A DNA stretch of 64,000 bases from Periconia sp. R9002 (lineage: Eukaryota > Ascomycota > Dothideomycetes > Pleosporales > Periconiaceae): assembly GCA_023627715.1 (NCBI GenBank), contig JAMAHW010000058.1, positions 124,001-188,000 on the forward strand. Reading direction: 5' to 3'. Shown here in pieces: positions 1-64,000 of this stretch. The translations under genes and the position numbers were made by a program. The notes under the pieces are model-generated. The model searched no databases. It was not told the DNA's origin and saw only the letters and a list, made by a program, of their open reading frames with translations. How positions within the stretch are numbered: the first letter of the stretch is position 1; every line of letters begins with the position of its first letter.

Positions 1-1
1 C

Positions 2-1291
2 GTTGAAGGAGAAGAGTGGAAGAACCATCGCAAAATTGTCAGTTACGGATTGAACCACTCAAACCTTCCCACGGTTTGGAAAGAAACAATCCATCAAACT
101 GAGACCTTGATCACACGATGGGCGGAGGATGACCTTGTAGTCCCCGTGGTGAAAAATTGGACCTCCAGGCTAGCGCTGCACGTCATCTCCAGTGTCTTCT
201 TTGATCACCGCATGGACTGGCGAGACTACAGTTCAGAAAATGCAAATTCGGAAAGTGGATACCAGATGAGCTTTGAGAGCGCCTTATTCACTGTTCTGAA
301 ACGGCTCGGCTTGATTTTCATGATACCACGTAACCTTCTTGGTCGTTTGCCTTTCCAAGCTTGCAAAGAGACATACACTGCCTTCATTGATTTCACCAAG
401 TACATGCAAGCATTTCGAGCAAAGGCCCTCAATAAGATTGAAGAAGTGTCCGCGAAGCCGGGAAAGACCATCTTGGAGTCAATTGTTATTGCTGGATCCG
501 ATCGGGCTTCACAGGTCAATAGTCGCCCGCTTTCCGAGGGAAGTGTGCTCGGCAACATTTTCTTTACTCTCATGGCTGGCCACGAAACCACAGGCAACTC
601 ACTAGCGTTCGCCGTACTCCTACTAGCCATCTACCCTGAGCATCAGGCCAAAGTCCAAACAGAATTAGATCGTGTTTTCGGGGATCGCCCTACAGAAGAC
701 TGGAACTCTGAGACCGATTATCAAACCCTCAACAAAGGCTATCTCGGCGCAGTTCTCAAGGAAGTGCTACGTCATTACAATGTCGTTCAATTTATGTTCC
801 GAGTAACTATCGCCCCAACAACTCTAGTCGATTCAAAAGGGAAATCGCACCTTGTTCCTGCTGATACGACCTGTCTAATCAACGTGGCAGCGGCTTTACA
901 AAACCCGGAGAGATGGGCTCCCTTAGACATTCCTCCAGAGCGGAGATCAAAACTTCATCATTCGCAGGCCCTTGACTTTAACCCGACTCGGTGGTTGGGA
1001 GATTTTGACGGGAGTGAAATATACTTTCCCTTTGGATACGGTCCAAGACAGTGTCCAGGGAAGCCATTCGCGCAGGTGGAGATGGTCGCTTTTCTTGCGA
1101 CACTACTCAAAAATTACACGAATCAATTGATTGTAGATGATGCGACATTGAAAAATTGTAACGGTAACAAGGACGTGGCTTGGGAACAGAAGCGAGATGA
1201 AGCCATCCGCCATATGAAGGACAATGTAGATTTTAATATCAATATTCAGATGCTGAAGGAACTACCTATTCGTCTGGTAAGGCGACAGTGA
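2..1291 (+). CDS. Cytochrome P450 monooxygenase, 5' end outside window
   Basis: C-terminal three quarters or so of a microsomal-type P450; the open frame is already running at the left edge, so the N-terminal membrane anchor is missing from view. Visible landmarks in order are the helix-C WxxxR (WKNHR, near base 20), the helix-I oxygen-binding motif AGHETT (near base 570), the K-helix ExxR (KEVLR, near base 760), a PERW-like segment (near base 905) and the haem loop FGYGPRQCPG with its cysteine ligand (near base 1035-1060). It ends at a TGA at 1289-1291. All key residues are intact, so it looks functional. It sits about 2 kb from, and convergent with, the diterpene cyclase, so oxidation of the cyclised diterpene is a reasonable inferred role. 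The family is clear; the substrate is not. Confidence 0.93.
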   Translation, partial: VEGEEWKNHRKIVSYGLNHSNLPTVWKETIHQTETLITRWAEDDLVVPVVKNWTSRLALHVISSVFFDHRMDWRDYSSENANSESGYQMSFESALFTVLKRLGLIFMIPRNLLGRLPFQACKETYTAFIDFTKYMQAFRAKALNKIEEVSAKPGKTILESIVIAGSDRASQVNSRPLSEGSVLGNIFFTLMAGHETTGNSLAFAVLLLAIYPEHQAKVQTELDRVFGDRPTEDWNSETDYQTLNKGYLGAVLKEVLRHYNVVQFMFRVTIAPTTLVDSKGKSHLVPADTTCLINVAAALQNPERWAPLDIPPERRSKLHHSQALDFNPTRWLGDFDGSEIYFPFGYGPRQCPGKPFAQVEMVAFLATLLKNYTNQLIVDDATLKNCNGNKDVAWEQKRDEAIRHMKDNVDFNINIQMLKELPIRLVRRQ

Positions 1292-3330
1292 TCCAGTAGT
1301 CCTTCAGGAACGACGTGTAGATAGCCCGTATATAATATCGAAAACACTGTGACAGAATCAACATGGATTGAATTTTCACGAAGTGTAGTATTATTAATTT
1401 AATTACTGCACACGCAGTTACGTTCGTCACTCATGCTGCGCTTGTATCCAGGCCGCACTACAAGTCTACGTAAAAGCGACCCATGTGTTGCGAGTACATT
1501 ACATTGTTCTCCACTCCACATGCGAAAACGAAGTGGACTACTTCAAAATCAGCTCATTCTGGTTGAGCATAATTATGCTGAAAATTTCGGATGCGACCCT
1601 ATTTCATGAATTGGAAAATTATGGGTCACTATTTGTGAACTTGTGTCCGGCAAGACACAAGCCCATGTGGGTTTAGACAAACGAGGGTTACAGTTGATGA
1701 AGTCCCGGGCGCTACACGTCGTCTCACCCTTTCTGGTAATTGCCTTTGTCTTATTCTAGGTTTACCTTATTTCCTATTCTTGGAGAGAGTGAGATTAATG
1801 AATGATAGTGAGAACCCGCCTTGCCAGTATTGCAGTATTGCCCACCTGCGCCGCATTGTGGCAGCGGTGCACCACCTCGAAAGAACGCTACAATATGACA
1901 CTATCGAACCACCCTCTTGAGACTTTCTAACTGCATGAAGAATACACAGGGAAACTGCAACCATGCGTAGGTGAGTGAGACAAGAAATCTTCCCGTCGTG
2001 GGGGAGAGCAGGGGGTGTCGAAAGTAGAAGTGACCGGTAATGCACAGTTCACTCAAATTCACTACGCCTCATTCCCATATTGTTGAGCTTGAACCCTGAA
2101 ATTCCAGTTACAGACGTTATTGGTCTGAGACAAACTCTGCACCTAAACGATCTCTGTGGCATTGCTGCAGAAAGTGCGGTGACAAGTGACCAAGCTAAGG
2201 ACATATAGGCAGAGATTGGTCTGTGGAAGAATGCAGTATGGAACAGAAAAGGAGATGGATAGTCGCTGATGCATGGAAAAAAAAGTGCGTGCGGGGCTTG
2301 CGGCACAGTTCGCTAAGAGTCCAAACATACAACCTGAAGTGGCCAAACTTGACACCATCACACACAGTGAATCCAGGCCCGACCCACGTTGCTTCTGGAC
2401 GAATAGGAAACTAAAATCCTGCATCCTACGCCGTAGAATGGAGACTTTTCATTTTGGAGGCTGACATGTCCTGTGGTGCATGTTGTCAGCCATTTATGTT
2501 CTGGTGTCCGCATGCAGTTATTTCTAGAGGGGATCTGCGGAGGACTTAAATTGCATTCAGGTAGTTATCTCCAATTTTTAGGCGTTCAAGACTGCCTTGA
2601 ATGCCATATATTGCGGCGTGGTATGTACCTAGTGAATTCTTGATCTCTCTAACAGCATTTACGCATGCTTACGTGTATCGGTGCTGCAAGAACCCGTACG
2701 GTTACACACATCACACCTCGGGCTATACAACTCTTCGAAAATTCTTGGAATTGCTATACTTTGCAGAATTTGCCTTGGAAAACATTTTCCCGCCCCCAGT
2801 TCTTCCTTACACCCTGGAGCTCCGCATAAGGCGGGCTATCATTATGCTCAGGGAATGCACGGTTCCCACTCATTCGTCTTGCTATTCAATGATTTAGGAT
2901 GCAAGAGCTTTGATTTACGTCAGATGAACAAAGGTGTCAGGTCAGGTATTAATCGACTAGCGGTTAGATGGGTCACTGGACAGGGAAGAATATGTTCGGC
3001 AACCGAATACTGACCATTATCAAACTTTTCACTTCTTTCAATCGACGAATCTAGTTAACTCTATGAATTTTGATGATTATATGATTGCGGAGGTAAAATT
3101 TAGATCATTGCCGAGACCTGTTCCCAGAAGTCTCCACTACGATGTACCAGTACTAGTGCTTAGTAGCACAAAAGGGTCCAGAAATAATTCATCTAGGCAA
3201 TGATAGAAAGTGTTCAAATCTCAATCAACGCAGGCGACAGAAAGAAAGCAATTTCAATGGCTAATGCCTCGCTCGGACGCAACAACTTCACGAACCCTGG
3301 AAAGGTCTATACATATATAAAGACCATAAG
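1292..3330. other. Intergenic, no gene recognised
   Basis: About 2 kb between the 3' ends of the convergent P450 and diterpene cyclase genes. Only short open frames without family resemblance are present. I see no RNA gene or repeat. Confidence 0.6.
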
Positions 3331-6259
3331 CTAATTTATCCGTGAGCTTGCAATATCCTTCTGGACATATAAGAGCCCAAAAGTATCCGTGACGTCAACA
3401 AAAACTTTCAACTTGTTCATGACAATTTTGTCTCCAACCACTCGCCTTAATTTTTGAATAGCCAAATCAACGCCTGAGCGCTCAAACTCAGCGATAGCCA
3501 TCAGCTCGTCCTTTCTTATTCTCTCGAGATGTGCGCCACCTTGTTCGTGATTCCCATTCATGCCACCACTCTTGCTCTGTACGGCAGTCAGGTAATTTCG
3601 ATGATGGAATTCATCGAAGTCAAGGCTGTTCAAATTCCCTTCCACTTTGTCTCGCGCCACACTTCCGAGATCATTGTACATTCGACACATGACAGCGAGT
3701 CGTCTGGCAAGCGTTTGAGCAACGTATTCTGCTTGCGCTCCGTCAAAACAATACGTGTCTCCAACATTTGCAAACCCGCTGCCATGCTTCGCCAAAGTAG
3801 TACTGATCAAACAAGCAAAGAATTGGAAGGAGAAAGGGCAGCTTGTGTCGTCCGCGCCCGTCGTGGATATCCATTTCTGATAAGAGCTTCGTGCGAGATC
3901 AGCGCATGCGAATCCTGCTTGATCCTCGCGTTTCTTAAGCTCGCGGAATTCTTGATTGTCGGCGTTATGCGCAATGTGTGCTCGGAGAAATGTGTGAAGC
4001 TCGTTCGCCAGTGATTTTTGGACGTATAATGGGGACGCGACCACGGCGGCATGGGTGCAGATATGGTTGATATATCTGCGCAATACTGACATGACATCTT
4101 CCACTGTAGAAGAGATGGGGGTGCGATATCCGTTTCCGTTCTTAGTCTCCCCGCGCAATTCTTTTTCCAGCATTTCGATTAATGACCCCAAATCTTCACG
4201 CCCCAGTTCACCGACAATGGTCTCCATGAACTCGTCGGCTTGGTAGTTGAGCAGACTCAGCCATACCATGTCGCGGAAATTGTTGATAGATAGTGCATTT
4301 CCACTCATATAGTCGCACATTGCCCAGATCGCAGGAATAAAACCCAAGTATTCATCTTTTGACATGGGGATCTGGTCTCTGGAGAATATATCTTGTCGCC
4401 TCTTCAGCAAAAACTTGGTGAAAAAGCTTGCTTGAACGAGAATGATCTCCACAGAAGCGAGACACGAAGGTGTGAAGATGGGGAGCGCCGCGAGAAGACG
4501 CGAGAGTTTCTTGGAATGAGATTCAGGAATGCTGAAGGCTTTAGTGGCCCATTGTCGCTCGTGCCGCTTAGTATGGATAGCCATAGAACAGTACACCGTC
4601 TTAAGCAACGCCGACTCGTACGTGATTTTCTCCACCCAAATGCAATGACTCTTTCCCCCCCGCGGATATTCTCTTCCAACGTATGCTCTACCTTTCTCGA
4701 GGCTCTCTTCTAAACGCGCCTTGGCAGATTGGTTCCACGGCAATCGGAGGCATTGCCAAATAGTCAATACCCCGTAGCTTGTTTCCTCCAGGCTCTGATT
4801 CCAATCACCCTCCTCGCCCTGCGTAGCAAGAATGCGAAGTGCAATTCGACATAGTGCTATTGGGACTTTCTCTGTCAATACTTCCTCCCCAAGTGCCTGC
4901 AGATATCCCAAATCGTGCAGCTCCAAAAGTTTTACAAATGCTTGGGCAACCAGCATACCGCTGTAGTGAGGACTCAAGCTCCATTTGTCGGAAACCTCTC
5001 CATTCTCGAGTTCTTCGAGAATAAAATTGAGGGCCTTTGATATTTGCGATGAGTATTTTGATACGTCATCAAGGTAAAGTAGTGCGAGCAAAACGTTACA
5101 ATTTGCGCTGAAACTCGGGTTCCGTTCCATCTCGTATGTCCGGAAATGATCCTTAAGCTCGAAGAGCTGGATCATTGGTGCAGGATCCGGCGATTCTCCG
5201 AGCAGTTTCAATGTCATGAGAGTTCTTGCTGTATCATCTGCGTCAGATATGAGACCAGGCGCGAAACCGACAGTGCCGTTGTTGGTCCTCAGTGCGTCGT
5301 TCAAGAAGGACGCGACTTTTGCCAATGCGCTCGAGTGGATTTTTTCCACTTCAACGACAGTTGAGAGTATGGATGACAGAGTCTGCGATGGTTTCAGCCG
5401 GCTGTATAAAACAGATTCATACATTCTCTCAACATACCCAAGTAAGCTCGAATATGGGCGTAGGGAACGCGCTTGGTACTCCTCGGTGCCCTTTTGTGCT
5501 GTAAACTTCCAACACTGTGTGCAGGTATTTCTCTGCTCGTTCATCCCACGTCTTCGCGTGTATGAGATATGCGGCCGTAGCTGAAGGACTTGCCAAGATC
5601 CCGGATTCCTCCGTGCAATGATGAGAAACTTTATCAAAGTCGATTATCCCCACGAGCGATTCAAGTGAATGTAAAATTGTTGTTTGCTTGTGTGAATATA
5701 TTATTTCCGGTGAAAATCGTTTCATCTTCAGATCGTACAAACTTTCCAGTAGAGCGGATCCATGGAAAGTGAATTCAACGTCGAAAGATCGGAGTTGGCG
5801 TAGAAGCCCAGTAACTAAAACCTCAAATCCCACGTGTACGGTAGACTCTACATCCCAATCCTCCAGCATCGCTTGAATGCATTTCCTGGCTTTTTCGATT
5901 TTTTGTGACAGTCCAGCCGTACCAAATCCATCGGCACGTGACTTTTGGCATGTGACCATTGCAAGAAGCGCAGCCAGTGAATTTAGGATCCCATCGAATT
6001 CTGAACCATAACTTTCCCAGGCTCCGCTACTTTGTTGCTCTGCCAAAACGAATTGGAAGCATTCCGGAAACAGATGTTTTTGCTCATTTCCTTGTTTTGC
6101 GTCGGGTTTGTATAGCATGGACAGCCACGCTGTATCATAGATCGTGGTGCTGAAGCTGCTGAAGCGATTAAGATCAGCGAAAAAATCGACCAAGTTGAGT
6201 AGAATTTCGTCCGGTGAGGGGCAATTGACACCTCTTCCTGGCCGTAAGAGTTCATCCAT
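3331..6259 (-). CDS. Bifunctional diterpene cyclase (copalyl-diphosphate synthase/kaurene synthase-like)
   Basis: Predicted to cyclise geranylgeranyl diphosphate first to a copalyl-type diphosphate (class II) and then, by ionisation of the diphosphate, to a polycyclic diterpene (class I), as in fungal ent-kaurene, aphidicolanol and phyllocladanol synthases. Two long frames are joined by a 55-nt intron at 5383-5437 (GTATGT donor, CGCAG acceptor), giving about 957 residues, the usual size for this fungal family. The class II acid motif is DADD at about residues 321-324, preceded by FAPGL. The class I metal-binding motif is DEFME at about residue 657, and the NSE/DTE-type motif starts NDLGS at about residue 844. 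Both halves therefore look active. ATG at 6257-6259. Product stereochemistry cannot be read from sequence. No GGPP synthase is in view; it may lie left of the window. Confidence 0.93.
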
Positions 6260-7119
6260 TGCTAGGTCCGTTCAGATCTTTGGATGGCAGAAAAATTTGT
6301 GACCTATCATAGGTTCTCTGATAGACGCGTCAAGGTCAGATATAGGTACGAAGGTTATCTATAGCATCTCTTCTTGGTTCTACCTGACGACACCCTGCTT
6401 GTTTCAAGTCAAGGCAGATTGAAAATTGTTTTGGTAAATATCCGGCATGATTTCGACATCGCGATAACTGACTATTCAATTGCAGGCGAGCTAAGCACGA
6501 TCACGATCCATAGTTTGCTTCTATTAGGAAAGACCTCCGTGACTCCTAATCTTAATTATGTGCGCCATACCTGATGTTCCCCTGCCCTCACCGGCAAATT
6601 GTCAATCCCGGTAAGCCGATCTGACCACAATTAGTTTTGACGACAGTATGGTCCCACTTTTGAGGACGAAACATGTCCAAGTCAACTGTGCCATGAGACA
6701 GCAGAGATGGTCGCACAAAATAAACAATGCTGCGTCATTGGAAGGTACCGATCTATGGTTGCCTTTTTTCAACGCGCGGAAGTGCAGACGAAATGCTTCC
6801 TAATTTGTTTACTAGTCTGCGTGACAGCCGGCAGGATACGCCATTTCGGAAACCGACCAAAATCCTCAGCTTACTGTGCAGCAGAGCGCGCATGCACAGC
6901 AGTCACATATGTACATGCGCACACGCGTTCACCTGAATGTATCTTAGCACTCATAGTGGCCCTGCCTGATTTTTTGATTGTCTGCTTTTCACGGGCGACC
7001 ACGGCGACTACGAGATCGTCAGGAGTCGGGCCGCACTAGTGCGAATTGAACATCAAGGGCTGCCGTGCCATCATAGCATGACTCTGTTGAGATGAAAACT
7101 CCACATCCTTTCCTAGGGA

Positions 7120-7230
7120 GCTCTATATATCAAAACACCACTTCAAGTTTGCAATTACGATACGAAGCTCGGCTAGTCCCAGAGATTTCTCAATGCAGCT
7201 CAAGATGTCAGCCAAGAAGCTTTGCATTCC
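7120..7230 (-). pseudogene. Relic of a cytochrome P450 C-terminus (haem-loop region)
   Basis: The minus strand reads SCIEKSLGLAELR followed by IVIANLKWCFDI and a stop. This matches the P450 segment after the haem cysteine (consensus CIGKxLAxxEMR then a helix ending WxFD). The conserved glycine after the Cys-Ile pair is Glu, and the positions expected to be Gly and Arg before the cysteine are not conserved, so the fragment cannot be a working haem loop. No upstream P450 domains in frame were found next to it. Short, but the pattern is specific. Confidence 0.6.
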
Positions 7231-8519
7231 TCTTTCTTCGCAGACAAAAGCTAGCGATTCAGATAGAAGTTGACCTGTGCACGAAAGCGATCGTTTACGC
7301 GGCAATGTAAACTTGGTAGAGTTAGTCTCGCTCGAGGTAGTTAAAAGACCGATGCACGCTCCGATCACGGTGCAACTTGTACATGGGCCTCATTGCCCAT
7401 GACAGTGTCACCTGCGCGCACCCACACGTATTTTGATAACTCTTCCCAAAAAAAGAACAGTCACGCACGTGTCGCTACCTGCAAAGATCTTACCCTTCAC
7501 TAACATACCGCCCCGTCTCATCATCGATATCCGAATCGATCCGGTTCTTTCTTTTCCCTTTTTCCCAGAAATCATGCCCGTGAATATGTGAGACGGAATG
7601 CTGTAGTGCCTTCGTACGGCTGTCCGGCATTCTATCTTTCTCTGCATATGTACACATACTTGCGAAGCATTATTGTCAAAACGCAACAATTTGTGAGTAA
7701 CGCCAATCGCCCAAGCTCGTCTAGTCTACAACAGTGAATGGTGACAGATGTTTTCCTGTCTCCGATTCTCAAGCATCACGCGCGGAGTTTCTCTATAAAT
7801 TTATTCTAGAATATAGACTAAGAACGTACTTTTAAGGCCTTGTGGCGTAAAGCAACGCTCCAACAGATTGCGCATTCGTTAGCGCTAACAATGAACGGGG
7901 CGGCCAGATAACCCGCCCCACGGCATCGGGTTTTTGGGTCTTCGACAACATCCCTATACCTGGCCTACTTCTGTCATGCGTGACTGGTTTTTATGGGGTG
8001 CATTTCGCAAAAATTCTCCGTAACTTTTATATATTCCTCGGCTATCTAGAACTAGGTCTCTTCTCCAAAGGGAATAGCAGCGTAGCCGTAATACAGCCCA
8101 TAATTTTAGCCTAGCAAAAAAACTGGGTGCAAATAACTTTTGCGAATGGCTACCGCGACAACGAAAAATGCAAATAAGTGATACCAGCGAAATCTCGGCT
8201 ATGGGATTACTCGAGGGCATCGCATTTGACTTTACCGATAGTCTCCCAGTATCCCATTTGGTAAGTAAGGCCTTGACATGATTGCCCGTTCGGAGTCGGG
8301 TGCCCTCATCAACACCTGCTGCGTTTTCTTTTTCTGTTTTTCTCTTTCTTGACCTTCGTTCATGCAGATTTTCTTACAGTTGAAAAACGTTTCTATTTCG
8401 TTTCTTTGACGTTCGTCTATCACTATGGGTCTCCTATTGAATGCTGCAAGTTCACTCACCCCGGTAGGATGCCTGACCTCATAAATACGCCCCCACAGAA
8501 GACCGTCGACTGAATCAAC

Positions 8520-8900
8520 GAGATATATAGTCCAATTGATCGACTCACTGGTGCCGAAATTGAACAGAACGTGCTTGCAATCATTGTGGGTGGTTCGGAA
8601 ACCCTTACGACGTTTTTTTCCGGAGCTTTTTACTACGTACTAGCGGATTCCTCCAGACATGAAAGAGCGACAGATAAGGCCCGCTCTTGTTTTTCGTCCG
8701 AATCGGAACTTAGTGGTAATGGGATTGTAAGGCTGTCCTACTTGAACGCCATCATAACATCTCGTCTTTGTCCACCCATTCCAGATATGCTACGCCATCA
8801 AGTTTTCAAAGGAGCACCCAATTCAAATGCTGGAGAGCTTTGTAAACACATTTCACGGGTCCCAATTCCTAATCTTCTCAACGAAAATGTTAGTTGATTG
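8520..8900 (+). pseudogene. Relic of a cytochrome P450 (I-helix to K-helix)
   Basis: The plus strand reads LTGAEIEQN, then IVGGSETLTTFFSGAFYYVL, which is a P450 helix I with its surroundings. About 50 codons later comes LSYLNAIITSRLCPPIPD, corresponding to the K-helix region, where the ExxR glutamate and arginine (consensus AVIxExLRLxPP) are lost or shortened. Sequence before helix I and after the K-helix does not continue as a P450. It lies on the opposite strand from the 7.1-kb haem-loop relic, so they are either different genes or halves separated by an inversion. Confidence 0.72.
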
Positions 8901-10886
8901 TAAATATGTCTCTTAGAAATATTAGACGCCTTCTTTCTATGGGCGCCTTCGACCTCCTCTGTTCCCCAAATATGATTCCAGCGGTTCCAGTGCGCCTTCA
9001 GTAGCCACTGATGAAGAATTAATGGTAACGCAAAATACCAAAATTACAGTTACAGAATCCTGTGAATCAGAAGCTACAGTTTGCGCCGCCGTCAACTGTT
9101 CAATACCTAAAACCTAGAAATCCTGCATTAGAGTAGTTGTTACTTGTTGAAAGTGTTGTCGGCAGTCATATTCTATCGTGTCCAGATCTGAGAAATATGC
9201 AAAATAACAGAGTAACATATTGAATGTTAGATGATGATCTGCTTCTTTAATTCCAGGATGCTTGACTGCCAAAGACTGTTTTTCTACATGAACTTCGGCA
9301 GCATTACGATGTCTCGTGACGCCTCTTACACAATTGGTGTAAGAACTAATTTGCGCCATGGCTGCGGTGAATATAGCGTGACCAATAAACAGAAATTCAG
9401 TTCGGCTTTAATTTGAATATCTTTACCCCTGCGGAATGCAGACACGAATTGTGGCACCTCGTTAAGACTCATTCCTCAACTCTCGGCCTTCCTGCCATCA
9501 TTATAATAAATAAACTCGCCGGATCGACGCATTGCAGTACAACCTTACTACCAGGGTTGCACAGAGTAATACAAAAAAAGTATGCGTGGGGGCCACATTA
9601 CCCGCATGCGCGCACAGGCACTCGTAACCAGAAGAATCGGCGTGTGTTCACTGGTCTAGCTGTCTTGTCTAACACGAGAGCGCAGCCAGGGATCGTCGCT
9701 ATGTTTCGCTTTCAAGGACGTTTGAATGCCCGGAAAAAGGCAATCTAACGCACAGCCCAATATGTCCTACGCAGAGATTTCCCATTCCTCAAGGATGTCT
9801 GCCCTATGCAGAGCTCTCTGCTTGCATATATTTGTCTAGTCTTGTTGTGGACACTCGTTTGCAACTTGAATTTATCTGTCTCCCTTCTCGCCTGGGTCGC
9901 GATATATGGGATTATCCCGCCTTCTAATTTCTAGTATCAAAAATGTCAAAAAATCCCATCAGTGCATTTGGATCTGGCTAGGCTGGTCCTTTTGATAGTT
10001 TCACTGTTCATCAACACGGTCTAATTGTTGCCCCTCATCTTCGCCACTATTCTCCAGTTTGCTGCCCTACGCTAAGATAGTGTACGTTTAAAAAATTTGC
10101 CAGGCGCTGCATCGAGATTACCCACATCAATTTGGCAGTTGGTAACGTATCGCAAATATCCTATCAGACTTGATCATTATGGTCAGGCTTCTCCTGTTGG
10201 TGATCAAATCTAGGCAGGGCACGGAGTTTCGGCCTAGTAATCGAGCTGTGTGCCGCGCTGGCAGATTTGATGGAAGAATCGCAGCGAGCTAAAGACCGGT
10301 GCTAAGTGGGAGCAGCAATGGGAATTAGCTCGCAGGGATACCGCTTGTAAATTGCGAAGATTTATGAATCACTTTGGCGTTGGACCTGAAGGTGGATATG
10401 TTATTGTTGTTAAACGAGAAGGGAAAAGCGATACGGAATGACTTCGGGGTTTAATATTAACGATGACGCGTAGACGGACATTTGTTGGCGTGAATGCTCC
10501 AAACAGAAATGCGGCTCGGATCCGAGCAATACGAGTGTAATGCACGTGGCAATTGAAGGCATTGATACGTAAATCGAGGTGTGGCAAGCATACGATTGGC
10601 TATACTAGTTTACCACATGGCGGACCAGCAATACGTGCCGCTCAGCAGCCGAAATCTCGTGTAAGAATGTCAGAATAGCCTTGGCTGCTCTGAAGCCGTG
10701 ACAATTTGGAAGATCTCTCACAATTTCTCGCCTCTCGTGTCTGTTCTTAGATGCAGCCTGCGTTGTGAGATGCATTATGGATACTATAAAAGGACATTCC
10801 CGGATATTCTTCACGTTTCTTCTCATCCATGACCGCTTAACACTCAAATTTGAATTGAAGTGGCAGAACTGAGCAGGAAACAAGCC

Positions 10887-12979
10887 ATGGGTATTATCAA
10901 TTCTTTAATCCTGATTGCAATCACTGCATTGCATTTTTCAAATGCGGCATCATTGACACAGGTGGAGACGAATGGTGGGTGGCACTAGAATTCTATTGAA
11001 TTGAACAACAACTAATTTTGTGAAGGCAAATCACTTCTTGGTACCCTTGACTCGCCGTTGTTAGAGCCATTGAACGACTCAGTCAGTGCTGTCCACCTAT
11101 CCCGCCATTTTGTAACTGATCAGTTTTAATGCAGTCATGGGGAGACAAGTCGATCGAGTCGACGAAGGTATACACTGCCGACTTCCAGAAAAGTATAGTA
11201 CGCCGATATACATTTGACGTCGCTAGGGTGTCACTCGCTCCGGATGGTGTTAGCGCTCCTATGATTGTGGTGAACGGTGCATTCCCTGGGCCGACCATCG
11301 AGGGTAATTGGGGAGATACCTTTGAAATTACAGTACAGAACAACATCGAAGGCCCGGAGGCGGGAACAACAATTCATTGGCAGTAAGTCAGAGATGTCGC
11401 GCTGACGGGAAGCTTTATGTCTTACACATCGCCAGTGGCATCTTGCAACAGGGTTCGCCTTTCATGGATGGCGTTCCTAGCGTATCTCAATGTCCAATTG
11501 CACCCGGACAAAGCTTTGTTTACCGATTCAAAGCAGACCGGCCTGGTACGAGTTGGTGGCACGGTCATTTTGCGTCTCAAACTGCAGGCGGACTTCATGG
11601 CGCTATTGTCATTCATGGGTAAGCTACAAGACCGATCTGTACCGTGGACCCTCGCTAAAGGAACAGACCTCCGCAGAAGGACGCCCAATACGACTTGGAT
11701 CTAGGACCAGTCCTACTGGTAAGACATGCTAGCGCTTTTTAGAGGATGATACTAAGATTAGTTCAGAGTGACCATTATCATATAGACTATCGCACGCTAA
11801 TCCAAGGATTTGTTAGCGTTCCTCTGCAGCTAATATTCAGCGATAGTAATCTCATCAATGGGAAAGGGTGAGTTTGCATATAAATTGGACACTTGAGAAA
11901 GAGGCCGGAAGTATGCTCAATTGCTGACTGCAAAAAGAACCTTCAATTGCTCCGCTACCTCTCTACCATGCAAACCCGACGCAGGATACTCCAAATTCAA
12001 GTTTCAGTCCGGAAAGCGCCATCTGCTCCGCCTTATCAACTCTGGGGCAGAAGCACTGCAGCACTTCACCATTGATAATCACGAGTTTCTCGTTGTAGAA
12101 CTCGATATGGTAGCGATTATCCCATTCAAAACAAACATAATCACCCTTTCTCCTGGACAAAGAGCGAACATTGTCGTGCAGGGAACAGGTAAACCTTCAG
12201 ATGCTGTTTGGATGCGCTCCGACATCGACACTGTCTGCTCTGCCACTAATAATCCGAATGGTCGCTCAATCATATTGTATGAGAATGCGGATGAAAATGT
12301 TGTTCCGAACACCAACGCAACGCCTTATACTGCTAGTGGATGTACCACAATCGAGATTTCCAAAACCACTCCTGTCTTTGCGATCGCGCCACCGCCTAAG
12401 CCTGCAACACACATCGACCTCAACTTCACGCTCGGTGTCAACGCTACTGGTCATACTCAATGGTACATCAACGGTAGTCCCTTCCGCGCAGACCCGAACC
12501 AGGCGTTGCTCGCCCGTGCAGCTGTGGGTGATATCGCTTATGAGAAACGGGAGTGGAATGTGTACAACTTCGGCTCCAACTCCAGCGTGCGAGCCCTGAT
12601 GAAAAATTTCCACTTCACCTCCCATCCCATGCACTTCCATGGTCACGATTTCTGGATTCTCGCCGAGGGACGCGGAGAGTGGGATGGAACTATCGTCAAC
12701 CCGAGCAATCCAATCCGAAGGGACACGCATCAGCTTCTTCCTATGGTGGATGATCAACCCGGGTATGTGGTTATTGAGTGGTTGCAGGATAATCCGGGCA
12801 TGTGGGCCTTTCACTGCCACATTTTTTCGCATTCCAGTTTGGGGTTCTACTTCAATGTTTTGGAGCGGCCGGATGATATTCGGGGTATGCAGATTCCGAG
12901 CGCCGTAACCGATTCCTGTGCTTCCTGGAACAAATATGCAATGACAAATGAGGTGGAGCAACCGGACTCGGGTGTTTGA
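10887..12979 (+). CDS. Secreted multicopper oxidase (laccase-like)
   Basis: An extracellular copper enzyme that would oxidise phenolic or similar substrates with reduction of oxygen to water. A signal peptide starts at the ATG at 10887 (MGIINSLILIAITALHFSNA). Several short introns follow; one removes bases after CATTGGCA near 11382 to restore the HWHG copper motif. Further motifs are WWHGHF near 11560, DSNLINGKG near 11860, HPMHFHGHDFW near 12630 and HCHIFSH near 12812. The last provides type 1 and type 3 ligands, with Phe in the axial type 1 position (SSLGF), typical of higher-potential enzymes. All four copper-binding regions are present, so the gene appears intact despite the many short frames. 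Exact exon ends between 10.9 and 11.95 kb are approximate. Fungal pigment or secondary-metabolite roles are common for this family; none is proven here. Confidence 0.88.
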
Positions 12980-13375
12980 AGCACATTAGTCTGAATACTT
13001 ATTGCTAGAGTTGAGTTAGCCAGCTCGGTTTGCCATAGAACTGTCCACATAGACGCATTATTTCCAGAATTTGAATATCGTTTGCCCGTACGAGTGGAAT
13101 TACTTGCGCTATTAACACAATCAGGAATTAGCAGTGTTTCCTGTCACTGTACTCGGCGGTCGGCACGATCGATTTGGCCTTAAAGGGACATTTCCAGGTT
13201 TATTCAACATCGGCTACTTTCAAGTGCTAGTGTTCTGGGGCAGGAAAATCACTGATCGCAAAATCGAAGTGTGGTCCGCCTTTTTTGGTTCTTACTTTTA
13301 GATCTCATTTCTGTGGAGGTAGAACCCCTCCGAATAGTTCAACAAAAAAATCGAAGAGAACAAGATTGTTTACAA

Positions 13376-15742
13376 TTAATAACCCAAACCCTTCAGTCGT
13401 TCTCTGCCCAGAATGTTCTCGAGACTGATGAGCTTGAATGATGCTTCAGCTGTTGTACCTCCTCCTGGCAGTTCATTCGCATCGTCATGGGTGACAAAAA
13501 GGCCACCGGGGAAGTCGCTGTTCAAGTGGTTTCCAACCGCCGCGATCCCATCCGTATTCGACACATGGTCTACGCCCGCCTCATCATTGTTGATGATCGT
13601 GAACGTCATCACGTATTTATGTGGCGGTGCACGCTCGTACACAATATATGCGCTAATGCCTTGGGAGGAGACGAAGATGTAGCCTGAATTTCCAGACGCG
13701 GCGGGGACTAGCGTGATGCCTTCGACGTCGGCGGAGAGGATTCCGTCGCCTACTTTGGCGATTTGCAGGCCTGTGGTTGCACCTGAAGATGGAGAAGTCA
13801 GTGCATAAGGTACACTATAGTAGAACTAGGTGCGTCAATGTTGCTTACCGTCTGGCTCCGCGTCGTACCGCCACACACCTTCAGGTTCTTCTCCCAAAAA
13901 CAGAAAACCCGTAGCATCATCGGCTACACAGCCTTCCACTTGACTTCCTGAGCCGCCAATAAATTCACGAACAAGAGTTGTCTGTAAAGTCCCGTTTGCA
14001 GTCGAAGTAAGCTCGTATTGCAAGTATTCGGCGTCCTTGTTGTTGACGAATAAATACTGCTTACCAGTCTTATAAGAGCGGTACGTGCATGAGCCATAGA
14101 CTTCATAGTCTTCGGGCGTTGGTTGGATACCACCCTGAATGGTAGAAAGGTAGCCAGTGGAGTTGATAGCTAATAGACTGGACGCGCGTCAGGTTATTCT
14201 ACAGTATAGGGGAGCAGCTTACCCTTACCATAGTGTGTTATCTCCCCTGCATGCTGCAAACGCGAGATCAGTCTTCCTTTCGCCGATGGTGAAATTGGTG
14301 ATGATATCTACGTTGTTTGGTTGCTCTGCAAGTGCGTGTTGCAACATCTTACCCTTCAAATCGAAAATTGTAAATCCCGCGCCAGCTTCAGACTTGGTTG
14401 TGGTTACAATCTTGCTCTGCGAAGCATCCGTGGGATGGATCCAAATTGCTGGATCATCACCATCGCCTCCATTGGCATCCGTCTCATATTTGGCTTGAAC
14501 GGCAACGAATGAGCAGTCGGGGCCTTCCCATCCTTCGTGGCATTTGCAGATATTCGGACCTTCACATGTTCCCTGCCCCGAACACTCGTTTTTGCAAACT
14601 TCTCTATTGCAATCTTGACCTGCGAAACCGGGAAAACATTGACATGAATGGTAATCAAGGCTGAAGCCGTTATACGAGCAGCGACCAGGGATGGAATTCT
14701 CGCACTTCTTGCATGTCTCCCTAGGGTTGAATTTTGTGTTGGGCTGGATGTCTACGGTAGTGAGAACGCCATCAAGGGATCCGACAGCGATCCCTGTTGC
14801 GTCTTCACCTTCAAAAGCAAATGCAATTGCCCCAGAGGGAAACCCAGGCGCGGATCCTTGATAGATAGAAAGCCCGCCTTCGATGGAGAGGTCCGGAATC
14901 CCACTCAAAGCAATGCTACCCTTCTGACCCAACTTCTCATCATAGATGTCGATGACTTCGTCATGCGCCACGAAGAGGTAGTCGCCAGAGATACTATGAT
15001 ACGTTGCAAGGCCGACGACTTCTATGTCCTCACTCACAGTTTTGATATCTGGTTCTGTCGTAGATTCGGTGGCCTGGAAGGAGTAAAGTGGTTGGTCCTC
15101 TGCAGAGAAATAGACGAGGCCGTTGGTAAAAACTGTGCAGGCTTCGCCTTCGATTGGGATTGGGAATGTCTGGATCTAGACGCATGTTAGAGAAGGTCAG
15201 AATTTCAGTGATCGAAGATGGAATACCTCGAGAATTTCGATGCCCTTCTTCTTGCCCCGAATCAGCAGCTGGACCACCTTTTTCTTGCCAAACAGAAATC
15301 CGTAATTCTCTCCACTATTAATACTTCGCCAAACACACAGCGTCGACCAATCTCCCAAGATTTTCTTCCTGGCATCTTTAACTTCATGTAACCCTTTATC
15401 TTTTACTTCGAAGGCTCTCAATATAGAGTCAGGGGCAGGTATATTCAGAAATACATCCCTTCCGTCAATATCGTACACTGGCGTAACAATCTTCGATCGT
15501 CCAGTCTTCTGATGCGACCTTTGGCTCCATGACGAATTATTGCCAACATTGAATGCCCGAAAACCTCCATCTGCTGCACTCCCGTCGTTGGCTAGGACAA
15601 GTGGCTTCGATGCGTAATAAAATGCAGTGCCGTCAGCTTCAAATCCAGTCGCAACTGGAGCTAGTGTGATTTTTGCATCTTTGGCGAAAACGACCGAAAC
15701 GCTGGCCAATGCCCATGCGAAGAATGCGATTCGAGAGCGCAT
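13376..15742 (-). CDS. Secreted 3-phytase with beta-propeller and EGF-like modules
   Basis: The ATG at 15740-15742 opens with a signal peptide (MRSRIAFFAWALASVSVVFA). The first half is a phytase-like beta-propeller segment. It is followed by two cysteine-rich EGF-like modules at about 14530-14720 (CxCxxGWxGPDC and CQCFPGFAGQDC patterns) and then a second, more canonical propeller with DDPAIWIHP near 14440. Introns occur near 15180-15225, at about 14165-14225 and near 13780-13850. The family hydrolyses phytate (myo-inositol hexakisphosphate) outside the cell, using calcium-bridged acidic residues. The N-terminal propeller half is more divergent. The last exon ends at 13376. It is divergent from no immediate neighbour and I see no reason to place it in a metabolic cluster. 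Confidence 0.82.
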
Positions 15743-16535
15743 AGTGAAGAAGTCGGTGCCTGGGGTAACATCAAACTGGTGAATTCCTCGTGAGAAGTCT
15801 TTATAGCCGAATGAACTGATGCCAAACCCTCAGACGCGCACCCTTCTATCCAATCGCCCACCCGCACGTGCTCTTGGCAGGCACCGTGCCATGCCATCAT
15901 GAAGTTGACACGGTCAAAACTAATCCAGAGGTATTTAATGGAGGCGTTCTCAAAGGGTAACCAAGCACGTGCCAAGACCTCGAGAGGGGGGCTGATCTTG
16001 CTTGTCGCCTGCTCAATGCAGCGTAGCGCTGTGTGGCAAAAGGGCAAATTAAATTCTTTCGTCGGACAACGTGACATGAGCTGAAAACTCACAGTTGTGG
16101 AATCATCGCAACAGACAATCAATTTTTTTTTCAAATCCATCCTACGTATGAGGCTCTCGCACGCAATGAAATGATGACTTGAAGATATTGAATGATTCTT
16201 CTGACTATCGTTTGCTGTCTCATCTTTTTCCTTGTTTTCCCGGCACTTTTCTTTTCCTTTTTTCCCAAGCAGGAATAATCCACTGCGGGGGTATTATGAA
16301 TTCATGCAATAGTCATTCATACATATAGGTTGTTATGACTCACGTGCGATTGTTGGTCTCATTTTGCAATTTTGATACCTGGATCAGGACGATTGTATAA
16401 TATTTATGTAGAACTAGAACAGGTATGCGACAAGTACTTAAGACATCGCTAGGAAGGATAAAAAATATGAATTCAAGCGCGGGACACCACAATATCTTGC
16501 TCCTACGCCTTCTTCAGGTTATTCGAGTAGGATTT
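15743..16535. other. Intergenic, phytase promoter side
   Basis: About 0.8 kb between the phytase start and the 3' end of the F-box-like gene. An open frame on the minus strand here has no family resemblance and overlaps the phytase start. No other feature seen. Confidence 0.5.
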
Positions 16536-17972
16536 TCACCCGTCCATATTGATGTTTCCTTGCGATGAGGCCTTGTGCTGAATCATATTGATCAATCGAT
16601 CATAGGCTGCTTGATCCTGTCCCTCATTATACCTCGTCAAATTTCCCTCCGCATCCATGAAAAGCATGCCATACTTGTCGTCCATAGTTGTATGTGCAAA
16701 AAACCTGCGATTGCTATTGCTCTCCCACATATGCCTCACAGCCTCCATCTCTAGCTGATCTAGCCCCTCTTCCCCTATGGGTATTCCACACCGAACATCG
16801 TCTGTGTCATGCTTTAGCTCGAACAATGGGTTCGAAGGGGAAACCAAGAATTCTCTCAAAGCTACATTTTGGATGGATTCCATAGACTCAGTGATTGTAG
16901 TGAAGAATGCTGCCCAGCTAGTACTCTCTTCGGAAAGGCCACAGTTGACCCCTGAGAAGCAATGTTTCAAATGCACCCGCTTCAAAGTCTTGCTATGGGT
17001 AACGATGAAAGTTGCCAACGCCTCGCTAGCAAAGCAGAATTCCAGCTCAAGCGACTCCAACAACGGTAAATGGTCCGACAAAAGAGGGAGCGGACAGTAG
17101 CCGTGACCTGACAGTCCAAGTGGGCCGGAGTCGGCAGCGGCGAACCGGAGATGCTTGACATGATTCATCTGTCTGAACATGGATTCCATTTTGGTAACAA
17201 ATGGAAGGTAGTGATCGGTGGTATTGATACACCAACCCGCCCCATTGTCGCAGCCGCGTAGATATATGGATACGTTCTTGAGAGTCCCCAAAAATCTTTG
17301 CCACGCTTCTGTCGTCCAAGAATATATGCCGTACGGTGTAAAATTGCGCAATTCTAAGGAAGTTAGAGCAGGATTGCTGTTATGCGTGACAATATCATAG
17401 ATTCTCAGCATCAAAGCTCGATATGGGAGTTGTTTCTCAATTTCCTCGTAATCGTTTTGATTGAAATGCTCATCATTATAATCAAATATGAGTTCTGAGA
17501 ACGTCTCATAATCGGCATCGGGGGTCTTCCCAAACATGAATTGTATAGTGAGGGTGTTGAGCTGCGGAAACTGAGATAGATTGGAGAGAATGTCTTCAAC
17601 CGGGGAGGATAATTTGTTATCCGATGGCTCTGGGGTTTGAAATTCGCATAATGGTATTGCCTGACATTGAAAATGCAGCGTCCGCACGTAGGTGGCCCAC
17701 ATCGAGTTGGAGATTGTTTGCAAGGATTCTCCGCTCTCGTCATGATTTCGAAGTCGAAGTTCCTTAAAAATGGTGGGTCCGATTAACTCACGGAGTGCCT
17801 TGCAACAAGAACTCAGATTAATGAGGTCCTGTCTCGGCATGAATTGACTCCATGGTGTATAAGGACATTCGGAAGGTGTAAAGGTGTCAGACGTGACACC
17901 AGAATGATCATGTTCCAGAAATTCAACGATAGATAACTGCAGCTCAGCTGATAAGTCGAGAAGAGAAGGCAT
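16536..17972 (-). CDS. F-box-like domain protein with leucine-rich C-terminal region
   Basis: A protein of about 478 residues starting at the ATG at 17970-17972. Upstream in-frame codons are probably leader. The first 25 residues (LLDLSAELQLSIVEFL) match the F-box pattern used to bind Skp1 in SCF ubiquitin ligases. The remainder has irregular leucine-rich spacing (LNTLTIQF, LTSLELRNF, LESLELEF, LKRVHLKHC), as in fungal F-box/LRR-like proteins, where it would recognise the target. No catalytic motif. Such genes are highly multiplied in fungal genomes and usually of unknown target. The single frame is intact. Confidence 0.7.
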   Translation of the reverse strand: MPSLLDLSAELQLSIVEFLEHDHSGVTSDTFTPSECPYTPWSQFMPRQDLINLSSCCKALRELIGPTIFKELRLRNHDESGESLQTISNSMWATYVRTLHFQCQAIPLCEFQTPEPSDNKLSSPVEDILSNLSQFPQLNTLTIQFMFGKTPDADYETFSELIFDYNDEHFNQNDYEEIEKQLPYRALMLRIYDIVTHNSNPALTSLELRNFTPYGIYSWTTEAWQRFLGTLKNVSIYLRGCDNGAGWCINTTDHYLPFVTKMESMFRQMNHVKHLRFAAADSGPLGLSGHGYCPLPLLSDHLPLLESLELEFCFASEALATFIVTHSKTLKRVHLKHCFSGVNCGLSEESTSWAAFFTTITESMESIQNVALREFLVSPSNPLFELKHDTDDVRCGIPIGEEGLDQLEMEAVRHMWESNSNRRFFAHTTMDDKYGMLFMDAEGNLTRYNEGQDQAAYDRLINMIQHKASSQGNINMDG

Positions 17973-18864
17973 TTTGACTGTTCGTGATAGAATTTTGTTG
18001 AGAACCTGAGCAAAAGACAAGTATTCGGTGCGCGTTGGAATATAACATGAACGCGACTGCACGTGGGACCGCGTATGCACTATTAGGCATCAGCGTTGAA
18101 CCTTTGGAAGGATCAATGAGAAGAAATCACGTGTTTTAGGCAACCACGCTAAAAGATTGCTTAGTCGGGCAACTTCGGCGTGCCAAGCATGAGGCCAGAC
18201 TCAGCAAAACTGTGGGGCAATCATTTTCAATTGTTACGGATACAGCGACCATCTCAGACATCCTAGAGGATATGATTGACTAGAAGCGTGATTCATAGAA
18301 ATCGGCATGATTTTTTCCGGATCAATCCAACCGAGCTGGGTGTGAAAAGCCTAGACAGCCTGAGCACTTGAGTGGAAGACAACTGGTAACATCAATGATG
18401 ATCAACGTTGAATTTGAACACTTGAGGAAAGAACAACATTGAAGCAACAGCAGACGCTGGAAGACATAACAGCATGCTAACAGCATGCACTTGTGAGTTT
18501 TTAGCACAATGTCAAACGCGAAAGTTGATGACCGAATGCGCAAAGCGGTCGTTGGAAGACATTAAAGGGGAATCCGGTGAAGTGAAAGTGGATCGCGGAG
18601 AAGACCAATCGAAATGACCATTTTCCGAATCCAGATCTTCATTTTCTGGTTTTGGTTTTTACGGTTTCTGGGCACCAATTTGTATATAGAATATTGATTG
18701 GTGCTGATTAAATCAATGTGCACAACTCTAATAAATAAATCTGAAACTTGAAGTTGTCAAAGAATACATTCTCAAAGTAATTAAAGCTTTCTTAGAGCAG
18801 CCTAGTCAATATATCCGTGAAAAGATCCCCCCTTGTATGTTCACATTTGCTTAATTCCGAGTTC
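17973..18864. other. Intergenic, no gene recognised
   Basis: About 0.9 kb between the F-box-like gene start and the 3' end of the dioxygenase gene. The stretch around 18.66-18.8 kb is AT-rich. Nothing else recognised. Confidence 0.5.
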
Positions 18865-20064
18865 TCATCCCTCGGCAGCCTGCACAACCTGGGCCCAGTC
18901 GCCCTCACTCTGCTCATACCTTCCCGGCGTTTGTCCATCCCACAAACTTGCTAACACGACTCTATCCTCTTGCTTTCCCCCCCATGGTTGCCTTCCGTGC
19001 TGACTGATGACGTTATCGTAGACAAGAACATCGCCCTGCTGCCACTTATGAAGGACTCTGATCTCATCAGTGATCTCCGCCAGCTTCTTCAGGTACTCCT
19101 CTGGGATAGGAGTTCCGTCGCCGTAAATTTGCTGTGTGATATTTCTCTTTCCACTGTTCGGGTCTGCCGAGGCAATGAAGTTTCTGTAGTACGCCGCAAG
19201 ACCTGTAAACAGCGTGGGGAGATGAGTCGCAGGATGAGTTCGAATAGCCGGAAGATGATGCGTAAGTACCAATGTCTTTCCGTCGTCAAGCCATTCCCAA
19301 GTCGTGTGCTCCCCTCTTCCATACCTTCTGATTTGTTCCTCTACTTTTTGTCGTCTCGTGGCCTCATCATCGCCTTCTTCGATTGTTTTTCCAAAGGCTT
19401 GCTTCAACGTTGATCCACCTTCGTACTGCTGATCTACCTTATATGTAACTTTGCTCTTAATACCCTTTGCTGCCAGATCCTCGATTAATTGGGGAATCTC
19501 AGCTTGTGCGCGCGCAAAGAGCTCAAGTGAAGAGGAAATTGGTGTTTCGCCTCCAACTTTGGGCGCTGCGTGACAGTAAAAGAAGATGTACTCTGGCGCA
19601 TGGGGTACCTGTGGTGACTCATTGTGATTGTATATCAAGACTTCCTTTGGTGCTTCGTTTGCTGGAGCGACGTTGGGTGCGAGTAGCGGCCGGTCGACTA
19701 CGATACCGATGATTTCATGAGGAGAGTAACCAAAGGCATGAGCAAATTTGCTAAAGTCCGCTGCAGATTGAATAGGTAGACCCCGAAACAGCAAAGTGCC
19801 GTGCTGGGCAAGCTTTTTGGTGAGAATTCCACCTTGGGCTTGCAGGGATTTGATGGTGGAAACGGCCGTATCCAGTGACGGTTGAACGCCTTCGTCGGCG
19901 GAAGCTCGTAGCGCGAGAGGAGTAACAGTACCTGGTGGGTGAGGGGCGCCTAGGATGCGTTGATTTGAGGCAGGCAAATCGAATGATTCAAAGACTAGAG
20001 CTGATGAGACGCTGCCCTCGAGTTGGGGGAGCTGAATGCTCTGCGGCGCAATTGAAGTCGTCAT
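18865..20064 (-). CDS. TauD/TfdA-family Fe(II)/2-oxoglutarate dioxygenase (clavaminate synthase-like)
   Basis: A 399-residue uninterrupted frame from the ATG at 20062-20064. Members couple decarboxylation of 2-oxoglutarate to hydroxylation, desaturation or ring formation. The likely iron ligands are the H and E of YNHNESPQ (around residue 149), followed by a conserved GGETP turn, and the distal His in SQHGRQPW near residue 356. A downstream Arg in the QEDRVV segment is suited to bind 2-oxoglutarate. The HxE form of the facial triad resembles clavaminate synthase-like enzymes rather than the HxD form. It is divergent from the UNC93-like transporter, with about 0.53 kb between the start codons, so a shared promoter is possible. 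The substrate is unknown. Confidence 0.85.
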   Translation of the reverse strand: MTTSIAPQSIQLPQLEGSVSSALVFESFDLPASNQRILGAPHPPGTVTPLALRASADEGVQPSLDTAVSTIKSLQAQGGILTKKLAQHGTLLFRGLPIQSAADFSKFAHAFGYSPHEIIGIVVDRPLLAPNVAPANEAPKEVLIYNHNESPQVPHAPEYIFFYCHAAPKVGGETPISSSLELFARAQAEIPQLIEDLAAKGIKSKVTYKVDQQYEGGSTLKQAFGKTIEEGDDEATRRQKVEEQIRRYGRGEHTTWEWLDDGKTLVLTHHLPAIRTHPATHLPTLFTGLAAYYRNFIASADPNSGKRNITQQIYGDGTPIPEEYLKKLAEITDEIRVLHKWQQGDVLVYDNVISQHGRQPWGGKQEDRVVLASLWDGQTPGRYEQSEGDWAQVVQAAEG

Positions 20065-20597
20065 TTCGTCGTCTGTCCTGCTTGTAAGACCGATATTATT
20101 TCTTCGTTTACGAGACAGAGACTGGTGCTATTCCTCCGTTAAGTCGAGAAACGAACAATTATAAAAGTTCAACGAGTTGCACGACCAACAGTTTAGATAT
20201 GTCTTATCTATTTCACTGGCATGGTGGTTTCCACTACATCTTCCCCACTCTGTATTACCCCACCTTTGCTGTTGTCATTCGTTACCGTCATTGCACAACA
20301 GATGCTAGTTTGTAATATTTTAGCGTCTTCATTGTTGTTGATTCGTTCCTGTTGGAACGTTATCGGAAAATAAACCCTGCATTTTCGGAGATGTTCGAGG
20401 AAACAGTTTGGGTTGTCGTCAGTCGTCAGCTAGACTAAAACTTGCGTGCTCGCGAATCGCTTGGCCATATCTTGGAGGAGAACGCAACAAGTGTATATAG
20501 CACTGCAACGCTGGTGAAGCAGTGCATTTATTGGATACCGAGACAGTGTTTTTGCTCTGATCAAGTTGGTTGCTGCATCCTATTCATATTTTTCGCA
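20065..20597. promoter_or_regulatory. Shared upstream region of divergent dioxygenase and transporter genes
   Basis: The two start codons face away from each other across 533 bp, so both promoters must lie here unless unseen 5' exons exist. A TATA-like TGTATATAG occurs near 20490, about 105 bases before the transporter ATG. No specific operator was recognised. Confidence 0.45.
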
Positions 20598-22075
20598 ATG
20601 TCGATTTCAAATCCTGGGGTACCTGCCCCTACTTTGCCCCCAGAGCCAAAAAGCGGGATACAAAGCCAAGACGAAGAAACCCTCCCATCGCCCGTACATA
20701 CCGCCTCTCCGACTCGCACTCCATTCTACCGCACGACATTATTCCAAATACTCACTGTAGGGGCTTGCGCTTTCTGCGCACCAGGAATATGGAGTGCCAT
20801 GAATGGGCTAGGCGTGGGCGGCTCTCAGTCTCCTGACCTGGTAAATGCCGCGAATGCGATTCTATATGCATTCATGACAATCACTTGCTTCCTCGGGCCT
20901 TGGGTTACAAACTTGATCGGTTTTAAATATACTCTTGCTATTGGCTCTTTGGGCTATCCCTTGTACGCAGCAGGGCTGTAAGTTTACACCTAACCTGAAG
21001 ATCTCATGGGGCTAATCCATTTCTTAGCTATGTGAACAACCGCTTCCTTGTAGAGTGGTTTGTCTATGTTGGCGCTGTTGCCTGTGGTATCACTGCTGGT
21101 TTCTTCTGGAGCGTAGAGGGTGCCATCGCCACTGGATATCCTGAAAGCCATAAGAGAGGGAGATACATTGCGACTTGGTTTACCTTCCGGAATTTTGGAA
21201 ACATCATTGGTGGTGCAGTTTCACTTGGGATTAACCATAAAGTGAACCACAGAGGCAAGGTGGGCTATCAGACATATTGGGGGTTCATTGCAATCCAATG
21301 TTTGGGCTTATTCCTGGGACTGCTGTTGTCGAATCCGGAAAAGGTGGTGCGAGATGATGGAACCAGAATTCAAGCTCCAAGGGGAATTAACTGGAGAACC
21401 GAAGGAACGGAGATGTGGAGGCTGCTCAGAAGCAGATCCATTCTATTGCTGGTACCTTTGTTCTGGTATTTCGGATGGATTCAGGCGTATCCAGGAACTT
21501 ATCTTGCGACATACTTTACCGTCCGGTCCCGTGCACTTGGGAGCTTCATGTCCGCAGTTGTAGGGACTTTTGCCACCTGGCTAGGAGGCTCTTTGGTCGA
21601 TATCCGCTGGCATAAGAGTCGACAGGTACGTGCGATCAGTACCTTTACACTCATTGCTGCGCTCAATTCAGCCACGTGGATCTGGGCCGTCTACATTCAA
21701 AATGAATATCGACACACAAAGCCAACGCTGGATTGGGGCAAGCAAAGTGCTTTCGGTCGCGGATTTGGCGTGTATATGTTCGAACGGATTAGCCTTGGAA
21801 TGGTGGAAAATTACATCTACTGGTGCATTGGCAACTTGTCGGACTCCCCAGGCGATCAAATTAGGTACAGTTCGTTGCTCAGAGGAATTGAGACTGCTGG
21901 CGTAGCGGTCGGGTTCGGGGTGCAAGCAATTCCTACATCTTTGATTGCGACGGCTAGCATCAATTGTGGGCTGTGGTTTTTCGCGCTGCCATTCAGCTAT
22001 TATGCTACTCGTCAAGTGGTGAAGAAGTTCAATAAGATTGATGCGGAACAAAAGGTGAATGGCATGGAAAACTGA
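20598..22075 (+). CDS. UNC93-like major facilitator membrane transporter
   Basis: Starts at the ATG at 20598, with one intron at 20978-21027 (GTAAGT donor, CTTAG acceptor) that joins the two frames exactly, giving about 475 residues. After a proline-rich cytosolic N-terminus there are about ten to twelve hydrophobic segments. Family landmarks are GVGGSQSPDLVNAANAILYA in the first repeat and a glycine-rich WSVEGAIATGYPE segment, as in the fungal UNC93/DUF895 group. The substrate of this group is poorly known; in fungi members have been linked to ion, siderophore or metabolite transport. Divergent from the dioxygenase and convergent with the next transporter. Intact. Confidence 0.85.
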
Positions 22076-22463
22076 ACTTGATTTTATGGATACAATGTTT
22101 GGCTTACGTCGCTGGGACTCAGCAAAACCGCACGAGGCGGAATGATTAGCTTCTAGTGGTGTAGCCGTAATGTATCAGACGGTAAGATATATAGTGTTCG
22201 TGGCTTTGTGGGCCAATAATGAGTAGTTGAAGAAGTTTTAATAGTAATGAACGTGCAAAAATTTGTTGAATATCAAACGAATCACAGTTAAATGAGTATA
22301 AGCGGGCCACGTACTGAATTCAATCCATATACACATCATTCATCAGTTCTCTTAGACGTACTTAATTATACCCTCAATGTGCATTCGCTCTCTTAGCAGG
22401 TCGCACACTATCGCGCAAAGCATATTTCCAATTCAAACAGTGCCGCCAACATTTTTCTCGGTC

Positions 22464-23930
22464 TTAAAGCCACCCCACTCGTTTACCAATGAACCCCATG
22501 CCTCCAATTGCTGCGCACGCACCGGAGTACAATACTAGACTCCCATATTGTGTTCCATAAAGCCCCACCACGCCGATATTGCCTGATCCCATTAACGCCT
22601 CACTCAAGGGGCCAGAGATGACGTTTCCAAACCCCCGACCAAACGAAAGAAAGGAATAGACCATTGGACTCTCCATTTGACCCGTACTCTGCTGTACCAC
22701 TCTTAGGATTCCTGGCCAAGTGTTGGTAAAGGAGCCAGCAAAGAGACCATACATAATCGAAAATGTTATCAGTGGAGCGAGGGAAGTGCTAAACCCCCAC
22801 AGGAAGAAGATAGACAGCACGGAACCTATAGTGGAGACTAGAATCCCAGTCGTGACATGGTATTTGTCCACGATGACGCCCATGCTGATTGAGCCAAAGA
22901 CTGCCGCAGTGTTAAGGAAGATGATTGGAAGAGCCGAGATGATCCTATTGTAGCCCAATGCTCTTGTGTAGACAGGGAGATAGATGGAAGGAATGAAGAA
23001 GCCGAGACTTTGAACGAAGTTCCCTATCTGTAGAATCCAAAACGTCCTGTCTTTCAAAAAGGTCCATGTGAGCCGAGGCCGACTCGTTGCTGACGCTGGT
23101 ATACGTGGTCTGAGGAACCATACTAGCGGAATGCTGATACTGAACAGCATGATGGTCCATAAGCGAAGCGTGGTCCGAAAGCCATATTTATTGAGTATAT
23201 ACTGTAGAACCAGAGGAACGATAACGCCGCCGAGACCTGTACCAGCCCATACTATCCCAAATGCAACGCCTTTCTTTGCTATAAACCATTCGTCCAAAAG
23301 CTGTACGATGGGATTGTAAGTTATTGCGCCACCGATTCCGTAAAGAATGCCTTGCGTGATAATCAGTTGCGGCACGGTTTGACATAACGATCCGAGCGCC
23401 AGCCCTAAGCACATTATGAATAAACCTGTTGCTATAGCCACGCGTTTGTACTGCGGGAACTGAATAAGAGGTCCAAGGATAATTGGTGAAGCCATATGAA
23501 GAACGCCCATAGCGCAGGTTCCGACTGCAGGTAAGCCGGAAGCGCCGGCGAAAGGAACGTTACTGCTGTAGTACTCTTGAAACATGCCGTAAGACCAAGG
23601 GAAGCCTGAGTAGGTTAGCTCTATCGTGGTGCTGATGATATTCAGTACATACCCCAGATCATAATTTCCATCACGAATGCTGCAGCCAAGAAACTCCAGG
23701 CGTCTTTTCCTTTCTAAAAACGTGAACTTAGGGTGTGATCATAACATTCCAAAAGCATCATTTACATCAGTTGTTGGTAGTGAAAACACGTCCTCAGGCT
23801 CCACACCCGATGGTGAAGTATTGTCTAATTCAATATCCCCAGAATTGTAGTTCGAAATCGTGTAACACTGGGAAACCGCATCATGCAGATCATTCGACAG
23901 CGTAGCTGCGCTCTGTGTAGTGGAAGTCAT
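22464..23930 (-). CDS. Monocarboxylate-type major facilitator transporter
   Basis: Starts at the ATG at 23928-23930. The short cytosolic first exon, rich in Ser and Asp, is followed by two introns at about 23690-23740 and 23590-23640. The latter restores an AFVMEIMIWG/FPWSYGMFQEYY junction typical of the first transmembrane helix of fungal monocarboxylate transporter (MCT) homologues. The rest carries the expected eleven or so helices, including GGAITYNPIVQLLDEWF and FGIVWAGTGLGGVI. It likely moves small carboxylates or a pathway product across the plasma membrane. It lies between a transporter/dioxygenase pair and the prenyltransferase, so a metabolite-export role is conceivable but unproven. 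Confidence 0.84.
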
Positions 23931-23979
23931 TGTAAGTATCAACGAATCTAACACTGATAGAGCACTCAGGCCTTCAATG

Positions 23980-24156
23980 TCCCTTACAGCTTCTTATTAT
24001 ACACATGGACTGATTTTTTTGTGACGTAATAAAACATCAAAGTACTCACATGTTGCAGAAGATGGAACTCCTAAAGTCGGGATAGTATACTTGCGCTAAG
24101 CTAATCTGGATTGTTACGTCACAAAAAATCAGTCTATATTAAGAAGCTGCAAGGGA
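23980..24156. repeat. Inverted-repeat (MITE-like) element of about 177 bp
   Basis: The left arm begins TCCCTTACAGCTTCTTA and includes GACTGATTTTTTTGTGACG. The right arm is its reverse complement, TCCCTTGCAGCTTCTTA with GACTGATTTTTTGTGACG. The arms span about 45 nt each and differ by a few substitutions, one base in the T run and a six-base insertion (CACATG-like) on the left. The centre, about 80 nt, shows no coding potential. Size and structure fit a non-autonomous terminal-inverted-repeat transposon. No clear target-site duplication was seen. It begins only 50 bp upstream of the monocarboxylate transporter start codon. Confidence 0.7.
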
Positions 24157-24754
24157 ATCTCTATGCCATAATTAGTATCAGATATATAATACTTTAAGAC
24201 TTCACCCTGTTTGCTTTATGGAAACAGATTTTGTGGAAATGGATTGATCATGATACGTGTAGAGGTGACTCTATATTTCTAGCACCTGAGTGCATTAAAG
24301 TCAAGAGATTAGCTATAAATTTATACTAGCCTAGCTGCGATATCGCACGATCGACCAATCCTCTTATGATTAACCTCAAAGAGTCATGGTAGACATCTTT
24401 GCTTGTGCTAGATTGGGCTAGTAGATAACCATTTCAAGAATATAGTTAGTGGCGGGTTGCTGAACTTGAATACTTTATGTAGGTACGATCCGGTAGCTCG
24501 CTATGATTCGTCGTCGGGAGAAATGATATTGCGATTCTGTTTTGCAATGATGCTATCTGATGGATTGAAGAGTCTTTTTAATTCAGCTTAAGGACAGGCC
24601 AAGTAGTAGCTTCTCAAGATGTGGCTGCGCATTCTGCGAACCCAGTAGTAGACTTCAGCTCCGCTAAATGTAGACTAAATAGTTGAAGGGGAGCATACAC
24701 CTACAGGGAAAATTTGATTGAAAAAATGTACAAGAAAAAAAACTGAACATGCAT
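24157..24754. other. Intergenic, no gene recognised
   Basis: About 0.6 kb of AT-rich sequence between the inverted-repeat element and the last exon of the prenyltransferase. Nothing else seen. Confidence 0.5.
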
Positions 24755-26139
24755 CTATATCATTTTATGCCTTTGAGGGTTAAGATAACTAATAAGATTT
24801 AGGGAGCTGTCGGCGGCTATCGAACACCCTATGTATGTATGAACTCCGCATGAGTTTTCCAAGGCTTTATGGGAACTTCACTGAAGCGTTAGCGAGGTTT
24901 CTTCCAAACAGGGGAGGAGATGTCATACAAAGTTTCGGCCAAAATATTTCTATAGCGTTGCACGTATTTGCCATGTCCCTGTTGTATTTGAAATGCTGCG
25001 AAAGCTTCGCAGATATGACTATCGCTTCTTGCGTAATGTCGTACTGGAATATAGAGCTTCACCTTTGGTAGTTTGTCACCGAGCCGGAAATCCGCATAGT
25101 ACAACACGCCCGCCGTGCGATGAGACTTGCTGGGTAATGGCGCATCCATTGAGGTGGAGCATTCGAATATCGATATCCATAGTTTGTGGAGCTTTTGAAT
25201 TCCTTCCATGTATTTCGAATCGCTTCGTGTGCCATTCAGAGTCATGATGCGTTTCACGGATGCGAAATCGGTCCTGTGAGAACGGAAGTAAATCTTAATG
25301 CGAGAAGTAGTTGGTGAGTCGAGGTCGATAGAAAGCATTTCTAAATTGATGTCTTGCTGTTGGTGAAAGAAATCCTGGAGAGCATCGAAGGCATGGAGAT
25401 TCTGGGATGTACACCCTGGAGCATTTCGTACCGACGACGCGATTGCATCCCACACGGAAATTTCCTGGAGGGCGGCTTTGAACCGAGGGAAGAAATAGGC
25501 TTTGGCAACCATATCACCGTTTCTCTTCATATCGAAAGCATAAAACAGCTTGCTAGAATGTCCTTCGGCGGGGTTGCTTTGACCGACGATGAAATCGCGG
25601 GAGAAGTGGTTAAACCACTCCAATTTTGTTAACGGAAGTTGCGCGACCACCCTATCCTGGAATTCTTTGGGTGCGAGCAGGTTGGAAGGGTCTCGAGAAC
25701 CACTGTGTGGACCGATAGGTTCGATTGAAAAACGCATGTTGGGCGGTGTTTGACTGTTCGACCAGTCCCAGCTGAGCTCAATCGGGGTTCCATCGTCCGT
25801 CATAAAGCTGTGCCATTGGCTGGTCTCGATGTTTCCCCCTAGATAGGGAATTATGCTGTGGCGAAAGAAGGATAAAGCACTGTTTTGCGACTGCGAAGGG
25901 TAGTCTGCCGATCTAAGGAGGAGTTTGAACAAAGTCAGAGAGATGGACTCTGTGTCTTTCTGGATCCGCGCAGTCCTCCTCCGGTAGCGAAACGCGGGAA
26001 GCGATATCCGAAGTACTGGAAATTGGAGGCGATAGAGTACATTGTAAAAAGAATACAACGTGTCGATCAATTGATCAGACAGCTGCAGGAACGCTGTCAA
26101 CGCGTGAATAGCGTATGATGGAATAACGCGTTTATCCAT
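24755..26139 (-). CDS. DMATS-type aromatic prenyltransferase
   Basis: ABBA-fold enzymes of this family transfer a dimethylallyl or longer prenyl group to indoles, tryptophan derivatives or other aromatics. Recognisable segments are LLRSADYPSQSQ, SFMTDDGTPIELSWDW (family dimethylallyltryptophan-synthase pattern), NMRFSIEPIGP, AKAYFFPRFKA and KVKLYIPVRHY; the lysine- and tyrosine-bearing strands bind the diphosphate. The long frame stops early. A 53-nt intron at 24876-24928 (GTATGA donor, GCTAAC branch sequence, AAG acceptor) leads to a 40-codon last exon containing VHTYIGCS and LISYLNPQ, the expected C-terminal strands. Start at the ATG at 26137-26139; with no further intron the protein is about 443 residues, the family size. 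A second intron near 25960-26035 is possible because the segment before KDTESIS fits the family poorly. Confidence 0.87.
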
Positions 26140-28811
26140 GATACTGGTGCAGATGTTCAACGAGAAACCCAAACTGACTCGAGGAAGATTGGAAATGAAA
26201 TGCAAGGTCGATAGCTTATGCGAGAAATCGCTATCGCCGATGATCGCGGGTGTATATTACAGGAGCGCACAGAGCCGACTACTAACGATACCGGCGTAGC
26301 TGGAAACTGCGACTTGGGTTCTTCCTTCGCCGCACGTCCGCGATTGCTTGCCGTCGAGACCGTTGCTGACATTGCAATTGTTTCAACTTGTTCGGGGCAA
26401 CGAAAAGGGCCAGGTAGTGGTACTATGACTAACCAAATCAGTTACGGAGTCCGAGGAGTGGGTAGATCAGTTCCTGCTACTAGAAAATGACAGCGGGGGC
26501 CTCTAGAAGGGGCCGGGTTCAGTGGCTTGGCGAATCATGGTTCTAGAAAAATGACGGCCACATTGATGCACTCAATAAGTACTGCCTACTGACAGGCACC
26601 TATAAGATCTGACAACTTCGTTGTAGATGAAAATCAAGAAGGCAACCTAAGACTTTTGAAAATGTTTGCTCTCTTTTTTGCTCTACTTGTTCTGGTGTCA
26701 GGTGGATGCGGCAAGAACGGGGTACAAAAAGTGGGCTGCCGCACATCCCCGTCGGCCCCATCGTCCAGACTGGTCACAAAAAGACTTCCTTCGCCAGCAC
26801 CTCAGCGGCGAAGTAAATTTGGTTTATGGGTGGCTTCCTGTCTGCAAAGGCAACTACGCCCTCCAGGATTCTAATGCACTATCGAAATTTTGGTCACATG
26901 TAGTTTTGTGGCGGTTGATCAAGATGTTCTGCAATTAGGATGATGGGAGTCAAGTCTGGTTGCACCGTAAAATCGGAACGCTTTTGTACAAACGCGATAG
27001 TACTGGAGACGGAGCCTTTGCTTGCCAGGATGACGGAAGTTTTCCTTGACAAGATATACTGACTCGCCGCAAATGGTCCCAGCACGTCGACTTTCATCTT
27101 TAGCTCCGTCTCTACAATTTCGACTCCTAACCATAAGCTTCAATCTCGTCAAGCTTCATGGCTTGAGAAGATTCAACTTCATATCGAAAAATATATGTCA
27201 AGACGCAATCCAGATCCACTTCAACAACATGGTACCAGCCAAAGACAGCAAGACTGGAAAAATCGACAGCGAGATTGGATTTGTTGAATGGTGATCCCAA
27301 GATACGCCGCCGCAAACCAAGTGAACGGTTAGAAACAAGACTATGGGATCCATGTACCCATATTGATTACGTCTTGGAGCTCGACAGTGGCTAATGTCAT
27401 GACGGATTGATGGGCGGCTGGGCAGAGCGAACTTCCTATCACACTAGGAGCTCTCATGTATTACTTGGCGAAGTCCCCACCGTGCTTGTAAAAGCTAGGG
27501 GACGAGTTCGTAGAGATTGATGGGTGTATCCGTCGCCTAGCACGATCCCCTATAGAGTTCCGGAATTACCCCATACCTCTAAATTGATCATCATCCTCGA
27601 TCGCTGACCCCCCACAGAAAGACGACAATCACATTAGTTTCCGCGCACCTAGTGCGTCTAGTATCTTTCCAAGTACACACCAACACTGAGCTCAGGTTCG
27701 AGGGCTTGTTCCATTCGGGAGGGCCATGATCGACCGCTCTCATGTACCCAGAGGCACAGTCTTTGGTGTGAATGCATGGGTTCTGCGCCGCGGAAAATGT
27801 ATTCAGGAATAGCATCCAAGCAGAGTGCTGGATGTAACCCTTCCTAGAAACGTCTATGCGACGAAAAGAACGACGTTCTCGGTAAGTTACTTGGTACGCC
27901 ACGGAGGCCGAAGCGAGGGATCTAGGACTGATGTTGGTAGTTTTGCGATGGTTCGAGACGTTTCATAGGCTCGATCATAGCCATAGAGCAAACGACAAAA
28001 CCATTGGTGGACCTCCTGCGCCATACTGCATTAATGATGTTGGAAGGATCCGACCAAAGCCTGGCATGGAAGTTGGGTGGCGTCAGGTGGGCATTGCAAC
28101 GACCGAGCTACACCCGCAAGCCGCCTGGCGATAAGCTTGTTGAGAATCAAAATTTCTGGATTAGTAAAGTAGTATTCGGTGGCGTGCACTGCCAAGATAG
28201 AAGAAGTCGTCAAATTCGACTAAGCTTTCGAGGTTGTGGTTCAAGACTACGCCACAGCAGGAATATGCGGCTCACTTACATGATGAGATGGAGTGACACA
28301 AGATCCTACACGCCAGGTTATTTTCACGTGGTGAAGAAGAGCCAGTCGTGAAGTCGGCACCAAAAAGCGGATCAATCTTCAGTATGATCTCCTGAGGATC
28401 TCGTATGTACTTAAGCCCGATGTCAAACACTAGGAATTGTGAAAATTTAATAGCCGTGTCTACAGAATATAAATAGTGTCCGTGCAGGACTCGTTTCGCG
28501 GCTCAAGTGCTTACTGAACATGGGGGGTTATGGATGATGCTTGTAGATATGCAAGTGGTACGTAACACTACATCTTCGGAGCCGAGGCGACTCCCGACCT
28601 TGTAACATAAATGTAATGTAAATTTTGTAAGCTTATACAGACCATACACTTTCCCCTTTTAGCCACCCCGCTCATAACTACGCCTCCTCCTACAACCGAG
28701 GTATCCGTACGTTCCTAGGTACCAACGGGTACACACCAACGAACACTTAAACCTATGCACGTTTACAGCGATAGTTCCATATACCGACAAAACCAACTGT
28801 AACCTTCCGCT
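26140..28811. other. Gene-poor region, about 2.7 kb
   Basis: No intact gene was recognised. Short frames near 26.66-26.94, 27.05-27.3 and 27.6-27.9 kb on both strands have no resemblance to known families. No hairpin, tandem repeat or tRNA-like cloverleaf stood out. It separates the prenyltransferase from the hydrolase and includes the promoters of both. Confidence 0.55.
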
Positions 28812-30269
28812 ATGTTCACAGTCAAAGAGCACGTCATCTCTTGTCAAAACATTCGCGGTTACGCACACGGTACAAAGACAGACACAACACCCCTAAAGCT
28901 CGCCGTGAAGGAATATATCCCGACCAACAAGGCCCAATCCTCTGACGGCACTCCACCTGTGACCATCATAGCGGCGCATGCAAATGGCATTTCCAAAGTG
29001 AGTCCGGAATCCTCTCCCCCTGGCGTCAGCATCACGAGACTAAAAGCTGAATTCACTGTTCGCAACAGGAAGCTTACGAGCCTATGTTTGAGGAGCTCGG
29101 GAAAGTTCTGAAAGGCAAACTGAAAGCCATCTGGTTTGCCGACTGCGCCCACCAGGGTGCCAGCGGTATTGTCAATGAAGGCCTCCTGGGAGATGATCGT
29201 GAGTTTTACTCTTCCAGGCTGATTGATGGTGTTCCAAACGTAGCACTAAGACGCGCTTATTCACCGTTTCACAGCAAATTGGTTCGACCATTCGAGGGAT
29301 CTGCTCGTACTAGTAAACGAATTCCGAGATCGGATTCAGCATCCCATCATTGGCGTGGCGCACAGCATGGGTTGCGCGCAGCTGTATGTGAGCCGCATCA
29401 AGACGCAACACTGAGGTCTTCACTCCATCACGTGACTAATCATGGCACCTAGAGTCCAATTATCAAACATCCATCCTCGCCTCTTCCAAAGTCTCATCTT
29501 GATGGAACCAGTAATCCGAGGGACCATTCCTCCAGGCCCTAACGCATCCATGATGACAACAATGAGGCCTGACCTATGGAGTTCGCTCGAAGAAGCCAAG
29601 GCTGACTTCCGCCGCAACAAGTTCTACAAGACCTGGGACCCCCGCGCGCTAGACAAGTATCTCGAGTATGGCCTAAGGCCGACGCCGACGTTTGTGTACC
29701 CAAATGCCCCAGCTGGCTCCGTTACACTAGCCACCACCAAACATCAGGAAGCCTGGTCTTATTTGCGCTCCGTCTTCGCGCCACGTCCTCCCGAGGATCA
29801 ACTAAATGAGCAAGAGCGCCTGATAACATCCGATATGACCGCTGATCTAGCTCAGTATCAATTCCATCGCGCAGAGTCACTCATTGCGTTGCAATCCCTG
29901 TCTAGTCTTCAACCATCCACTACCTGGATCTTCGGAGGCAAGAGCTACATCAACAGCCGCGCCGACAGAGAAGAACTGCTCAAGCGCACTGGAAGTGCTT
30001 CGAGAGGGAGTGTTGGCGTGCAATCCATCGTCATGGAGGGTGCTGGCCACATGCTTCCCCTCGAAAAGGTAAGCGAGACTGCTCACTTGATCGGCGCGCA
30101 AATCGAGGCAGCGCTGGAAAGGTACCAAAGGGAGGTCGAGTTTTGGAGGACGTATGATTCGGGTAAGTCGGATGAGACGAAAGCTGTTGTTTCAGAGAAG
30201 TGGAAGCAGGCGGTGAGGCAAAAGCCGACTACCAAGAGACCGGTGGCGACTACCACGCCCAAGTTGTGA
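28812..30269 (+). CDS. Alpha/beta hydrolase with peroxisomal-type C-terminus
   Basis: Four exons join in frame: 28812-28997, 29069-29198, 29275-29383 and 29453-30269, with clear donors and acceptors. The total is about 413 residues. The nucleophile elbow is HSMGC (a GxSxG-like AHSMG), and the acid/base His is likely that of EGAGHMLP near 30045. The extreme C-terminus is PKL, a non-canonical but known type 1 peroxisomal signal. The family includes yeast Lpx1-like proteins and hydrolases from fungal metabolite clusters that act in peroxisomes. It is convergent with the adenylating enzyme next door, with which it may cooperate by hydrolysing an activated acyl intermediate. The joint role is an inference; the fold is clear. 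Confidence 0.85.
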
Positions 30270-30437
30270 GATAGATGAGAACGATTGAACTCATCAAGGT
30301 TCAGTATTAGCGTTCAAGGTTAGCGTTATGTGTATATCAACGTTTCTTCATGTCTATATCTACAAGCGCCTACTACCTATATCAGAAGCCCCATTTTTAA
30401 AGGTCATTTTTCTATCTCTTTTTCTCGTTCTTCATCT

Positions 30438-32223
30438 TCATGCGGCATAAAGCGCGTCGATTTCCTCCCGGAAGCGCTCCTCGTTCCCTATTCTCGACAC
30501 AGACCCCTTACTAGTCCTCACGAGCCTCTTCTCCGGCGTCGTAAAAAGCACCAACTCTTTACTCAACTTAACAAGATCCGAACACTTCTCATTCGCTTTT
30601 TCCAAAATCGGAATCAGTTCTGCGAGCCGCTCCTCATTCGACTTCTCATTATCCCACTCGACAATGACAAACGGCCTCGCTCTTCCCTGCCCACCCACCA
30701 ACACCCCGGAGATCTCCTTATGCGCCTTGGCAATCTCCTCCTCAACACCCGTAGCGTACAAATCCTCGCCGTGCGAAAACACAACCAAATCGTCAGCGCG
30801 ACCGACATACTTCCAAGCGTCGGGTCGGGAAGGGTGTCTCGCGAATAAATCCTTGGTCCGGAACTCGTGCAGCTCGGGGTAAACCTGAAACACCTGCTGC
30901 CAAGCCTCGAGCCCTTTCTCCCTCACAAACACAGCCTCGTACAGATCGCCCGAGGACGTCGGTTGGAGCTGCATGCCCATGCCGGGACGGAACGAATACC
31001 ACTCCCAATCCTCATCGCCTGTAATGCGCAGGAAATACGCGCCAGCTTCTGTGGAGCCCATGGCGGGTTTGACGGGAACGTAAGGGAGCAGCTTTGCAGC
31101 GGTGTCACGTGAGAGTGGCGCGCCGGCGAAGTATACGTAGTCGTGGGCCCGAAGGCAAGCTAGGCCCTCGGAGGATGCACATAAGGCGTCGATCAGGACG
31201 GGCGGTAGAACGGAGCCTTGGACTTTGCCGCGGGTCATGGTTTCGAGGGCGAGAGCAGGTGTTGTAGGGCCTGTGCCACCTGGCCCGATTACTACAGTTC
31301 CCCCCGTGAAAATTGGGAATTGGAGCGACACGGTCATGCCGACGAACTGAGAGTGTTATTCAATGAAAGAGGGAGATAATTAAATCAGAAGGGTGTCTTA
31401 CGTGTAGTGAGGGGAGAGGCGTGTACCATCGTCGGTTTGCGAAATGGTGGAGCATGTTCTCTTCTTTGGCGTCGGGCATCGTTTCCGCTTCGTACAACGA
31501 TGCCATCATCACTTGCGTATACGTGATTAACTTGGGGAGACCTTTGGACGGTCAGCATCTACGCGATTGGCACAGCAAACGACACTCCAGAGAGCTTCAC
31601 CTGTTGTCCCGGAGGTATGAAAGACCAGCCATGGATCTTCTTTAGCTTCATCAGGTGATTTTGTGAACTTGAAATTGACAACCTCTTCTCTGAACAAGAG
31701 ATCGGACAATGAGGGAATCACGAATTCAGAGCATTGGGCGGATTCTGCTTTGGCGAGGACTTGTGCGACCATGGCGGCATTGTGTTCGCCGTGGAGAAAG
31801 ACCTTGCATTCTGAGGCCTGGACGAGGTGGGCTTGCGCTTCAATGGATGCAAATGGTGATAGTAGGAGGAGCTATATCAAGGTGTCAATCCTACGTGATA
31901 TCAATCACATTTCGTAAGGACAGAGCATTATGAATACCTACTTTTCGTCCAATCTTTGCAGCAGCAACCGCAAGGATGGGATACCGAACGTCCTTTACCC
32001 CGGCGTAGGCGATGGTTTCGAAGGGTTTCTGAGCAGGTGGAAGAGTCTTGCTGAGCCACGCACAAGTATGGCCCACGGCATTGTTGAAATCGGTGTAAGT
32101 GACATCTTTGAATCCTTTGCTGAGGTCGTCGTCGTCTACGGGGATATGTGCCCACACGCGTGATGGATCATTTTTCGCGTAGTCCTCGATCTGGGTGACT
32201 ACCAGTCTGGTTTGGTGTGGCAT
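30438..32223 (-). CDS. Stand-alone adenylating enzyme (NRPS-like adenylation domain)
   Basis: An AMP-forming ligase that would activate a carboxylic acid as acyl-AMP. Frames at 31891-32223, 31527-31772 (with a central exon) and 30438-31337 connect through short introns. Motifs: FHTSGTTG (ATP loop) near 31610, a GSTEAG segment near 31050, YVGRADDLV near 30800 and a C-terminal KGSVSR lysine near 30490. These match the adenylation unit of fungal NRPS-like enzymes, but the protein ends about 20 residues after the final lysine. The carrier domain and reductase or thioesterase domains seen in full NRPS-like proteins are absent. It may use CoA or hand acyl-AMP to another protein. Start at the ATG at 32221-32223. 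Near phenylalanine ammonia-lyase, so cinnamate-type acids are plausible substrates. Confidence 0.82.
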
Positions 32224-33072
32224 TTTGGATGTAAGTCTTTGTTTCAATCAATGTTCTTTGCACGCACAGCGTGGTTTGGGAAGTGAGCTCGGTCTAGCTA
32301 CTGTTGAATCAAACTTCGCCGCAGTGAAAAGTGGGTTCTACTTGCTACCACCTGCTGTATATGTCCATTGGGCATTGTCCGGGGTCCTTAAGCTTAACCA
32401 AGCTTAGTCAAGAAGAAACAAGCGTAAACTAACGGGTAACGTTACCGGGAATGAGCCGCTCGGTGGAAATTAGCTCCTCGAAAGATACCCACTTAGTCTA
32501 CTTCGAACTCCAATTCGACGAATCAGCGTCGAGTTGCACAACAACACCAATTCCTCGTTTACAAATCTATACAAACTGCCCCACCCCCCTTCCCCCACGC
32601 CTCGCACATATTGGCCTCGGCATGCTTGATCGGATTGATTGGCAGCCGCTGCTAGGTAGGCCTAACCAACTACCGTCTGCAGTTACTGTCTACTGCCGTC
32701 CCTTGGCATGCAGGACGGAGGTATTTTTTTCATCCTACCGCCCTCCAGACCTGCCTAGTGTTTCCAAATACCCATGATGGCACTGTCGATTGTCACCTTA
32801 TCGAGGAACTCGCCTTCCATGTTTGTCGCTTCCACTGGTATGGCGCCTACTCGGACTCCGTCTGCATCAAGCTGCTGTAAATTGAAAGCATGCATGGAAT
32901 CTTGGAATGCATATGGAACCAACTCCGCGTCGAAGATCAATCATGACAGTTTACGCCAACCTTTAACCCTTGGTGTACCAAGCATCCTACCGCGAAGGTG
33001 CCGCAATTCATCATCATCCCCTTCCGTGTTGTCTCCCGCTCAGTGCCTCGCCGCTGGGCAGCAGATGCCATC
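32224..33072. other. Intergenic between divergent ligase and receptor genes, with a possible relic
   Basis: An 850-bp gap between start codons. On the minus strand at about 32755-32940 there is a protein-like frame (DADGVRVGAIPVEA, FLDKVTIDSA) with no ATG until well inside. It may be a fragment of an older gene, but I do not recognise the family. The rest shows nothing specific. Confidence 0.4.
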
Positions 33073-34295
33073 ATGCCTCCCCATCAGCCGACTCCAGAGT
33101 TCCTTGCAGAGGACGATGGACAAACGCTGATTGCGATATCGGTTCTGTTCATCGTCGTCGATACCATCTTCGTCGCGCTACGCTTCTATGCAGTGCATCT
33201 GAAGCGTTCGCCGATAGGTCTCGATGACTTCATCATTCCTGTTGCGTGGGTTACGCATCTTGGGCTATGCGCTCTGGGAATTGGTCAGTCTGGTCACCTT
33301 GTTCAGCTATCCTATTAGGCATGTATCAAAGTACTCACTAGCCAACAGTGATGGTGAAGGTAGCTGGTGTTGGTCGTCATCTCCAGTACAATGTACACAA
33401 AGACCCGCATATCCTCGTGCACTGGGCGAAATCGCTCTACGCACTCGAATGGCTATACCTAGCCTCTGCTGCGCTGCCCAAAATCTCAATGTGTCTGCTG
33501 TACCTTCGCATATTCACCAACAAAGCCGCAAAACTGGCCACGCACGCCGTCATTTGGGTCATCATCTTGAATTGGATCGCGTTCATTCTGGCGACGTCTC
33601 TCCAATGCACGCCGTTTGCATATCAGTGGAACAAGAAGATCCCGGGTGGCAAGTGCGTCGGCCAGCAGGCCTTGTATAAAGCTTCCAGTGCGCCCAACAT
33701 CGCTACCGATGTGGTCATCATGCTCCTTCCCATGAAGACGACTTGGGACTTGAAAATATCAACCGGGCGAAAGATTGCCGTTTTTCTCGTGTTTCTGGCC
33801 GGTAGTATGTAAGTAAAGCAACAACTCTCTCCCCCACTCCCCCACCACCGCTCCAAATCAAAATAAGATGGAAACAAGAAATAAGTATTAATCATGCGCA
33901 CAGGGGAATTATAGCTTCCTGCGTCCGAATGGCCGCATTCTTCCAAACCGACGCATTCGAAGACAACACATGTAAGCCTCCCCCATCCCCACCTTCACCA
34001 CCCCCCTCTAACCCCGCGCGTAACAGGGGCATCCGTACGACTCGTCGGCTGGTCCATTGTCGAACCCGGCATGTACATCTCCGCCTCGTGCTCCGTCCGA
34101 ATGCGGCCCCTTGTCCCCTTCCTCAAACGCAAACTCAACATCACGACCTTCTCGAGCGACAAGTCAAGGGGAAATGGATCCAAGACGGATAATTTGAAGT
34201 TGAGGGGTCTGCCGATATCGAGGTCGGGGTTTGATCGGATCGATAATGAGAATATGGAGGCAGAGTCGACGAAAGGGATTGTGCATGCGATCTGA
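33073..34295 (+). CDS. Fungal rhodopsin-domain seven-helix membrane protein (PTH11-like group)
   Basis: Start at the ATG at 33073. Several short introns (near 33282-33347, 33809-33903 and 33972-34028) connect frames covering about seven hydrophobic helices. Recognisable family segments include LRFYAVHLKR, SPIGLDDFII, YLASAALPKISMCLLYLRIF (helix III-like), a CTPFAYQWN loop with the conserved Cys-Trp pattern, NIATDVVIMLLPM and GIIASCVRMAAFF. This fits the Fung_rhodopsin membrane family, which contains PTH11-type receptors. It would sit in the plasma membrane and may sense an external ligand. A cysteine-rich CFEM domain is absent. Exon boundaries are approximate. Placed between the ligase and the ammonia-lyase; involvement in the same function is unproven. 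Confidence 0.78.
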
Positions 34296-34570
34296 TGGAT
34301 AGGGCAGGGAACCAACGGCGTTTGGGATACGATATGGATGACCTTGAAATTTTGCGGGTTACATATAGACAGTGACTCGTTTGAGAGTGCCTGTTGTATC
34401 ATAAAAAAATCTAGATTTTTACACTTTCCGCGTGCGGCAGCATGCGCAGACTCGATCTTGTGTCTGTAAAAAACCATATCAATCAAAAAGACACAACACA
34501 ACTTCCATTCCCAAGCATCTAAAGCGAACCACGAACATCGATCCTCCCAAACACTCCCCTCCAACCCAAT

Positions 34571-36800
34571 TCAAACCACAGCTCCCACCTCCTCCAGCGC
34601 ACTAATCAAAACCTCCAAAACCTCCCCATCCCGAATCGCCTCGTACATCCTCGTATGAAACGCACCCACCGTCGGCGCCTCCCCCTCCTCCCCCTCCAAC
34701 CTCGGCGTCTGCAACTTCCCGGAAAACAACATCGGAATGCCCAGCGTGCGCCGCACAAATGTGTACAGCTTCTTCGAGCCCGATCCGAGGAGGTGTGTGG
34801 CGTCGCCACCGTGCTGCAGGTACGCATCGCGAGTGGCAAACCACTGCGTGGCGAGCACATCGGCGACGTTCCTGCATAAGCCATCGATGGACGTCAATGA
34901 CGCGTTGGCGGCGCGCAGCTCGTCGTTCTCGAGGAGCGTGAGTTGCAGGCTCCGCGCTATAGCTGGGAAGCGGTCTTCGGCGTTGAGAGAGACGGTAGCG
35001 TCGAAGCTTTTTTGCACTTGTTTCCAGAGGTTCTGCGAGAGTGTGGATTTGGTCGTTAAGACTCCCTCCCTACCCTGTTCAACACTGGCGTAGAAGCCGT
35101 GGATTTTCGCCTCGAAGGCTTCTCGCACCTGCGCGAAGTACTCTATAACCAACGCGCGTAAATCTACGGCCTGGCATGCAGCGACGGCATGCACGGCGCA
35201 CATCTGCGCGAGGACATCGCAACTTGTGGCTGTGTACCGCGCGGAAACCAGCGCGAGTGAGTTCAAGCTTTGGTTCCCGAGCTCGGCGGTCTGGACGTGG
35301 TTGACGGGGGTGGACAGGAAGCCCAGCTCGGCCTGCAGGGCTGCCATGTTGATGTCAGTGCCCTTGAAGATGTACGACGTGCTGGGGTCCTCGGCGACGA
35401 GGTTGGGTGGCAACCCGCGGCTCGTCGCGGGATTAATTGTCTCAGCGCATTGCGAGAAAAGCATGCGTCCTAACGTGTACATGCCCTGTCGCGTTTTCTC
35501 CATAGCTGAGGTCACGGCTTTGGCTTGGAAGTTGCCGCCGTGCAGGACGCGCCCGTCGGGTGTAACGAGCGGGTTGTCGGTGGCGGAGTTGCATTCGATG
35601 GTGATTTGCTGGTGCGCGAGGGTTAGGTCCTCGAGCACGGGGCCGATCCATTGCGGCGCGGTGCGGATGGAGTAGCGGTCCTGGCGGAGAGCCGAGTCAG
35701 CGCCGCTGTTGTCCTTGGTGAGGGCTGAGGAGGCGAGCCAGGCGTAGATGTTGCGCGCCGAGTCGATTTGGCCTGGGTGAGGGCGGATGGCGGCGAGGAA
35801 GGGGTCGAAGGATTCGGAGGTGCCTAGCAGTGCTTCGACGGTCATGGCGGTGAGAAGTTGCGAGAGGATGGCGAGGGTGTGGGCGTCGTGGAGGACGAGG
35901 GCGGCGGTTGCGGCCGACACGGCGGTCCCGTTGACGATGGCGAGACCTTCTTTGGCTTCAAGCGTCACGGGGGTGAGGTTCGCACGCGCGAAAGCCGTGT
36001 CGGCGAAGGCTGGGGATGAGGGAGAAGCCGTGTGCAGACGGATCGTGGATTTGCCTTGGATGGCGCCCGCGATGTAGGACAGTGGGGAGAGGTCTCCCGA
36101 AGCCGAGATAGATCCTCGGAGGGGGATGATGGGGATGATGTCGTGAGTCAAGAGATCGAGTAGACGGCCCAGGACTACACGTCGAACCGCGGAGTGTCCC
36201 TTTAAAAGGGAATTGAGTCGGATGATGATAGTAGCACGGGTCCATGTCTCTGCGAGTTCATTCGCGCCGGCGATGTGTTCTCGAGAGAGATTCCATTTGG
36301 TTGGAGAAGCCTCCCGCGGGGTGTCTTTGGGATCACGCGATGTTTTGTGCGTTATACCGTAGTGAAGCTCGCGGATGAGTACTCGCTGGAGCTGATCCGT
36401 TTCCTTGTTGCGCACATCGGCGGTCCCGCCGAATCCAGTGTTGACGCCTGTGTCTATCATCAGTGACTAAATCTCTCGAAGTGATGTCGCGTATAATTGG
36501 CATAGTCACCGTAAATGATGTCACCGCCTCCGAGGGTTGCCCTGAAAGACTGCAGACTTTTCTCCACATTGGCATAAGACTCCTGGGACAACTGAAGTTT
36601 GCAACCGTGTCTACGCACGTCAGCACATTTGTGACAGTTCTACAGGCGAGACTGTGGGTATACCGTGCAATGGCGACAATCTGGGGGATCTGGAGATTGT
36701 TTCCGTCAAGCTCAAGAGGGACCTTTTCCGAAGTTAATATCGAGTACAGACTTTTGAGCTGCCCGAGCACAATCTGTGAGTGGTGGTCTGTCGACGACAT
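34571..36800 (-). CDS. Phenylalanine ammonia-lyase (PAL)
   Basis: Converts L-phenylalanine to trans-cinnamate and ammonia; the entry step of phenylpropanoid metabolism. Three exons: 36800-36664, 36610-36510 and 36453-34571. The introns are 36611-36663 (GTATAC to GTAG, CTGAC branch) and 36454-36509. Joined, the N-terminus reads LDGNNLQIPQIVAIARHG and then LQLSQES, the expected start. The MIO cofactor triad is in SASGDLSPLS near 36100, and TGVNTGFGG precedes it. Later landmarks are NGTAVSAA and CNSATDNPLV. The total is about 706 residues, normal for fungal PAL, and catalytic residues look complete. The first exon is only 137 nt, so it is easily missed. Its product could feed the neighbouring adenylating enzyme. 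Confidence 0.95.
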
Positions 36801-37181
36801 TGACGGAGGCTTTCAGGGGCTAATTGTTACAATTGTTTTCGTCTTGCGGTGCGATTGGACAAATTGATTTAGGATCAATGTATAGATTTTTCTCTTTTGG
36901 GTCTCTCTATGTAGCATTAGGCTGGGGCTAGTGCAGATATTCGTGCAGGACTCACGTTTTCGGGGATTTAAGGCGTCTTGTAGGATCTCCGTTTGACTTG
37001 TCCATCAGCATCCCCACTAAGCCGCACTACACCTGTATAGTCTAGTTGATGATAGATCAAATTTCGGGACAACTATAACCCACTAACGACTGTGAATCTA
37101 ACCTTATACACCCTAATGGTGGCACAGTGACACTCAATAAAACCACTGCACATCAGGGCACACGCACATGGATACTTCTAC

Positions 37182-38144
37182 CTACAATGTCACCTTTGCA
37201 ACCCCACCAGTGATATTTAGACGATCGGCTTCATCATAAAGATTGACCGACGCATAAATAACTGGTGCTCCTCCCTTCGCCCCATTCCCATCCTTCCCGA
37301 CGGCTATACTCGTGGGGTCCAAAATCTCCTCTCCACTAACAATCACCTCTTGTCGTCCACGTCCATCGACCTTGTAGATCGCATTCGGATGCGTGGCAAT
37401 ATACGCATTCCCCTCGTCGTCGATGTCGAAATCGTCAATGATTCCTGCGACAGTGCTGTTGAACAGCGTGATCGTTTCCGCGGGCCCCGTCGCAGCCCCG
37501 TCGTCCGCAATGGGAAATCTCCCGAAAACGTCCCTAGCGGAGTTTGCAAAGTACAGCGCGGACTTATGCACTTTGATGCCGTTGACAGCGAGGCCTGCGC
37601 CTGGCGTAAGTGGTTCTAAGAGTACATCTTGGATGACGAGAGTGTAGGTTCGTTTTGCGATGTCGATGGCGTAGATGCCGCCGACCACGGAGTCAGAACC
37701 GAGCACAATCGACGTCCCCGGGATGCTGGTCAACCCGTTCAATGCCGTCGTTTCGGGGATGTCGACGATTTTGGTGAGGGTCGCATCGGTGGGTGAGGAA
37801 CAGGCGCGCAGGTCAATGGTCCATACGGAGGCGTTGGTCCCGCGTTGCGCAATGAGGTCCCACGTTCCGGCTGCGACGGCGAAAAAGCCATCAGCGACCT
37901 CCACGATCCCGCTTATGCCACTTGCGCCGGGAATGGGGGGGAGTGGCACCGTCGTGTTTGAAACAGTAGGGTCGACATACTGGACTGAGGTCGTTTGAAG
38001 CGAAGTTATGAGGATGTGACCGTTCTCACGGAGGGCGATGTTCTCGGCGAAACCGTCGAAGGTGGCCAGTTGTTGCACTGTAACGCGCTTGTTGACAGCC
38101 GCCGTCGCGACAGCCAAGCTTGAAACGAATTGGAGTAACTTCAT
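37182..38144 (-). CDS. Secreted six-bladed beta-propeller (SMP-30/gluconolactonase-like)
   Basis: A 320-residue intronless gene with a signal peptide (MKLLQFVSSLAVATAAV). It contains repeated blades such as LRENGHILITS, EVADGFFAVAAG, LTSIPGTSIVLGSDS and IDDEGNAYIATHPNAIYKV, the pattern of SMP-30/gluconolactonase-like propellers. This secreted fungal subgroup lies in many secondary-metabolite clusters. I recall that some such propeller proteins catalyse hetero-Diels-Alder reactions in terpenoid-polyketide pathways, but I cannot test that here. No clear metal-binding triad of the classic lactonases was verified. Transcribed in the same direction as PAL, which starts about 0.4 kb downstream of nothing else recognised, so a common function is possible. 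Confidence 0.75.
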   Translation of the reverse strand: MKLLQFVSSLAVATAAVNKRVTVQQLATFDGFAENIALRENGHILITSLQTTSVQYVDPTVSNTTVPLPPIPGASGISGIVEVADGFFAVAAGTWDLIAQRGTNASVWTIDLRACSSPTDATLTKIVDIPETTALNGLTSIPGTSIVLGSDSVVGGIYAIDIAKRTYTLVIQDVLLEPLTPGAGLAVNGIKVHKSALYFANSARDVFGRFPIADDGAATGPAETITLFNSTVAGIIDDFDIDDEGNAYIATHPNAIYKVDGRGRQEVIVSGEEILDPTSIAVGKDGNGAKGGAPVIYASVNLYDEADRLNITGGVAKVTL

Positions 38145-40095
38145 GGTGACTTGAGGTGAATGCTCTGTTTACTCAGGTTATACCAGTGCGGTTTCGATAT
38201 GGTTTTTCTACGCTCTTTAATGCACCTCCACGTTGATTCCCCGGGGCCAATAGCGTTCCGTTGCTCCGATTTTTCGTGCAAGTCGCATTTCGCTTTACGC
38301 CCCGTCTTACTCCGACTCGCCGCAATGAGTAGTGTTTTGTCAATTGCATAGCTGCTAGTGCTACTTTTACTTAAATCCCTTATGACCGAAGGGAATGTGC
38401 GTGGGCGGCGCGTCATCATACCACGTATGGCGTATTTGCAGTGTACCGCACCGACCCAGAACCGTTCTATCTCGCAGCAAAGCAATTTTATCTTCCGAAA
38501 ACCCCCTAATCTCAATTTTCTAGCAATATATCTTCGCAATAAGAGGAAATAGGGCTAGTTCGGCTAGCTAATCATTCAATTAATTGTCCTCGGTAATCCA
38601 AGGGTTTGTGGAAGTTTCTACGACACAGCGGACAAATTGCGCATCAATTGTTGATGTGATGAATACCCAGTAATTTAAGTACTATATGCAACTAGATCAA
38701 ATTTATGCGTCCTCTTCTTTGATGAGTGTGTGTTACAATGCAATGTCCGACTTTAAGACAATCTAGGTTTGGTGGATCCATAACACGACACTGCCTGATG
38801 TAGGCTAAAGATTGCAGTGACTTCGCAGAGCCTCACGCCTTTACTGCAATTGTTAGCCCGTATGAGGAACTTTATGCGTATTTAGATGTATTTTTTTTTC
38901 TATGGAACCTTAAATACTTCCCGTTAAACTGTTAACTATCCTATATTTATGCTTCTGGAGAGAATGCAACGAGCACTTTTGAATAGACTGATATATTAGA
39001 TTAAGAACAATCGCGAGGAGCTTATTGTACTTTTGACAAAACCTATCCTAGAAAGAATGCAGATCCACACAATAGACCTCTATACGTGATAAGTAGAATA
39101 TGATTGCTAGCAAGTTTCCCATCCTATTATACTTATACATGGTCCCAACATTGGCTTTACGCTCTGAGAATCTAATTTCTTTCATTAATTACCTAATCGC
39201 TACCCACAAAGACGCCAAAAAGTTGACCCACACCTCATTCCCGCAAAGCACCGTCTCCATTAATGTTCATACGTACCACCCAGCGGACAACGTCTTTCTG
39301 TCGGGCAAGCAACATAGCTCGCCTCGCGTTAGCAATTTGCTTCATCGGGATAGGATTGGATGTGTGAACCATATTAATATGCCTTATCACGATCTCTCAG
39401 ATGTCTTGATTCAACAAGGTGGGTAGGGGAGGAACGAGTAGAATCCGGCCGTACAGTTTCCTTATTTGGGGAAGTGGCATGGCGGTATGGTGATAATAAC
39501 TTACGTTCAAAAGGTAATCGAATTACAAGGTATAAATGACGCCACTTTGTGATTCATATCTCTTGGGTGATGAATGAATACTGGCTGCCTTTTCTAGGAC
39601 AAATCGCTAAGTAGCTAGCAGATTTTCTCTCTTCTTCGGACTGCTACCGCTTGGACTGATGCTCCGATGAATTGTTTCCTTTGTTTAAAAAATTACGGGA
39701 TACTGCTATTACCTTTAGCAATCTCAATCATGCCAGTGTGATTGAGGTACTAAAAGTTCCACATCTCATCACATATTCACTGCTGTTAATTGCCAAATAG
39801 AAATTTCCGCGAATAAATACACTCTCGTTTTTTCTGCGCTCAATTATCAAGTAGGAAACAGAAGAAAGTTTAATTATTTACAGGCAATGTAGGGGAGATC
39901 AGATAGCGCAACTATAATAAAAAAATACTAAGGGGCGGCCATATAGATTCTCATGCAATCTCTTTTTCACTGATCCCCTCTGTCATCCTACTTCAATCTT
40001 GCATTTTCCATACAACTCTTCAGCATTTTTTCTGCTACTCTACTCTAGACCATCCAATACCCGACACTGAACTTCCGCCCCATCGTGTTTTAGTC
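38145..40095. other. Gene-poor AT-rich region, about 1.95 kb
   Basis: No supported gene. An open frame near 39100-39426 begins with a hydrophobic stretch but has no family resemblance and poor conservation-type features; I do not call it. Composition around 38.6-39.1 kb is markedly AT-rich. Confidence 0.55.
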
Positions 40096-42126
40096 TCAAA
40101 ACCCTAGATACACAGACTCGCAATCCTTATCTGAGTAGTATGTCCGCCCCCTCCAAGAATCCCATGCGTGGTTCTGGTATGGCTTTCTGTCACCTGTATA
40201 GATATCCGGAGCCTCACTCTCACCTTGAAGTCTGGCGATGAAACTCAGGAGGCCATGCTCAACAGCTCCACCTTCGATTTTCAACCTTCCTCCACGTATC
40301 GGTGACAACAATGTGTCGATGGGGGTCTTCTCGTCCCGGTAATTGTCAGCAGGGTGTTCGACCAGGGGATCTGCGCCCTCGCTGACGAGGAAGGCGAGAA
40401 AATTGCCAAAAGATTGAATCACGTTTTTGGTGTAGGGGCAGTTGTATCCCCGAGGGTGGTCGTGTAGATGGTCCTCGTTGAGACAATCAGTATGAACGAA
40501 GTTGGAGACAAGTTGATGGAGAGAGGTGGGGTCCTGATTGGGTTTATCATCGATAACATGGTTGATGTTGGCGCCAGCCCGCACCAAAGTGCTAATGCTC
40601 GCCCTTCCGATAACTTTCACCTCGACCCAATGCGATGGGTGGGCGATGCGGTTCCGCATTTTACCCTTGTCTACTATGACCCGGCGGAGCAGCGCGTCTT
40701 TTTCGGTTTGCCCGAGCGAGTTGAGTTGCGGCATCAAGAGTTCCAAAAACTGCCCCCATAGCGCTTCTACATCCACGCTTTCGGCATTGGATGAGGGTTT
40801 GTTTTGGCCGTCCAGCCGTACCAGTAATCTAGCCAAGTCTGGTCCGGTGCCGCCGTGCTCGACAAGGAACCTGATGACGGAGAAAACCTCGGGTATTGCC
40901 AAAGACTCGATACCCATTTGAGTCAGGAGTAGTTCCACGGGAGATGGAATCTCGGCAAAAGTTCGATCGTGTAGTTCCCGGTCGGAGTTGTTATAGCGGT
41001 GTTCTATCCGCGGCGCGATAGGACTCGTCATGTTGGCGCCCAATACATCAATAAAATGCACTAATCCTTCGCAAGGAGTTAAGGATTGCTCTGTGCCATT
41101 TGAAGAAGTCATGCTCCATGATTCTATGGAACTGAGATAGGCAAGGAGTGGCGTAGTGCAAATATGTTCGTCTCCTTCCCGGCGTGTCTTACGATTGTGA
41201 CACATCTGATTTATGTCCGCTCCAGCAGCTACACAAGCATCCAAAATGTCAGGGATACCCTTGATACCCATGTACCGTGCGGCCATGAAGATGGGAACAT
41301 GGGTATATGTCGCCGGATGTGCATCGCGTAACGAGTCCTCGATGTCTACGTGGGCCCCACGAGCCACAAGAAGATTAAAGATGTCCAAGTCTCCGCGCAA
41401 ACACGCTGCCCCTAAAGGTGTCACATGGGGCTTCTTATCTGCTCCTACACTTGGCAAAATGGTTGTTTCGTTCAAGTGTGCGCCGTAGTCAAGCAGTGTT
41501 TCCAGGAGTGCAGGTGAGGCCCATTGCACAAGACGAGGGAACGGCAACCTGCTAACCAAAGCTTCGGCCTCTGACTGCCTATCTGTTCTGTCGTCCTTCC
41601 AGTACGGCGTTTCTGCTCGAGCCGCAACAAAGGCCCTCAAAAAACTCTCATTCCAGGGCTCAGCCATTCTTTCCGCGAATGCTCTCAGCTGCGAGTTTTT
41701 TATTACGTCATCGGTACAGTCCTTTCGTGTGATTCCAACGCCAAATTCAAGCAGTAGATCGAATGCTTCAAGCTGCCCTGCCTTCAAAGCTACGTGTAAT
41801 GTAGGAGACACTTCCGTATGGTACTGACTTGCGTACATGTTCGACCGTACGGCGTCGAGATTTGATCCGTACAACGCAGCTTTCCGGATAGCATCTAGAT
41901 TACCAGTCATACAACCGTTCCGCAGGGCAGCGTTGCGGGCATCGAACGTCTTGTATAGCAGGGGCTCGAGACGTTGTTGGAGAAAACGTGAACATTGCGA
42001 GAGACGAGATAGCGAGGAGCATTTGATGTGATCTCTTTCGTCCAGTGCGCCGATATCATGATAAATTAGATTTCCGAGGATAGAATCGAGGATCTCGTTT
42101 GGGAGTGCCTCCAAAGGCGACACCAT
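40096..42126 (-). CDS. F-box and ankyrin-repeat protein
   Basis: An intronless gene of about 676 residues if started at the ATG at 42124-42126 (MVSPLEALPNEILDSI); the frame stays open further upstream but the F-box begins there. The first 45 residues match an F-box. The next several hundred residues hold degenerate ankyrin repeats (for example HVTPLGAACLRGDLDIFNLL, FMAARYMGIKGIPDILDACV and a later STLVRAGANINHVI). Such proteins act as substrate receptors of SCF ubiquitin ligases; the partner is unknown. No sign of breakage. It lies on the edge of the gasdermin/protease region, but I see no direct link. Confidence 0.8.
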   Translation of the reverse strand: MVSPLEALPNEILDSILGNLIYHDIGALDERDHIKCSSLSRLSQCSRFLQQRLEPLLYKTFDARNAALRNGCMTGNLDAIRKAALYGSNLDAVRSNMYASQYHTEVSPTLHVALKAGQLEAFDLLLEFGVGITRKDCTDDVIKNSQLRAFAERMAEPWNESFLRAFVAARAETPYWKDDRTDRQSEAEALVSRLPFPRLVQWASPALLETLLDYGAHLNETTILPSVGADKKPHVTPLGAACLRGDLDIFNLLVARGAHVDIEDSLRDAHPATYTHVPIFMAARYMGIKGIPDILDACVAAGADINQMCHNRKTRREGDEHICTTPLLAYLSSIESWSMTSSNGTEQSLTPCEGLVHFIDVLGANMTSPIAPRIEHRYNNSDRELHDRTFAEIPSPVELLLTQMGIESLAIPEVFSVIRFLVEHGGTGPDLARLLVRLDGQNKPSSNAESVDVEALWGQFLELLMPQLNSLGQTEKDALLRRVIVDKGKMRNRIAHPSHWVEVKVIGRASISTLVRAGANINHVIDDKPNQDPTSLHQLVSNFVHTDCLNEDHLHDHPRGYNCPYTKNVIQSFGNFLAFLVSEGADPLVEHPADNYRDEKTPIDTLLSPIRGGRLKIEGGAVEHGLLSFIARLQGESEAPDIYTGDRKPYQNHAWDSWRGRTYYSDKDCESVYLGF

Positions 42127-42441
42127 GTTTGGTGAACGAAAAGAACAATTGAGGCGTGGTTGATGGTCTGTGATTGGATTGAATAAACCGATGGTAATTA
42201 ATTTCACTGAATGATGAATCAACTGAATTGATACCTGGACAAGTATATATCTTGGTGCATTTTTATGACTCATTTCTTTCTTGGCTGATATCTATTTATT
42301 TTTGGGTGTTCCTTATTGAATTCCGTATAGCTAACCCGAACATGACTGGTGTGCAAACTTAAGGCGGCAGTGCGTTATCGGTTGCCAAGGACCTATCCAC
42401 ATTTACGTGGACCGGAGTTCCTGCTCATGTATGTGTCATAC

Positions 42442-43110
42442 TTAAATATTGGGATGAAGACTTCTATTTTGTTGCAGCCCCATGAAGAAATATGGAAATG
42501 ACTTGTATATTCTATTGTCGCATAAATGGTGCGCTACTGCAGGAAATGGTGATACAGCCGGTGCCTTTTTTGCATTCAACATTTGTGTATTCAGGAAAGG
42601 AAATGACACTAAAATCAGACATTTCTTCATGATGGCTCGGCACCCTTCTCCTCCAGCCCGTAGCGAGAGTTTAGCCCTTTGCGCAATGTTATTTCTAGGA
42701 TGGAGCAAGCAAGGAAGAAAGCCAGGAACAAAGACGAATGCGAGATACCATGTGAACTGCAGTGAGGAGGTAAAACACTCAACCGTGACTGTTTGGAATT
42801 CTGGTGCCAGAGTTATTATAAATGCCTGGAATGCTTGTTGATAACTCTGCCTCATTCCGAGAACTGCATTCAATGTACGAGTAACGCTGACACGGTTGTG
42901 GAATATAACGAATACAATAGTTGCGCTCCAAATGAAACCAAAGCTTTGCGTGAACCCGCAAGTCGCCGTAGCCATCGCGGTGTCTTCTTCAGATAGTTGT
43001 GTTTGAATCGTAGGGAGAAGAGCTGTCGACACCAAACCTGCTCCTAGTGCGGGATTGATTTGTCAGATTACCCAGGTAATGATAAAAAGTTTTCCCAGAA
43101 GGATGTCGGA
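42442..43110 (-). pseudogene. Truncated drug:proton antiporter (MFS, DHA2-type) relic
   Basis: The minus strand reads GAGLVSTALLPTIQTQLSEEDTAMATATCGF followed downstream by QSFGFIWSATIVFVIFHN and a C-terminal FTSSLQFTWYLAFVF. This matches only the last part of 14-helix drug antiporters of the major facilitator superfamily. Everything N-terminal to that point is missing, and the C-terminus runs out of family resemblance after the last helix, with a probable frameshift near 42.7 kb. So the piece is a decayed gene end rather than a transporter. Confidence 0.75.
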
Positions 43111-43987
43111 GGTTGAGAAAGGCTTAAACAAATAAGACAGGAAGGTTTCAAGATCGAAGGGTCTGTAAATGAAGAGGCCAATTACCTACACCCTTTTTAA
43201 ATATTTGTAAACTAGGCCTGGGCAGCTCAGGTAGTACATGTACTATTACAAGGGTCAACTACATATATCTCTGTTCTAAAATCTGAATATTTATCGCCTG
43301 AGCGTCCGAAGTGATAAGATCGGTATTGGATACGTATTTCAACAGTGTTCTAGATCTAAAAGAGATGAAAGCTCCGTGCTTCTGGTGAAACCAACGAATG
43401 TTCAAGTTCATAGATAGGATAATTTGTGTCGTAATATTGAGAGCGATATCACCCTGCGGGAGCTTCATAATTCGATATCGTAATTCGAATTCTAGCAAAC
43501 TGTTTCATCGCTGGAGTCTCTTATTGTGACTCCAAAGAAATGTTTTTAGTTAAAGGACGCCCAAATCAATTGGAGAATCGATTTGCAACTGAGCCTTAGT
43601 AGTCGAACATGTTTGAAAGCGTTTATGCAGCTCGGTTACTTGAAAAAACGTAGTAGTTTGAAGGCCAGGCAATGCGAGGCGCTGTAAAACTAAAACGCTT
43701 AGTACTCATATGGTGTATTCGTGCTCAGGAAATCACCTTTGACAGACTTATAGAAGTATCTTTCAACGGATAAAACATTATGAATGTTAGCCAGGCCATG
43801 AATAATGTGATTTATTTTGATACTAAGCTTCTGGTAGTGCATTAAGACACAGTGACTGAACTGCAGATACTCATGAACATCATCCAGAAGTCATTACTCT
43901 GCTCATTCTCGCAGTCTACTATAAACAGTAAGGAATCAGCAATTGTTTTCGACATTATGGTATGACTAGGGTATCCGAACACATTGC
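43111..43987. other. Intergenic, no gene recognised
   Basis: About 0.9 kb, AT-rich, between the transporter relic and the gasdermin-like gene end. A small minus-strand frame at about 43259-43498 lacks resemblance to a known family. Confidence 0.5.
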
Positions 43988-44821
43988 CTAAGCGCCAACT
44001 TCTTCGTAATCCTCCTCGCTCAGCTCAGTGAGCACTAGGTCTTCAGTCTTCGGCCTTTCATCATCATCGTCGTCTTCATCATCTGAATCTCCATCAGCCG
44101 CAAGTCTAGTAGCATCAACATTAGGTCCTTCATTTTTCAACGCCAGGTCCTTTGTGATCCACCCTTGCGTAGAGATCTTTTTCAATTCAAGCGCAAAAAT
44201 CCTGCTGTCTCCCATCTTGCCCTTGAAAATAGTAACGGTTTGACGATTACTGGCCACGTTTGCCTGGACAGCACCTCCAGTCGTCCCAGGTACGCCAGCT
44301 GCCAACATGATCTTCCCGATAGGCACTTCAGTGTGACCCTCACGCTCTATAGAAGCTTTTCCCTCCCAGGAAAGCTCTACATCCTCACAAATCATAACGC
44401 CGACAACGAGACAAACAGGCGCACGGAAACGCGACATCCATCGGGGAACGAACATTTGAACGTCCTTGTCCTCTTTCAGTTTCGGCCAGAACTGATCATG
44501 CTGCTGGAGCCGCTTGTACCGAACAAGCTTGCCGGAAAGTTGTATCGCACTGTGTGTTTCTCCCTTGAACGATACCCCGGCGAGAGACTTCAGTTTTACA
44601 GCAGCCTCGTTAGTTTTTGTGCCGTCGTTGTCGAGGACAAAATCTGTAATGGAGCCTTCTACAAATTCGTGTTTGTTGTATTGCAGTGGTGCGTCAGGCA
44701 CATAGTTGTCTGTCGGGCGTAAAAATTCCTTAACCACGGAACCGAGGATCTTTTGTTCGAATTTTGAAGCATCGAGCCAGGATTGGTATTTTAAGATAAC
44801 AAATTCGGGGTCGCCTTTCAT
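43988..44821 (-). CDS. Fungal gasdermin-like pore-forming protein (HET-Q1/RCD-1-type)
   Basis: A single-exon protein of about 277 residues from the ATG at 44819-44821 (an in-frame codon 75 bases upstream is an alternative). Segments that fit fungal gasdermins are ILGSVVKEFLRPTDNYVP, KLVRYKRLQQHDQFW, VPRWMSRFRAPVCLVVGVMI and FALELKKIS. Family members have an N-terminal membrane-pore domain restrained by a short C-terminal tail and are released by proteolysis, killing the cell. Here the last 50 residues are strongly acidic (a DDEDDDDD run) and could be that regulatory tail. The neighbour upstream, transcribed in the same direction, is an S8 protease, as in Podospora HET-Q1/HET-Q2. Assignment is from family pattern and context, not a search. 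No frameshift or stop is present. Confidence 0.76.
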   Translation of the reverse strand: MKGDPEFVILKYQSWLDASKFEQKILGSVVKEFLRPTDNYVPDAPLQYNKHEFVEGSITDFVLDNDGTKTNEAAVKLKSLAGVSFKGETHSAIQLSGKLVRYKRLQQHDQFWPKLKEDKDVQMFVPRWMSRFRAPVCLVVGVMICEDVELSWEGKASIEREGHTEVPIGKIMLAAGVPGTTGGAVQANVASNRQTVTIFKGKMGDSRIFALELKKISTQGWITKDLALKNEGPNVDATRLAADGDSDDEDDDDDERPKTEDLVLTELSEEDYEEVGA

Positions 44822-45298
44822 CGTTTGAGATACAGCGGCAGAATTCTGCTGCAAGATCTGGTGAGAGTGATCTTTCGAAGATATGAATTGTTGCAAATCA
44901 AAAACAGCTCAAACTCTTTTCAATGGCGGTCCACGCAATACAACTCTGACATTCAACAATTATCCACGGTTGTACATGTAAGCTCGTATTGTTGCCCCGC
45001 CCCCGCTCGAAAGTGCCTCGCGTGTCGACGTGGCGCGATACAACACCCTCCAGCGTTGCATGGGTTACAGCATAGCCACGCGGGTGTCAGAATATCCGCA
45101 CCCATAAAACATTTTAAGGGCCTATAGTGTAATAATAAATCGAATCATTTTTCTCTGATAATAAAATTTCAAAAAGCAAAGTAAAAACAGTTTGTGGAAA
45201 TACTGTCTTAGTATCCTACTTACCTCTAACAGAATTATATCAATAGGGGGGATAAGTGCTTAGCATATGAAGTGATGAGTGTCATAAGTGCGGGCTAT

Positions 45299-48200
45299 TT
45301 AAGTTTTCCAAGCTCTCAATATACTCTTCAAATCCGCCTTAACTTGCTCGTCTGTGTGCTTCTCGAAGAAATATCGTGGACTAACCCAATCGTACCCTCC
45401 CTGAGAACCTTCTCTCTTGTGCGACATCATCCACAAAATCTCTCGCATACCTTCCGGATGCCCTGGTTCGATATCCCACTCATACTCCCCTAAATACTTG
45501 GTGATATAGGCACGCATGAATGCTGCTACTGAGACAGCGACAGGCGTGGCGATAGATGTCCCTGATAAGTACTTTGCGCCTTGCTCATCGTGAAAATCTT
45601 CTCTATCCCAAGGCCAGGAAGAACGTACACAATCGCCCACGAAACTGAAATTGTGCTTCCGTGGCTCCGGAGATGGGTTTAACTTCGAGCTGTTGCCTCC
45701 TCCATCGGCTGAGTGAATGCAGAACACACGATCGTAGTTCCCAGGATACGTTCTGGGTCTATTCCCAGCATCATTGGAGGCAGATGCGAATACAAGAATG
45801 TTCTCGCGCAGACATTTTTTGATCTGTTTCTGGACCAAGTCTGGGCTGTCGGGACGCCTGAACCCAAACGACAGAGAGATCATATCCACACCCCACTTCC
45901 GTGCTTGACGCAGGCCCTATAATGCGTCAGACTAGACAGATCCATATTAGCTGGGAGACATACCTCAACGATACCAGCTCGATTCTGAGATTCCCGGCTT
46001 TCGACTACTTTGATAATATATAAGTCAACGTTGATGGTCAGGTCGCGTATTATGCCCGCAATGTGCGTGCCATGCCCGGACGTGTCTTGTATCGTGCTGC
46101 CCTCAACACAACATTTCTGCCCTTTGATCAGACCAACAAAATCCGGATGATGTAGATCAATGCCAGTATCCAAGACGGCTACTTTGATGCGCTCTTTTGC
46201 TTGTGTGCCTACAGTCGCAATTAGTTTGAAGAGCATAGCGGAAACGTCCAGATTCAGTATCTTTTTTTGCGAAACATAAACATGTGAAGAATCTTACCTA
46301 ACTTCTCCTTTCGCAAGCGTTTAAAGTCTTTTACCCATGCTTTTGAAGACTTGCATCTGAGGCATACAATTAGTTCTCAAAATATCAATGTTGATACATG
46401 GTAGACGCTATGACATACAGTAGCGGAAAGTCCCCATAGCTTTGCTGCTCATTACCATCACCAAAGAGTTGGACGGGGTCAGCCTTGGGGTTATGCATGA
46501 TGTAATGTTCTTCCGCGTGCTCTTCCTTTCTTATCACAGTGACTTCGGCAAATCGTACCCCTTTTGAGCGAGAGGGTGGTTTGTTATCCTGCGTACTAGT
46601 GCCAGGTGTTGAGGAAGGTGCAGCTGCAGCAACCGGATTGGCGAATCCAAGGTGATCTAAGTCAGAAGAGACCGTAATCGGCATATCTTTCGAAGATGTG
46701 TGTTCAGAACAATGACCCTGTTGGTTGTAGTGTAAATTCTTAGTCGCATACTCTAATTGCTTGTGAAGATCCTTTACAATCTCGTACACGATAGTTCGAG
46801 CCGCTTCTGTCTCATCACTAGATCGGCCGGTAGTGATCAGACTTCGGCATTTTTGATCAAAGCTCGAACATGTCTTTAAAGCCTTGTAAAAAAATAATCT
46901 TCCGAGATCCTCAGTCCATTGCTCGTCAATGAAATCGTCTAACGTCGTGCCTTCGGGGTCGGCTCCAGAGTCCTTCCGAATCCGAAGGTAATCAAGCGGC
47001 CTTCCACATTCAATCTCCAATAGCATTCTTGTTAGAATCCGAAACCTGTCATCAAAGCTGGATCTTGGATCTGCTTCTATTTTCTCTTCATGGTTCGAAG
47101 AGTCGGTGGTGCTATCGGCTGGAGGTATGCACAAAGCATAAGGGCCTTTGGATATGAATTTTCCACTGTCATCAAGAAGGAAGAAAATGGATTTTGCATC
47201 CCAAAAATTAATGAGACTCTCAGCCTCCGATGCTAGAGTAAGTCCAAGGACCAAACTGGCCCCAATAGCTTTCTTTTCAGATTCTCGAAACCGAGATTGG
47301 AGCGGGTTACTTTCGAGGAGATGTCGTAATGACCTTAGAGTTTGCGTTTCTTGTACGGGTTCTGCATCTCCATAATACACGTGCATCTCATCGCCGCATA
47401 CCCCGATGTCAAGTTTCTCAGGTCTTTCGTAGCTATCACTGATATCGTCGCAGAGATTATCTGCGAGGCACCAATCGTCATTTCTGTCTGGGTGTTAACC
47501 AATGAAGACAAAATGCTTGAAAAGGACGAATTACTTTTCAGCCAATGGTTTCATTCGTGTTTCTTGCCATTGAAAAGGCTTTTGACACGGTGTAGAGAGA
47601 TATAACTCCACATGAGGCTGTTCCCGCTCCGAAGAAGAAGAAGTATCCCACTCTGGTAATCGCAAAAGAACATTGTGAGAATCTTTGCAATACGCAAGCT
47701 TCCTAATCCAGGCAAGTAAGATTTGTAAAGATTGGATTGTTTCTCGAATTTGGCTTTTACATCCAATTCTCTCTTCGTTAACCTTCTCTTCTAATTCGGG
47801 TATTGTGACTTTAGTGAGATCAGGCTGGGTCAAACGGTCCACAAACGAATTGAATGTGTCAACCTTCTCCAGAGTAGTTTTCAAGTCTGTGGTGAGGAAC
47901 AGTTTGCGTCCTTTCCCCGCAATCATAACAAACTTAAGAGTTGAAGTGTCCAGGACTTTGAGAAGATTTTCGAAGTCTGGATAATCGCTCTTATTGTTGA
48001 TGGGTGATTTTACGAAGAGAGCGGTATTCACAACATGATTAAGCTGGTAGCAGAGTTGCTGTAGTAAAGGAACAATTTTCTCGGACGATTGATCGTCCAT
48101 AGGTCTGCTAAAAAGGACATCTAGATCGTTCCTGTTCATGATTTTTCGTAAGCCATCCTCAACTAAGGAAGTCTCGGTTCTGAGCCTAACGGCATCCGCA

Positions 48201-48370
48201 GTCAAAGTTGGAGCATTCTCGAGTCTTCTCTCAATTCGAGGATATCGAGTTGTTGTTAAGAGTTGGCGCCTAGAGAAGTCCCTTGTCAGCAGTGCCATCA
48301 TAGCAAAGGACTTGCGGCCCCAACGAATTTTACATACCTGTGAGATCGGAGACCCTTCAGTAGCTTCCAT
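45299..48370 (-). CDS. S8 subtilisin-like protease with DUF7580-like N-terminal region (HET-Q2-like)
   Basis: A large protein built from several exons. The N-terminal helical part runs from about 48370; an intron at 47484-47534 joins it to CLADNLCDDISDSYE and the SLRHLL/LGLTLAS pattern typical of the fungal DUF7580 region. Introns near 46310-46440 (GTATGT/CTCAG) and about 46210-46300 (GTAAGA/GTAG) lead into the protease, and another lies near 45890-45960. The catalytic residues are all present: Asp in VAVLDTGID, His in GHGTHIAG, oxyanion Asn in FASASND and Ser in LSGTSIATP. No secretion signal is seen, so it probably acts inside the cell. It lies just upstream of the gasdermin-like gene on the same strand, so cleavage of that protein is the leading hypothesis. 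The exact start is uncertain (ATG at 48370 or 48481). Confidence 0.8.
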
Positions 48371-48737
48371 TCTGTGATGTCTTGATGTTGAAAGCCAGGA
48401 TTTGCTACCATTCTTGTGCAACGGTCGCACTATGGACGAGCAAGAAACAATGGGGAAAATGATATGAGGTGAAATAAGCATGCGATGTAGAACGAACAGA
48501 CTCGGCGCTACGAGCGCGTTGTTACAGGTTATGGGAGGTCGACCCCACTTTCAGCTCGCTCGCTTGTGAAGCCCGTGTTAGGGAAGCGCCACGTGAGAGC
48601 TTGCCAAAGTTGCATGGCGGGACGTGCCTCCTACATCCGGCAAAATGACACCCCCCACCACTGTTCGTCGCGCGATTATACAATTCTCCTGCACGCCGTT
48701 AGTTAATACTACGTTATAGTCTCTGTTTCATGGCAAG
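48371..48737. promoter_or_regulatory. Bidirectional promoter region between two S8-domain genes
   Basis: About 370 bp separates the two outward-facing start codons (256 bp if the upstream protease ATG is used). Both genes end in S8 domains, so coordinated or balanced expression from this region is likely. No defined operator or TATA box was recognised with confidence. Confidence 0.5.
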
Positions 48738-51700
48738 ATGAGCAGCACCGATAGAGAACTCGAAGATGGTCGAAGTGAGGATGACGAGGACAAAGACCCA
48801 ATCAGACTTATGGCAACTGACTGTGTCTACCTCCTTGAGACCAGCCTGACACACACAACTGCTTCTAGTCGAGCTCTTCCTCCCTTAGCACTGAGCTTCT
48901 TGGAGGACTATAAACGTCGGTTCCAAGGTTGGTGCTCGTATATGTGCGTCATAACAGAACATGAACAAGCGTCTCTGGATTACCGACTGCGAAATCATCC
49001 CTCACTACAAGATATGGTTATGCGGTTGCTTGACGTCCTCCGGGACAATTTGCTACTGATAGCGAATCATGAATCGATGGATTATGAGCCCGAATCTTGC
49101 ACCAGTGAAGCCGATCTACCGTACGACATTCAGGTCGGCTTCACGGGAATCAAGGAGTCTGTCGTTCGCCTCAACAAACTTGGTCTTGCTATTAGGACAT
49201 CCTCGAGATCTACTTTGGTCGCACGAGCAAGGAGATTTGCCGCTCAGTATGTGGCAACCCTGTACATTTTGCGGTGTTCTTGCTTTATCGCATACTAATA
49301 TATTTCACAACGTCACAGATATCCGGACCTTGTTCCATTATCCGATTTCGAAGACCGTGCGTATATGGCTTTACAATATCTTTATCCCAGCGCCCCCGAG
49401 AGTCTACGACAGCAGCTGTCGGATTCAATGACAGACAGATACGCCAAACTTCTCTACGAAACATTCAGAACAAGAGGAGGGGAATTGCCACGTTCTCCAA
49501 AGGTCGAATCTTTGGAGAAGGAAATTGGGGATGGTGCTCCCCCAAGCGAACAACCTTTGGATATATCTGCAGGCGCAGTGAAGGCCCCACAAAGAGAATC
49601 TAACAACCAAGGGTTGCTACCAATAATTCCTGCTTCATCCGTTTATACGGCTGCCGTCCAAGAGAATGTGGGAAATGAGGGAACTCGTAGCGTAACACCC
49701 TCGAAAGCACCGCGAACCCTAGCTGGACAAAGTGGTACGTGCTTTCAGCCTATTTTATCGCCTTCTATAGTGGTTCACTTGGAAAACAATGTACCAGGCA
49801 GCGCATTGATTTACTCTATTAACGATATCGGTGATATAAATTTGGGAAGAAACGCTATGTCTTCAGTCCGGTGTCTTTCGCATTACCTAGTATTTGCTAA
49901 CGCAGGGTACCGTGCTCAGGAAAGCTCCGAGAGCCCCAACTCCCAGACTTCGCATGGGACAGAGAGCCAACAAAATGTGAGTGGTGTCCTCGGTTCAACG
50001 AACGGTCTTGGGTACGCTTCAGTCCCACCCGCAGTTGTCCTGTGCAGTGGACAGTTGAAGGCCAACGCCATTATCGGCAAGACCTTGAGCCATACGTATG
50101 CCTCGCGGAAGCCTGCCGCGAAACTCGACCCTCGTTTGCGTTGTCAAACAGGTGGTTCAATCACATGAAAACCAACCATTCGGAGGCTTGGTCTTCAAAG
50201 ATTCATTCCCAACCCCTATGGACATGCAAAGCAGTGACAAAGACGGGCGAACTAGTGCACGAAAATGACACAACTTATACATTCTCCACCAAACAACAGC
50301 TAATGGGTCACTGGAAGCTTCAGCATCCTGGATTACTTCCTCATCCTGAAACTGCTGACAATGACGGCGACGAGGAAAAATGTGTGGGGTCACAAAGCAC
50401 GCGCTCAGTCTTCTCGTGCCCCCTGTGTTCATTCACAGAAGAGCATGAGAATGAACAAGAGGAGGAAGAGGCGATTACATCTGATGCGATGGGATCACAC
50501 ATTGCTGATCATCTGCATCACCTGATGATGGTAACGTTGCAAATCATAAAAGCCATGGAGCCTGTGAATCATGACGTCGCTGATCTTGCCAGCGGGCCCA
50601 GTACAGGGTTGTCTGGGCCATGCTCAGAGTTAGATGAGGATGCAATCCAAGCAAAGAGTGATGAGAGACTGGAAGAGTTGATTCGGGAACTCAGAGATAG
50701 TTATCAAGAGCAATTGGCCACCCTTCAAGCTTTGTACCCGCTATGGTCGGACAAGAATCTCCTGTGGGTCATCGATGACGCTAAAGGAGACCTTGAGGCA
50801 AGCACGCGAAGGGTTCTGGATATCGAATTCGACCGAAAGGAGGCGAAAACTGACCCTCAATCTGGCAGAGAAGCACTTTCCATGCATAATCTCTCTATTT
50901 ATGAACAAGATGTCATCGGCGCTCGGACCTTTTCGCAAACGTTTACAGAACCCTCAGAGTCCTCGGATGACCAGGATGATGTAGACAAAAACTTTTATCT
51001 TCTTGATGTGTGGAGGGCAGAGGAAATCTGGAATGCCGAGGACAGGAAACTCATACCCAACGGCGCTCTTGATCGTATCGTGACTGAAAGCATGGTACGC
51101 AAGGCCTTGGATCTAGATAGCAGCGAGACTTCAGAGCAATTGATGGGGTTTGTCCTCTCATGCGCAAAGCGGTGCTTCGCTATCGTATCTTATGCGTTTT
51201 TCGACGGGGACGCAATACTGCTACGAGACATAATATCAGCCTTCATGAGGCATGGTTTCATGGACAGCAGTTTACCATTTCTAAATCCTGAAGAGGGGAT
51301 AGCAGAAGAAAACATCCTGGGTAAGATCTCAACACTTGAGCCATCTATTTTGAGCAAGATGGACGTCGAAAAAATTATTGAAAGATTTTTGAGCATTCAA
51401 TGGAAATTCCTAGCGCCAGTTTTCTCACCTCTTTCAATGAACCAAGAGATTTTGGAGAACGCGATTCTGCCATTTACGGAAAAGTACAGTGTAGGAAGAG
51501 GCGCATCTAGTCAGGTCTTTATGTGTAAGATACATCCAGACCACCTTGTTGGCTTCCAGGTGAGATTTACCTCTTTCACGACTCAATCCTATGCAGATTT
51601 ATTGATAAATCTTCAAGAAAGATATTCTCACATATTTTGCGGTGAAAGAGTCGAAATACTCAACACGACAGTCGAGCCATTTAGTCAGGAAGACAAAAGC

Positions 51701-53912
51701 GTTAGAGGCAATAGGCAGCCTCAGTGATCAACATATTGTCCGTTTCTTCACGACTTTCATTATCCGCGACGAACACGAGCTAAAATATAGCATTATTCTA
51801 GAATTGGCAGACGGGAACTTGCGAGATCTTTGGAAAACTTTTTCACATTCGAGTTTGACTGGTCCTCGAGTGATTGCATTTGTTGAACAGCTTAACGGTC
51901 TGGCAGTAGCACTATTTGCGGCTCAATCTATGGCTATTAGCCATGGAAACCTGAAGCCTTCGAACATATTTTTGTTTCGTGACGGTGGAGAGTTTGGAAC
52001 TCTTAAGATAGGTGACTGGGAAGAGGCGCTTGAAGATGCGGCATCACGTCAGTACAATGCCGTGGTAAATCGTAGCCGTTCAAGTTATGAAGCACCAGAG
52101 CTCATAGATTACTTTCAGATATCCAGATTATCTGATCTCTGGTCGTTTGGTTGCATAACACTGCAGTTCCTTATTTGGCTCATATACGGTTTGCAAGGTT
52201 TGGAAGATTTCAACGAACAGTTGAGCAGTTCACCATTCTATCAGGTAAAAACTGGAGGGATCAGGGAGGAAGCTGCCGTTCACGAAGTTCCAACAAGATG
52301 GATGGCATGGATGGCGCAGCTTCCAATTTTCCAGGTCGGAAAGACCGCTTTGGGTGATCTGCTCGATATCATTCAAAACGGCCTTCTTGTTGCACAGCTC
52401 CCTGAACAAACGTCTCAACACCTTCGATTATCGAGTAAGCCGTCGAGGCTCAACGCTATTCAGTTAAAAGAGAGACTGCAGCACATCCTTGAGTTGTGCA
52501 CGGATGAGAATGAGAGTTACTGGCAGGTATATGAGACCCTTAGACCGCCTCCCGTATCAAAGCAGAAGGTAAGTCAGTTTCCAGCTACTTATAAAGAGCA
52601 AGCGCATTATGAACGGTACAGAGCAAATGGTTTATCAAGCTGACTTCAAGCAGGGACTCAACGTGCCACCTCATCCGTCTGCATCCTCAACCGTGGCAGA
52701 AGATACCGAACACAGCGCTCTAAATAAAGAAATTCCGAACGCTTCGTACGACATGCTCATAAGCGAAGGCCCACCTCCAGAGTGAATCCCTCGAACAAAC
52801 CCTGTTGTATGAACAGATACTAACAAAATCTCAGAGATAATTCGTGGTTCCAGTGTGTTGCATCTTTCTCAAAACTACTACAAACCGCCAATGCAACCGA
52901 TATCTCTCCGGTCAAGGTTGCTATCCTTGGTGACGAGGTTAATCCTGAACATGGTCGCATCAAGGGACGTATAGCCCAGGGAGTTTCGTTCAAAGAAACA
53001 CTCGGGTCAAATACGGAGTCAAGCAGAATACATCCTTGGTATCTTCCTACTCAGGGATATGGTACGCACGTAGCAGATATTATATGCAGACTTTGTCCTG
53101 GTGTGCAATTATATATTGCACGCTTGGATGAAGAAACCATTAACAGTGGTGAAAAAACGACTTTTACTGTCAGATCAGCTGCAAAGGTATGAAGTGATCA
53201 AGAATTCTTTTCTATGCCACAGGTTCTAACGTATAGGAAGGCGGTTGAGTGGGCTATTTCACGTGGCGTCGACATGATCACTATGAGCTGGACAATCGAG
53301 CCTACGGAAACAACGAATAAGGAATTCATAGCGTTTAACGTGGCTGTCCACAAAGCGTTTGAAAACAACATCGTTATGTTCTGTAACGGGTCTGGATTGC
53401 AATCTAACAGTATGACTTCCTATCCCAGTGATTTTGATCAGTGTATCACGATACGCAATGACGTTGAGCGAGACAACCCAACCCTGCAGAATGATTGTTT
53501 CTGGCTCCCAGGATACAATATTCCTTCTGGAGACTTTTCAAGTCATTTGTCTGGAACTTCCATCGCTACAGCAGTTGCTTCCGGGCTTGCTGGTCTTTTA
53601 ATCTTTTGCACCCGTCTTCTCGGCGCCAATAATCTTCTAGGCTTCGATCTCCAATCAACAGATAGGATGGAACGGGCCTTCAAAGTCTTGTCAAGAGACT
53701 CTAGGAATAGATTTCTAGAAGTTGAAACATGGATCTACGTGTTTCTATATCATTTACCTAACATTCGAGAGGGAGGTGACGAGAAGAAGGGTAGACAGGA
53801 GCACACAAGCGAGGAACATAGGTTGGAAAACAAATTCGGAACCATGGTATGGGATGAGAACTGCACTGCTGCGCTGGGGATCGCGATCGGCCGGCTTATA
53901 TATGTAAGATAA
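48738..53912 (+). CDS. Multidomain fusion: zinc-finger region, CUE-like, protein-kinase-like and degraded S8 domains
   Basis: I read one gene of roughly 1,500 residues with short introns, including 49247-49318, about 49735-49905, about 49980-50055, 51560-51617, about 52529-52586, about 52784-52841 and about 53190-53240. An N-terminal helical region is followed by a Cys/His-rich C2H2-type zinc-finger segment (DLEPYVC, HMKTNH, FSCPLCSF; 50.05-50.55 kb). Next comes a CUE/UBA-like module (LQALYPLWSD, GDLEASTRRVLD; near 50.73-50.83 kb). The kinase-like domain has GRGASSQVF and AVKESK, but HGNLKPSN in place of HRDLKPEN, and GDWE in place of DFG. The terminal S8-like domain keeps His (GTHVAD) and Ser (SGTSIATA) but has LGDEV where LDTGI is expected, and FCNGSG without the oxyanion Asn. 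It is probably a signalling or regulatory protein rather than a protease. Splice sites are approximate and a two-gene model cannot be excluded. Confidence 0.68.
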
Positions 53913-56160
53913 CATCATGTCGAGCCCAAGATTAGACGTCAATTTGGACAGATAACAATACTTTTCACTTGTTGGAATAACGACAACTAGTTGTTAGCCT
54001 CACTCCTTAGAACGACAATCGCCAGTTGTTGTTTAAGACCCTGCGATCATGATCCCATAGAATGATCCGCATCTCAACTAGGTTCATGGAAGCTTCATAG
54101 GATCGAAAGATCTGCACGAGAAAGAATGAGCAATTTTCTTCTTCTTAATGGCGTTCAATTTGTTGATCGAAGCTAGAGGAAATGAATGCAGTGCGCCGTG
54201 TATGCCCCGGTTATATCAGTCAATCAATTCAATTGTGTACATGATCGAGTTGCGCCACACACTAAATGTTGCGATGAATGAAAACCGTGAGACTTTGGAG
54301 CGCAATTTTTTCGAGCTCTCTTTACAAAACTTCAAGGGCGGGTGAATAGACAGCTATCTGTACGCTTCGCTTCCGCCTCGGTAAGACTAGCCTTGGTAAT
54401 CTCTATTCCAGCATACGTAAATAAGGCCGAAAGCTTATAGAAGCAGTGTGAGAAGATCTGAGATGAAGATCATGTTTTCCAGCTTTCTCGGATATATTCG
54501 CACCTGCTAAGATGTACGAACGCCTCTCCGGCTTCGGTAATCTCATTCGGAAGACACAAGTAAATTATTTAGGAGAAATTGACGTCGTGTTCAGCTCCCC
54601 TAAGCTTCAAGACGCATATTATTAGCCATACACAGTGAGACATCGCTCTTACTTGCCTCTCGGCCGACAGACGCCTTTGACACCTGAGCGAGCCAATTAG
54701 ATACGCCGTCCTTTTTGAATCCGGGCAGCATCCCCTCTTCACCTTGTCTCAACGGCTGAGCAATAATATAGTTCGAAATTCATACGCCAGTGTAGCGTTT
54801 GACATAGTCGATGATTTTGCAAAGACGGGGCTTTGACGAAACAGGACAAGAAGTTCTTTAGCTAGCAGTACATTCTGCAGCATCTTTCAAAGATTCCATT
54901 TTCGGATCGTGCGAAATTTCCGCGAATCATTGTGCCAATCGCCCAACCTCAGGAACTCTGGCCAAGAATTCCAACAATAATGTACGGAACATGTAGAAAG
55001 ATAGTTATCACACTGTTGTTTCGATTGACGCAAATAAGCTTCGACAAGAAAGTCTCCGACGTTTAAGCTGCCAACAAGATTAGGGTCTGCGCTAACAATC
55101 GCGCTCTTGACCGAACTCTTTGTAGCGCTTGGTATAGTTACCAGGCATCCGGTGCCCTCGGTTGTTTGAGAGAATATTCCAAGAATGAGCCCATAAACTA
55201 ATAATGGGCGTGTACTGATTGCTAATGGGGCGTAAATTTACTTAAGAAGTCGGGATATGATTGCTCCGCAGCAGCAGCCCCTTTTCGCTCAAGCTAGCTC
55301 AACAAATATTGCTATCGTGTTACCAGTCTCCTATATTGAATATATGTGCATCCATTTAAAGTTCGCGATGTAAAATGAGAAAAAAAAAATACTAGTCTCT
55401 GTAGTCGCATTTCCATGAAAGCGGTTCCGGAGACATAATGACGTGAAGCCTCAAGGCATGAAATCTACAGTGGGGTTTCGGACTGGCTAACCGAAGATCA
55501 GCAGAGGAAATGGGGCCAAGGAGTCACGAAGGCTTACATGCTTACCCTGAATGAAACTCCGGCTTAGTAAAACTGGGGCAGTGCACGTCTTCCGCAAGGG
55601 TTTGCTTGCCTAAGTGTGGGTTTTGCGTTTTGTCCGACAACGAAGTCCGAATATAGAAGCAATCAGGCAATTCGTTGACGGAGCGAATCACCACCAGTCC
55701 CGTCGTGATCCTTCAAAATTTCCCATGCTAGTTGTCGCTACTCATCTGACTTTTCGGCAAAGAAAGCCCTACGTCGTTGAAATCGTTTGGAGTTGGTTTG
55801 GAGTTGTATGCTTCTTTTCACTCTGGGGTAGTAACTCGCTAACGCCAAGTGATCATCGGATCAAGGCAAATTGCCAATAGTGAGAAGAAAATAAGCCTAT
55901 GACATACCGTTACTCAGAGTCGCCCCATCGCTGCCTATCAAATGTGTGTCACGGTAAATCCATTGCTGGGATGTATAATTAACAACGTGCCTAATTGAAC
56001 AATGCAGCTGCGCCATGATTCAGCCAATGGGCGGCGTAGTGATAACTGACCTCTGCCTCCATAACCCCACGATGCGTGCACCCGTGGAATAAAGACTTAT
56101 CCTTTCTGGGTCCGTTCCTTTCAGCCTTCGTCGTCGCAAGCATTCAACGTCCTTTTAAGC
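53913..56160. other. Gene-poor region, about 2.2 kb
   Basis: No supported gene. Frames near 54148-54345 and 55614-55880 are short and lack family resemblance. No tRNA or hairpin of note was seen. It marks the boundary between the protease region and the housekeeping-type genes to the right. Confidence 0.55.
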
Positions 56161-57694
56161 ATGCGCACTATGGGTGCGCAGACCGCGAAACAGCCCTATA
56201 AGCTTCTGACACCATCCAAGCTAAAGCCAGACGTCAAGCAGGCCTTGCGTCTTACACTGTGGTTTTTACCCTTCGTAAGTTCTCGGCGACCTTCCCTTCG
56301 CGAGACCGCATGCTGGACGTTCTTCTGAGTATCTGAACGTGAAATATACAGTATGCTATTCTAGCCTTGCATTTCCGAAATAAATGCTACGCAGACCCAA
56401 CTTCATACTTCTTCCGACCTTCCATCGCATACGCAGCCCCGCACTCGACAAACAGGATAAAAGATGCTGAGCAATATGCCGACTCTTTCAGTCCATCATC
56501 ACCTTACGGACTATCTCAGTCGCATAACAAAACTATAACCTCTCTATCAGGTTCAACACCGGCCTCACCAAGCCTTTGCGTCGGTATCCCATCCGTCCGC
56601 CGCCCTCGTATATCCTACCTCAAAACAACCCTCGCCTCTTTGCATCATGGTCTCGACGAACATGACAGACAAGAGGTACATTTTACCGTTCTACTCGCGC
56701 ATACGAATCAATCCGAGCACCCGGATTTCGATACACCCTGGTTGCGGGGTATGGCCGACACGCTGATGACTTATGGTTCCGAAAACGATACTACTTACGA
56801 GGTGGCCAAGCTGATGGAGCACAATGGCAAGCATGAAGTCAAGTCCAAATATGACTATGCCTTGGTCCTGGAGGAATGCTTGAAGACAAACGCTGAGTAT
56901 GTGATGATGCTCGAGGACGATGTCGTTTTCACATCATCGTGGTGGAAGAAGACGAAGAATGCGCTGGAAGAGGTGAAAGATCGGACCTGGGAAATGGGAT
57001 ATGAAGAGTGTGAGTAAAACCTACCCCAAGATTTATTCACATCCTCTAACAGGGCATATCAGTCTATTACCTCCGCCTATTCTACTACGAAAAAATACGA
57101 GGTTGGAACTCGGAGTCATGGCCAAAGTATCTCCTCGTCTCGAGTTGTATCGCGTCGGCCGTACTCACCACTCTCTTCTTTTTACAACGGTTTCAGACGC
57201 CGGCGCGCAGCTTCACCATCTTTCCGGGCTGCCATATCCGTGCTCACCTTCGTCTCCACACGGTTTCCATCCTCCTCATCACCTTCGTTTTCACACCCGC
57301 AGTGATCGGATTATACTTTGCCGCCGGCGCAAACTGCATGCTTCCGCAACCCCAAGGCGTGCAGCTCATGCCGAAATATGTGTGTTGCGGCCAAGCCCTC
57401 GTGTATCCCCGGACGGTAGTTCAGAACCACATTCTTCCACTATTCCGAGATTACAAATGGGGGTCGACACCTGTGGATAGTCTGATAGAAGACTATGCAG
57501 ACGGCATGACCGAGAAGAGCTTGGAGAAGGCGAAGAGGATAGGAGATATGCGATGGGCGATCACGCCTGTTTTAGTGCAGCATGTAGGAAGTCAGAGTTC
57601 ACACGGCGTGGGGAGAGATAGCGGGCATGGGAATATGACGCCGTATGCGCTGTGGAACTTTGGATTTGAAAGGTTGGAGAGGCAGTATGTATAA
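56161..57694 (+). CDS. PGAP4-like Golgi/ER membrane glycosyltransferase
   Basis: Start at the ATG at 56161. An intron near 56275-56350 (GTAAGT/TACAG) falls within the first transmembrane helix, and a second at about 57010-57061 joins the catalytic region to a pair of transmembrane segments. A family-specific layout is seen: one N-terminal anchor, a luminal glycosyltransferase domain with the DXD-like MLEDDVVF near 56905, and a YYLRLFYYEKIRGWN segment before tandem transmembrane helices. The conserved C-terminal AITPVLVQHVGSQSS follows. PGAP4/TMEM246-type enzymes add a sugar side chain to GPI anchors in animals; fungal homologues are less studied. About 460 residues. Intact, likely housekeeping. 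Confidence 0.7.
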
Positions 57695-58416
57695 TGACCC
57701 TTATTAATGATAGAAAATAGACTTTTTTCCAGTTTACCAGGTTCGTTGCAGAATGCACGCCTATTAGTGAAAGATCAAATACCAGTACGGACTCTACCAC
57801 TATTCCCAATACAGCCCTTGGAAATCCACTCCGGTATAGGTTATGGGACACTTGATTTTGGTGAACAAGCTCTCCTCAGTGTCATCATCTTTGCCCGCGC
57901 TTGAGGTGCACAGTCCATGAGGTATTCGAGATTCCGGTTCCCTTCAGAATCCAGAACATTGTTTTTCCTAAATTCCCCACAAAATCAAACAAACACCGAG
58001 TTTTTACAATCCTCTGACAGAGAAAATACCGTTATTGTACCTAGTTACATTTTTCATGGGCCCGGCGACCTCCGAAACATTGACCCCCGAGCCGGGGGTC
58101 TCCGCGCACAATATACCCCGCGCCTACACCAAATCAACAGATTGATACACCCCGCTCGCTCAATCAACTAGTCTTCAAGTAATTGGGAGCTAAAGGACGT
58201 TTTTTATGCAAGTCTAGTCTATGTTTGAAGATTCGCTGAGTAATCCATTCTTTAGATGCCGCGTACGGTTAATTACCCACCTGGGCTTAATTCGTTCTAT
58301 CGATATCGTATCAACATCCTCAGGATACTTAACGAGAAATAACTGCAGAACCAGGAGAAGGGAGCAAACAAGAAAAATCCACAAAATCAACTCAATCGTT
58401 ACTTACCCTCACCAAC
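57695..58416. other. Intergenic, no gene recognised
   Basis: About 0.7 kb between the glycosyltransferase stop and the oxidoreductase start; includes the promoter of the latter. No features noted. Confidence 0.5.
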
Positions 58417-59412
58417 ATGACCGCCGCACCCCTCCGCTGGGGCATCCTCGGCACAAGCTTCATCAGCCACACAGTCGTAAACTCCATCGCCCAAAGCCCC
58501 AACTCAACACCCTACGCGGTCTTCGGGCGCAATCAAGACCGCCTCCAAGCCTTCGCCGACAAATTCAGCATCCCAAAACGGTACACAACCATCAATGAGC
58601 TCCTCGACGATCCCAGCGTGGACGTCGTCTACGTCGGGCTGCCCAACCACATGCACCACGACGCCGTCGTGGCCGCCGCAGCACGCGGGAAACCCATTCT
58701 ATCCGAGAAGTCGCTCTGCACGACCCTCGACGACGCGCATGCCATGCGCACCGCGTGTAGAAACGCAAATGTCTTTTTCATAGAAGGCCTCATGTACCTC
58801 TGCCACCCGTTCATGGAGGAGGTGGGAGATATTATCAAATCCGGCGACCTCGGCACCATCAAATCCCTAAACGGGCACTACGCGGCGAACATCTGGAAAA
58901 AAGCGAATCCGCTGGGTCGGGGCACGATTTACAATCTAGGATGCTACCCAGCATCACTAATGCAATTCGTGGTCGAAACGGCGTTTGGGCGGGACGCGTT
59001 CGCGAAGCGAACGCTCCACGCGAGCGGGAATCGCAATGCGGAGACGGACGTTGTGCAGGATGCGTCGCTCGTGGTGCGGTTCGACAACGGCGTGTTGGGG
59101 AATTTGTTCTCGACGGATAGTTATGGGAATGATTTTGGGTTTACGGTTATGGGGGATAAGGCGGTGATGCGGTTCCGGACGAATCCGTGGCTGCCGAAGG
59201 CTGGGGAGAATGTGATTGAGATTAAGCCGTATGGTGGGGAGGCGAGGGAGGTTGTTGTGCAGGGTGAGTTTGATGCGTTTGGGTATCAGGTTAGGAAGGT
59301 GGAGGAGTATTTGGGGAAGGGGAGGTTGGAGGCTGTGAGGCCGTCGTTGGGTTTGGATCAGTCGGTGGAGCTTATGGCGTTGTTGACGGAGTGGGAACAT
59401 GGTGTTTCGTGA
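58417..59412 (+). CDS. Gfo/Idh/MocA-family NAD(P)-dependent oxidoreductase
   Basis: A 331-residue intronless gene. The N-terminal Rossmann fold shows the dinucleotide motif GILGTSFISHT, followed by VVYVGLPNHMH and the EKSL loop (variant of the EKPx motif whose Lys acts in catalysis). The C-terminal half contains the conserved FFIEGLMYLCHPFM and GTIYNLGCYPASL, with the likely catalytic Tyr/His region. The family includes D-xylose 1-dehydrogenases and dihydrodiol dehydrogenases; this one most resembles that subgroup in length and motif spacing. The substrate is probably a sugar or diol and is not determined. Adjacent genes do not suggest a pathway. Confidence 0.88.
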   Translation: MTAAPLRWGILGTSFISHTVVNSIAQSPNSTPYAVFGRNQDRLQAFADKFSIPKRYTTINELLDDPSVDVVYVGLPNHMHHDAVVAAAARGKPILSEKSLCTTLDDAHAMRTACRNANVFFIEGLMYLCHPFMEEVGDIIKSGDLGTIKSLNGHYAANIWKKANPLGRGTIYNLGCYPASLMQFVVETAFGRDAFAKRTLHASGNRNAETDVVQDASLVVRFDNGVLGNLFSTDSYGNDFGFTVMGDKAVMRFRTNPWLPKAGENVIEIKPYGGEAREVVVQGEFDAFGYQVRKVEEYLGKGRLEAVRPSLGLDQSVELMALLTEWEHGVS

Positions 59413-59488
59413 ATATAGTGAGTGCAAAACAATATCCTTGGAATGGTACAAGAATTGTATTTATCATCATTTTCCGTCTTTACCTATC

Positions 59489-61225
59489 CTACCGATCAAA
59501 ATACCAACTCACCTCCTCGTACACATACCCAAGCAGTGGAGGCACCCACACCGTAACCGCCACAACCTGACCAAACCCCCAATCCGATCGATCCATCATA
59601 TTCAACGAAGTCCCAATCGAAAGCAGCGAAAGCTGCATCCCAGCACCGGCAAGGAAACACAAGCTCAACAACACGTACACGATCGTACCTAGGGTGTGTT
59701 GTCCCAAGAGAGGGACCCTGTAATATCTCTGTGGATGCTGCGACACCTCCTCTTCGATGGCTTTTTCAACTTTATTACCGTGTTTTTGATGGTTCTTACG
59801 ACGAGCGACGACCCATTTCCACGCCACCATCCCAATCAGACAAGCCGTCGAGAACCCCCAAATAATCGGCGTCAACACCCTCAACTTCCTCGATGCAGCC
59901 GTGATATCCTCCCTCCCCAAGACATTATTCTTCGGACAAACCGCGAGCCCAGAGAACCCACCACACTCGTCGATCGCGGAGAGTTTATACATGAACTGCT
60001 GATACGCGCGGTAGCGGTCTTTCTCGCTGGTGATTTGGTTGTTGATGGGGATGATGCCGTGGTAGAGGGTCCAGTAGACGATGGACGAGAGGAGCCAGCA
60101 TACGTAGGTTAGGAGTGTTACGTCGAGGGAGGCGCGGCCGCGGTGCAGCAGCATGAGGTAGGCGAAGGCGAGGGGAAGGACGCCGTTGGTGGCGAGGGGG
60201 GTTAGCATGAAGGTCATGAGCATGTTGGTGTCGAAGATGTTGTAGGTTAGGGATGCGATTTGGAGCGTGGCGCTGAAGTAGCATTGTGTTTTGTGGAATT
60301 GGGTTAGGAATGTGTCGAAGAATTTCTGGTGGGATCTTTCTTCGTCGGAGGAGGTGGAGGAGGACGGATGTGGCTTTTCGAGGGGGGTTTTGGTCGTGCA
60401 TTTGGGGGAGTGGGAGGGGAGGTTGGAGGTGGACTTTTTCCAATCTGAGGCTATAAACCCAGATAGGATGAACCACAAGATGATGACGAGCATGCATTGC
60501 ATGATGTACGATGCGAAGACCTGCGCAAAAACAACATGAGACGAAAGATTCAACACAAACGCGAAGAGACTTACACCAATCCCCACGACATCGGCATCCG
60601 CAAATGGGAGAGAATCATACGGTTTCGTGGCATTGCACATCGATTTTAGACATTGATCGATTCCCTGCAGGTCCGGTCTCGTGCTATTTCGTAACAAGTT
60701 CACCGCAGAGCAACTTTGTTTGCAAATCTTCGAGTTTCGTGCATTGTTGCATGTCCGGGTCAAACAATCCGTCACGGCACCTGTGACTCTGCGGAGCTGA
60801 GCGTCGGTCGCATTCGTAGGTATTTTATGGCCTATGAGGTTTGTTATGTTCGACGGCAAGACGCCGTCTTGCGCGAGGTATCCAGCCATAGCAGGGACAT
60901 TGGCACAAGTGCGATAGCGCCGTATAGGCGCCTCACCGTTGCCCTCGTAGCTTGTAAGCTGAGAAAGAGAAAGGTAGATTGAAGAAACGTCGGAGCAGTC
61001 ATTCAGACAATCACCGCTCATACAAACGGATGGCCCGAAAGTAGGTGCCTGGCTGTTGAAAGCTGCTTGACAGACGGGCGAAGACAAATCATTGGGGTAA
61101 CAACACTCCAAACGTGTTGCGGTGGAATTCCCAATGTCCTGGCAATATATTGGGTCAGAATACATAATAGTATCTTGCAAAAAACACTTGTGGAGTCTTC
61201 TGCTTCGATGCTTAAATTTTCGCAT
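59489..61225 (-). CDS. Cysteine-rich multi-pass membrane protein of unknown function
   Basis: From the ATG at 61223-61225, a luminal or extracellular N-terminal domain of about 200 residues holds many cysteines and several NxT/S sites (CCYPNDL, CLNDCSD, CLTRTCNNARNSKIC). It is followed by about seven hydrophobic segments. An intron near 60530-60580 lies at the first helix. No catalytic motif was recognised. The layout (cysteine-rich ectodomain, long charged loop, seven-helix-like C-terminus) resembles conserved uncharacterised fungal membrane proteins. No signal peptide precedes the cysteine-rich region in this frame, so a 5' exon may be missing. I do not assign a function. Confidence 0.62.
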   Translation of the reverse strand: MRKFKHRSRRLHKCFLQDTIMYSDPIYCQDIGNSTATRLECCYPNDLSSPVCQAAFNSQAPTFGPSVCMSGDCLNDCSDVSSIYLSLSQLTSYEGNGEAPIRRYRTCANVPAMAGYLAQDGVLPSNITNLIGHKIPTNATDAQLRRVTGAVTDCLTRTCNNARNSKICKQSCSAVNLLRNSTRPDLQGIDQCLKSMCNATKPYDSLPFADADVVGIGVSLFAFVLNLSSHVVFAQVFASYIMQCMLVIILWFILSGFIASDWKKSTSNLPSHSPKCTTKTPLEKPHPSSSTSSDEERSHQKFFDTFLTQFHKTQCYFSATLQIASLTYNIFDTNMLMTFMLTPLATNGVLPLAFAYLMLLHRGRASLDVTLLTYVCWLLSSIVYWTLYHGIIPINNQITSEKDRYRAYQQFMYKLSAIDECGGFSGLAVCPKNNVLGREDITAASRKLRVLTPIIWGFSTACLIGMVAWKWVVARRKNHQKHGNKVEKAIEEEVSQHPQRYYRVPLLGQHTLGTIVYVLLSLCFLAGAGMQLSLLSIGTSLNMMDRSDWGFGQVVAVTVWVPPLLGYVYEEVSWYFDR

Positions 61226-61673
61226 CAGTTATACTCGTGTTATTTCGACCTGGAGGTCTGACGACGTCATAGGCGCTCTTATGGAGGCCTGAATCATAAT
61301 GTGCTGTGCAACTCAATCGGGGGCCACCTCTCAAAGCTGAAGGACACAACCATAAGCTTTTCTCGTATTGACTCGGAACTTTCTGATTCCCGTTCCCTTC
61401 ACGGTTATCGCCGAGTAGATCATCGCGCTGCAGGCTTAAGCAGTTTTGCGCCCATACCTAGTTCGATTAACGTGCATAAAGCAACTTCGGAAGAAACGCA
61501 AACGATTAATATAGCAGTGAAATAGCTTTCGTGATATCATATAGTGTTCAATTAGCAAACCCGCACAGGGAAAACTCGAGATATGTATGTGTATTTGAAG
61601 AGTCCGCGCTATTGCAAGTATGTATTTCTTTGCGCTCCTCAACCACAATGCTGCTGCATGATTGGGTATCACT
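61226..61673. other. Intergenic, no gene recognised
   Basis: About 0.45 kb between the start of the membrane protein and the 3' end of the Aim32-like gene. No further feature seen. Confidence 0.5.
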
Positions 61674-62883
61674 TTACCAGCTCGTTACCTCTTTACACCG
61701 ATCAAATCCACCCCTCAGCTGCCTTTCAGGTTTCACTACTTTTCCCTGCAAAACAGTGTATCGAATAACGTTTTCGCAGTCCTCGGGACGAATGCGCGCG
61801 AGCCAAATGCATTGCGCGGCCTCTCCGTTACCCTCCTCTTCCTGCGCTTTGTTGACATCCAATACTACTTTGTCTTCAGATCCATTTTCCTGCTCTTCGC
61901 CTTGCTTTTCAGCCTGCTTGACAGCTGATGCCTTTCGATAGATCATGACGTTCGCGGAGAATTTGTGTCCTCCAACGTGACTTATGAAGTAGATGCCTAC
62001 ACCCCCTGGTCGTTCATCGTGCAGATCGCGATACAGGCCAAGGGGCCTCAGGTGCCTCTCAAATTCACGGCGCAGAAGCGGTGCGGACTGTCCACAGCGG
62101 GCATCGCGAGTCTTCTGGCTGCACAGAAGAATGAGGTATTTGTGAGGGCAGGGTCGAGCCTGTAGTGCCGGGGCAGAGATGCTTGGAGGTATGGCAGATT
62201 CGGTGGAGGTGGCTGTCGTTTCTTCGGCAGATTTCTCTGCGGTGAAAGGTAATGGGGAAGTATTCGTGGGGCCTTTGTCCACATAGTTCCGAATGAGATC
62301 GGGGGTATTCGCGGGCGTTACGTGGTCGATGAATTGGAAAGACGGGAGAAGCAGGACGGTCGTGCTATGGTCGGAATGTTCGGGGATAGGAATATTAGAG
62401 GCAGAAAGCATCAGTTTCTGTTCCGGTCAATAAGGGAAGCGATATAAAAAAAGAGTTGGTTGCAATAAGTCGACTCACCCCATTGCTAGGCTTCACGCCG
62501 CCCTTGTCCACGGCCTCCATGATGCTGCCCTTTTCATCTGCGACATCGCGCACCCAATCCGTCTTTCCCGTGCCAACAATCAGATGTGTACTCCATCCTT
62601 TGACGTGGCCGTAGAGCTCTTCGGTCTCGTCGATGGTGAATTTACTCGGATATTTTATGGTGCAGCTGGAGCAGTCATGCAGACAGTCATCACCGTCAAC
62701 CGCGGGGTCGGTGGTAGGGAAAAGTGCTTCCGACGTGGGCGCTTTCGTGAACTCGCCCAGCTTTTTCAGCGTCGGCACCGGATTCGAAGACGAGGTGGGC
62801 GTGAGCTTGTAATAGAAGTTTTTGAGTGTTGCCGTCATTTTATAGGCGGCAAACGGCTTGTACGTCGAGTCTTTGGGGCCCAT
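61674..62883 (-). CDS. Aim32/Apd1-family thioredoxin-like ferredoxin protein
   Basis: Start at the ATG at 62881-62883, with one intron at about 62405-62475. The N-terminal segment has clustered cysteines (CLHDCSSC) and the family hallmark HLIVGTGKTDWVRD. The C-terminal thioredoxin-like domain has CSQKTRDARCG, a SHVGGHKFSANVMIY histidine motif and an IWLARIRPEDC segment. Yeast Apd1 and mitochondrial Aim32 of this group bind a [2Fe-2S] cluster with Cys/His ligation; Aim32 acts in redox quality control of the mitochondrial intermembrane space. About 380 residues, containing a serine/threonine-rich linker that is not conserved. Housekeeping-type, intact. Confidence 0.82.
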
Positions 62884-63262
62884 TTCCGCCTTCTTATATT
62901 CAATCTGATTAGATTGATAACCAAGTGAATAACGCCGAGCTTGGCGGAATTATTTCCGACGCTACTCCGAATCGGTACTCGAGCGCGTACGTGGGGTCAC
63001 GTGGGAGTGTCCCTTCAAAGGATGGATTGATAAGTATGCAATTTAATGGTGGTTAGAAATGCATACTGCTTGCGGCAAGAGGAGATGCAGGTCGTATCTG
63101 TACTGTACCCCTTGAGTAGGTATATACTCGAGCACGGATCGTGATGGCTGTCGTGACCACGCGTCACCTCGGATTTGTTGTATCTCCGAGCCCCGTTGTC
63201 CGAGCTCGGCTTCACAACTTCACCGACCATCAATTCATCAACCCAACAACGTCCTAACATCA
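62884..63262. promoter_or_regulatory. Shared upstream region of the divergent Aim32-like gene and the terminal gene
   Basis: 379 bp between the two outward-facing start codons, so both promoters are expected here. No specific element was identified. Confidence 0.4.
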
Positions 63263-64000
63263 ATGCGGCTCCAAATTCTCGAAGGAGCTCCCCGCTATGA
63301 GGACCTCGATTTTAGTCCTGCCTCTCTGCTTGATCCCGCAGCCGCTGCAGAGCTGTTCAATTCCCAATTTGAGCTCAACGACAGCACTGAAGAATCAACT
63401 ACAACTGTGAAATGGCGTCGTCTTGGATCGAAAGGTGAACGCCTGCATACAGGATGGTCTCAACCACATCTACCTGGCAGTGGGACTCCCAGCTTTTCAT
63501 TTTCGCTACCCAACGTCGAGGGAGTGACGCAAGTCCAACTCGATGACACCTCCACCATGAACACTTACCTAGCTGAACAAACTCCCCTCGTGGATGATTT
63601 CTTAGAACATTCACTTGCTTTTCACGACGCACTTCTATCATCCCAGCTTATGGCTGATGATGCAGCGGATCGAACCGTCTCTTCTGATTCTTTCCTCGAT
63701 AATACTTCTTTCCTTGCCTCGGTAAGACCCGAGTCCACCTCCGCCTCGCTCGGAGATGCACCTAACCAGAGTGGACCAATCCTAGAAATCCCCTCAACAA
63801 CGATACTGACGACGCTGGCTTCACTACCCAGCGCCAGCCATCTCCGGTCTATTTCCCCACAAACTCCCACAGTAAACATTCTATGTGTCGCTACCACGTC
63901 TCCAGAGAGGAAAGAAGTCCTCGTAAAAAGAGGGACTTTCAAAATGACGATTCAGGAAATAACAGTTGCTGATGAAACGAAATCTGGCTTCAAAGTCTCA
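63263..64000 (+). CDS. Conserved fungal protein, 3' end outside window
   Basis: A frame from the ATG at 63263 stays open for all 246 codons to the window end. It starts MRLQILEGAPRYEDLDFSP, then is acidic and Ser/Thr-rich, and ends in a more structured segment (NILCVATTSPE, EVLVKRGTFKMTIQEITVADET). That last segment resembles the beginning of an OB-fold nucleic-acid-binding domain, but I cannot confirm the family from the visible part. Intact as far as it goes. Divergent from the Aim32-like gene. Confidence 0.6.
   Translation, partial: MRLQILEGAPRYEDLDFSPASLLDPAAAAELFNSQFELNDSTEESTTTVKWRRLGSKGERLHTGWSQPHLPGSGTPSFSFSLPNVEGVTQVQLDDTSTMNTYLAEQTPLVDDFLEHSLAFHDALLSSQLMADDAADRTVSSDSFLDNTSFLASVRPESTSASLGDAPNQSGPILEIPSTTILTTLASLPSASHLRSISPQTPTVNILCVATTSPERKEVLVKRGTFKMTIQEITVADETKSGFKVS

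Follow-up and report, generated by a model that had tools for sequence, protein, structure and literature searches.

We propose that one stretch of the Periconia sp. R9002 genome encodes a regulated-cell-death module, in which a subtilisin-family (S8) protease bearing a DUF7580 domain would cut a gasdermin and which a third, divergent gene probably regulates; we give this reading a probability of roughly two in three. The window, that is the whole 64,000-nucleotide stretch analysed, corresponds to G000:C58:124001-188000 of a 42.9-Mb assembly. The preliminary description had pointed to a gasdermin-like gene paired with a catalytically complete S8 protease gene, and this pair proved to be real and to belong to a known class. 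What is new is the third gene, together with the repeated pairing of receptor-like and DUF7580 genes in the same genome. For such pairs, no report was found in the open literature (the titles and abstract openings listed, and passages, outside subscription papers and bioRxiv), nor was the term DUF7580 found in the open literature searched.

The gasdermin gene and the DUF7580-S8 protease gene

Both genes lie on the minus strand (Table 1), the S8 gene upstream and the gasdermin gene downstream, and the distance of about 0.5 kb first reported between them comes to 477 bp from the S8 stop codon to the gasdermin ATG. This falls within the 10 kb over which an S8 or CHAT protease gene was counted as a neighbour of a gasdermin. 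Plus-strand readings of the two stretches were ruled out, owing to many stops in both. An S8 gene is present where it had been placed, but not as one open frame: splice sites and reading frame point to four introns of 51, 62, 89, and 47 nt. The start of the protein is uncertain, its homologues varying over the first residues; near the gene start, candidate sites for a further intron are present, and none of those tried keeps the frame.

Table 1. Features of the locus (window coordinates) and of the predicted gasdermin (residue numbers; limits of its parts are our own reading)
Feature	Position	Strand	Basis
Predicted fungal gasdermin, single exon, 277 aa	43988..44821	-	ORF, homologues, predicted fold, alignment
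Gasdermin pore domain	residues ~1-232		our reading
Gasdermin R238	residue 238		invariant in family alignment
Gasdermin acidic loop	residues ~241-258		our reading
Gasdermin short C-terminal tail, likely inhibitory	residues ~259-275		our reading
DUF7580-S8 protease gene, 940 aa, 5 exons (48370-47535, 47483-46419, 46356-46298, 46208-45964, 45916-45299)	45299..48370	-	predicted introns (splice sites, reading frame); homologues
S8 peptidase domain with D667, H699, N783, S856	45497..46191	-	Pfam, motifs, alignment
DUF7580 (PF24476), probably catalytically dead kinase-like domain	46751..47725	-	Pfam; profile versus PDB
367-bp stretch separating the coding regions of the divergent pair; possible bidirectional promoter	48371..48737	.	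promoter function putative
Divergent receptor-like gene, ~1616 aa in the model	48738..53912	+	gene model, Pfam, homologues
Kinase-like domain of the divergent gene, probable pseudokinase	51618..52568	+	PF00069 4.5e-16; motifs read from sequence
S8-like domain of the divergent gene, probable pseudoprotease	52911..53603	+	Pfam; alignment to the neighbouring S8

The intronless 277-residue protein had been likened to fungal gasdermins by its length and segments, and we predict that it is one, on the basis of its modelled fold and of a profile match to RCD-1. Of the checks suggested at that stage, structure prediction turned out as expected: the model has the gasdermin N-domain fold, and RCD-1 came out nearest among solved structures. 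The profile search yielded less, since no Pfam family matched the protein, neither NCBIfam nor a single-sequence PDB search returned a gasdermin, and the top profile match, RCD-1-2, was weak (E 0.13). The tail that follows the acidic loop is conserved in the gasdermin alignment (71 of the 89 sequences formed by the window protein and its 88 matches), and residues 251 to 270 of the model form a block with a pLDDT of 70 to 86; this tail is likely inhibitory. The nearest named relative of the protein is from Periconia macrospinosa (82% identity).

Pfam recognized both domains of the protease, each in two frames of the gene, S8 at 6.7e-9 and 4e-8 and DUF7580 at 3e-18 and 2.4e-8. The Asp, His, Asn, and Ser reported as retained are the four residues listed in Table 1, which we take to be catalytic; their equivalents are invariant across the 14 aligned homologues (14 of 17 matches, leaving out P0101, P0102, and P0107, which have no DUF7580), and judged by these residues the protease appears catalytically complete. 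P0101 and P0102, both from Penicillium, carry a related S8 domain without DUF7580, one of them with TPR repeats, suggesting that the sensor part is exchangeable. The AlphaFold model of one DUF7580-S8 homologue had a mean pLDDT of 43.5 and was set aside.

The DUF7580 domain was, like the divergent upstream gene, absent from the preliminary description. A profile (A3) built from 11 of the 24 DUF7580 genes of this genome gave 49 matches at E <= 10 against PDB sequences, 47 of them kinases or pseudokinases (many being redundant IRAK4 entries) and the others one COMMD-like and one DNRLRE protein. Two proteins that we take to be plant kinases ranked first and second and MLKL third and fourth, with a best E of 0.0036. 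HRD and DFG are the kinase motifs used for reading such domains, and neither was seen on reading the alignment of the 11 members. Because the PDB matches are nearly all kinases and both motifs are missing from the alignment, DUF7580 is likely a dead kinase fold; the hhalign comparison of DUF7580 with the kinase domain of the window (probability 0.2, control 0.1) lent no support to a kinase fold.

The divergent gene and its counterparts in the genome

The receptor-like gene facing the protease gene would encode an N-terminal domain, C2H2-like fingers recognized by eye, a kinase-like domain, and an S8-like domain. The zinc-finger label of the family comes from paired Cys and His residues seen by eye; the best Pfam match is zf-C2H2_4 at 0.025 in a relative, and the window's gene itself has no Pfam zinc finger. 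Its kinase-like domain is a probable pseudokinase, with HGN in place of HRD, DWE in place of DFG, and the catalytic Asp missing. Similarly, the S8-like domain, matched by Pfam at 3.3e-7 and 0.019 (the latter below the curated cut-off) and 26% identical to the neighbouring S8, has lost three of the four catalytic residues (Asp to Gly, His to Tyr, and Asn to Gly, with Ser kept) and is probably a pseudoprotease. The N-terminal part is shared with P0108, a jgi protein that carries NB-ARC.

This head-to-head arrangement recurs. A search of the genome for DUF7580 gave 25 matches, merged to 24 genes, and a search for the finger-protein family, using the protein beside the C57 DUF7580 copy, gave 26 matches, which after merging and addition of the window's gene made 18 genes. 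A finger-family gene lies head-to-head and within 6 kb of 16 of the 24 DUF7580 genes, including the DUF7580-S8 gene at C33, and 16 of the 18 finger-family genes have a DUF7580 partner; random placement would give ~0.0017 per gene, an expectation to be read with the proviso that pairs may stem from duplicated pairs, so that the events are not independent. With the N-terminal half of P0108 as the query, 10 of 12 genes were head-to-head with DUF7580, compared with 0 of 20 for its NB-ARC half used as a control (42 of 52 candidates scored). A kinase control gave 0 of 16 head-to-head, although two of the 16 had a DUF7580 gene less than 6 kb away in a different orientation. The six loci read directly (C33, C26, C57, C77, C59, and C58, the contig of the window) are all divergent, the remaining pairs being judged from positions only. 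The C-terminal part of the finger gene, or the next downstream frame, varies: C33 has TPR, C26 has macro domains, C59 has a frame for a tyrosine phosphatase (possibly another gene), and C77 has, by eye, more finger-like motifs. Since the arrangement with a receptor-like gene is repeated in the genome, the gasdermin/S8 pair may represent one form of a self-destruct module that is common in fungi. A three-gene module is probable at this locus.

Both the recurrence beside DUF7580 genes and the empty controls argue against an ordinary two-gene gasdermin/Q2L cluster to which the divergent gene would be adjacent without any relation, or beside which it would be a pseudogene in decay, a reading that we consider unlikely. 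It draws on the frequency of such clusters, about 80% of fungal gasdermin genes being clustered with protease genes and about 63% with S8 according to passages of PMC12881547 and PMC10197012, and on the divergent gene itself. In the model of this gene, the two inferred introns measure just 34 and 36 nt, which may point to a fault in the model or in the gene; catalytic residues are lost in both of its enzyme-like domains; and its homologue search listed a single match among 7,999 scored candidates.

As a divergent pair in which the C-terminal part of one partner is variable, here with a probably dead kinase and a probably dead enzyme of the partner's class, the arrangement resembles the head-to-head sensor/helper NLR pairs of plants that carry integrated decoys, as outlined in passages of PMC12258605. 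Unlike those pairs, neither the S8 gene nor the divergent gene has an NB-ARC or NACHT domain (Pfam, open frames, E <= 1). Passages of the same paper report that only 13 of 225 two-NLR clusters in Sordariales are head-to-head. In the window, the probably dead kinase and S8 domains of the receptor-like gene may be a decoy of the partner's enzyme.

Linkage of protease and gasdermin in other species

The protease-gasdermin pairing exceeds chance, because eight of the 14 DUF7580-S8 homologues (P0091-P0094, P0096, P0100, P0103, and P0104) apparently share a contig with a family gasdermin, the organism agreeing wherever it is named, and three of these eight pairs, from three other species, have consecutive locus tags. 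Two of the shared contigs are small (8,686 and 48,869 bases), the large ones being evidence of co-residence, not of adjacency. No matching gasdermin contig was found for the other six homologues, four of which are on contigs shorter than 14 kb. Most likely, the S8 protease and the gasdermin are enzyme and substrate.

In the gasdermin/Q2L two-gene clusters (Clave et al. 2022, as related in passages of PMC10197012, PMC10989679, and PMC12881547), a gasdermin with a short C-terminal tail likewise stands beside a multidomain S8 protein. The window differs from them in its sensor part, DUF7580, which the review passages do not name, and in the additional divergent gene. According to passages of PMC10197012 (also PMC12881547 and PMC10989679), there are about 1,500 Q2L proteins, of which 18 architectures cover about a third, and the 2025 review (PMC12881547) mentions, in the passages concerned, that protease domains can occur in fusion with repeats or with other domains predicted to be kinase-like.

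The preliminary description had compared the pair with HET-Q1/HET-Q2 of Podospora anserina. The components do correspond, an S8 protease and a gasdermin of near-equal length (HET-Q1 has 278 aa, the window protein 277), as given in passages of PMC12881547 and PMC10989679. However, HET-Q2 has 388 aa (PMC10989679, in part) whereas the protease here is a multidomain protein of 940 aa, and the comparison does not hold for the genetics: HET-Q1 and HET-Q2 are idiomorphs, i.e., different genes at one locus (passages of PMC12881547), which meet on fusion of unlike strains, yet here both genes sit together in one genome, as they apparently do on the contigs and in the consecutive locus tags of the homologues described above. 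Since the same holds for clustered gasdermin/Q2L pairs, allorecognition is not implied, and a het locus like HET-Q seems to us quite improbable. Least probable of all is that the gasdermin fires without cleavage and through allelic variants, in the manner of its nearest solved structure, RCD-1 of Neurospora crassa, which is activated by the meeting of two such variants (passages of PMC12881547), and that the S8 protease acts on something else: linkage to an intact S8 protease is conserved, one gene of this gasdermin subfamily was found in the genome, and the conserved acidic loop and tail resemble a removable inhibitor.

Executioner ends and a proposed mechanism

Regions were fetched around four other S8 loci (C33, C47, C93, and C15), the remaining S8 loci being scanned only ~1.5 kb out and only for the gasdermin subfamily of the window. 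The neighbours at C47 and C33 were chosen by eye and then tested. The C47 neighbour, convergent with its S8 gene, is clearly gasdermin-like (E 3.4e-6 to RCD-1-1), and the C33 neighbour, whose top matches are two bacterial gasdermins (E 0.1 and 0.17), is a candidate gasdermin. C33, the sole other DUF7580-S8 gene seen, has the order of the window: a receptor-like gene, the divergent DUF7580-S8, and the candidate gasdermin on the strand of the S8. No gasdermin was recognized at C93 or C15, and the gasdermin profile A1 found nothing above threshold in the five fetched regions (C33 twice, C47, C93, and C15). Aligned with the profile as single sequences by hhalign, the C47 neighbour reached a probability of 10.6, the C33 neighbour 1.0, and the control 0.1, which lends no support to a gasdermin at C33; BLASTP between the two neighbours gave E 0.002 across 74 residues.

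A scan for hydrophobic starts covered 15 of the 24 DUF7580 genes (L002-L016). Nine of the 13 DUF7580 loci without S8 have a hydrophobic Gly-rich start such as MSGFEVAGVVLGSIPL, presumably HeLo-like membrane helices, and such a start was seen at neither of the two loci with S8 in this genome nor in any of the nine S8-bearing homologues having an N-terminus (P0096-P0100 begin inside the protein and were excluded). Fisher's test gives a p of 0.14 when restricted to this genome and of 0.0006 on pooling, for sequences that are related and a pattern written after examples had been seen. The loci without S8 thus recall, by this start and by the profile ranking of DUF7580, MLKL and the fungal HELL-kinase/pseudokinase proteins, whereas the S8-bearing loci and homologues have a protease and not that start. 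HELL domains have been described on kinase and pseudokinase proteins (passages of PMC12881547).

Jointly, these observations allow a wider reading, which we hold tentatively and at somewhat under even odds: about 16 divergent receptor/executioner pairs, in which one control module would lead to either necroptosis-like or pyroptosis-like death. The receptor would be a finger protein whose C-terminal sensor part can be exchanged, facing a DUF7580 pseudokinase protein; at least nine pairs would have a HeLo-like membrane-attacking start on the pseudokinase protein, and two would have gained S8 instead, with a gasdermin gene behind it (one only a candidate). A swap of executioners between DUF7580 loci is an open hypothesis.

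For the window itself, the cleavage model is likely. In the resting state, the gasdermin would have its short C-terminal tail packed on the pore domain. Once DUF7580-S8 is triggered, its subtilisin domain would cut the gasdermin either within the acidic loop that follows R238 or immediately ahead of that loop, the tail would leave, and the pore domain would oligomerise in the plasma membrane, resulting in cell death. DUF7580, probably a dead kinase fold, would serve as the control domain of the protease, and the finger/pseudokinase/pseudoprotease gene would probably be an upstream regulator or sensor of DUF7580-S8, the sensor role being an open hypothesis. The shared intergenic region would keep these two genes as a unit.

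In passages of the 2025 review (PMC12881547), the triggering stimuli are a major open question, and the control of gasdermin-activating proteases is left to the future. Taken alone, the gasdermin/S8 pair adds one more member to a known class; it is the upstream wiring that would matter. If the divergent gene is a sensor, the locus and its genomic relatives would constitute a testable candidate for the missing trigger step, and a single control module would be tied to two different executioners.

Genes around the gasdermin-protease pair

The preliminary description did not include the gene divergent from the protease gene, which joins finger-like, pseudokinase and pseudo-S8 parts. Farther off, genes for a prenyltransferase (Trp_DMAT, 9.5e-90), an AMP-binding enzyme and an aromatic amino acid lyase (2.2e-136) lie near one another and may form a secondary-metabolite cluster. 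By eye, two other frames resemble a diterpene cyclase, the larger being without a Pfam match at E <= 1e-5.

Features of the window and of other regions of the Periconia sp. R9002 assembly
Region	Position	Strand	Feature
Window	3331-6271	-	two diterpene cyclase-like frames
Window	24889-36466		possible secondary-metabolite cluster
Window	40096-42291	-	long open frame, ankyrin repeats, weak F-box match; downstream of gasdermin, same strand
Window	48738-53912	+	finger-like, pseudokinase, pseudo-S8 gene; upstream of protease gene
L048 (C47)	3428-4333	+	second gasdermin-like gene; RCD-1-1 matched at E 3.4e-6
L048 (C47)	4433-7080	-	S8 gene
L047 (C33)	1834-2790	+	candidate third gasdermin
L060 (C26)	4940-7599	+	receptor-like partner, then two macro domains

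Further gasdermin-like genes

The second gasdermin-like gene and the S8 gene beside it are convergently oriented; by eye, this S8 gene appears patatin-like in its N-terminal part. The candidate third gasdermin stands behind another DUF7580-S8 gene, from which a TPR-bearing finger-protein gene diverges.

Head-to-head pairs across the genome

Sixteen of the 24 DUF7580 genes of the assembly are head-to-head with members of one finger-protein family (contigs C58, C33, C26, C57, C77, C59, C44, C31, C23, C12, C64, C9, C105 twice, C129 and C143). The C26 partner, behind which lie two macro domains, could represent a nucleotide-sensing variant.
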